Virus record (IMG/VR): IMGVR_UViG_3300044858_005332
Coordinates: 1 to 31,165 of that record
DNA from: a virus
Length of the DNA stretch: 31,165 nt
Direction: 5' to 3' (one strand)
Shown in pieces: positions 1-31,165 of the stretch. A program made the translations under genes and the position numbers. Numbering within the stretch: position 1 is the first letter of the stretch; each line of letters begins with the position of its first letter. The notes under the pieces were generated by a model. That model was not told the origin of the DNA and did not search any database. It saw only the letters and a program-made list of their open reading frames with translations.

Positions 1-1
1 A

Positions 2-115
2 CGACTAGGGTGCTGGACCGCCGATGAACAGCAGCGGCTTTGGAAGGCCATGCGGGGCGCCAGCACGCCCACAAAATATCTATGCTTGAACCATGCTTGC
101 AAATTTCTTTGCTAG
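2..115 (+). CDS. Possible 3' end of a plus-strand gene (partial)
   Basis: From base 2 one plus-strand frame stays open for 37 codons and stops with TAG at 113-115. It reads as a plausible C-terminus, with an acidic helix-like stretch (TADEQQRLWKAM) followed by two cysteines. It would converge on the exonuclease gene and overlap its last 36 bases. The minus strand also has a short open frame here (ATG at 49-51), so the assignment is weak. I recognise no family. Confidence 0.25.
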   Translation, partial: RLGCWTADEQQRLWKAMRGASTPTKYLCLNHACKFLC

Positions 116-658
116 CGCCAGTGTGACCAAGTTGTCTGCCTCAGCGTTGTGCAGATTCTGGCCGTCGATCTCGGGCGCAAACCGCCGGCGCAAAACGCCC
201 AACGAATAGCCTGCGCCGTCGTAGACGCCGGCCGCGGTAAAAAACCGCGCAATAGCCGCCGTGTCCAAAAACGGATACGTGAACAGCTTGTTCCACGTCA
301 GATCGTCAAGCAAGTGCGTGCGTAAAAACTGCACGTCAAAAGAGACGTTATGACCGGCAGGCACAAGCCGCTGCTTCTTGGTAGCCACGCACGCGCGGGC
401 AACAAAGTCAACCAGCATGCTGCTTGCAGTCTTAGCGTCTACGCCCTGAGCGTTGTGCTCCACCAGATTAATCCGATTGACCTCTAGCGCGCCGGCCGTA
501 AGTGCGTACTCAGCGTGCCGGATGCGCAGATACAAGCCCGGACTGTGACCGCCGACAGAAACGACTTTAAAGTCGCTGTCGGCCACAATGCACGACACGG
601 TCAGCAGGCTGTGCTTCGTAGTCAGCCCGCCGGTTTCCGTGTCCATGAACAGATACAT
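80..658 (-). CDS. DnaQ-like 3'-5' exonuclease (DEDDh family)
   Basis: A 192-aa single-domain exonuclease of the RNase T / DNA polymerase III epsilon superfamily, expected to remove nucleotides from DNA or RNA 3' ends using two metal ions. All motifs are visible: Exo I with D6 and E8 in FMDTETGG, Exo II with D108 in GHNVSFD, and Exo III with H170 and D175 in HNAEAD, which marks the DEDDh subtype. No polymerase or other domain is attached. The ATG at 656-658 overlaps the upstream gene's TGA as ATGA, with an AAGGA Shine-Dalgarno about six bases ahead. Phages use such enzymes in replication, repair or RNA turnover; which applies here cannot be told. Confidence 0.88.
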   Translation of the reverse strand: MYLFMDTETGGLTTKHSLLTVSCIVADSDFKVVSVGGHSPGLYLRIRHAEYALTAGALEVNRINLVEHNAQGVDAKTASSMLVDFVARACVATKKQRLVPAGHNVSFDVQFLRTHLLDDLTWNKLFTYPFLDTAAIARFFTAAGVYDGAGYSLGVLRRRFAPEIDGQNLHNAEADNLVTLALAKKFASMVQA

Positions 659-945
659 CAGTATCCTTCGTCTTCCTGTAACGCGTCCTTTTCAAATCCG
701 ACGAACTCACCACCCTCGTCAGTGAAAAGAATACCGGGCTCTGTCGGCGTCGAGTGAATGTTGTCGGCGGTCTTTTGAGCCGTGCGCAGCAACAGTTCGT
801 AAATCTCGTCGCCATGTTCCTTGCCGAAGTGAGTAGATAGCAACCCCCGAACAGTCATGTACTCGTCGTACTCGCGGGAGTCGCTGCTGCCTTCAAACTC
901 CAACTCATCGTCGTCGTCGAAGTCAGCAAAATAAGAGGAAGTCAT
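658..945 (-). CDS. Small acidic protein, unknown function
   Basis: A 95-aa acidic protein with Asp/Glu runs near the N-terminus (DFDDDDELEFEG) and the C-terminus (LQEDEGY). I recognise no domain. Its stop codon overlaps the exonuclease ATG, so the two are probably translationally coupled, and it starts six bases after the stop of the 382-aa gene. No clear Shine-Dalgarno precedes its ATG, only an AT-rich stretch. An accessory or DNA-mimic-like role could be imagined from the charge, but nothing shows it. Confidence 0.7.
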   Translation of the reverse strand: MTSSYFADFDDDDELEFEGSSDSREYDEYMTVRGLLSTHFGKEHGDEIYELLLRTAQKTADNIHSTPTEPGILFTDEGGEFVGFEKDALQEDEGY

Positions 946-951
946 AATGTG

Positions 952-2100
952 TTAAAATATAGCTGATAGTGAAACGAGGCGATCCTGCAAAGGAAACAGA
1001 TAGACGCCCCGCAAAGAATACAGTCTTGGAGCTTCGTGCCGCATCAATACGGCGTCAGCGCCGGTTTCGTTCTCTCGAACTAGACGAGCAGTGCTGTACG
1101 GCCCATGCGCGTCCTGCTGCGCCTCGATGACCACGGCTAAGTCTTCCGCTGCGGGCACAGGAAAACGCACAATGGCGCCTGATGGACCTGTAGCCCCCAT
1201 CCTATCGGGTTCTCGGCCGTTGTCAAACACATGCTCCAGCGGACGCAGATCGTCGCAGTCTGCGTGTCCGTTGAAATGCATGTGCTTGAGCTTACCCAGA
1301 CTACCGCTGCGAATAAGCTCAGCTTGCTCTGCGCTCAAGACCGCCAAACGCTCAAACTCGTCGGTCACCGCCAGCAATGCTAGCAACGCCGCCGGGCTGA
1401 AATTTTTAAAATCTTCTGCGGCTGTTGAAATAACCAAATTGGGATTGTCGATTGGCGATACGACAAACTCCCCCGATTCCAACAGCACGTAGAACTGCGC
1501 CGTCTGAATTGCAACGCCGCGCAGCGTTGGCCCCAGTTTGCCGTTGGCCAGTTCCGCCCGGTAGTTTACAAGATGCAAACCCAGTTGCGCAAAAAGCTCA
1601 GGCGTGACTTTAGCCGGCTCGAACACCCGCCGCATCAAACGCGCATTAAAAATTTCAGGCGATGCAACGGGCTGCTTAGGGTGCGCCGGCGGTTCCTCGG
1701 GCGGAGCCAGCAAACTAGCCGCAATTTTTACATGCTCCCACAGCAATTCTTGCGTGGCAACCAAATGCGGATCGGCGTTGAGTTCATCCAGAAACAGCAT
1801 CAGGCCCGACTGCAAAACAGACGGCACATGCTGCTCAGGAACGCCAAGCGCTTTGGCGTCAAAAACCGCGCCCGCCCCAAGCACTGCCTTCGTAATCGAG
1901 AACGGAATGCGCGCCCAGTCCGTCTGCTTTACCGTTACCAAAAACTTGGCAATCGAAAACGCATCGACCGGGCTTTTCGTGTGCCGCAGCAGTTCAATCA
2001 AGCCGGCCAGTAAAAACAGTTTTTCCCGGCCAGTATAGTTGTCTAAATCTTCGTTAAGCCGTACAAACGACTGCTGAAAGTCTTCATCCTCTGTGCTCAT
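952..2100 (-). CDS. 382-aa protein of unknown function, last gene of the zinc/HTH cluster
   Basis: A 382-aa predominantly helical protein that I cannot assign to a family. The N-terminal 130 residues are helix-rich, there is a Pro-rich linker near residue 140 (PPEEPPAHPKQP), and the C-terminal part looks alpha/beta. No catalytic motif, membrane segment or cysteine cluster is seen. I chose the ATG at 2098-2100 (MSTEDEDF) because GGAAAG lies about eight bases upstream and it overlaps the preceding gene by only 17 bases; a longer start at 2151 would overlap far more. Together with the CI-HTH, zinc-finger and SEC-C genes it forms one coupled operon, so a role with those proteins is likely. Confidence 0.75.
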   Translation of the reverse strand: MSTEDEDFQQSFVRLNEDLDNYTGREKLFLLAGLIELLRHTKSPVDAFSIAKFLVTVKQTDWARIPFSITKAVLGAGAVFDAKALGVPEQHVPSVLQSGLMLFLDELNADPHLVATQELLWEHVKIAASLLAPPEEPPAHPKQPVASPEIFNARLMRRVFEPAKVTPELFAQLGLHLVNYRAELANGKLGPTLRGVAIQTAQFYVLLESGEFVVSPIDNPNLVISTAAEDFKNFSPAALLALLAVTDEFERLAVLSAEQAELIRSGSLGKLKHMHFNGHADCDDLRPLEHVFDNGREPDRMGATGPSGAIVRFPVPAAEDLAVVIEAQQDAHGPYSTARLVRENETGADAVLMRHEAPRLYSLRGVYLFPLQDRLVSLSAIF

Positions 2101-3241
2101 GTGTGTTCTTTCCGGCATACACGTCGTTGCAGGTTTGAAACAACTGCGCAAAAGCCGCTGTTGTTGGTGGGTCTAAAAAGATGACGTGCCCGCCGCGTTG
2201 GTGGATAAGGGTTTCTAAGTCTGCGTCGTGTTTTGCAAATACAACAAACGTAAAGCTAGCAGGCTGGGTTACAAAAGCCTGTAAGCTTTCTATTCGCTGC
2301 AGTGCGAGGTTGACGCCGCGCACTTGGTCGCCGGCAAATAATAGTACGCCGGGTGGGTCTGCAAAAACAGCTTTTAATTGTTCGGTCAAAACAAGCAAGT
2401 CAACGTATGCCGCGGCGCCAATCGCTGCGCCTACCTCGGCACCGTGCAAGCTCGGCGCTGTGTGCTCGGCAATTTCACCAAACTCAACAGAAACGCTTAT
2501 TGGAATCGCAAGTTCCCGAACGGTGTCCAGCAAACTAAACGCAGCGGCAAGCCGTGGCAGCGTATTTAACGCCTCGCCGTAACCGATGCCGCGTGTAGCA
2601 GCAAATTTGGCAAGCTCGTTAAGCGATACCGACCGGAGAGCGTCGGTTGCAGCTAGTGCGTGCGCCACCGCAGGCAAAGTTAAACACAAAAAACTAGCCC
2701 AGCCGGCTCGGTAAAAGTCTGCCACGCAATTTGCCGCCTGAGATTGAAACGGCGCAGCACCTAAAAAAAAGCCGACTGGTTTGTTGTTCACGTTTGCGCT
2801 GTAAAGCGCTCTACCCGCATTTAGGTAGGCGTTTAAATCAGTTACTGGACCGCTTTGAGCTTCTTGCCTCAGTTGCCGGCGCGGAAGGTTCCCCGTCGAC
2901 TCGCGCGGGTCAAATAACGGAAAAGCGCTTTGCAACGTAATCGGCAAATGCAGCCCGTCAGTTTCGCTGTCTGCCCGAAAAATATTGCCCGTTCCGCAAA
3001 GCAACCATTCGGGTCGCACGTCTAGGCAGCTGGCCACATGCGCCAAAAAACGTACAGACGTTTTTACTCGGCCGTAAAAAATCAGATTTAAATCGCGAGA
3101 ACTTAGATTAAGCGCGCGAGCCATATCGCGCACGTTACTAGAAAACAAAAGCTCGCATAGATACGAAAGCCGATGCCGTAGCGGCTCGTAGTCATAATCC
3201 AGCATCCGCCGCGGCGCCCTACGCAGTCTTTTGCGACCCAT
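2084..3241 (-). CDS. CI-type helix-turn-helix protein with a large C-terminal domain
   Basis: A protein of about 385 aa. After a basic N-terminus (GRKRLRRAPRR), roughly residues 20-90 form an XRE/CI-like DNA-binding domain. Its end matches phage CI-repressor HTH domains closely: DVRPEWLLCGTGNIF resembles the usual VRPEWLLtGeG. The remaining 290 residues are not a LexA-type peptidase, since no Ser/Lys dyad pattern is seen. They look like alternating strands and helices, with a Gly/Ala-rich stretch (HGAEVGAAIGAAA) and a last strand VIFLDPP; I do not recognise the fold. The start is uncertain: ATG 3239-3241 overlaps the previous gene by 23 bases, ATG 3203-3205 is the alternative, and neither has a good Shine-Dalgarno. 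Likely a DNA-binding regulator or a partner of the zinc-finger protein upstream. Confidence 0.72.
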   Translation of the reverse strand: MGRKRLRRAPRRMLDYDYEPLRHRLSYLCELLFSSNVRDMARALNLSSRDLNLIFYGRVKTSVRFLAHVASCLDVRPEWLLCGTGNIFRADSETDGLHLPITLQSAFPLFDPRESTGNLPRRQLRQEAQSGPVTDLNAYLNAGRALYSANVNNKPVGFFLGAAPFQSQAANCVADFYRAGWASFLCLTLPAVAHALAATDALRSVSLNELAKFAATRGIGYGEALNTLPRLAAAFSLLDTVRELAIPISVSVEFGEIAEHTAPSLHGAEVGAAIGAAAYVDLLVLTEQLKAVFADPPGVLLFAGDQVRGVNLALQRIESLQAFVTQPASFTFVVFAKHDADLETLIHQRGGHVIFLDPPTTAAFAQLFQTCNDVYAGKNTHEHRG

Positions 3242-4241
3242 TTTGTTTTGCCGTCTTTGTTTCTTGCCGCGCTTTAACAATTAAAGCATTGCCGGCTGAC
3301 CTAAATTTACCAGAGCCGCCCAGCATGTTTTGATTTGACATCGCGTTTAAACTTGCCGCGGTCAGGTCAAGGTCTTCGCGCAGGTGTTCTTGCGGGTATG
3401 ACGAAAACGCAATAAACGAAATAATCGCGTCGTCGTTGACGCTAGCCGTGACGAGCGTTGTTTGCTTAAACACAGTCTGCGCAAGTCGAATTGAAGCTGC
3501 CGGCGGCCGTGTTCCCGGCAAGGTCAGAAAAATCTGCCGCAACTGAATACGCCAGCCGCCTTCGGTCGCCACGGGTACAAGCCGCCACAAAGCCGCTTCT
3601 GTTTTTCTGTTAATTTGTTTTCGTCGACAGGCGATGTAGCGCTTGTAGCGCGATAGCTCGCGGCTAATAACGTCAACAGCGCGGTTGTAGGTTTCAACGT
3701 CGGCGTGTTGCAGCGGGTCGATACCCACAAACGGCACAAACTGCTCGGTAATGTGTGTTGTGGCATATAGGCGCGATAATGGATTTGACCCGGCTAGCGC
3801 TGCAATCAGGCGCTCGTACTGCCTAAACTGATGCTCTACAACGCGGGCCCAGCAAGCGGGGCAATAGTTGTAATGCCCACACAAACGGATTTTTTTCTTC
3901 TGCGTTTTAGGCGGATAAATTACGCCGGGCGGTCGGCACCAGCAGCAAAGTTTAAAAGCGTCTATCAGCCGGTCTTGCTCGCAGTAGTGTTCGTTAGCCA
4001 GTATGCCTGTCACCGGGAAACGTTTTTCAAACCGCGCCATATCAAAAGTGCGGTCAATTAGCATCGTACGCAGCGTGTTTAGCTGCTCACGCACGACGTC
4101 TAACTCGGCGTCGCGGGGGATGCCGTAGACAGCCGCCAAAGAAACAAGATGCGGCGTCTGATACCGGCGATTCACCACGTAAAGTTTGTAGGCTTGAGCT
4201 TTGTGGTGCTCAGCTTCAAGCACGTCATGAATAAACGACAT
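3219..4241 (-). CDS. Zinc-finger protein resembling rolling-circle Rep proteins
   Basis: A 340-aa basic protein. A cysteine cluster (C99, C100, C102, then C121, H123, C127, C130) is followed by a helix (WARVVEHQFRQYERLI) and a strand (RLYATTHIT). This order resembles plasmid rolling-circle initiators of the pC194/pUB110 type, where a zinc-finger-like segment precedes the FLTLT strand. However, I see no HUH metal motif and no convincing catalytic Tyr motif; Tyr residues in SRYKRYIACRRKQ are the best candidates. It may be a diverged or inactive Rep, or simply another nucleic-acid-binding protein. The ATG at 4239-4241 shares ATGA with the upstream SEC-C gene. A structured noncoding region lies just beyond that gene. 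Confidence 0.72.
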   Translation of the reverse strand: MSFIHDVLEAEHHKAQAYKLYVVNRRYQTPHLVSLAAVYGIPRDAELDVVREQLNTLRTMLIDRTFDMARFEKRFPVTGILANEHYCEQDRLIDAFKLCCWCRPPGVIYPPKTQKKKIRLCGHYNYCPACWARVVEHQFRQYERLIAALAGSNPLSRLYATTHITEQFVPFVGIDPLQHADVETYNRAVDVISRELSRYKRYIACRRKQINRKTEAALWRLVPVATEGGWRIQLRQIFLTLPGTRPPAASIRLAQTVFKQTTLVTASVNDDAIISFIAFSSYPQEHLREDLDLTAASLNAMSNQNMLGGSGKFRSAGNALIVKARQETKTAKQNGSQKTA

Positions 4242-4723
4242 CACCCATTCTCCGGTTTCGCCGGAGGCTCTGGGCAAGGCTCGTTTTCAATCTCCGCCAG
4301 TTTGGTCTGCATAAATTCAATGCGGGCCCGAACTAGCGCCACGGCTTCTTCTGCGTTTTGGACCTCAACAAACGGCAACGTGTCCTGCAGGTGTTGCCAC
4401 TTTGTGGGACCGACACCGGCAACGTTAATTTCGCCGGGCTCGACGACGTTAAACTCGTCCAGCGTGGCCACTGCAATGGCGTCCGGCCGCGTTTGAAACA
4501 CAAGAATGCGGCCGTCTTTGTCTACGAAAAAGCTAGTGCCGCGGCCGTCACAAATAACATAACGCACCGCCGACTCACCGGTGTCTATGTAGTGCGTCTT
4601 TTTCTTGGGCACCTCCGGCTGCTCAAGCGCGCTCGGGTGGCAGCAATACTTGTACTTCTTTCCGCTGCCACAAACGCAGCGGTCGTTCCTACGCGTGCCG
4701 ATTGCACGCTTCATGGGGTTCAT
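4241..4723 (-). CDS. SEC-C motif zinc-binding protein
   Basis: A 160-aa protein starting with a textbook SEC-C motif (residues about 12-29, RNDRCVCGSGKKYKYCC), the zinc-binding module also found at the SecA C-terminus and in many stand-alone proteins. The ligands would be C16, C18, C27 and C28 or H29. The remaining residues contain a beta-rich middle and a Pro/Glu-rich end (EPCPEPPAKPE) with no domain I recognise. The start is well supported: GGAGG lies five bases before the ATG. It is first in the coupled cluster, and a weak promoter candidate (TTGACG, then TACGCT after 16 bases) sits at about 4748-4775. Confidence 0.82.
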   Translation of the reverse strand: MNPMKRAIGTRRNDRCVCGSGKKYKYCCHPSALEQPEVPKKKTHYIDTGESAVRYVICDGRGTSFFVDKDGRILVFQTRPDAIAVATLDEFNVVEPGEINVAGVGPTKWQHLQDTLPFVEVQNAEEAVALVRARIEFMQTKLAEIENEPCPEPPAKPENG

Positions 4724-5039
4724 TGGAGCCTCCGTGCTGGTGTGGTTAGCGTACTGAAAACGGGTGGTCCGTCAACCGTGATTGGGATGTGCGTTTTTTC
4801 CGGGAAAAACAGGGGTTTCTGCTATCTTGTGCAGTTTACCAAGGCCTACTTAAGTGCTGTGCTGACAAAGGTTTACGACGCAAAAAAAGGGCAAAATGTC
4901 CCATTTAACCTATCTACTTCGTAGAAGACCTTCTTCTTTGGAGAGGAGTGGAAGGCAGTACCTACTGCCGTTCCACTCACTTTCGTCTTATGGTTCTAGA
5001 TACCAACCCCGACGACGTTGTACGTACGGTTGGATCAGA
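4724..5039. promoter_or_regulatory. Noncoding 316-bp region with several inverted repeats
   Basis: No credible gene fits in this gap, the longest noncoding stretch of the window. It holds an AT-rich near-palindrome at 4793-4810 (GTTTTT and AAAAAC arms), a seven-T run on the minus strand at about 4881-4887 after a weak stem, a short inverted repeat at 4923-4937 (AGAAGA/TCTTCT), and the long hairpin at 4946-4978. A weak sigma-70-like promoter reading into the SEC-C gene is possible at 4748-4775. The position ahead of a Rep-like zinc-finger gene would suit an origin or operator region, which is inference only. Confidence 0.45.
4946..4978. other. Long perfect hairpin in the intergenic region
   Basis: Two 13-base arms (4946-4958 and 4965-4978) are complementary apart from one bulged G at 4970, with a six-base loop TACCTA whose outer bases could also pair. 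No T-run follows closely on either strand (the nearest on the minus strand is about 60 bases downstream), so it is not a typical intrinsic terminator. Possible roles are a nick site, a protein-binding site or a structured leader RNA. Confidence 0.6.
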
Positions 5040-5399
5040 TTAGGCCGGAACTGGCGCGGTCTGATCTGAATCAATTTTTTCATTACCGTCGCGATTTGGC
5101 AGGTCCGGGAGTTCTACGTCCGGTAAAAGTTCGTAGGTTCCCATTTCCATGTCTAGAATCAACTGCCTCCCTACGTTCTCAATCTGGGGCACGGCGATTA
5201 TGCAACGAACGTGCGGTTCACAGGGAACGCCAGCACGGTGCTCGTGAAGAAGCGTAAACGTGATCGGGAAAAACTTGTCATCAGGCAGGGCGTCGATGAC
5301 TTCGTCGGGTAGCGTCCGATTGTACTTCAGGACTTTGTCAGATAAGTAATTGATTTTGGTTAACAGCGCTTTGTCAAGATATTTGTACTTACTTGGCAC
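5040..5399 (-). CDS. Hypothetical protein, GTG start
   Basis: A 119-aa soluble protein with a basic, Tyr-rich N-terminus (KYKYLDKALL) and an acidic, Pro-rich end. No family recognised. The reading frame has no ATG near its beginning, so the GTG at 5397-5399 is the probable start. It overlaps the preceding gene by 11 bases, and only a purine-rich AAGAAAAAG stretch serves as a possible ribosome site. It is the last gene before the structured noncoding region. Confidence 0.65.
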   Translation of the reverse strand: MPSKYKYLDKALLTKINYLSDKVLKYNRTLPDEVIDALPDDKFFPITFTLLHEHRAGVPCEPHVRCIIAVPQIENVGRQLILDMEMGTYELLPDVELPDLPNRDGNEKIDSDQTAPVPA

Positions 5400-5607
5400 G
5401 GGTTTTCTTTTTCTTTGTTGTTCGCGGCGCGATCCCGAAAATTATGTACGAGTTGATCGGCAGGTCACGTAGATCGCACTCGTCGTTTAACGTTTTTTGC
5501 GGCAGTTCTTGCATGCTCTCACGGTAGTGAGCCATTTTTTTGAACTGCTGGTTATTTTCGACGTAGGCGTAGGTTCCGTGCTCGCCTTTTTCAAGAATCA
5601 GGTACAT
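5389..5607 (-). CDS. Small hypothetical protein with basic tail
   Basis: A 72-aa protein with a beta-like N-terminus (MYLILEKGEHGTYAYV), a predicted strand YIIFGI near the C-terminus and a very basic end (TTKKKKTRAK). No family recognised. Its ATG overlaps the previous gene's TGA (ATGA at 5606-5609), which supports translational coupling in this operon. Confidence 0.65.
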   Translation of the reverse strand: MYLILEKGEHGTYAYVENNQQFKKMAHYRESMQELPQKTLNDECDLRDLPINSYIIFGIAPRTTKKKKTRAK

Positions 5608-5849
5608 CAGTTTTTTCTCGCTTTTTGCGCCTCGTGAAATTTAATTACTGCGCGGGCTGCTTCGTCGGCGTCTGCGCTACTAAAACCTTCCCGCTTAAAA
5701 CGCTCGTTGGCGTAGCGGTACTCTGGGCTGCGGTTATTTACCGGCGTCGAGGTGCTGGCACTGTTGCCGCTAAAAAGCTGGCCGAGAAGGGCAATGCCGA
5801 GGACGATAAGTACAATCGGCCAAATTCCGTTATTGTTTCCGTTTGCCAC
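5607..5849 (-). CDS. Small single-pass membrane protein, GTG start
   Basis: An 80-aa protein with one membrane segment near the N-terminus (IWPIVLIVLGIALLGQLF, residues about 9-26), a short Ser/Thr/Asn linker, and an amphipathic C-terminal half rich in Ala, Arg and Lys that should face one side of the inner membrane. The start is a GTG at 5847-5849 sharing its G with the previous gene's TAG. GGAG lies eight bases upstream, which supports this start. Function unknown. Confidence 0.7.
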   Translation of the reverse strand: MANGNNNGIWPIVLIVLGIALLGQLFSGNSASTSTPVNNRSPEYRYANERFKREGFSSADADEAARAVIKFHEAQKARKN

Positions 5850-6307
5850 TAGTCTGTCTCCGGGTTTGATTCGGGGTGTACGGGTTTGATGGGCGGCGGG
5901 CGGTGGTCTTTGTCTTCTGTTTCTGGCCCGCCTGCGTCGTCAGGGGTGAAAGTAGGGTCGCCGCCAAAGTTGATGGTCAAGCCGTAGAAGCCTGCGTACT
6001 TCATAGCTTTGCCCAGCAGCGTGTACTCGTTCGGTGAGTACATGGCTGCGAAGGCGTTTTGATGAATAAAGATGTCTTGCGCGCCGGCGCGCTCAGCGTT
6101 TTTGCACATGATGGCAAAACTCGGCAGCATGGTTTCGATTTCTTTTTTGAGCGCAATACGCCGAGACTCCCATACTTGCTTAGAGACGGCTGTCTCTGTG
6201 CCGGCGTTTTCTTCGACGACAACGTCAAGGTCGGCGCCTGCGCGCTCTAAGCGTTTTTTGATTCGCTTTTGCAGTTCTTGCGCTTTCTTTTTCTTGCTCT
6301 GGCTCAT
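5849..6307 (-). CDS. Hypothetical protein with basic coiled-coil-like N-terminus
   Basis: A 152-aa protein: a strongly basic helix at the N-terminus (SQSKKKKAQELQKRIKKRLE), a central region with a predicted alpha/beta pattern, and an acidic Pro-rich tail. I do not recognise it. The ATG at 6305-6307 overlaps the methyltransferase stop (ATGA) and is preceded by an excellent AGGAGG four bases upstream, which rules out the longer start at 6373. Its tight coupling to the methyltransferase makes a shared role plausible. Confidence 0.72.
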   Translation of the reverse strand: MSQSKKKKAQELQKRIKKRLERAGADLDVVVEENAGTETAVSKQVWESRRIALKKEIETMLPSFAIMCKNAERAGAQDIFIHQNAFAAMYSPNEYTLLGKAMKYAGFYGLTINFGGDPTFTPDDAGGPETEDKDHRPPPIKPVHPESNPETD

Positions 6308-7863
6308 ACTGCCTCCTGAATAACGCCGCTGTTGACCAAGTCTTGAAAATACGTAGCGAAAAACGCGTCGCATAGTTGCTGCATGACTTCAATGCGTTCT
6401 TGCGAGTCGGTTATTTTTATGCCGCGTTTTTTCAGTTCTTGTCCCGACTTGTCGACATGTTGCGCGACACGCTGCGCTAAATTTTCGTGGCCGCCGGTGT
6501 GAAGTTCGTGCAAAATTAGCGCGTTAAAATCGCTCAGGTTGTGTCCGGTGCCTGAAAGCGCGCTGGCCATGGCTACGGCGCGGCCCGCCAAAATATTGGA
6601 ACCTAGCATGTGCACGTTTAAAGGGTTGTTTAATTTAATTTTATTTGTGGCGCGCAGCTTTTTTTCTGTCGTAATTGATTGCGCCTCTAATTCAAAAACA
6701 CCAATGCACACCCCCACATCTAACGCGCTTACAATTTCTTCTGCGGTAATTGTTCCCCAGTCTCGGGCGGCTAACACTTCGGATAAGCGCATGCCTTTTG
6801 TCAGCAGCAACCCGGCTAACCCTTCGTATACAGGACCTTGCGCTTTTGCTGTGACCAGTCCCAATGTTGCGGTAAAAGGGAATTTTGTTTCTGGGTTGGA
6901 AAGCCGAAAGTAAAAGTCATCTGCGTTCTTCAAACGCGCCTCTAAGGACTTCATTGGCTGCGGGTCTCGCCCGTAAATGTCCCATCGAAACGCGGTGTTG
7001 GCGCAGAAGTCTTTATGTGTTTCAATAACGTAACGGTCTACAGTCGTGCTGAATAAGTTTTTAAACTCGGGTCGCACGCACAGGTCCCAGAAGTTTTCGT
7101 GTGGCGGCAAGCTGCCCACAAACTCTAGACCAGCCCGCTTGAAGTCGTCAGCAACTTCGTAAAAATAGAATGTATCCCAGTGCTGATTAAGATATTCGTG
7201 CGCTAAGTACCGAGGATTCTGCTGGACAAACAGCGCTACTTTTTCGCAGACCATGGGGTTGTCTTCGAAGTATTGCGCTTTGTTGTCGCGAATATATTTT
7301 AGGTACTTGAGTGCTTCGGTGATGCGTTGTATGCTGTCGCCAGAGCGGCGCAGGGCGTACTGCTGAAGAATTGCACGAATTGGCTGAAGCGCGGCCCAGC
7401 CCGGCATGGCGTTGTAAGAGACCAGCAGCAGGCCGCCTTTAGCTAGTCTTTTTTTGGCTATTTCTACAATGTCGTTGCGCACTTCTGCCGACACCCAGCT
7501 GTAGACGCCGTGCAGCGCAATAAAATCAAACTCGCCAATATCGTCCGGCAGTTCGCTAAAGCTGGCGGTAAGAATTTTGGCGTTTGTTAATCCGCTGGCG
7601 GCAATGTCTTTTTCGATAATTGCGGTGTGGTTTGGATTGAAGTCAACGCCAGTAAACTGGCCGTGTGGGTTTGCGGCCGCCAGCGTGGTCAGGCAACGCC
7701 CAAGACCGGAGCCAAGTTCGAGGTAGCGAAAAGCTGGCTTGTTTGGCGGCGGTACGACGCGGTTAAGTGCAGCAATATAGCGCAAACAAATTGGCGCCAT
7801 ATTGCCGTAAAAACCTGGGACGTACTCTACGTCTGAGATATAGCCGTTGCCGTTCGCGTCCAT
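6304..7863 (-). CDS. SAM-dependent methyltransferase with methyltransferase-regulatory domain
   Basis: A 519-aa protein. Residues about 45-155 form a class I methyltransferase core: motif I is YLELGSGLGRCL (47-58), the acidic residue that binds the SAM ribose is D74 in TGVDFNPNH, and a post-core strand carries FDFIALHGVYSWV. The segment after GGLLLVSYNAMPGWA, around residues 200-300, resembles the regulatory domain that follows the core in the bacterial MethyTransf_Reg family. The C-terminal 200 residues include a helical domain. The substrate is unknown; this family is not the usual DNA base methyltransferase and has no DPPY-type motif. AAGGAG lies six bases before the ATG. It is unusual cargo for a phage. 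Confidence 0.82.
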   Translation of the reverse strand: MDANGNGYISDVEYVPGFYGNMAPICLRYIAALNRVVPPPNKPAFRYLELGSGLGRCLTTLAAANPHGQFTGVDFNPNHTAIIEKDIAASGLTNAKILTASFSELPDDIGEFDFIALHGVYSWVSAEVRNDIVEIAKKRLAKGGLLLVSYNAMPGWAALQPIRAILQQYALRRSGDSIQRITEALKYLKYIRDNKAQYFEDNPMVCEKVALFVQQNPRYLAHEYLNQHWDTFYFYEVADDFKRAGLEFVGSLPPHENFWDLCVRPEFKNLFSTTVDRYVIETHKDFCANTAFRWDIYGRDPQPMKSLEARLKNADDFYFRLSNPETKFPFTATLGLVTAKAQGPVYEGLAGLLLTKGMRLSEVLAARDWGTITAEEIVSALDVGVCIGVFELEAQSITTEKKLRATNKIKLNNPLNVHMLGSNILAGRAVAMASALSGTGHNLSDFNALILHELHTGGHENLAQRVAQHVDKSGQELKKRGIKITDSQERIEVMQQLCDAFFATYFQDLVNSGVIQEAV

Positions 7864-7877
7864 GCGGGGCTCCTTGA

Positions 7878-8105
7878 TTAATCGTACCGATACCGATTGC
7901 GGCTTTCTGCTGCTTTTTTCTTGATGTCGTTGGCCATGTTTTTGTCTATGGTCGCAGCAAGTATAAGCAACGAGTTATAGGCTGTCGTGTTGATGCCGTA
8001 TTTGTCTTCTAACAGCGCGTTGGCTAGCATTTTAAACAACACTACTAACGGGTTAGCGGTAGTTTTACAGTCTGTTGTTTTTAGCGTCACTGCTTTTGCC
8101 TTCAA
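7878..8105 (-). CDS. Small hypothetical protein, uncertain (TTG?) start
   Basis: Up to 75 aa, mostly helical, with a hydrophobic middle (YNSLLILAATI) and a basic end (RNRYRYD). The longest form begins with TTG at 8103-8105 and overlaps the previous gene by 41 bases; an ATG at 8028-8030 gives a 50-aa form without overlap. Neither has a good ribosome site, so the start is open. No family recognised. Confidence 0.5.
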   Translation of the reverse strand: MKAKAVTLKTTDCKTTANPLVVLFKMLANALLEDKYGINTTAYNSLLILAATIDKNMANDIKKKAAESRNRYRYD

Positions 8106-8349
8106 CTACTACGTCCCAGCCAATAAACGAAAAGACGTGTTTGGTAGCCACGAAATCTTCATCTTCTTTGCGCCCATCTGTCAATACGAGTTGCTTATTT
8201 TTGTGGTCAATGCGAAAAATAAGCCCTGACCGCGGAATACCCCACACTCCGCCGTCTTTGATTGCGGCTACAAGTCTTTGACACCATTCAAGAACATGGT
8301 TTGGCGGCGTGTCGTTTGGCGGCTGGCCATAGTAATTTTGCGCTACCAT
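8065..8349 (-). CDS. Hypothetical protein
   Basis: A 94-aa protein with a Pro/Asn-rich start (QPPNDTPPNH), a Trp-containing helix and a beta-rich core (GVWGIPRSGLIFRID). No family recognised. Its ATG overlaps the stop of the preceding gene (TAATG). It sits downstream of the two paralogous genes at 8349-9427, but I see no similarity to them. Confidence 0.65.
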   Translation of the reverse strand: MVAQNYYGQPPNDTPPNHVLEWCQRLVAAIKDGGVWGIPRSGLIFRIDHKNKQLVLTDGRKEDEDFVATKHVFSFIGWDVVVEGKSSDAKNNRL

Positions 8350-8885
8350 TAGATTGCCTCCAGTCGGCGCCTGTTTCGGCTAAATCTTTCCTCGATCGCG
8401 GCATTGGCTTGCGCCTCAGACAGCTTATCTGCGATCGCTTGTGGGTCGCACATCTGGGCGACATACTCGATAAACGCATCAAGCCAGCGACCGTTCGGTG
8501 CGGTTTCATTCATGGTAACCTTCGAATACGAGCCGGTGTCGCTGTACAGGTAGCGCATACGACTGGAGTCTTCGCTTTCGCCGCACCACCAGCGCGGGCC
8601 GTGGCCGCCGATGCTCAGAGCCGAAAACGACATTTCTGCCGTCTGGCGACTGCGCGGATCACAGTGGTCGTAGGTGCACTGACAAAATACTTTTTTGTAC
8701 AGCTTCTGCTGCACGTTTTGTCGCAGAGGTATTTGCGCGCACTCGGTAAATAAAGCCGGCAGGCCGGAGTTTATAAATGCGGCTATTTCGCGTTCGCGCT
8801 TAGCCTTGGCGCGTTGCCGATGCCGTTCTTGTTCGTTGAGTTCGCGCTGCTGAAGCGCAAAGATTTGGGCGAGTGCTTCAATCAT
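8349..8885 (-). CDS. Member A of a tandem paralog pair, unknown function
   Basis: A 178-aa protein with a charged helical N-terminus (LNEQERHRQRAKAKRERE), then an INSGLPALF segment, an IPL motif, a central region with several Cys and Trp (CQCTYDHC, RWWCGE), a WLDAFIEYVAQ helix and a basic end with RNRRR. The order and key residues match the next gene upstream (8882-9427), so the two probably arose by duplication. CxC and a nearby Cys could bind metal, but the sister protein lacks them. The stop overlaps the next ATG (TAATG). Confidence 0.7.
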   Translation of the reverse strand: MIEALAQIFALQQRELNEQERHRQRAKAKREREIAAFINSGLPALFTECAQIPLRQNVQQKLYKKVFCQCTYDHCDPRSRQTAEMSFSALSIGGHGPRWWCGESEDSSRMRYLYSDTGSYSKVTMNETAPNGRWLDAFIEYVAQMCDPQAIADKLSEAQANAAIEERFSRNRRRLEAI

Positions 8886-9427
8886 GTTTCTGTCAGTTGA
8901 AGGATTTTGCGGGATCGTTTTACGATGCTGGGAGCCTCAAGGTCGATATCCATGTCGACCAGCATTTGCGGCGTGATGTACTTAGATAGCCACTTGATAA
9001 ACGAATCAATAAATTGCTTTTTGGCGTTGGCGTTATCGGCGGGGAGGCAGAAATTGTTGCGCATTCCGGTTGCACGATAATAAATATGTTTAGGGTCAGC
9101 GTCCTCTTCTGTGTCGCTGTTGTCCTCAACGATCCACTCCATTCGAGCGTCGTCTTTGCCGTATAAAACAAGGCCAGTGTTGGATATATTATCGATGTCT
9201 ACGGGGTCGATTAGGTCGGCAAACGTGATAGTCAAGCCGTCCAGAACGTCGGGCACGTGGTTAGGAATTTTGATATTTTTGACAGCGTCCCACATTTCCG
9301 GAAGACCCGTGTCTTTGAAATAGGCTTGCCGCCGAGCTAATTTCTTTTTGCGGTTTAATTGTGTTTTTTCTGCTTTGGCAATGCGTTCGCGGTGAACTGC
9401 CGCGACGCGCTGAAACACATTACTCAT
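8882..9427 (-). CDS. Member B of a tandem paralog pair, unknown function
   Basis: A 181-aa protein. Like its neighbour it begins with a basic helix (RERIAKAEKTQLNRKKK), has a KDTGLPEMW segment followed by IPNHVPDVL, an acidic middle (EEDADPK), and ends with FIDSFIKWLSKYITPQ and a basic SRKIL stretch. These correspond one by one to segments of the 178-aa product at 8349-8885. No known domain is recognised. The stop overlaps the neighbour's ATG by four bases. Confidence 0.7.
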   Translation of the reverse strand: MSNVFQRVAAVHRERIAKAEKTQLNRKKKLARRQAYFKDTGLPEMWDAVKNIKIPNHVPDVLDGLTITFADLIDPVDIDNISNTGLVLYGKDDARMEWIVEDNSDTEEDADPKHIYYRATGMRNNFCLPADNANAKKQFIDSFIKWLSKYITPQMLVDMDIDLEAPSIVKRSRKILQLTET

Positions 9428-9719
9428 CGTCGTTTTCTATGTCTCCGTTGCGCCAATCGTCTTCAGCGTAGAACCAGACGACAGGATAGCCGGCAGCTTC
9501 CGCGTCGTCTTGAATGCCGTCGATTAGGTTGAGCAAACCGTCGAGCAGATTTGTGCGCTCGCGGCTATCGGCTGCGTCCATGATCTGCAGTAGCTCTCGC
9601 TTTTGCTTTGCTAGCGCTAGCCAGTCGATCATGTCGTATAAAGGTTTAGATAATGGCCGCAAATTTTTGTGGCGGCGTTGTATAAAAACGGTGCCGTTAT
9701 CTATCTCAAGCACCTGCAT
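9420..9719 (-). CDS. Hypothetical protein
   Basis: A 99-aa protein. The start looks like a beta hairpin (VLEIDNGTVFIQRRH), the middle is helical (LALAKQKRELLQIMDAADS), and the end is acidic (EDDWRNGDIENDDE). No family recognised. It overlaps both neighbours by 8 to 14 bases, which is typical of this operon. Confidence 0.65.
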   Translation of the reverse strand: MQVLEIDNGTVFIQRRHKNLRPLSKPLYDMIDWLALAKQKRELLQIMDAADSRERTNLLDGLLNLIDGIQDDAEAAGYPVVWFYAEDDWRNGDIENDDE

Positions 9720-10236
9720 TTGCTGTTGGCCCTGCTATGAACAGTCGGCGCATTCCGTCTTCGCGGCGTACGAGCGCTTCAATTATTTCTCTTTTTTCTC
9801 GACCGCCGGCACCAAAACGGAAGTCTACCCATCGGTCTGAGGAGAAGCCGCGCCACTCGATGTCTACGGTTTTTCTGTTAACTTTTGTGACCACATAAAA
9901 CGCGTAGCCATCACCTACCGGCAGGCGGAACATTTTGCCGGCATGTAAACCCTCGGGCAGGCTTTCGGCAAAATCTCTTGCTTTGCGGTACTCGTCGTCA
10001 AGATACTGATGGTATTCGTCTTGGGGACTATACGAAGACGGTATGCCGGTAAGGTGGTCGACGTTAATTACATACCGTGTCGGCGTGATTGCGTCGTCTA
10101 CAATAACCTGTTGCCCGTCGTTGTAATATTGAATTGACGCCGCGCTAAATCTATCGACACAACCGTAATGCCATTTATTTGTATTGCCGTCGTACCATTT
10201 GACGTGATACAGGTCAGGAATTGGCGTTATCGACAT
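9706..10236 (-). CDS. Phage accessory protein with beta-rich C-terminal half
   Basis: A 176-aa protein. The C-terminal half (FYVVTKVNRKTVDIEWRG, then DRWVDFRFGAGG) resembles a small beta-rich domain recurring in phage accessory proteins, which has no assigned function that I know. The N-terminal half (YHVKWYDGNTNKWHYG) is also beta-rich. The ATG at 10234-10236 is strongly supported by GGAGG six bases upstream, so the longer form from 10278 is unlikely. It overlaps the preceding gene by 23 bases. Confidence 0.72.
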   Translation of the reverse strand: MSITPIPDLYHVKWYDGNTNKWHYGCVDRFSAASIQYYNDGQQVIVDDAITPTRYVINVDHLTGIPSSYSPQDEYHQYLDDEYRKARDFAESLPEGLHAGKMFRLPVGDGYAFYVVTKVNRKTVDIEWRGFSSDRWVDFRFGAGGREKREIIEALVRREDGMRRLFIAGPTANAGA

Positions 10237-10684
10237 TACGCGCCTCCATTTCTCGCCGTATCTGCTCCATGACCACAAGATGGTGGGCTACTTCTTTTCG
10301 CGCTAAAGCTTTGAGCAAATCTCCGTCCCAGTTAGCGTGGAGCGGCAACGCATCAGGCCACGAAGAAGATTCTTCAGCGTATTCCTCGGCGCAGCCGGCC
10401 TGAATATACATTTGCTTTTGGCATTTCAGATACCATTTTTCGGCTTCCGTGCCGTCGAGCGCCGGCGGGTCGTCGTCGTCGCTCGTGTTCTCGTCGCACA
10501 GCAGCTGCCAGCGGGCGTCTACAAGCGCGCGAATAAGATCAGCTTCGAATCCGTGTTCGTCTTCAAAGCTGGCTACGAACACTTTGATAATCATACGTTC
10601 TAGATCGTCGGCGGTCAGTTCGTCGTCGCCGCTCATGCGATCCATCATGTAACCAATTTTATCGAGCGTTACGTCTCTGTGCAT
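10214..10684 (-). CDS. Hypothetical acidic helical protein
   Basis: A 156-aa acidic protein rich in predicted helices (DLERMIIKVFVASFEDEHG and, later, LLKALARKEVAHHLVVMEQI), with a poly-Asp stretch (SDDDDPP) between them. Two Cys in the middle and one at residue about 98 show no zinc pattern. An AGGCG precedes the ATG at 10682-10684 by about six bases. No family recognised. Confidence 0.65.
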   Translation of the reverse strand: MHRDVTLDKIGYMMDRMSGDDELTADDLERMIIKVFVASFEDEHGFEADLIRALVDARWQLLCDENTSDDDDPPALDGTEAEKWYLKCQKQMYIQAGCAEEYAEESSSWPDALPLHANWDGDLLKALARKEVAHHLVVMEQIRREMEARNVDNANS

Positions 10685-10727
10685 TTTGCGCCTAGGTTGA
10701 CTTATTGTTGTTTGAGTGATTAGCTTG

Positions 10728-11318
10728 CTACGTACGTTCGTTTTCTTCCATTTCGGCAGCTTCTTCGTAGAGGTTAAACACCTCGCAAATCTTGGCCGGC
10801 ACGTGGTCAGCGATCCATTCTTGCGTAAACTCTCTGATGTCGATGGTGTCGTCTACGTTGTCGTGCCAGACGCCGCAGAAGCCAACGCCGCCCTCAAAGT
10901 AGTAGGCTTTGACGCTGAAGCCTTGTTCGGTCAAATGGGCATAAAATCCCAGCGGCGGCGCCCACGCGGTGTCGAAGCCAAGTTCAACATATGCTTCGCC
11001 GTTTTTGTCTGTTTTAATTTCTGCCGGCGGTCTGCCCTTTTCGCGGCCGAAGTCCCATTTGGTGCCCCAGTTATTGACGCACCAGTCGTACCAGTGGGCG
11101 GCGCCGTATTTTGCAAGGTTGTCTGCGTGCTTTTGTTCGAGCGCGGCTTGTTCTGGTGTGTCTTTTCCCAGAGACCCGGCAACGGTGTCGCGTAGTTCGC
11201 ACGGGCACGGCCAGATTGTGTTCATTGTGTCGCCAGAGTTATACGCGTCTATAAGGCGCTGCAACTCGGCGCGATCGGTGTGTTTAAATATGACGGTGTT
11301 ACTGCACCAGTTTGGCAT
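10728..11318 (-). CDS. Api92/YubB-like protein with ferredoxin-like domain
   Basis: A 196-aa protein starting MPNWCSNTVIFKHTD, the highly recognisable opening of the Api92/YubB family of phage and plasmid proteins, which have a ferredoxin-like fold (not an iron-sulphur protein). Other family traits are the WCVNNWGTKWD segment, the AWAPPLGFYAHLTEQG block and the YFEGGVGFCGVW block. Function is unknown although the family is widespread on mobile elements. I chose the ATG at 11316-11318 because it gives exactly the family N-terminus; the upstream extension to 11501 is the shadow of the neighbouring gene. Confidence 0.88.
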   Translation of the reverse strand: MPNWCSNTVIFKHTDRAELQRLIDAYNSGDTMNTIWPCPCELRDTVAGSLGKDTPEQAALEQKHADNLAKYGAAHWYDWCVNNWGTKWDFGREKGRPPAEIKTDKNGEAYVELGFDTAWAPPLGFYAHLTEQGFSVKAYYFEGGVGFCGVWHDNVDDTIDIREFTQEWIADHVPAKICEVFNLYEEAAEMEENERT

Positions 11319-11739
11319 GATTGTTTTTCTTAATTTTTTTCCAATTGAGCTTGCCCAGTCGTTTTTCCCAAGACTCGGCAGCCATGCGCAGAAACCAGAT
11401 GCGCTCTTCTTCTGTTTTGATGTTTCTAGTGCGCAGACTCCAGCTGCCGCGTCGCTCCAGTTCGACGGTGAAATAGCCGCACTCGACAATGCGTTCGGCA
11501 AGGTCTAGCGGCGCTGAGAATATGATGTAAAACTGATTCGGACAGTTTACGTGGCCAGAGCAGCTGTAATCTGTTTTAGCGCCAAGTTGCTCAAGCATCA
11601 GCACGAAATAGTTGGCGCCGGAATCAATCCGCTCGTCGTAAATACCGATTGGGTCGCGGCGGTGCACCTCTAGCTCGCACGCTTGATCCCAAACGCTAAT
11701 GTTTTTTTGTGCTTTTTTTCGTGTTGCAGTTGCGCTCAT
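11299..11739 (-). CDS. Hypothetical phage protein with SCSGH motif
   Basis: A 146-aa protein. A basic N-terminal tail is followed by an alpha/beta core with MLEQLGAKTDYSCSGHVN and YIIFSAP. The LG..T..SC.GH pattern resembles small phage proteins I have seen without a known function. Cys and His in this motif could be catalytic or bind metal, but this is inference. The ATG at 11737-11739 overlaps the upstream stop (ATGA). The end overlaps the Api92-like gene by 20 bases. Confidence 0.65.
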   Translation of the reverse strand: MSATATRKKAQKNISVWDQACELEVHRRDPIGIYDERIDSGANYFVLMLEQLGAKTDYSCSGHVNCPNQFYIIFSAPLDLAERIVECGYFTVELERRGSWSLRTRNIKTEEERIWFLRMAAESWEKRLGKLNWKKIKKNNHAKLVQ

Positions 11740-12125
11740 GTGTGTGCGCTTAGCGCGTCGTTTCGCTCTTGTAGGGCTTCGAGTTCTTTTTCTAGATTCT
11801 TTCCGCGGCCGAGCATCCACGAGTGTTCTGGTTTTATGCACGACAACCACTCTGCCACAGTTGGAATTCGACCTAAATCTTCTTTGACATGCTGCTCGCC
11901 GATGTAGCGCACGGGCACGACTCTGCCGTCAGAGTTTGTGATCGTTGTTCCAAATATCTTTTCCGCCATGAAGATGCCCTCGCTGTGATGCCGCAGGGCT
12001 CGGTGGCGGAAGTCAGCCATATGGGCCTTGGATTCGTCGAACCAGTCGTGGATCGGCTGGTAGTCTTCGACGCAGCCGCCCCATTTCTGCACAGAAGATA
12101 ACGCGTGATGGTATGGGTGTGCCAT
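11736..12125 (-). CDS. DUF6915 family protein
   Basis: A 129-aa protein with the DUF6915 signature: N-terminus MAHPYHHALSSVQKWGG, then YQPIHDWFDESKAHMADFRH, the GEQHVKEDLGRIPTVAEWL segment and a C-terminal helix. Many His, Asp and Glu residues are conserved in this family (HDWFDES, FRHRALRHHSEG), which could suggest metal binding, but no activity is known to me. Its ATG overlaps the upstream stop as TAATG. Confidence 0.82.
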   Translation of the reverse strand: MAHPYHHALSSVQKWGGCVEDYQPIHDWFDESKAHMADFRHRALRHHSEGIFMAEKIFGTTITNSDGRVVPVRYIGEQHVKEDLGRIPTVAEWLSCIKPEHSWMLGRGKNLEKELEALQERNDALSAHT

Positions 12126-12451
12126 TACTCCCCCCCAGCCTGCGCGATAACAGCGATCGCGTAGTCAATGACTTTTGTCGTTTCGTTGTCTGCCTCGTCA
12201 GCCGGATACACTTTTTCGTAGAGCGCGATTAATTCGTCTTTGGCCTGCCGCAGAGCAGAAAGCAAATCTGGCGCGGCGGCAATTAAAACGCCATTTGCGT
12301 AGTCTTCGTCTGTGATAACAGCTTTTTCACGCGCGTCGTCCCATGTGTCAGCCGTCCAGCAAATTGTGCGACTGGCGGCGGAGATAACTTCTGCTTCGCC
12401 GTCGTTGCCGCTTTCTTGTTCGACTTTCCACGGACCGGGTGTGTGGGTCAT
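12125..12451 (-). CDS. ThrProGlyProTrp-type phage accessory protein
   Basis: A 108-aa member of a family very common in phages: it opens with MTHTPGPWKVEQE, has a beta-rich middle and then the typical NGVLIAAAPDLLSALRQA helix. The function is unknown. The next gene (12451-12780) carries a similar LLLAASEDLLHAAEAAL helix and may be a diverged paralog. Both junctions are TAATG overlaps. Confidence 0.78.
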   Translation of the reverse strand: MTHTPGPWKVEQESGNDGEAEVISAASRTICWTADTWDDAREKAVITDEDYANGVLIAAAPDLLSALRQAKDELIALYEKVYPADEADNETTKVIDYAIAVIAQAGGE

Positions 12452-12780
12452 TAGTCGTAAAACACCTGAGTGTGTTTATCTCCTTCATTGGCTTTCTGAA
12501 CCGCCGTCGCCAGCTTCTTAATCCACGCCGGCGAGCGCTCGTCGTCTTGATCCTGCGCCCACTTTAACGCGGCTTCTGCGGCGTGAAGCAAATCTTCGGA
12601 GGCGGCGAGAAGGAGCGCGTCTTGCTCGCACTTTGTGGGATCATCGTCGATCCAGACGGTGGCCAAGACTTCATCGTCGTCAATGTCGACAATGTTGTAG
12701 TGTGGCCCGCCCATAATGTTCATAAAATTTTGATCGTCAATTTCATATATCGCGGCTAGTTTTCGTTTCTTTTTGGCCAT
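12451..12780 (-). CDS. Hypothetical protein with AASEDLL helix, possibly related to the downstream gene
   Basis: A 109-aa protein with a basic start (MAKKKRKLAA), an acidic beta-like middle (IVDIDDDEVLATVWIDDD) and a helix DALLLAASEDLLHAAEAAL. That helix corresponds to the LIAAAPDLL helix of the ThrProGlyProTrp-type protein directly downstream, so the two probably share origin in this region only. No Shine-Dalgarno is seen before the ATG; 41 bases separate it from the upstream gene. Confidence 0.65.
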   Translation of the reverse strand: MAKKKRKLAAIYEIDDQNFMNIMGGPHYNIVDIDDDEVLATVWIDDDPTKCEQDALLLAASEDLLHAAEAALKWAQDQDDERSPAWIKKLATAVQKANEGDKHTQVFYD

Positions 12781-12821
12781 GTTAATCGTTTGTGTAGATG
12801 TCGAGGGTCATGGCGATATCG

Positions 12822-13184
12822 TCATGCGCGCCCGACCAGTCCATCTGGTTTCCCGTCTAAATGTTTGTGCAGCGCTTCCTGATAAATGCGGGCCTGAAAC
12901 CCGCGGCCAAACTTGACGTCATGCGGCAACTCGAAGTCGCGGACCATGCTTTCCAGCGCGTCGAGGCCGTAAATGCCTTTCATCTGATTGACCGGCTGTC
13001 CGTCTGGCCCGCTGATGGTGTACTTGGGGTTGCTAAAGTCGCTCTCGTACACGTTGGTGCAGCGGTCGATTAGCTCCTGCGGCACACCGACTTCTACAAA
13101 TGCTTCGGGCTTGAATATCGTGTGTCCGTCGCAGATGTCAGCCGCGGCGAGAACAATTACAGGGTCAATGTCAGTCCACTTCAA
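12822..13184 (-). CDS. Hypothetical protein, TTG start supported by a strong ribosome site
   Basis: A 120-aa soluble protein (KWTDIDPVIVLAAADICDG at the start, YQEALHKHLDGKPDG near the end) with no recognised family. The frame extends to an ATG at 13259, but that part overlaps the upstream gene heavily and reads as its shadow. A TTG at 13182-13184 has a perfect AGGAGG six bases upstream and reduces the overlap to 14 bases, so I take it as the start. Between its stop and the next gene is a 41-base spacer. Confidence 0.65.
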   Translation of the reverse strand: MKWTDIDPVIVLAAADICDGHTIFKPEAFVEVGVPQELIDRCTNVYESDFSNPKYTISGPDGQPVNQMKGIYGLDALESMVRDFELPHDVKFGRGFQARIYQEALHKHLDGKPDGLVGRA

Positions 13185-13404
13185 GGTCTTCCTCCTCTTG
13201 CATTTCTTCAACGTCGGAGTCAAGCGCGTAGCATTCGGCAAGCGCGTTGCAGTCTTCATAACCGCGGGCGTAAATATCTACGGCGATACCTTCGTCGGTT
13301 TTCTTGATATAGACAGAAAAATCTTTGACGCCGACCCAAGTGGAGTCAACCGCGGACGACAGTTCGGCGTCGGTTTCTTCGTCAAGTCTCACTCGTTTCT
13401 TCAT
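13171..13404 (-). CDS. Small acidic protein
   Basis: A 77-aa acidic protein with a beta-like centre (DFSVYIKKTDEGIAVDIYARG), two Cys (DCNALAEC) and a strongly acidic tail (EEMQEEEDLEVD). No family recognised. The ATG at 13402-13404 has AAGAG about five bases ahead and gives a compact protein; the longer form to 13473 only reads through the preceding gene. It overlaps the upstream gene by 23 bases. Confidence 0.62.
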   Translation of the reverse strand: MKKRVRLDEETDAELSSAVDSTWVGVKDFSVYIKKTDEGIAVDIYARGYEDCNALAECYALDSDVEEMQEEEDLEVD

Positions 13405-13618
13405 CGTTCTCTTTCGAAATGGATAACAAAAACTCTGGTATGTCCTGCGGGTTTGCAGCCGGGTCGGGCACAATTTTAATTTGCTCGGCGACCTCGTCGT
13501 GCTTGACGGCGTTCATGACGTCTTCAAAGACGCACTGCATGGCTTCTTCAACCATGGCTTCGTTGTCTAGGTCGACTGTGTAGCTAATTTTGAACTCGAT
13601 CTTGCCGTAATTTCCCAT
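13382..13618 (-). CDS. Small hypothetical protein
   Basis: A 78-aa acidic protein that looks like one beta-alpha unit: a strand KIEFKISYTVDL and a helix NEAMVEEAMQCVFEDVMNAV, then an acidic tail. No family recognised. It overlaps the upstream gene by 52 bases and has only a poor ribosome site (GGGC), so the start is less sure than the frame. Confidence 0.58.
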   Translation of the reverse strand: MGNYGKIEFKISYTVDLDNEAMVEEAMQCVFEDVMNAVKHDEVAEQIKIVPDPAANPQDIPEFLLSISKENDEETSET

Positions 13619-13854
13619 GGGCTGCCCGTATCGTTAATAATTTCGTTGGTGTAACGTTTTTCCTGCCAGCACCGGTAGAGATGTCTGCCGGATATGTTTC
13701 CTTCGTAGCTGTACCACTTTTTCCAGCGTTTAAACGCTTTCTGCGCGGCGGCTAAAGAAAAATGGTTTGCAATAACGTCTCGACGACCCGGCGTGCCGAA
13801 GTCGCAGAAAGTTCTATATTCGTAGTCCCACTTTGATCTGTTGCGTACACTCAT
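13567..13854 (-). CDS. Hypothetical basic protein
   Basis: A 95-aa basic protein rich in aromatic residues (KWDYEYRTFCDFGTPGRRD, FKRWKKWYSYEG). No domain is recognised; the Arg/Trp/Tyr content would suit nucleic-acid binding, which is only an impression. Its ATG overlaps the previous stop (TAATG). The last 17 codons overlap the next gene in another frame. Confidence 0.6.
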   Translation of the reverse strand: MSVRNRSKWDYEYRTFCDFGTPGRRDVIANHFSLAAAQKAFKRWKKWYSYEGNISGRHLYRCWQEKRYTNEIINDTGSPWEITARSSSKLATQST

Positions 13855-14375
13855 TAGTAGTTGAATGTCTCGGATCGAACTTCTGTGTATCGTTCGTTGT
13901 GCTCGACGCTAATTGTTTCGTTCGCTGTGTCGATGATAATACTACCAAAGCTGCCGTCATTAATTTCCCAGCCGCCCGGAAGCAGATCGAAAGCAGCGTC
14001 AGAAATCTCGTCGCACATTTCGGCTGTGATTACCGGGTTTTTTTCTGCGCGGCGGGCTTCGATGAATTTGTCCCAGCTTACGTGTCGCGAACGTGTTATG
14101 GCGTCTATAGTCTGCTGATCTGCGTAATCAATTTCAGTGGTTGGCTTGTTGATTTGCGCACAGTCCGGCGAAATAGTTACGGTGCCGCTGCCAAAATCGC
14201 CGGAGTCGCCCGAGCCGTCGTACTCTAGCGTTAGCGCGGTGACGTTATAGGCTAAAAGCTTTTTGCAATACAGTTTGATTAGCTCGATACCAGTGACTTT
14301 CTTGGCCATTCTACGTGCCTGTATTTGTTGAAAATAACTCGCAAACGGGTCTGTTGCGTCGTCAGTAGGAGGCAT
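13854..14375 (-). CDS. DUF6878 family protein
   Basis: A 173-aa protein whose C-terminal third carries the DUF6878 signature: LLPGGWEINDGSFGSIIID followed by a strand and HNERYTEVRSE. The N-terminal part includes a helix (MAKKVTGIELIKLYCKKLL) and a Gly/Ser/Asp-rich turn (YDGSGDSGDFGSG), also usual for the family. Function unknown; it is a common phage and plasmid cargo gene. The start is not certain: ATG 14373-14375 or the internal ATG 14307-14309. Confidence 0.8.
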   Translation of the reverse strand: MPPTDDATDPFASYFQQIQARRMAKKVTGIELIKLYCKKLLAYNVTALTLEYDGSGDSGDFGSGTVTISPDCAQINKPTTEIDYADQQTIDAITRSRHVSWDKFIEARRAEKNPVITAEMCDEISDAAFDLLPGGWEINDGSFGSIIIDTANETISVEHNERYTEVRSETFNY

Positions 14376-14865
14376 AAATGGTGCAGGGTTCTCCGTTTTC
14401 TGCCTCCATTTTTTCAGCCAACGCTACGAAGTCTCGATACGACTGCACTACTTCCTCGACGTGTTCTGGCGGCTCATCTGGATACAGCCGCGCGTATCGT
14501 TCTCGCACAGCTTCTTCGACGGTCATCGGGCAAGTGGTGTCGCTCATAATCGAGCCTTCGATTGTTGCGCCCGTGTTTTTCATAAGCGCGAAAAACATTG
14601 CGGCGACGTTGTGCCCGCCGTTTGCGCCTCGAACAGGTTCTGTGACGTGCGTAAGCCGTTCTCTAAGCACGCTGGCTGGAATTTGCGCTTCAAAATTTTC
14701 AGCTTCAAAAGCTTCGCGACAAAGAATCTTCGTGGCGTACGGGCCGCCGTGATAAGACTCGCGCAAGTAGCCCGTGCTGCCCGCGGTAGTCGAGAACCCG
14801 GCATACTGGCTTTGCTTGTCGCCTTCGCTCATGCTGTTCCACTTAAGATAGATATCAATTCCCAT
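14362..14865 (-). CDS. Phage accessory protein, GIDIY family (unnamed)
   Basis: A 167-aa protein beginning MGIDIYLKWNSM and containing GYLRESYHGGPYATKIL and the helix IPASVLRERLTHV. I recognise this as a recurring phage cargo protein but know no function for it. The ATG at 14863-14865 overlaps the upstream stop (TGATG) and is the likely start; a GTG one codon earlier is possible. It overlaps the DUF6878 gene by 14 bases. Confidence 0.7.
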   Translation of the reverse strand: MGIDIYLKWNSMSEGDKQSQYAGFSTTAGSTGYLRESYHGGPYATKILCREAFEAENFEAQIPASVLRERLTHVTEPVRGANGGHNVAAMFFALMKNTGATIEGSIMSDTTCPMTVEEAVRERYARLYPDEPPEHVEEVVQSYRDFVALAEKMEAENGEPCTIYASY

Positions 14866-15092
14866 CACTTAGCCTTTGCCCGTTTGAGTGCTTCGGTCCA
14901 GTTAGACTTGTCGGCGTCATACACGCTCATACTGCTGTCAGTGTCGGTACGGGTATGGATGATCTTTTTGCTGTCAAATTTTTCTGTGGCAAGTGAAGCG
15001 GCAAGTACGGTCTCAACCGCATCTCGATTAGCCGCAAATACAACAAATTCTTTTCGAACGCTTTCGTTTATTTGAACGTTGAAGTAAGGCAT
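14865..15092 (-). CDS. Small hypothetical protein, first gene after the terminator
   Basis: A 75-aa protein with a strand (YFNVQINESVRKEFVV), a helix (NRDAVETVLAASL) and a basic end, consistent with a small alpha/beta fold. No family recognised. Its ATG lies only 14 bases after the T-run of a strong intrinsic terminator, so expression needs readthrough, a regulated terminator, or a promoter hidden in that short spacer. Confidence 0.65.
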   Translation of the reverse strand: MPYFNVQINESVRKEFVVFAANRDAVETVLAASLATEKFDSKKIIHTRTDTDSSMSVYDADKSNWTEALKRAKAK

Positions 15093-15106
15093 TTTTGTCT
15101 CTGGGT

Positions 15107-15143
15107 AAAAAAAGAGGGCACCGAGTACGCACTCGATGCCCTC
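15107..15143 (-). terminator. Strong Rho-independent terminator
   Basis: On the minus strand a hairpin (15143-15114) with arms GAGGGCA and TGCCCTC extended by CGAGT/ACTCG (one bulge) is followed at once by seven T residues (15113-15107). It lies after the exported-protein gene (stop at 15174) and is the best terminator of the window. It stands only 14 bases before the next start codon. Confidence 0.88.
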
Positions 15144-15173
15144 CGTGGCAACTAGATTTTGTTACGGACTAAA

Positions 15174-15524
15174 TCACCGACGAGACGGGCGATAAACCGT
15201 GCGGGCAGTGTTGCGCTTGACGTAGCCGCCGAGCAGCCGCGGTCGGCACGACTCAGACACCGACTCCTCTACGTCGTACAGCCGGCAATCAGGCGTCGCG
15301 CAGCAACGATCGTTGCGGCAGCGTGGCTTGCTGACCACGACGACTTCTGAACTCGCCGGAGCGGCTGGCGTGACGACGACAGGCGTCGCGACTTCCGCGG
15401 CAGAGGCATCCGCAACGGCGGGCGGCTTCTGGCCGTGATTAAGAACACTGGGCATCTGGGCGGCATCCTGCCCGAACACCAGACTGCACGCGCTGAAAAT
15501 CAAAGTAGTAAAAACAAAACGCAT
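15174..15524 (-). CDS. Small exported Cys-rich protein with signal peptide
   Basis: A 116-aa protein with a clear N-terminal signal: MR, a hydrophobic core (FVFTTLIFSACSLVF) and a likely cleavage after FGQ or before it. The Cys in FSAC is a less likely lipobox. The mature part has an Ala/Pro/Val-rich linker (residues about 40-65), then a Cys cluster (CRNDRCCATPDC, then SCRPR) and a basic Tyr/Arg end. It should act in the periplasm or outside the cell. GAGG lies about five bases before the ATG at 15522-15524. It has its own terminator downstream. Reminiscent of small exported proteins of planctomycetes, but unassigned. Confidence 0.75.
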   Translation of the reverse strand: MRFVFTTLIFSACSLVFGQDAAQMPSVLNHGQKPPAVADASAAEVATPVVVTPAAPASSEVVVVSKPRCRNDRCCATPDCRLYDVEESVSESCRPRLLGGYVKRNTARTVYRPSRR

Positions 15525-15545
15525 CGTAACCTCTTCCTTGGTTAT

Positions 15546-15561
15546 GCGATCTTTTGATCGC
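15546..15561. other. Perfect inverted repeat in the leader of the exported-protein gene
   Basis: GCGATC and GATCGC arms surround TTTT. On the minus strand it falls in the 40-base leader between the stop at 15565 and the ATG at 15524. No T-run follows, so it is more likely an RNA stem that affects stability or translation, or a protein site, than a terminator. Confidence 0.45.
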
Positions 15562-15564
15562 GGT

Positions 15565-15939
15565 TCAATCATCCCAATCATCACGATCATCATAGTCCGG
15601 CTCGACGTACATTTGATCGAGGCCGCACGCTTCGATTTGTCGCTTGAGTTTTACGTCGTCGTGTAGCAACTCCATAAACCAAGCTGAAATAGCATTATCT
15701 TGTTCTTTTGTCGGTATCTGTGTGGTGTCTTCGAGCAGTGGGCGGAATTCGCGGCAACGCGCCCCTACGACTTCCGTGTGCGGCGGGCAACCTTCGAATC
15801 CGGGATCATACTCGTTTCCGATCGCGGTCGGTTCTCCCGGATCGTAATCGAATTCCACGTCAAATTCAAACTCGGCCGGTATGCCGAGCGGATTTTCGCC
15901 GTTTTCGTCCTCAATTTCCCACTGAATCCAGTTTGTCAT
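15565..15939 (-). CDS. Acidic hypothetical protein
   Basis: A 124-aa very acidic protein (Asp and Glu throughout; ends DYDDRDDWDD). It has a beta-like start (WIQWEIEDENGENP), a FEFDVEFDYDPGEP stretch and two Cys near the middle (GCPPHTEVVGARC). No family recognised. Its ATG overlaps the upstream stop (ATGA), preceded by AGGCG. Confidence 0.65.
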   Translation of the reverse strand: MTNWIQWEIEDENGENPLGIPAEFEFDVEFDYDPGEPTAIGNEYDPGFEGCPPHTEVVGARCREFRPLLEDTTQIPTKEQDNAISAWFMELLHDDVKLKRQIEACGLDQMYVEPDYDDRDDWDD

Positions 15940-16199
15940 GGTTGCGCCTGTACGTGTTCTACGCGCATCCTTGCGTTCAGCCAGCGCTCTTCGGCAGCGA
16001 GGGCGGCGGCTCTAGATTCGAATCCTGCCATCATAGGTCCGCCAACCGGAGAGAGGTCAGCATACCATTTTCCGGGATTGTGCGGGTCGGGCTCGACGTG
16101 GCTGGCGCGCTTGATGTCCAGCTGGCCCAATGCCGCGAGAGATATGTGTTCGCCGTACAGGCACTGCGCTGAACCGTCTGGGCGAAAATACAAGTTCAT
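15936..16199 (-). CDS. Small phage accessory protein
   Basis: An 87-aa protein with LGQLDIKRASHVEPDPHNPG, then WYADLSPVGGPMM and a C-terminal helix (ESRAAALAAEERWLNARM). The RAS.VEP and ADLSPVGGP segments recur in small phage proteins; no function is known to me. Coupled by ATGA to both neighbours. Confidence 0.7.
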   Translation of the reverse strand: MNLYFRPDGSAQCLYGEHISLAALGQLDIKRASHVEPDPHNPGKWYADLSPVGGPMMAGFESRAAALAAEERWLNARMRVEHVQAQP

Positions 16200-17179
16200 A
16201 CGCCGGCCTCTTCAAGTCGTTGTACCCGCCGAACTGGAGCATTGGCAGCCAGATAATTTGCTCGCGGCGCAGCCGGTGCCATAGCTGTTGGCATTGCGCG
16301 GCCGCTCGCTTGTAGCTGTGCTGCTTCCAAAAATTGTATTAACTCGGCGCGCGACGCAAATCGTCGGTGATGCATAACGATATTGCCGCCAACTGTAATA
16401 GTTTCGTCGGAAGGCGACACGCCTACCGACAAACTACAATTAACCGCTACGGCGTGTCGGCGAAATTCAATAGGAAACCAAACATGCGATCGATCAGCAA
16501 TAATTGCATTTTCATATACGCGAATTGGTTTGGCTATCGTCAGAGTATTACGCAACTGGCTGCCGCTCAATACTTGCGCAAAACCGTCAAGCAACACATA
16601 ACCTTCAACTATTGAGTTAATTACCACGCAATTTGCCGACATAATTGACGTGCCGCTGAAACTGCTACGAATCAGCAGGGCCGAGTTACGTACAATTGCC
16701 TGATCTCTTAATGTGCACGACGTGACTTGCGCAGAATCTTGCACAACAGACGCGCCAAACATGCGCGTTGAGCCTGAGATATGCGCGTTTCCAAACACGC
16801 GAGCCGATTCTGCAATAACTGCCTGATCGCGCACTACTGCGCGGCCATACACGTGCGCGTGATGTTTTATGACGACTTCTCCGGTCACGGTGGCGTTGCC
16901 GGAAACTTGCGCCCAGCCTTCCAGCCGAACGTCGCCGCCCACGTACGCGTTGTCGAACACCTGACAGCGAGAACCAACATAAACGCTGTTTTCGACGACA
17001 GCGGTACTTGCAACCCAGCCTTTGCCGTTTTCGTGGCGTCGGGCCGGGACGCGTCCGCGGCCGTCTTTAAAATCGTGTTTTACTTCGCGCTTTTTTCTGG
17101 TCTTGATAGGCTTTATATCAGCTTCCAATTGCACAATTGGAGGTTCTGTTACCAGATTTGTTTCAGCCGTAGCCGTCAT
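16196..17179 (-). CDS. Left-handed beta-helix (hexapeptide-repeat) protein
   Basis: A 327-aa protein. After a basic N-terminal tail (KTRKKREVKHDFKDGRGR), residues about 55-220 consist of imperfect six-residue repeats with aliphatic residues at every sixth position (VYVGSRCQVFDNAYVGGDV and similar), typical of a left-handed parallel beta-helix as in acyltransferases and in YdcK-like proteins. I see no catalytic His in the usual acetyltransferase loop context with confidence. A C-terminal Ala/Pro/Arg-rich tail follows. In a phage it may be a structural or binding protein, or an acyltransferase. The ATG at 17177-17179 lies just after the previous stop; a TTG two codons earlier is possible. Confidence 0.8.
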   Translation of the reverse strand: MTATAETNLVTEPPIVQLEADIKPIKTRKKREVKHDFKDGRGRVPARRHENGKGWVASTAVVENSVYVGSRCQVFDNAYVGGDVRLEGWAQVSGNATVTGEVVIKHHAHVYGRAVVRDQAVIAESARVFGNAHISGSTRMFGASVVQDSAQVTSCTLRDQAIVRNSALLIRSSFSGTSIMSANCVVINSIVEGYVLLDGFAQVLSGSQLRNTLTIAKPIRVYENAIIADRSHVWFPIEFRRHAVAVNCSLSVGVSPSDETITVGGNIVMHHRRFASRAELIQFLEAAQLQASGRAMPTAMAPAAPRANYLAANAPVRRVQRLEEAGV

Positions 17180-17181
17180 TC

Positions 17182-18126
17182 TCAACCCATGGGAAGCACA
17201 CGCCGGCGCGGTGCATTGGTGATCAGGTTATTCAGCGCCGTTTTTACAGTCGTCATTTGTTGCGACAGATTGCGCCGCAAATCGTCGTTCGTCCGCAGTT
17301 CCTTGGCCTCGACGCCAGCGACAAGATCGCTTGCCTGACGAATAAGCCCCTCCAGCTGCGCGTTCGAGCGCACATTCATGCGGCGGAAATTTTCGTAGAA
17401 CTCTTTGAAGTTCTCGATCGCTGACGCCTTGAACGTCTTCTTGGTGCCGTCCGGCTCGTCAGTCAGACGTTCGATCAGGTGCGCTACCATCTCCTGCAGC
17501 TGTTCAGCAAACGCGTTCTCGGCCATGATGACCGCGGTTTCAAAACGTCGCTGAATCCGGGTTTGCTCCTGCGTGTACAACTCCGGATTAAACGTCATCA
17601 GGTAGTTCGGCGGCTCGACCGGCGGATACTCCCACTTGATGTCAAAGACGCCTTCAAGGGTAGGCGGGTAATCTGCGGGGTTAAACAGGTCGCCCAGTTT
17701 CTCCCGCGCCGCTTCCTTGATGGACTCGTACTCCAACTGCAGGTTGGAGGCCGCTGCGGAAAGTTGCTCCTTGAACTCCCGCATCTTTGCTTCAAATGCC
17801 GCAATATCGTCCTGCTTGATTAGCCGGATACCCTCCTGCGGATACGGCAGGGTCATGCTGCGCCAATAACTAGACGCCTGACTCTTGAGTGCAGTCAGGG
17901 TGCGATACGTGGCGTTCTTGGTGTCGATCAGCCGCTTGGACGCCGTGACTAGATCGGTGGCGGCGTGGAAAGTATCCGCCGCCTGCTTGGTCTGCAGGTC
18001 GGACAACTTGCGCTGCGTGCCAAGCCAAGAGAAAGACAACTTTACCGCGCCCATCGTCTGGCGCAGTTCGTCAGCCGTCTCTACGACACCCTGATTCGCT
18101 GTGTCAACGTCAATCTCTGTTGCCAT
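17182..18126 (-). CDS. 314-aa helical protein near the AAA module
   Basis: A 314-aa mainly helical, coiled-coil-like protein: long helices at about 15-70 and 100-145, a Pro/Tyr-rich central segment (KWEYPPVEPPNYLMTFNPELY) and further helices to the end. It has no Cys and no catalytic motif. Its make-up resembles conserved proteins of unknown function found near AAA ATPases in phages and bacteria, but I cannot name a family. AAGGAAG directly precedes the ATG. It follows the AAA ATPase by two small genes, so it is a candidate substrate, adaptor or partner. Confidence 0.75.
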   Translation of the reverse strand: MATEIDVDTANQGVVETADELRQTMGAVKLSFSWLGTQRKLSDLQTKQAADTFHAATDLVTASKRLIDTKNATYRTLTALKSQASSYWRSMTLPYPQEGIRLIKQDDIAAFEAKMREFKEQLSAAASNLQLEYESIKEAAREKLGDLFNPADYPPTLEGVFDIKWEYPPVEPPNYLMTFNPELYTQEQTRIQRRFETAVIMAENAFAEQLQEMVAHLIERLTDEPDGTKKTFKASAIENFKEFYENFRRMNVRSNAQLEGLIRQASDLVAGVEAKELRTNDDLRRNLSQQMTTVKTALNNLITNAPRRRVLPMG

Positions 18127-18409
18127 CTTCTTCCTTTTGTTTTCTTTGTTTCGCGACTATTAAAGTCAGTCTGGCCACAGCCGCGGCGTGTTCTGGATGA
18201 TTAGTGTCTTCGACCGGGTCTGTTTTTTCTCGCCACTCGCCGCAGCGTGTTGTCCACGGGTGGTTGATATACGGCTGGTCCCAATACGCGCAATCGTCGC
18301 CGTTGTCGTCTTTGTATTTTTCTTTAACGCTCGGCGGAAATCGTTCGCAATCCATAGATAATTCGTCGTAGAAATCGCAAAGCGCGCAGACCTTTGAAGT
18401 GTCTGACAT
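18110..18409 (-). CDS. Small Cys-rich, possibly zinc-binding protein
   Basis: A 99-aa protein with five Cys in the first 56 residues: CALC (8, 11), C21, C40 and C56, plus a His nearby, so one metal site is likely. The rest is acidic and then helical (EHAAAVARLTLIVAKQRKQ). GAGGA about eight bases upstream supports the ATG at 18407-18409. It overlaps the 314-aa gene by 17 bases. No family recognised. Confidence 0.68.
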   Translation of the reverse strand: MSDTSKVCALCDFYDELSMDCERFPPSVKEKYKDDNGDDCAYWDQPYINHPWTTRCGEWREKTDPVEDTNHPEHAAAVARLTLIVAKQRKQKEEDGNRD

Positions 18410-18412
18410 GTA

Positions 18413-18703
18413 TTAATCCTCGGACTGTGCCAGCCCGTACTTGCGCATCTTCTCGTCCCAACCGACGTACTCACCTTCACGGCGTTCTTTTCGCCCGAGT
18501 TTGGCGACGCCGGCATCAATGGCTTCTGGCGTGGCTGGCAACGTTATGTCGATTACCTGATCGTCAGAAATGACTTCAATGAAATCCTGAAACGGCTCCC
18601 ATTGATCTTTCTTAATTCGGACCATGGTGACCGTACCCAGCCCGTTCGGATAAATAATTAAAGCCTCGCCGGCTTCTTGCAGTAGTTTTTCTGTGTGCGT
18701 CAT
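18413..18703 (-). CDS. Hypothetical protein
   Basis: A 96-aa soluble alpha/beta protein (LLQEAGEALIIYPNG, FIEVISDDQVIDITLP, then a basic helical end KLGRKERREGE). No family recognised. The gene lies after the AAA ATPase gene with a 53-base spacer that carries an 18-base palindrome. Confidence 0.62.
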   Translation of the reverse strand: MTHTEKLLQEAGEALIIYPNGLGTVTMVRIKKDQWEPFQDFIEVISDDQVIDITLPATPEAIDAGVAKLGRKERREGEYVGWDEKMRKYGLAQSED

Positions 18704-18719
18704 TCGCTCTGAACCCTAT

Positions 18720-18737
18720 TTTCACTACGCAGTGAAA
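18720..18737. promoter_or_regulatory. 18-base palindrome between the AAA gene and the next gene
   Basis: TTTCACT and AGTGAAA arms with a four-base centre form a perfect inverted repeat in the 53-base spacer after the AAA stop codon. On the minus strand it is not followed by a T-run, so a terminator is unlikely. It would suit a repressor operator or an RNA stem that separates expression levels. Confidence 0.45.
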
Positions 18738-18756
18738 CTGGGCTTATCTGTGAGAA

Positions 18757-20253
18757 TCAGTTATCGGACGCGGACGGCGCGGCGATCTTACGGCGACCCG
18801 TTGACGGGACCGCTGCGCGTGGCTTTCCCACGCGTGTGTACAGTCCCGTATTATCAGCTGACAGGCAACGGCCCTCGGCCCACTTTCTCAGGTGCTCAAT
18901 CTGCTCGGCGCTCGTGATAGCGACAGGCACGACGTTCTGGGCCGCCTCGACGAGCGGGATGTCCAGCAGAGCCGCAAGACGGCAGCACGCCTTGACCTCG
19001 GCGCCGGTCCAGTTCGTATCGTCAGGACGCTGCTGCGCCTTGTCGATACCGAAATGGTTTAGATAGATATCCCAGATACGCTGACGCTGCTCGTCGCCGG
19101 GCAGGTCAACGAAGAACACGCCGTCGAAACGCTCGGCTCGGGCGAACGGTGCCGGAAGCTGGCTGGCGTCGTTGCAGGTGCCGATGAAGAACACGTCCGA
19201 CGTGTGGTCGTTGAGCCACGTCAGGAGCGTACCGAACAGGCGCGCCGAAACGCCGCTGTCGGTCTGCCCGGACGACCCAACGCCCGCCAGACCCTTCTCG
19301 ATCTCGTCGACGAAGAGCACGCAGGGCGCCATGGCGTCGACCTGCTTGAGGGCGCGGCGCATGTTACCCTCGGACTCACCGACGAACTTGCCCATCAGGC
19401 TGCCGAAGTCGAGCATGACCGTGGGCCGGCCGACTTCGTTGCCCAGCGCCTTGGCAAACTGAGACTTGCCGCAGCCGGGAGGAGAAAGCAACAAAACGCC
19501 CTTGGGGCGCTTGTCGACGTTCTTCTCGCCCTGCCGCCGCATAGCGCGGATGCAGAACTGCTTGAGGTTTTCGAGGCCGCCCAGATTCTCGAAGTTTGCG
19601 TCGCCGCGATACAAGGTCATCGTGCCGCTTTTTTCGAGCGTCTGCGCCTTGATACCCCAGATCGTGTCAGCTTCCAGCTTGTTGTGCCGGACCAGCGACA
19701 GCGCATAGGCGTTCTCGGCCTCCTGCCGAGTCAGGCCGCGGCTGGCGTCGACGACGTGATTCACCTGCTCTTCGGTCGGCTTCTCAAACGCCGAACCCTC
19801 GGCAAATAGATCGTTGCAGATCGTCTTCAGCTGCTGCTCGTCTGGAAGCTCGTGATGCACCACAGTGAACAGCTTCTCGACCTCGGGCTGCAGCGAAACG
19901 GTTGGGGACACAATGATGACATAACGGCCCTCGCCCTTGCCCTGCACGACACGATTTGCCAGCGCCTGCACGACCTCGGGATTAGGGAGATACCGGTGAA
20001 AATTCTTGAGGACGAGAATCTGAGTCTCGTTCGTCTTGGGCATATCCATCGAGCGGATCGCCTGCAGCGGGCCGGGAGCCTGCGTGACGCCGGAATAAAG
20101 CTGACGGTCGATGTCCCAGACGTCAAAGCCCCACTTGCGCTCTTCGGCGACCTTGCGGATGGCGGCGACGGCGTCGTCGCACTCCATCGTTTCTACCCAT
20201 ATGCCGGAAAAGCCGGCGCAAACGAGTTCTTTAATTTCTTGTTCGAGCGACAT
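18757..20253 (-). CDS. AAA+ ATPase of the Ycf46-like family
   Basis: A 498-aa protein. Residues 1-200 form the non-ATPase domain typical of Ycf46-like proteins (EIKELVCAGFSGIWVET, then VWDIDRQLYSG); 215-400 are the AAA+ core: Walker A SPPGCGKS (257-264), Walker B CVLFVDEIEK (311-320), sensor 1 N361 in GTCND, and Arg finger candidates R372/R375 in ARAERFD. A hexameric remodelling ATPase is expected. Cyanobacterial Ycf46 is linked to CO2 use, but the role in phages is unknown. AAGGGG upstream supports the ATG at 20251-20253. DUF2997 and DUF1257 genes lie directly upstream. Confidence 0.9.
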   Translation of the reverse strand: MSLEQEIKELVCAGFSGIWVETMECDDAVAAIRKVAEERKWGFDVWDIDRQLYSGVTQAPGPLQAIRSMDMPKTNETQILVLKNFHRYLPNPEVVQALANRVVQGKGEGRYVIIVSPTVSLQPEVEKLFTVVHHELPDEQQLKTICNDLFAEGSAFEKPTEEQVNHVVDASRGLTRQEAENAYALSLVRHNKLEADTIWGIKAQTLEKSGTMTLYRGDANFENLGGLENLKQFCIRAMRRQGEKNVDKRPKGVLLLSPPGCGKSQFAKALGNEVGRPTVMLDFGSLMGKFVGESEGNMRRALKQVDAMAPCVLFVDEIEKGLAGVGSSGQTDSGVSARLFGTLLTWLNDHTSDVFFIGTCNDASQLPAPFARAERFDGVFFVDLPGDEQRQRIWDIYLNHFGIDKAQQRPDDTNWTGAEVKACCRLAALLDIPLVEAAQNVVPVAITSAEQIEHLRKWAEGRCLSADNTGLYTRVGKPRAAVPSTGRRKIAAPSASDN

Positions 20254-20272
20254 GTAGTCCCCTTGTGGTTGT

Positions 20273-20464
20273 TCAGTTCTGGGCTTCAATCTGCTGCTCG
20301 TTGGCGGCAGCGTAGTACTCACCGGTCAGCGTCTCATCGACCTTGGCGCCCAGCGCCTGCTCCAACGCCCGCGTGGCATCCTGACACGAGCTACCGCTAA
20401 ATCCGCTCGTCTCGATCTTGGTCTCGCCCTTGTTATTTACGATTACCTGAATGGTCTTAGACAT
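20273..20464 (-). CDS. DUF2997 family protein
   Basis: A 63-aa protein with the DUF2997 layout: a strand pair (KTIQVIVNNKGETKIETSGFSG) followed by CQDATRALEQALG and a short acidic end. It is usually found next to DUF1257 and Ycf46-like AAA genes in cyanobacteria and other bacteria, as here. GGAGG lies nine bases before the ATG. The biochemical role is unknown; the constant association suggests it acts with the ATPase. Confidence 0.85.
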   Translation of the reverse strand: MSKTIQVIVNNKGETKIETSGFSGSSCQDATRALEQALGAKVDETLTGEYYAAANEQQIEAQN

Positions 20465-20468
20465 GTAA

Positions 20469-20834
20469 TCAAGCCTCCACAGTGATGTTAAGTTTAATCG
20501 AACCGTCGGGCAGCGTTTCCTCGTACACCGAGTACCCGCCCTTTTGAGCCTCGTAGATCGCTTTCTCTACGGCATAGGCTTGAAGGAACTTATCAAGCTC
20601 TTCCTGCTTACCCCAGTTGCCGTTGTAGTTGTCGTACGCGGCCTCGCCGGTATCGACATTGAATACGGCCGCGTACGACCAGCCGGGAAGCTTTACGGCC
20701 AGACCATCGGCAGACTGACCAGCGAACAGAACGTGGTGACCAGAAACGGGCTGCGCAAGGCCCAGCCGCCGGCAGGCAGCGTAAATAGCGTTAGCGTCGC
20801 GAACTTCGGTTTTGATTTGAACGATGTGTGACAT
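20469..20834 (-). CDS. DUF1257 family protein (Ycf35-like)
   Basis: A 121-aa protein with the DUF1257 / Ycf35 pattern: MSHIVQIKTEVRDANAIYAACRRLGL at the start, a central KLPGWSYAAVFNVDTGEAAYDNYNG segment, then WGKQEELDKFLQAYAVEKA and a C-terminal strand. Found in plastid genomes and cyanobacteria as ycf35. Four bases separate it from the DUF2997 gene. No function is established to my knowledge. Ribosome site weak. Confidence 0.88.
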   Translation of the reverse strand: MSHIVQIKTEVRDANAIYAACRRLGLAQPVSGHHVLFAGQSADGLAVKLPGWSYAAVFNVDTGEAAYDNYNGNWGKQEELDKFLQAYAVEKAIYEAQKGGYSVYEETLPDGSIKLNITVEA

Positions 20835-20846
20835 GATTTTTGTTGG

Positions 20847-21143
20847 TTAGCAGGTGACGACAACTTCAGCGGTAGTCTCTACCCAAACGTGGGCGCCGCA
20901 ACTTAGCGGCTTTTCCGGCGAATAAACAGCTGTAGCCGGACCGTGTATATCTACTTTTTCTACGGGATATGACTTATTCCGCCATTGAACTGTGATAACG
21001 TTATTTCGTTCACCGGTGGTTTTGTTTCGGCGAATCGTGTGTTGGTTGACGTGAATACGTTTAATAGTGCCGCGGCGCATCGTGATGATGTTGCCGGGTT
21101 TGAGTTTGGTTCGCCGCACAAGACGGCATACGGGCGTCGGCAC
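20847..21143 (-). CDS. Small basic hypothetical protein, GTG start
   Basis: A 98-aa protein, basic in its first half (RLVRRTKLKPGN, then RIHVNQHTIRRN), beta-rich afterwards, with two Cys. The frame has no suitable ATG, but a GTG at 21141-21143 is preceded five bases away by AGGAGG, a strong argument for this start. The longer frame to 21206 would lack a ribosome site. It is the first gene of the DUF1257/DUF2997/AAA unit, after the hairpin at 21209-21264. No family recognised. Confidence 0.7.
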   Translation of the reverse strand: MPTPVCRLVRRTKLKPGNIITMRRGTIKRIHVNQHTIRRNKTTGERNNVITVQWRNKSYPVEKVDIHGPATAVYSPEKPLSCGAHVWVETTAEVVVTC

Positions 21144-21208
21144 AGCGGCCTCCTGTGTGTTGCTGCCAGAAGGGGAGCAACGAGCGCTTGGGCTCCAGAA
21201 AAGCATAA

Positions 21209-21264
21209 CCCGCCCGGGGCCGGCCGCCAGTCTTTACGACAGCGACCGGCCCCTTATGGGCGGG
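21209..21264 (-). terminator. GC-rich hairpin, probable terminator
   Basis: A long hairpin between the stop at 21277 and the GTG at 21143. Outer arms CCCGCCC/GGGCGGG and inner arms GGGGCCGG/CCGGCCCC are separated by a four-base bulge, and a small inner stem is possible. On the minus strand it is followed by TTATGCTTTTC, a weak U-tract. It probably ends or attenuates transcription from the gene upstream. Confidence 0.6.
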
Positions 21265-21276
21265 AGGCAATGGTTA

Positions 21277-22143
21277 TCAGCTGCCGAACGTCTGCGACAA
21301 CTGCGCAGCCGCGGTCAGGATGCGCTCGGCGTCCTTGAAGGACCCGCCGCAGGCGCCTACGAACGCCTCAGCAGCCTGCAGCTGCTCCATGGGCACGCGG
21401 AAGCCGTTGGTGGCCGGCTTCGCCTTCCCAGCGATCTTGGCAGGCGTAGCCGGCTTAGCCGCCGGCGGCTCGACATTGCGCTTCGCACTTTTACCGGCCG
21501 CCCGGATTTTATCTCCGTCAGCCGTGGCGGCAGTCGGGGCAGCTGACTTCTTGCCGCGGGGCTGGCCGCCAAGGCCGGCTTTCTTGAGCAACTGACTGAC
21601 CTGAGCCGGACTGACCGTCAGCTTGCGCTTAGCCAGCGACTCGACGATGTCTTTGCCGCGGAGGGAATCGCCGCTCTTCTGACGGCGGGTAATCTCAGCG
21701 CGGACATGATCCGACAAACTCATCTTTTCAGACATGGAACTCTTCCCTCTAGTTGCGGGGATTTCTTTGTCCCCATCTTCTTCGTCGTCAGCCACGGCGG
21801 TGACAACCTCTGCATCGTCCTCGGCTTCTTCATCGGCAGTATCCGATGCGTCGCCTTCTTCTGCGTCGTAATCCGGCTCTTCGTCGTCTTCGCCCGCGTC
21901 GGGTTCGGCGTCGGTGTCAGTTACGACAGAAGCTGTTTCCGCCTCGATGACCTCCAGTTCGTCCTCTTCGGCGTCTGCGGTGGCCAACTCAGCGTCTACA
22001 TCAATGTCATCTTCCGTGACGTCATCATCGTCGTAGGTCATAGTCCCTTTAACCTTTTCCTCGGCATTGTTTTGCGGCGCAGCCGACTTGAGCGGCTTGC
22101 CCCACAACTGTGTCGGACTTACGAGTCCGAGCTTCTTTGCCAT
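21277..22143 (-). CDS. Acidic/HTH-like protein of planctomycete type
   Basis: A 288-aa protein in three parts: a highly acidic low-complexity segment (residues about 38-128), a basic HTH-like block (141-192, with GKDIVESLAKRKLTVSPAQVS), an Ala/Lys/Pro linker, and a small helical C-terminal block (VPMEQLQAAEAFVGACGG). The HTH-like block plus helical end resembles conserved proteins I know from Planctomycetota, where it is presumed to bind DNA. AGGAGA lies four bases before the ATG at 22141-22143. Hairpins flank the gene on both sides, so it is likely expressed on its own. Confidence 0.75.
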   Translation of the reverse strand: MAKKLGLVSPTQLWGKPLKSAAPQNNAEEKVKGTMTYDDDDVTEDDIDVDAELATADAEEDELEVIEAETASVVTDTDAEPDAGEDDEEPDYDAEEGDASDTADEEAEDDAEVVTAVADDEEDGDKEIPATRGKSSMSEKMSLSDHVRAEITRRQKSGDSLRGKDIVESLAKRKLTVSPAQVSQLLKKAGLGGQPRGKKSAAPTAATADGDKIRAAGKSAKRNVEPPAAKPATPAKIAGKAKPATNGFRVPMEQLQAAEAFVGACGGSFKDAERILTAAAQLSQTFGS

Positions 22144-22160
22144 GACGTTCTCCTTTTGTG

Positions 22161-22190
22161 CTCGCGAGACTCGACCGTCGAGTTTGCGAG
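22161..22190. other. Stem-loop in the 5' leader just upstream of the ribosome site
   Basis: Arms CTCGC/GCGAG enclose inner arms ACTCGA/TCGAGT with a three-base loop. The Shine-Dalgarno of the 288-aa gene begins about eight bases after the stem. It may mask or space the ribosome site, or act as an operator at the DNA level. Confidence 0.5.
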
Positions 22191-22200
22191 GCACTTGTTT

Positions 22201-22238
22201 AAAAATATACCGGGGGGAATAAAAAGCAATCCCCCGGT
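22201..22238 (-). terminator. Intrinsic terminator after the diphosphohydrolase gene
   Basis: On the minus strand ACCGGGGG and CCCCCGGT arms (22238-22231 and 22216-22209) surround an AT-rich loop, followed by ATATTTTTAAA. On the plus strand a T-run also follows after a few bases, so it may work in both directions. It separates the diphosphohydrolase operon from the 288-aa gene. Confidence 0.72.
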
Positions 22239-22276
22239 CACAAAAATTTTTAACCCGTAAAAACAGGCTAAAACGT

Positions 22277-22750
22277 TTATTCAGCTTTGCCTAGTATGGC
22301 CGCGCGCAGGGCCTCGATATCGGCAGCTGAGCCTACGGCGTAGACGGCCCGGGCGACCTGTTCGGCGTCGATTTCGGTTTCGGCCGGCTTGTCCAGCGCG
22401 ACTGCTTTCGGCGGGCAGGCGCAGTTGTTACCGCGTAGTGTGCCGGCGTTGAGGTGCGGCCACAACTCCATCGAGTGAATCGCTCCGAGCAGGTTCCAAG
22501 CGGCGTGCGCAAGGTGGTCTTCGACACGGTCGCCTCGTAAGAACTTGTAGATGTGCGCAATGGCGTGGTTCAACAGGTCATTGACGGGCATGCCGTTTTC
22601 CCAGTTGAACGCGCCAAACTTTTCTGCGCCCTCTGCGTAAGTCTGCGCGAGTCGCTCTAGCCCAATAGGCGAGATTAGGTCGTAGCGGGTTTGTTCGCAA
22701 TCACCGCTGCGGACGGCACCAGTGTCATACTTACGGCGTGCTTGCGTCAT
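22277..22750 (-). CDS. dATP/dGTP diphosphohydrolase-like (MazG-like) protein
   Basis: A 157-aa protein whose residues about 20-100 match the N-terminal domain of phage dATP/dGTP diphosphohydrolases: RYDLISPIGLERLAQTYAEG, EKFGAFNWENGMP, LLNHAIAHIYKFLRGD, EDHLAHAAWNLLGAI. Acidic residues in these helices (E40, E43, E77, D78 region) probably bind metal as in MazG-type enzymes. Such enzymes alter dNTP pools during phage DNA synthesis; in some phages they serve synthesis of modified DNA. The C-terminal tail is short and not recognised. Start: ATG 22748-22750 with GGAAGA upstream; TTG at 22774 is the alternative. Confidence 0.82.
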   Translation of the reverse strand: MTQARRKYDTGAVRSGDCEQTRYDLISPIGLERLAQTYAEGAEKFGAFNWENGMPVNDLLNHAIAHIYKFLRGDRVEDHLAHAAWNLLGAIHSMELWPHLNAGTLRGNNCACPPKAVALDKPAETEIDAEQVARAVYAVGSAADIEALRAAILGKAE

Positions 22751-23042
22751 TTTCTTCTTCCGGGTGAAAGTCAAAATACAATCGCGGCACGTCTATGAAA
22801 GACATTGTGCCACGGTGACCGTCTGCTTTGCGGATAACGTGGGCATACGGGGCGTCGAGATTGACGAGTTGAAACTGCGCTAAAAACTGTTCTTCCGAAA
22901 GCACATTATTGTGCAGCCGCTCCAGTGCGGCCCGGGCTTCGCCCTGATCCATGTGGGCGAACTGCGCGGCAAGAATACGTACAATATCTTGCTGCGAAGC
23001 GTTAAAATTTATCTCGGCGCTAAGAGTTTTGGACTCGCTCAT
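22731..23042 (-). CDS. Hypothetical protein
   Basis: A 103-aa protein, helical in the first half (SQQDIVRILAAQFAHMDQG, EARAALERLHNNV), beta-like afterwards (GTMSFIDVPRLYFDF), with an acidic tail. No family recognised. It overlaps both the upstream gene (23 bases) and the diphosphohydrolase gene (20 bases). Confidence 0.65.
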   Translation of the reverse strand: MSESKTLSAEINFNASQQDIVRILAAQFAHMDQGEARAALERLHNNVLSEEQFLAQFQLVNLDAPYAHVIRKADGHRGTMSFIDVPRLYFDFHPEEENDASTP

Positions 23043-23448
23043 TGGGTTGTGACTCAGGTTGCAAGCGATTCATTTCTTCTGTGTAATCTTTGATTTTTTC
23101 AGCAAGCTGCGCCGCGTAGTTGTCGAACATTTTGAGTTGCGCCACGAGGTCGCGATGAAGTTCGACATTAAACGCAGCCAGCCTACCCAGCAGCCGAAGA
23201 ACGCTGGCGAGATAAGGTGCCGACGGATCACGCAGGCGAAGAAGACCGGGTGGTGTACCTTCTGGTTGATTTGCCCAGACCGGCACAATCGCGAGGGCGT
23301 GCAGTTCTGGAATCTGCTCCATGACTTGCACGCAAAAATTTTCGGCCTGCTTATACAGTTCTACGTCGTGCGGTAAGCGACCTTTGCTCTCAATTGCCGG
23401 CTTCTCCGGCTGATTTAACGTCTGCTGACTCAGCGACGGAACGTCCAT
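23020..23448 (-). CDS. Hypothetical helical protein
   Basis: A 142-aa mainly helical protein with a hydrophobic strand (LHALAIVPVWANQ), a Pro/Gly-rich turn (PEGTPPGLLRLRDP) and a coiled-coil-like end (NYAAQLAEKIKDYTEEMNRL). No family recognised. The ATG at 23446-23448 has GGAG seven bases upstream; a TTG four codons earlier is possible. Confidence 0.66.
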   Translation of the reverse strand: MDVPSLSQQTLNQPEKPAIESKGRLPHDVELYKQAENFCVQVMEQIPELHALAIVPVWANQPEGTPPGLLRLRDPSAPYLASVLRLLGRLAAFNVELHRDLVAQLKMFDNYAAQLAEKIKDYTEEMNRLQPESQPNERVQNS

Positions 23449-23812
23449 GCGTGTCTCCAAAAAAGATAAGTGGTGGTTCGTACTTTAATCTGTCAGGCAG
23501 CAGGCCCTCGATTAAGTTGCCAATTCTTGTGGCCGCTAAACCGTAGACCAGAACTCTAGCGAGGGCTCCCATCGTACTGCCAAGCCAGTCGCCTGCCAAG
23601 AGGAGCAAAAACAGGTAGATTGGAATGTGGTAGCTTTTGCAGAACGGGCACATGATTAGCTCCCACAGTTTGCCTTTCAGCGTGTCTGGGGACGTGTTGT
23701 CCTGCCACGACTGCACATAGGCGCGGGCAACCTCAAATATAGAGCCTTTGTGCCAGACTTCTATGATTGCGCCGCTAGCAAAAATTACGGCAATAAAATC
23801 TAGTGGGTTCAT
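23390..23812 (-). CDS. Membrane protein with CPFC motif (DUF1360-like)
   Basis: A 140-aa inner-membrane protein with about three hydrophobic segments: IAVIFASGAIIEVW at the start, YHIPIYLFLLLLAG in the middle, and LARVLVYGLAATRIG after it. A CPFCKS motif just before the second segment recalls DUF1360-type membrane proteins (CP.C near a membrane helix); this resemblance is tentative. The C-terminal 35 residues are soluble. It is one of several small membrane proteins between 23390 and 24520. Confidence 0.7.
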   Translation of the reverse strand: MNPLDFIAVIFASGAIIEVWHKGSIFEVARAYVQSWQDNTSPDTLKGKLWELIMCPFCKSYHIPIYLFLLLLAGDWLGSTMGALARVLVYGLAATRIGNLIEGLLPDRLKYEPPLIFFGDTHGRSVAESADVKSAGEAGN

Positions 23813-23991
23813 TTTTTCTTAGACCCTTCACCGCGTTTGATTGAGTTGGTGGCAACAAGCATGAAATAAATCATGATGAAAATTGTGAAAAAGCCGCTGT
23901 TTCCAGTGACCATCCAATTTACGACGCTGCCAAAAATTAATAGACTTGCAATTTGCGCAAAGCCAGCATTTAGATCATTTGATCGGCTCAT
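23809..23991 (-). CDS. Small two-helix membrane protein
   Basis: A 60-aa protein, nearly all membrane: AQIASLLIFGSVVNWMV and FFTIFIMIYFMLVAT form two spans, and the tail is basic (KRGEGSKKK), which places the C-terminus in the cytoplasm. It is coupled to both neighbours (TAATG upstream, ATGA downstream). A holin-like role is conceivable from size and topology, but nothing else supports it. Confidence 0.68.
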   Translation of the reverse strand: MSRSNDLNAGFAQIASLLIFGSVVNWMVTGNSGFFTIFIMIYFMLVATNSIKRGEGSKKK

Positions 23992-24179
23992 TAATTACAG
24001 TTACTGCATCCGCTTGACCCTATAGTCGTGCTGCCGCTAGCAGCGTTTTCACCAAAATTTCCGCTCGGCCACGGTTTTGTTTTTCCGCCATCGACGTATT
24101 TTCTGTTGTATAGGTAAGCGGGGTTAGGAAGAGGTGACTCTAGTTTAAGATGGTGTACTGGGTTATCCGGCAGGTACAA
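23991..24179 (-). CDS. Small Pro/Tyr/Gly-rich protein, uncertain start
   Basis: At least 62 aa from a TTG at 24177-24179 (YLPDNPVHHLKLESPLPNP, GGKTKPWPSGNFGE, ending GSSGCSNCN). No ATG exists in the frame and no good ribosome site precedes the TTG. The frame continues upstream to a TAA at 24232-24234, beyond which the same frame reads another 12 codons from an ATG at 24268-24270. The stop is coupled to the next gene by TAATG, which supports real translation. No family recognised. Confidence 0.5.
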   Translation of the reverse strand: MYLPDNPVHHLKLESPLPNPAYLYNRKYVDGGKTKPWPSGNFGENAASGSTTIGSSGCSNCN

Positions 24180-24277
24180 TTGCGGACCCGGGCCTCTCAG
24201 CGTTTTTTGCAGATGAGGCGTTTTTCGTTACATGTACAACATAGCGCTTCGTCCAATCTGTGGCATGGTTTGGTCTC

Positions 24278-24318
24278 CGTAAACAACGCGATACTGTGTA
24301 GTATACACGTCGTTTACG
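24278..24318. promoter_or_regulatory. Nested inverted repeat in the noncoding gap beside terminase
   Basis: Outer arms CGTAAAC (24278-24284) and GTTTACG (24312-24318) enclose inner arms ATACT/AGTAT (24291-24295, 24300-24304) around GTGT, almost on one symmetry centre. It lies in the 146-base gap 24180-24325, where no reading frame is convincing. Possible roles are operator, packaging-related site, or structured RNA. Confidence 0.55.
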
Positions 24319-24325
24319 GTCGGGC

Positions 24326-24520
24326 CTATTTCCGCGATTTTGCGATTGCGGCAAAGACATGACCGAGAAACACAAACCCGAACCGAATTAGGGCAATGAC
24401 AGAATTGAGCATAATCGACATAATCAGATTAATGCTGTCTTCAAGCCACTGCAATTCCGGTTCTGGTGCAGTGTTATTTCGGCCCCGGTGCGAGCCCGTG
24501 CGATACCTGTAGTTACCCAT
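24326..24520 (-). CDS. Small membrane protein, divergent from terminase
   Basis: A 64-aa protein: a basic hydrophilic start (NYRYRTGSHRGRNN), then a long hydrophobic stretch (INLIMSIMLNSVIALIRFGFVFLGHVFAAI) that could form one or two membrane spans, and a basic tail. AGGTG five bases upstream supports the ATG at 24518-24520, which directly abuts the terminase ATG on the other strand. Function unknown. Confidence 0.65.
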   Translation of the reverse strand: MGNYRYRTGSHRGRNNTAPEPELQWLEDSINLIMSIMLNSVIALIRFGFVFLGHVFAAIAKSRK

Positions 24521-26446
24521 ATGGCACCTGATAATACGCAGGTTGAACCTGCTAATAACTCAGCGCAGATTGAAATACCCAACGTAGGTATTCAATCGTT
24601 GCTGGAAGAATTGGTGTCTATCGACACCAAAGATCAAAAGTCTATGCAAGCACGCATGGGCGTGTTAGGTGCACTTGCACGACAAAATGTTTTTCCGTCG
24701 TTAGAGCCGCTGTTGCCGCTTGTTTTGAATCTGAACGGAAAGCCTTACACGCTTCATAATCATTACCCGTTTTCTCCTCTTTTTAGGTGCCTTACCCCTA
24801 AAAATCAGGTGTGGTGTACGGGACGACAGGTGTCTAAGTCAACCAGCCTAGCAGCGCACGGCGTGGTGGTGGCAAACTCGATTCCGTTTTTTAAGACAAT
24901 GTTTATTACACCGTTGTATGAGCAGATTCGGCGTTTTTCTAACAACTATGTGCGGCCCTTTATTGACCAGTCGCCGGTGAAGAACCTGTGGTCCGGCACG
25001 TCGACTGAAAATTCGGTATTGCAGCGTTCATTTAAAAACAACTCAATGATGTTGTTCAGTTTTGCGCTGCTGGACGCAGACCGTGTTCGTGGTGTGTCTG
25101 CGGATCGTGTGTGCATCGACGAGGTTCAGGATATGGACCCGGATCACGTACCGATCATTCAAGAAACGATGTCTTATAGTAAATGGGGAACCATGTATTT
25201 CACCGGAACCCCGAAGACCTTCGACAATTTAATTTACGGTTTGTATAAACGTTCATCGCAAGCGGAGTGGTTTATTCCTTGTCATGCATGCGGCAAGTGG
25301 AACATACCGTCTTTGGAGTACGACCTTGATGCTATGATCGGACCTTGGACGCCGCACATCAGCGAAAAATATCCCGGCACTGTTTGCGCGAAATGCCAAA
25401 AGCCGATCAGCCCGCGGCACGGTCGGTGGGTGCATAGGTATCCGGAACGTCGGTGGCAGTTTTCTGGGTATCACGTACCGCAAATTATTTTGCCGCTGCA
25501 TTTCTCGGACGCTGAGAAGTGGTCTACGTTGCTACTGAAGCGCGAAGGCTTTGGCAACATGACTCAGGCCCAGTTTTACAACGAGGTTATGGGCGAAAGC
25601 ATTGACACCGGCCAGAAGCTAATTAGCGAGACTGACTTGAAGGGTGCGTGCATTTTGCCGTGGGAGAACAAGAAAGAGCCGGACCCTAAAGCGTACGACA
25701 AGCTACAAAGGTACAAAAACCGCGTTTTAGCGATTGACTGGGGCGGTGGCGGAGAAGAGGGTGTCAGCTTTACGGCAATCGCTGTACTGGGGTTTTTACC
25801 CGACGGAAAAATTGAAGTGCTGTGGGGCAAACGCTTACTCATCGGCGGTGATCATCTACAGGAAGCTGTAGAGTGCATGAAATGGTGCAACAAGTTCAAG
25901 TGCGATTTGGTGGCGCACGATTACACTGGCGCCGGCACCGTTCGAGAGACCGTGATGGTGCAAGCTGGTTTTAATCTGGACCGCGTAATGGCGATGCGGC
26001 TAGTGCGATCTGCGTCGCAGGACTTGATGGTGTTTAAACCGCCGACCGAGATTAATCACCGGCAGCACTACAGCCTAGATAAAACACGGTCGCTACTGTA
26101 CACATGCCAAGCGATCAAGCTCAAGCAAATTCGTTTTTTTCAGTACGACTGGTCGTCGCAAGACTCGCCCGGGCTTATTGCAGATTTTTTGGCGCTCGTT
26201 GAGAACAAGGCTGAATCGCGTCTTGGCGGCGATATTTACACTATTACGCGTAACACGCTTCTTAGCGATGACTTTGCGCAGGCGGTCAACTTGGGCGTGT
26301 CGGCCCTGTGGCACGTCAATCAGGCGTGGCCCAATTTTGCGCGCATTGCCGGTGTGGCGCGGATTACAGAGCGCCAAGCTGCGGCCGAGCGGGGCGATAA
26401 CTGGGCTGACGACGCAATCGGCGATCAGTATTTTTCGGGCTACTGA
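24521..26446 (+). CDS. Phage terminase large subunit (GpA-like type)
   Basis: A 641-aa packaging motor and DNA-cutting nuclease. ATPase: Walker A-like GRQVSKST (101-108), Walker B VCIDEVQD (197-204), coupling motif TGTP (228-231). A four-Cys module (CHAC 254-257 and CAKC 289-292) is inserted as in lambda GpA-type large subunits. Nuclease: D406 in LAIDWGGG, D466 in AHDYTGAG, and a C-terminal DDF. It drives DNA into proheads at the portal. It is the only plus-strand gene of any size. The ATG at 24521 gives a normal N-terminus but lacks a Shine-Dalgarno; a GTG at 24488 would add 11 residues. No small subunit gene is next to it. Confidence 0.95.
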   Translation: MAPDNTQVEPANNSAQIEIPNVGIQSLLEELVSIDTKDQKSMQARMGVLGALARQNVFPSLEPLLPLVLNLNGKPYTLHNHYPFSPLFRCLTPKNQVWCTGRQVSKSTSLAAHGVVVANSIPFFKTMFITPLYEQIRRFSNNYVRPFIDQSPVKNLWSGTSTENSVLQRSFKNNSMMLFSFALLDADRVRGVSADRVCIDEVQDMDPDHVPIIQETMSYSKWGTMYFTGTPKTFDNLIYGLYKRSSQAEWFIPCHACGKWNIPSLEYDLDAMIGPWTPHISEKYPGTVCAKCQKPISPRHGRWVHRYPERRWQFSGYHVPQIILPLHFSDAEKWSTLLLKREGFGNMTQAQFYNEVMGESIDTGQKLISETDLKGACILPWENKKEPDPKAYDKLQRYKNRVLAIDWGGGGEEGVSFTAIAVLGFLPDGKIEVLWGKRLLIGGDHLQEAVECMKWCNKFKCDLVAHDYTGAGTVRETVMVQAGFNLDRVMAMRLVRSASQDLMVFKPPTEINHRQHYSLDKTRSLLYTCQAIKLKQIRFFQYDWSSQDSPGLIADFLALVENKAESRLGGDIYTITRNTLLSDDFAQAVNLGVSALWHVNQAWPNFARIAGVARITERQAAAERGDNWADDAIGDQYFSGY

Positions 26447-26658
26447 ATGATTTCTAAGTGGTCTGGCGGGCAGACGCAGCTAAGGGTGCGGCCGTTGTCC
26501 CAGTCCACCGAGACCTGCGAAAACTTGTCGTGCCCCCAGTCGAGATGCTGAACGTGGGTAACGGTGCCCTCCGCACCTTCCGGTATTGGATCGGGGTCTT
26601 TTGGCATAAATACCATTTTGACCCGGTCGCCTTTTTTGCCGTGAAATGCCATACGCAT
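26440..26658 (-). CDS. DUF4314-like small protein
   Basis: A 72-aa beta-rich protein: KKGDRVKMVFMPKDPDPIPEG, then GTVTHVQ, VDWDNGRTLSCV and a short end. This is the DUF4314 pattern (KGdRV.lv.M..DP.PI..G..GTV), a small barrel of unknown function common in phages and firmicute mobile elements. It converges on terminase and their stop regions overlap by seven bases. GGAGG eight bases upstream fits the ATG at 26656-26658 (ATGA overlap). Confidence 0.8.
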   Translation of the reverse strand: MRMAFHGKKGDRVKMVFMPKDPDPIPEGAEGTVTHVQHLDWGHDKFSQVSVDWDNGRTLSCVCPPDHLEIIQ

Positions 26659-27008
26659 CAGTATAGCCTCCAGCAGTAGTCCTTAATGCGCCCGCGCAAA
26701 AGTTCAAAATCTTTGATGGGACAGGACTCAATAAGCCTGACGACTTTAAGGGCCTGATCGTGCATTCTGTTGGCGGCGTCTTCGCAGTCCACGCTGTGCG
26801 AATATAAATCCCAACCATGTCCGGAGCGCGGAATAGCAGGCTGCTCCCCCAGCGACGCGGCATTGATCAACCGCTGAAATATGCCGTCAGGTTCTGTGTC
26901 ACGCGCGCCAAAATCTTTTAACTCTAAGCACAGGTTTTCAAAATTCTTGATCTCTTGAAATATCTGGTCTATCAGTGATTTCCCGGTTGGTTCTGATTTC
27001 AGCTGCAA
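26658..27008 (-). CDS. Hypothetical protein, probable TTG start
   Basis: A 116-aa helical protein (SLIDQIFQEIKNFENLCLELKD, then MHDQALKVVRLIESC) with a GHGWDLYSHS segment in the middle. No family recognised. No ATG exists early in the frame; a TTG at 27006-27008 has AAGGCG at a fitting distance. The resulting 71-base overlap with the upstream gene is large for this genome, so the true start may lie further in. Confidence 0.58.
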   Translation of the reverse strand: MQLKSEPTGKSLIDQIFQEIKNFENLCLELKDFGARDTEPDGIFQRLINAASLGEQPAIPRSGHGWDLYSHSVDCEDAANRMHDQALKVVRLIESCPIKDFELLRGRIKDYCWRLY

Positions 27009-27414
27009 TTTTTTCGCCTTTTTCTGTCATGGTGAATTCAAAACCGTTTGTGCCGGTATCGAATTCGCAGTCCCAAAGATTCTGTTTTACACCTTCTGCC
27101 AGCACGTTAGACATGATTCTCTCTGTCAGCGCCGACAGTAACTCGTGAATTTTTTCTTGAAACTCTTCTGGCGTATCAGCCCCGATGGCATGCAGCCCGT
27201 CTTCGGAGACGTGGCTGTGCTCCCTGACGATGTTTTCGGTTTCTTCTAGCGACAGATATTGATGTCTGTTTTTAGCTTTTTCGTCGTTTGGCTCAAGCCC
27301 GTTTAGGTGCGACAAAAAACGTCCGTACATAATCAGCGCGGCTTCACGAATTTGGTCTAGCGAACCAAAAGAGTGCTGGCAGACGTCGTCGTTGTTTTCG
27401 CCGTCGTCAAACAA
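26938..27414 (-). CDS. Hypothetical helical protein, TTG start
   Basis: A 158-aa acidic, mostly helical protein (SLDQIREAALIMYGRFLSHL, EEFQEKIHELLSALTERI), with a FEFTMTEKGEKIAAEI segment near the end that looks like the wing of a winged-helix fold. No confident family. The start is a TTG at 27412-27414 with GGGAG ten bases upstream; the next ATG would remove 28 residues. Confidence 0.62.
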   Translation of the reverse strand: MFDDGENNDDVCQHSFGSLDQIREAALIMYGRFLSHLNGLEPNDEKAKNRHQYLSLEETENIVREHSHVSEDGLHAIGADTPEEFQEKIHELLSALTERIMSNVLAEGVKQNLWDCEFDTGTNGFEFTMTEKGEKIAAEIRTNREITDRPDISRDQEF

Positions 27415-27727
27415 GCTGCGTCGCTCCCAGACGCGCAGCCGCTACAGCAGCATCATAAACGCCTTTGGCAATAATGCGATTGCGCACAGCGTTGCGCTGT
27501 CGTTCGAGGTACTCCTGATATTCGTCGTCGGTGTTTACGACAGCCTCGGCCGATGAGAATGAGTGCGGCTTGCCGGTCAGTTGGTTGTCTCCGCGGGCCA
27601 TAATACGCTCAATCGCCGCGAGCTTGATGTTTATGCGCGCGTCTTCAAGCGACTGTTCGGCCTCAACGCTGTCGGCCAAGCGCACGGAGGCACGATGAAT
27701 GTCGTCAATCAGCGTTGTTGAAGTCAT
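27407..27727 (-). CDS. Hypothetical helical protein
   Basis: A 106-aa helical protein (LIDDIHRASVRLADSVEAEQ, INIKLAAIERIMARG, ending with VYDAAVAAARLGATQ). No family recognised. The ATG at 27725-27727 gives a compact protein that overlaps the preceding gene by 23 bases; the longer frame to 27865 mostly reads through that gene's coding sequence. Confidence 0.6.
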   Translation of the reverse strand: MTSTTLIDDIHRASVRLADSVEAEQSLEDARINIKLAAIERIMARGDNQLTGKPHSFSSAEAVVNTDDEYQEYLERQRNAVRNRIIAKGVYDAAVAAARLGATQLV

Positions 27728-27992
27728 AATTTTTGAAGTCTTTCTGTGACTGGAGTTCTTGTCTGGTGGGAATACGTTTCGGGTATTTTTCTGGATGACA
27801 AACTTGGCATCGGGCCCGCGTGCAGCCCCCGCACCGAAGTGTCTTACGCAATTGCCCGTCTTCAACCTCGTGCGCTGGTTTTATGCGCGCGCTGGGTAGG
27901 CTTTTAAACCATGTATCCATGCTGGAGTTAATCTGCTTGCGCAGCTTAGCTCGATGGGCTATCACGTGTTTCTCGTTGTGGTATCGTTGCAT
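27705..27992 (-). CDS. Small zinc-ribbon-like basic protein
   Basis: A 95-aa basic protein with a four-Cys site CGGCTRARCQVCH (residues about 54-66), two CxxC pairs separated by four residues, followed by a basic stretch (PEKYPKRIPTRQE). A single zinc ion is very likely bound; the target could be nucleic acid. GGAG seven bases before the ATG supports this start. The N-terminal half is basic and helical. Confidence 0.7.
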   Translation of the reverse strand: MQRYHNEKHVIAHRAKLRKQINSSMDTWFKSLPSARIKPAHEVEDGQLRKTLRCGGCTRARCQVCHPEKYPKRIPTRQELQSQKDFKNYDFNNAD

Positions 27993-28392
27993 CGTATGCT
28001 CCGCTTTGAAAGTCTAGGTTGTCTGCTACGGCTTTTAAACGACCCAATGAGTTTGTAAGTTCTTGCGGCGTGGGATTTTGGTTTGGCGGTATGACGGCGC
28101 TGTGCGGGATAAAGTGCCAGCACATGACGTACGCCCCGTCTTCTCCGTCAACAGTTTCTGGGGCGCTTATCGGTGCGTCTTCGTCTAGCATAAGCGCCGG
28201 ATTCGCTACTGTTCGTTCTAGCGCGTTTACATACGCCGGCCGCCAAGCTGACTCATAGACTGTTGCGTCACACAAAATTTGTTTGGCAAGCTCGCTGCCC
28301 GGTTTGATGTCTTTGAGGTGGTCAAAAGTTACGCGCAGCCAGAGTACTGTATCGTTTGGGTCAGGCGGGTTTACATTATTTGCCGTTGACAT
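27946..28392 (-). CDS. Hypothetical protein
   Basis: A 148-aa protein with a Pro/Asn-rich start, a strand-turn region (TVLWLRVTFDHLKDI), a middle segment MLDEDAPISAPETVDG, and a YVMCWHFIPHSAVIPP stretch. No family recognised. It overlaps the zinc-ribbon gene by 47 bases and has no clear ribosome site ahead of its ATG. Confidence 0.6.
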   Translation of the reverse strand: MSTANNVNPPDPNDTVLWLRVTFDHLKDIKPGSELAKQILCDATVYESAWRPAYVNALERTVANPALMLDEDAPISAPETVDGEDGAYVMCWHFIPHSAVIPPNQNPTPQELTNSLGRLKAVADNLDFQSGAYDATIPQRETRDSPSS

Positions 28393-28407
28393 TATTTTAG
28401 CTTAAGG

Positions 28408-28848
28408 TTAAGGGTCGCAAAACAATACGATCGCACAACCGCATTGTTCCGCTAGTTTGATTACGTTTGGCGCGTACACAGAAATCGGCTCATCGCGGCG
28501 TATGCGGCCAGCAGCGATGAGCGCCTGTAAGCCAAGGCGCGCAATACCTTTTCGGCGCCACGCCGCGTCGACAAAGCATTCGACGGTTTGGGCCATAATA
28601 GGAGAGCCTTTGAATTTTTCAGGCCACAGACGCGTGCCGACCCAGCCAACTAGTACGTCGTCAAACCAGATAATAGCGAGCGCCATTTCTGGGTGCGGGC
28701 CCGGCTGAATGTTTACGTAGCGTTTGTCTAGTTCTTTTTGTATGGAACTGTCGCTGCCGGAGTCGGGCCAAGATAGCCGAGTCATGATGGCGGCTACGTC
28801 GACGGGTCCGAGTTCGTTGATGTCTTTAATTCGAATACAGATATTCAC
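28408..28848 (-). CDS. GNAT-family acetyltransferase-like protein, GTG start
   Basis: A 146-aa protein with the GNAT fold: strands MALAIIWFDDVLVGWVG, then AQTVECFVDAAWRRKGIARLGLQAL, where RRKGIA (98-103) is the acetyl-CoA pyrophosphate loop ([RQ]xxGx[GA]). The final strands (ISVYAPN, AIVLFCDP) also fit. The acceptor is unknown. The start is a GTG at 28846-28848 with GGAGG eight bases upstream. It follows tRNA-Thr by about 40 bases and may be co-transcribed with it. Confidence 0.78.
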   Translation of the reverse strand: MNICIRIKDINELGPVDVAAIMTRLSWPDSGSDSSIQKELDKRYVNIQPGPHPEMALAIIWFDDVLVGWVGTRLWPEKFKGSPIMAQTVECFVDAAWRRKGIARLGLQALIAAGRIRRDEPISVYAPNVIKLAEQCGCAIVLFCDP

Positions 28849-28887
28849 GTTGCATACCTCCGCGGCACATAACGTGGAGTATACAAA

Positions 28888-28960
28888 AGCCGGCGGCCGG
28901 GATCGAACCGGCGACAGGCAGTTTACAAAACTGCTACTCTACCAACTGAGTTACGCCGGC
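28888..28960 (-). tRNA. tRNA-Thr (anticodon TGT)
   Basis: A complete cloverleaf on the minus strand: acceptor GCCGGCG/CGCCGGC (perfect), D-stem ACTC/GAGT, anticodon stem GCAGT/ACTGC with loop TTTGTAA (anticodon TGT, reads ACA), and T-arm GCCGG-TTCGATC-CCGGC. CCA is not encoded. Its first ten bases are also the end of the preceding protein gene, including that gene's TAA stop. Confidence 0.95.
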
Positions 28961-29223
28961 GGGTTGGCTTGTTTTAACTCGTTAACGTGTTTAACTATAT
29001 CGTCAAAGCATTTTTCGCACAAAATAGCGGAATAGCTTTCGCCGTCTTTACGGCTGAAGTAACCCCATGTGGCGCTGATGGTGCCGTATTCGAAATCGCC
29101 GTCTTCGTGTAACTCTTGATCGGCGTCGTAATCACGAGCGTGTTCGTTTTTACAGCTTGTGCCGCACACGTCGCAGCAAATGTCGACGAGCACGCGGGCC
29201 TGTCTGGTTTTGTATTTCTTCAT
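28951..29223 (-). CDS. Zinc-binding small protein
   Basis: A 90-aa protein with Cys pairs in ICCDVCGTSC and LCEKCF, enough for one zinc site. Between them is an acidic stretch and FEYGTISATWGYFSRKDGES, a pattern seen in small bacterial and phage proteins of unknown function. The ATG at 29221-29223 overlaps the previous stop (ATGA). The coding sequence ends inside the tRNA gene: its last three codons plus stop overlap bases 1-10 of tRNA-Thr. Confidence 0.74.
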   Translation of the reverse strand: MKKYKTRQARVLVDICCDVCGTSCKNEHARDYDADQELHEDGDFEYGTISATWGYFSRKDGESYSAILCEKCFDDIVKHVNELKQANPPA

Positions 29224-29687
29224 GCTGACTCCTGTGCTATTTGCACGGGCCATACGTACGGTAGGTCGGTCGGCTCTTGCCAGCCAAAACTGGCGTAGTG
29301 CCAGAAGTCTTTTCGCAATAAATTGCTGCGGTGACTCGCATGAAACTCTGCGTCGCCAAACCAAGCCGGGTATCGATTAGCAGAAATGGTGGGGCGAAGG
29401 CGGTTGTACGCTGTTGTGAACTCGCGCCCTAACTGATCTTGGAATCCTCGCGCCGCCCATTCGCGGCAGACGACTATTCCGTATACCAGTAGGGCGACCT
29501 CGTGTTCAGCCCACATCAAAACTGCAGGGTGGTTTTGCCATCCTTTTTTGCCCGGCTTGTGCGCGCCAATCGGCACGCCTCGGCACAGCAGAATTTGCTT
29601 GCACTCAAGACGCTGTTTTCCAAGCCTCTTGTTGTCTAGGCACCTAGCCGACTCCCTAAAGCTCGGGAGCGGTAGGAATGTTTGCAT
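29220..29687 (-). CDS. Pyrimidine-dimer DNA glycosylase-like protein (MSMEG_6728 type)
   Basis: A 155-aa protein. The N-terminus MQTFLPLPSFRESARCLDNK and the RLGKQRLECKQIL helix match the MSMEG_6728 group of the pyrimidine-dimer glycosylase (endonuclease V, DenV) family; further matches are GWQNHPAVLMW and FHASHRSNLLRKD near the end. If active it would recognise damaged bases, but this group is hardly characterised, so the substrate is open. It lacks a clear ribosome site and follows the poly-Asp gene after two bases. Confidence 0.76.
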   Translation of the reverse strand: MQTFLPLPSFRESARCLDNKRLGKQRLECKQILLCRGVPIGAHKPGKKGWQNHPAVLMWAEHEVALLVYGIVVCREWAARGFQDQLGREFTTAYNRLRPTISANRYPAWFGDAEFHASHRSNLLRKDFWHYASFGWQEPTDLPYVWPVQIAQESA

Positions 29688-29689
29688 TT

Positions 29690-30052
<363 letters not shown>

Positions 30053-30054
30053 AA

Positions 30055-31165
30055 TTACCCAATCTCTTTTTGTGTTGGCAGTTCGGTGCCGGCGCAAAAA
30101 TTATTAAACCAGTCGAGGGAGACGCGAATACCCGACATATTATGAATAACTTCTTCTCCCATGTAAACGCCTTCTTGCTGCAGCAGGTCGATGATGGCTG
30201 TCCAGTTTGGGTTTACGCTTCGGCCGCCGTGAAAATAGTGATCTATGGCGCGACGGTTTAACCACCAATGGTCAGCCCGTTTTAATATGTAATTGCCGGC
30301 TTGACGGCTGGTTCTGGGCTGCGGGAGCACGCATATTTTGCCGGCTAAAACGGCATCATTTACCGAGCGCATCAGGGTTTTGTGCGCGTCGGCGCCGTGC
30401 AGTATGAGTGACCGCGCGTGGGCGAGGTTAAATGTTTTTCCGTAGGTTTCTAGCAACCAATTGTTTAAATCCTGCAAAACCGTAAAAGTTAAAAATCCGG
30501 GACGCCCAAAAGAGGTCATCCGGTTTTGGAGGGTGCGCTGTACGTAAGCCGGCAGCACGTAACGCAGGGGCGATATGTCGGAGTCTTTGGCCGTCGTGGC
30601 GTGTTGGATGCTTTGCCACCCGTAACTAAGTGAAACATTTGCGGTTTGTTTTGTTACGCGAAGCAGCAGCGGCCTATTAAAATACCGCGGTACATTTTGA
30701 CCAAACACTTCGTCGTTAAACGCGCCCGAACAGATAACCGGCCAAACAATGTTGTTTGTTTTTGCTTCTAGAAAGTTGCCCGCGACGTGTTTTTGAAACG
30801 CCGTTGTTTTTTCTACGTCGCATCCTAGTGCTTCGGCTACACGCGTTGCTATGTCAAAAGTGTCTGCCGTAAGCGCGACAGCGACACAGTCTTTGCGCAA
30901 TGCGGGCGCCAATAGGTTTGCGATTGTGGCGCTAGCGAGCGCCCAGATGAGCGAGTTTTCATGCGCCGGTGTTGCGATATTATGCAGCGGCAGGGGCGCA
31001 ATTGGCATTGGAGTCGGGAAGTCTTTGTTCTTTGGCGGATTTGGCCAAGGATGTGTTTCGCGCACCTCACCGGCATGCGACAGTTCGTAGCGCACAAACC
31101 GGAATGTGCTGGTGTTGTCGTCCCAGCCGTACTGCGTAGAAACGTTTATAAGCTTTGGCGGATGC
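30055..31165 (-). CDS. Large protein of unknown function, 5' end outside the window
   Basis: At least 369 aa, open to the right edge; the frame continues past the GTG at 31093-31095 (upstream residues include STQYGWDDNTSTFRF), so the true start is outside. The first part seen is beta-like, followed by a Pro-rich linker (PWPNPPKNKDFPTPMP), then an alpha/beta middle (ENSLIWALASATIANLLAP, CVAVALTADTFDIATRVAEALG) and a C-terminal helical region with LDWFNNF. It somewhat recalls phage replication ATPases in layout, but I see no Walker A or B motif, so I do not assign a function. It lies just upstream of the poly-Asp gene (two-base spacing). Confidence 0.72.
   Translation of the reverse strand, partial: HPPKLINVSTQYGWDDNTSTFRFVRYELSHAGEVRETHPWPNPPKNKDFPTPMPIAPLPLHNIATPAHENSLIWALASATIANLLAPALRKDCVAVALTADTFDIATRVAEALGCDVEKTTAFQKHVAGNFLEAKTNNIVWPVICSGAFNDEVFGQNVPRYFNRPLLLRVTKQTANVSLSYGWQSIQHATTAKDSDISPLRYVLPAYVQRTLQNRMTSFGRPGFLTFTVLQDLNNWLLETYGKTFNLAHARSLILHGADAHKTLMRSVNDAVLAGKICVLPQPRTSRQAGNYILKRADHWWLNRRAIDHYFHGGRSVNPNWTAIIDLLQQEGVYMGEEVIHNMSGIRVSLDWFNNFCAGTELPTQKEIG

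Follow-up and report, generated by a model that had tools for sequence, protein, structure and literature searches.

The AAA+ ATPase Ycf46 and the small proteins DUF1257 and DUF2997 occur from plastids to phages and have no agreed function. Sets in cyanobacteria, plastids and other bacteria place the AAA gene beside DUF1257 and DUF2997, and the described cyanobacterial cluster consists of DUF2997, ycf35 (DUF1257) and fed7, with no ATPase (PMC4284462). DUF1257 and DUF2997 are rarely mentioned in the literature that we searched, and we found there neither a mention of DUF3150 nor a paper on a phage Ycf46 module. Here, we describe such a set from a virus, in a window comprising the whole 31,165 nucleotides analysed of IMG/VR record IMGVR_UViG_3300044858_005332. 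As in the known sets, the AAA gene stands beside DUF1257 and DUF2997, and its product resembles theirs over its full length (for example, 30% to a Pseudanabaena plasmid protein encoded beside DUF2997). It differs from them in being phage-borne and in carrying a divergent DUF3150 homologue in the place that a ferredoxin or a radical SAM protein occupies in other Ycf46 sets.

The Ycf46-type gene block

Read 5' to 3' on the minus strand, the block comprises DUF1257, DUF2997 and the Ycf46-like AAA+ ATPase, followed by two small genes and then by the genes for a 314-aa helical protein and a hexapeptide beta-helix protein (Table 1). They lie within a co-directional run from 22194 to 15174 (-) whose genes overlap or nearly touch, the start of the beta-helix gene overlapping the stop of the DUF3150 gene. 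Close IMG/VR relatives preserve this arrangement, and their AAA and 314-aa proteins are 63-95% identical, so the reading frames of the block are genes. Lineage-specific extra genes accompany the module in this phage. The original prediction of a phage-borne Ycf46/DUF1257/DUF2997 module is borne out, and all five genes that it named are present (AAA, DUF2997, DUF1257, 314-aa and hexapeptide), but the order is not, as it stated, the one usual for cyanobacteria: DUF1257-DUF2997-AAA here, versus DUF2997-ycf35(DUF1257)-fed7 without the ATPase (PMC4284462). It rightly had the 314-aa and beta-helix genes running in the direction of the AAA gene, but passed over the 96- and 99-aa genes that intervene between the AAA and 314-aa genes.

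Table 1. Features of the block and its 3' boundary, in ascending window position.
Feature	Position	Strand	Evidence or remark
Intrinsic terminator	15113..15144	-	14-bp stem and T run; strong, closes the block
Two overlapping small genes, 124 and 139 aa	15174..15939	-	End of block
87-aa protein	15936..16199	-	Possible further component of the module
329-aa hexapeptide beta-helix (YdcK-like) protein	16196..17185	-	28.4 bits, cut-off 27
314-aa helical protein, divergent DUF3150 homologue	17182..18126	-	tblastn, profile, Foldseek; proposed AAA adaptor or client
DUF3150 C-terminal tail, residues 305-314 (in part APRRRVLPMG)	17185..17214	-	Proposed AAA-docking motif; low pLDDT
99-aa cysteine-containing protein	18110..18409	-	Between AAA and 314-aa genes
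96-aa protein	18413..18703	-	Between AAA and 314-aa genes; in only part of the lineage
Ycf46-like AAA+ ATPase, 498 aa	18757..20253	-	Pfam, alignment with 20 relatives, motifs in 40 lineages
DUF2997 protein, 63 aa	20273..20464	-	Pfam 57.6 bits, cut-off 24.1
DUF1257 (Ycf35-like) protein, 121 aa	20469..20834	-	Pfam 21.3 bits, just below cut-off 22.2; a profile built from relatives confirms it
119-aa protein, phrog_8676	20847..21206	-	Conserved near the block head within the lineage
305-aa acidic protein	21277..22194	-	First gene of block; weak winged-helix match

The AAA protein matches PF00004 (E 1.9e-27) and very probably starts at ATG 20253, which a Shine-Dalgarno-like sequence precedes, rather than at GTG 20322. 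Its N-terminal half has no Walker A, whereas its C-terminal half is a classic AAA module with Walker A (SPPGCGKS), pore loop (KFVGESE), Walker B (FVDE) and arginine finger (RAERFD) all intact. The pore loop is aromatic, as seen in the alignment with 20 relatives and the motifs of 40 lineages, and full-length alignment recovered both the N-terminal domain and an active-type AAA core. The DUF1257 protein clearly matches a profile built with above-cut-off members and has a predicted alpha/beta fold (pLDDT 88.6), with no solved relative in the PDB by sequence or fold. A Pfam scan of ten block proteins found no ferredoxin or other 4Fe-4S partner of the fed7 kind; in viruses, such a partner is an alternative to DUF3150 and no universal feature of the Ycf46/DUF1257/DUF2997 module.

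DUF3150 as a recurring partner

The 314-aa protein falls in no Pfam or PHROG family and has no PF11348 match at E <= 1, and we therefore file it as a divergent homologue outside the present PF11348 model. It matches the DUF3150 protein of Ca. Manganitrophus by tblastn (3e-34), which itself passes PF11348 (35.3 bits, cut-off 24.9), a profile of MoxR-linked DUF3150 matches it at 7.5e-30, and its best viral Foldseek match is DUF3150 (E 7e-16). Judged by this homology and a predicted fold in common with accepted members, it is a divergent homologue of DUF3150, an identity overlooked when it was correctly described as helical. No solved structure related to DUF3150 was found by sequence or fold. 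As DUF3150-like carriers, Corndog-type mycobacteriophages, Pseudomonas phage SM1 and Rhizobium phage L338C were rejected by hhalign, as was the gene upstream of the pRA1 AAA; phage Dylan gave a weak Foldseek match to DUF3150 (prob 0.98, E 3e-3).

Our survey was anchored on Ycf46-like AAA genes in 40 viral lineages. DUF1257 adjoins the AAA gene in 30 of these, DUF2997 lies near it in 27, and DUF3150 does so in 23, always on the same strand, in nine gene orders and at a distance of -111 to 3,901 nt (median about 450 nt). Recurrence of the 314-aa gene with the AAA gene in other phages had been set beforehand as a neighbourhood test, and the gene does so recur in unrelated phages. When every gene lying up to 6 kb from the AAA gene in the 40 lineages was clustered without supervision, almost only DUF1257, DUF3150, DUF2997, a primase and an NrdG-like radical SAM protein emerged. 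The four-gene set (AAA, DUF1257, DUF2997 and DUF3150) is found too in Ca. Manganitrophus plasmids and in genomes of Desulfobacterota (10 loci) and Nitrospirota. Since the remaining 17 lineages have the AAA gene without DUF3150, the latter is no obligatory companion; whole-record searches of 27 viral records with the AAA gene but no neighbouring DUF3150 found none elsewhere in the record, and an iterated DUF3150 match in L152, unconfirmed by such a search, was dropped. No further relatives of the rearranged AAA of phage Tunturi_3 were found.

Other neighbours recur less. The beta-helix gene, proposed originally as a partner, adjoins the AAA gene in a single one of the 40 viral lineages; it is therefore lineage-specific, and we rule it out as a core part. 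Recombination genes (bet, exo, Rad52, RadC) occur at some loci only and were rejected as a consistent partner. The 87-aa protein has homologues near the AAA module in 11 of the 40 lineages; in Manganitrophus and at several Nitrospirota loci they come immediately after DUF3150.

Alternative motors and the DUF3150 tail

Elsewhere, DUF3150 accompanies MoxR-type AAA+ and VWA proteins of two kinds, MoxR/DUF2201 and CbbQ/CobT. The CbbQ/CobT-linked type occurs on 1,129 plasmid records out of 72,556; of these 1,129, 969 are conjugative, and Klebsiella and Escherichia plasmids are among them. In a DUF3150 tree with long branches, the Ycf46-linked members separate the two MoxR/VWA groups, and placing all MoxR/VWA-linked members in one group was rejected (p-AU 0.019). 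Given this position, the phylogeny indicates that the motor type beside DUF3150 changed at least twice. No MoxR and VWA pair lies beside DUF3150 in the 40 AAA-anchored viral lineages, and whole-record searches of 12 related or similar viral records, run with single-sequence queries of limited sensitivity, were negative for MoxR/VWA in 11; the exception, G038, contains a MoxR match and a marginal VWA match away from its AAA locus. Phage 'cobaltochelatase' CobT/CobS pairs (SSU5, ICP2, RHph_X66) were rejected as carriers, no separate DUF3150 gene being annotated between or beside them.

The tail of DUF3150 tracks the motor type. In Ycf46-linked members, the C-terminal tail is disordered and carries a single near-invariant arginine within an R-x-hydrophobic motif, and R308 is the only invariant column in a 40-sequence alignment. 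Among Ycf46-linked proteins, 49 of 51 have the motif in their final 15 residues, versus 0 of 17 CbbQ/CobT-linked and 3 of 8 MoxR/DUF2201-linked ones, counts that are inflated by related sequences and concern a short motif noticed after the fact, which shuffled tails match in 47% of cases (17% for a stricter form). CbbQ/CobT-linked tails end in W or F in 16 of 17. In a fresh phylum, inspection showed the arginine motif in 16 of 17 Ycf46-linked tails, whereas either scripted form picked it up in 13 of the 17; the sole CbbQ/CobT-linked DUF3150 there ends FLF. We propose that the tail docks DUF3150 on the AAA ring.

A proposed remodelling machine and its comparison with known systems

We consider it probable that the set is a mobile-element Ycf46-type AAA+ remodelling machine whose target serves the element. 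The AAA protein would form the motor ring, with DUF1257 and DUF2997 as small accessory subunits, and the 314-aa DUF3150 homologue would serve as a dedicated adaptor or be a constant client, anchored to the ring through the disordered C-terminal tail and its invariant arginine. By pulling on DUF3150, the ring would have a target of the phage, plasmid or integrated element remodelled or matured, most plausibly in the element's DNA replication, recombination or maintenance, to which only scattered neighbours (bet/exo, Rad52, primase) point. In other elements, a MoxR-type AAA+ with a VWA protein would drive the same DUF3150 job, amounting to a motor swap. More tentatively, DUF3150 may be the constant part of mobile-element machines with an interchangeable motor (Ycf46 with DUF1257/DUF2997, or MoxR-type AAA+ with VWA), and its tail would then specify the motor, with R-x-hydrophobic where this is Ycf46 and an aromatic last residue where it is CbbQ/CobT. 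Were this true, the function of Ycf46/DUF1257/DUF2997 and that of phage and plasmid MoxR/DUF3150/VWA would be one and the same.

The conserved disordered tail beside an AAA protein with pore loops has the look of a threaded substrate. DUF3150 could be a mere substrate of an AAA+ unfoldase, for instance a phage protein with toxic or regulatory activity that the ATPase restrains, as in the AAA+/effector pairs SgiAT or IetAS; PADLOC IetA models match our AAA protein and the SgiT antitoxin has been described as Ycf46/SpoVK-like (PMC10954446). We find this unlikely, as the likeness to these systems, which pair AAA+ with a subtilase, covers the AAA core only and falls far below the NCBI family cut-off (54 versus 510 bits), no subtilase (S8 protease) is found among the scanned neighbours, and an adaptor would account at least equally well for DUF3150 persisting alongside VWA proteins in other systems. 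A further possibility is that the module acts as NorQD and CobST do, inserting or repairing a cofactor (metal or iron-sulphur) while DUF3150 or a radical SAM protein touches the target enzyme. This would accord with the metal insertion by MoxR/VWA pairs (PMC13036017, PMC9976466), the fed7 gene adjoining cyanobacterial DUF2997/DUF1257 (PMC4284462) and the 4Fe-4S or radical SAM protein that replaces DUF3150 in other AAA-DUF1257-DUF2997 modules. It is rather improbable here, since the scanned block proteins include no Fe-S or metalloenzyme gene and the phage CobT/CobS pairs examined lack a separate DUF3150 gene. The earlier idea that the phage uses the set to counter or replace a host function, and its extension to host defence, draws on the phage location and lineage-specific extra genes of the module; we think it very doubtful, as the set also occurs on plasmids and integrated elements, a spread for which a role serving the element is at least as good an explanation, and a defence system was rejected, the only defence or anti-defence matches being to the AAA core and, weakly, of a coiled-coil-like stretch of the helical protein to ZorA. 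That these genes are mere neighbours is scarcely credible: within this phage's own lineage the order is simply inherited, but in unrelated phages, plasmids and bacteria the genes stay linked even where their order has changed.

The adaptor or client reading gives the system a first testable mechanism, with a defined residue (R308) and an isolated model phage carrying all four genes (Tunturi_3, which infects Tunturiibacter), while isolated phages of Rhodobacter capsulatus carry the AAA trio; it is testable now because the helical protein proved to be a recurring partner that also stands beside a quite different motor. With CbbQ/CobT-linked DUF3150 so frequent on plasmids, the answer also bears on plasmid biology. 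Through DUF3150, Ycf46, DUF1257 and DUF2997 are tied to the better-understood MoxR/VWA remodellers. The MoxR-DUF3150-VWA (DUF2201) operons of Burkholderiaceae plasmids and cyanophage MinM2 likewise set a homologous DUF3150 beside an AAA+ protein on a mobile element, but with another AAA+ family, a VWA partner, neither DUF1257 nor DUF2997, and a DUF3150 without the R-x-hydrophobic-x-hydrophobic tail of Ycf46-linked members. Operons of a CbbQ/NorQ-type MoxR, PF11348 DUF3150 and CobT-like VWA protein, as on IncA plasmid pRA1 and in Desulfobacterota, share the pairing of DUF3150 with an AAA+ protein, and differ from the module described here in their MoxR-class AAA, their VWA partner and a DUF3150 whose acidic tail ends in W or F.

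The gene block and its AAA motor

The module lies within a co-directional block that encodes, from its 5' end, an acidic protein of 305 aa, a 119-aa member of phrog_8676, DUF1257, DUF2997, the Ycf46-like AAA+ ATPase (AAA; most probably starting at ATG 20253), two proteins of 96 and 99 aa, the 314-aa protein, a hexapeptide beta-helix protein, an 87-aa protein and the products of two further small genes (table). DUF2997 and AAA have clear Pfam matches, and DUF1257, slightly under the Pfam cut-off by itself, is clear in a profile built with its relatives, so the adjacency of these three genes in the original prediction holds. Contigs of up to 205 kb carry close relatives of the block, and the nearest matches of the large terminase of this 31-kb record are in phages of 181-188 kb (28-32% identity).

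Features of the window and of compared loci
Feature	Locus	Position	Strand	Details
Co-directional block	window	22194 to 15174	minus	genes overlapping or nearly touching
Terminator	window	15144-15113	minus	14-bp stem and T run; closes block
AAA gene	window	18757-20253	minus	
314-aa gene	window	17182-18126	minus	
Hexapeptide gene	window	16196-17185	minus	329 aa
87-aa gene	window	15936-16199		
Large terminase gene	window	24488-26446		
Methyltransferase gene	window	6304-7863		519 aa; MethyTransf_Reg domain (72.7 bits); uncommon phage cargo
Pyrimidine dimer DNA glycosylase gene	window	29220-29687		T4 DenV-like; Pyr_excise (68.7 bits)
tRNA-Thr (TGT) gene	window	28888-28960	minus	
Split AAA gene	L105	6954-7741		
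Split AAA gene	L102, L103, L104, L119, L020, L021, L024, L058, L068, L081, L091			
AAA core in swapped order	L002, Tunturiibacter phage Tunturi_3	7719-9314		
Radical SAM gene in place of DUF3150	L137	6561-7808		
Radical SAM gene in place of DUF3150	L133	8401-9860		
Ycf46-DUF1257-DUF2997 set, no DUF3150	L050, plasmid pRA1	5947-8107		
MoxR/bet/exo/DUF3150/VWA set	L173, plasmid pRA1	829-8294		
DUF1257/DUF2997/Ycf46 set	L051, Pseudanabaena plasmid	592-6536		

AAA aligns over its full length with relatives of plasmids, cyanobacteria and other phages. Its C-terminal half holds Walker A (SPPGCGKS), pore loop (KFVGESE), Walker B (FVDEIEK) and arginine finger (RAERFD) motifs, preserved in nearly all of the 40 viral lineages; no Walker A is present in the N-terminal half, which, judged by pattern, looks like a degenerate second domain. 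Several relatives have the gene interrupted precisely where Walker B is encoded (FVD^EIEK). A group I intron (Rfam RF00028, 72 bits) makes up the L105 insert, and an HNH-endonuclease-like ORF is present in each of the four inserts that were translated (L102, L104, L105, L119). Because mobile introns tend to occupy conserved positions in phage genes of importance, these interruptions suggest that AAA is important to the intron-bearing phages. Phage Tunturi_3 has Walker B (IIWYDEIEKGF) ahead of a P-loop-like GVPGVSKS, and a search for relatives sharing this segment order found none.

DUF3150 as a recurrent partner

Neither Pfam nor PHROG gave a match for the 314-aa protein by itself, and its predicted structure (pLDDT 88; long helices and a small sheet) matched no solved structure. 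By tblastn it matches DUF3150 proteins of Burkholderiaceae and Ca. Manganitrophus plasmids (E 3e-34 for the latter), and the Manganitrophus protein exceeds the PF11348 cut-off (35.3 bits vs 24.9). A profile from MoxR-linked DUF3150 proteins alone recovers the 314-aa protein at 7.5e-30, and structural comparison of its model with viral proteins ranks an annotated DUF3150 protein first (E 7e-16, probability 1.00). These matches identify the 314-aa protein as a homologue of DUF3150.

To survey viral neighbourhoods (within about 6 kb of AAA), we used 80 IMG/VR loci selected by AAA alone and two genome loci found via DUF3150, collapsed at 55% identity to 40 lineages. DUF1257 occurred in 30/40, DUF2997 in 27/40 and DUF3150 in 23/40 (24 before L152 was dropped), the last in nine gene orders, always on the AAA strand and -111 to 3,901 nt from it. 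The predicted recurrence of the 314-aa gene with the module in other phages was thus recovered, while the hexapeptide gene, proposed as a second partner, was limited to the window's own lineage. List-free clustering of all AAA neighbours returned, beside AAA itself, only DUF1257 (21), DUF3150 (20), DUF2997 (13), primase (4) and an NrdG-like radical SAM protein (4). Six named phages and 27 viral records have AAA without an adjoining DUF3150, and searches found no copy elsewhere in any of them. DUF3150 (23 lineages) and the radical SAM gene (5 lineages) never share a locus (chance of zero overlap ~0.009, hypergeometric) and therefore look like alternatives; in some large viruses the latter lies between DUF2997 and DUF1257. 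The 87-aa family, near the module in 11/40 viral lineages and directly 3' of DUF3150 in Manganitrophus and several Nitrospirota loci, is a possible fifth component.

The AAA-DUF1257-DUF2997-DUF3150 set is also present on Ca. Manganitrophus plasmids and a Desulfovibrio piger contig. DUF3150 occurs in 32/395 Desulfobacterota genomes; the loci examined there comprised ten of this Ycf46 type, three MoxR-DUF3150-VWA (DUF2201 type) and sixteen with a CbbQ/NorQ-type MoxR and DUF3150, a CobT-like VWA being detected in all but one, and none combined both motor types. At least one Ycf46-type locus (L223) adjoins integrase-like genes and lies directly 3' of a Rad52-type gene. The Ycf46 type accounts for 18 of 22 Nitrospirota loci, several being AAA and DUF3150 alone. 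The conjugative IncA plasmid pRA1 carries its two sets about 55 kb apart, and the Pseudanabaena plasmid set lies 3' of an Hsp70-family gene and grpE, which places the module in a chaperone setting there.

Motor exchange and the DUF3150 tail

Maximum-likelihood analysis of 76 DUF3150 proteins placed CbbQ/CobT-linked members in one clade (100/100) and MoxR/DUF2201-linked members in another, with Ycf46-linked members between and around them and the window lineage near the MoxR/DUF2201 clade (97/95). After removal of nine rows (longest branches and near-copies), constraining both MoxR/VWA groups together was rejected (p-AU 0.019), and the motor labels required two changes, the fewest that three states allow. 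On these grounds the motor beside DUF3150 switched at least twice, with exact placements unsure owing to long branches.

The sole invariant residue of a 40-sequence DUF3150 alignment, R308, sits in the low-confidence C-terminal tail of the model. Ycf46-linked proteins have R-x-hydrophobic within their last 15 residues (49/51), CbbQ/CobT-linked ones an acidic and proline-rich tail that ends in an aromatic residue (16/17), and MoxR/DUF2201-linked ones mostly neither; L142, nested in the MoxR clade yet adjoining a Ycf46 AAA, ends in NRKFA. Nitrospirota were left out of pattern discovery: the arginine motif directly follows the last helix in 16/17 Ycf46-linked proteins by inspection (13 by each of two scripted forms), and the sole CbbQ/CobT-linked protein ends in LF. 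Tail type thus seems to track motor type, a strong lead rather than proof because the motif is short and was spotted after the fact.

A proposed mechanism

We consider it highly probable that AAA, DUF1257, DUF2997 and DUF3150 form one functional system. In the reading that we prefer, the Ycf46-type ring would act as motor, with DUF1257 and DUF2997 as accessory subunits; it would hold the tail of DUF3150 and use that protein to remodel a target belonging to the element. Direct docking through the tail is an evenly balanced proposition; more tentatively, the target might lie in DNA replication or recombination, given the neighbouring bet/exo/DUF3150/VWA genes in pRA1, Rad52 in L223 and primases. 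Host takeover, as envisaged by the original prediction, is a less likely reading, and the evidence speaks neither for nor against it. In the literature searched, three papers mention DUF1257 or DUF2997, whereas no paper mentions DUF3150 or deals with a Ycf46/DUF1257 module of phages; the member families are already known by name, and the DUF3150 link between two AAA+ systems appears to be new. For a tail-gripping ring there is an analogy in NorD, which contacts the NorQ ring by a pore-penetrating finger and by its C-terminus (PMC13036017).
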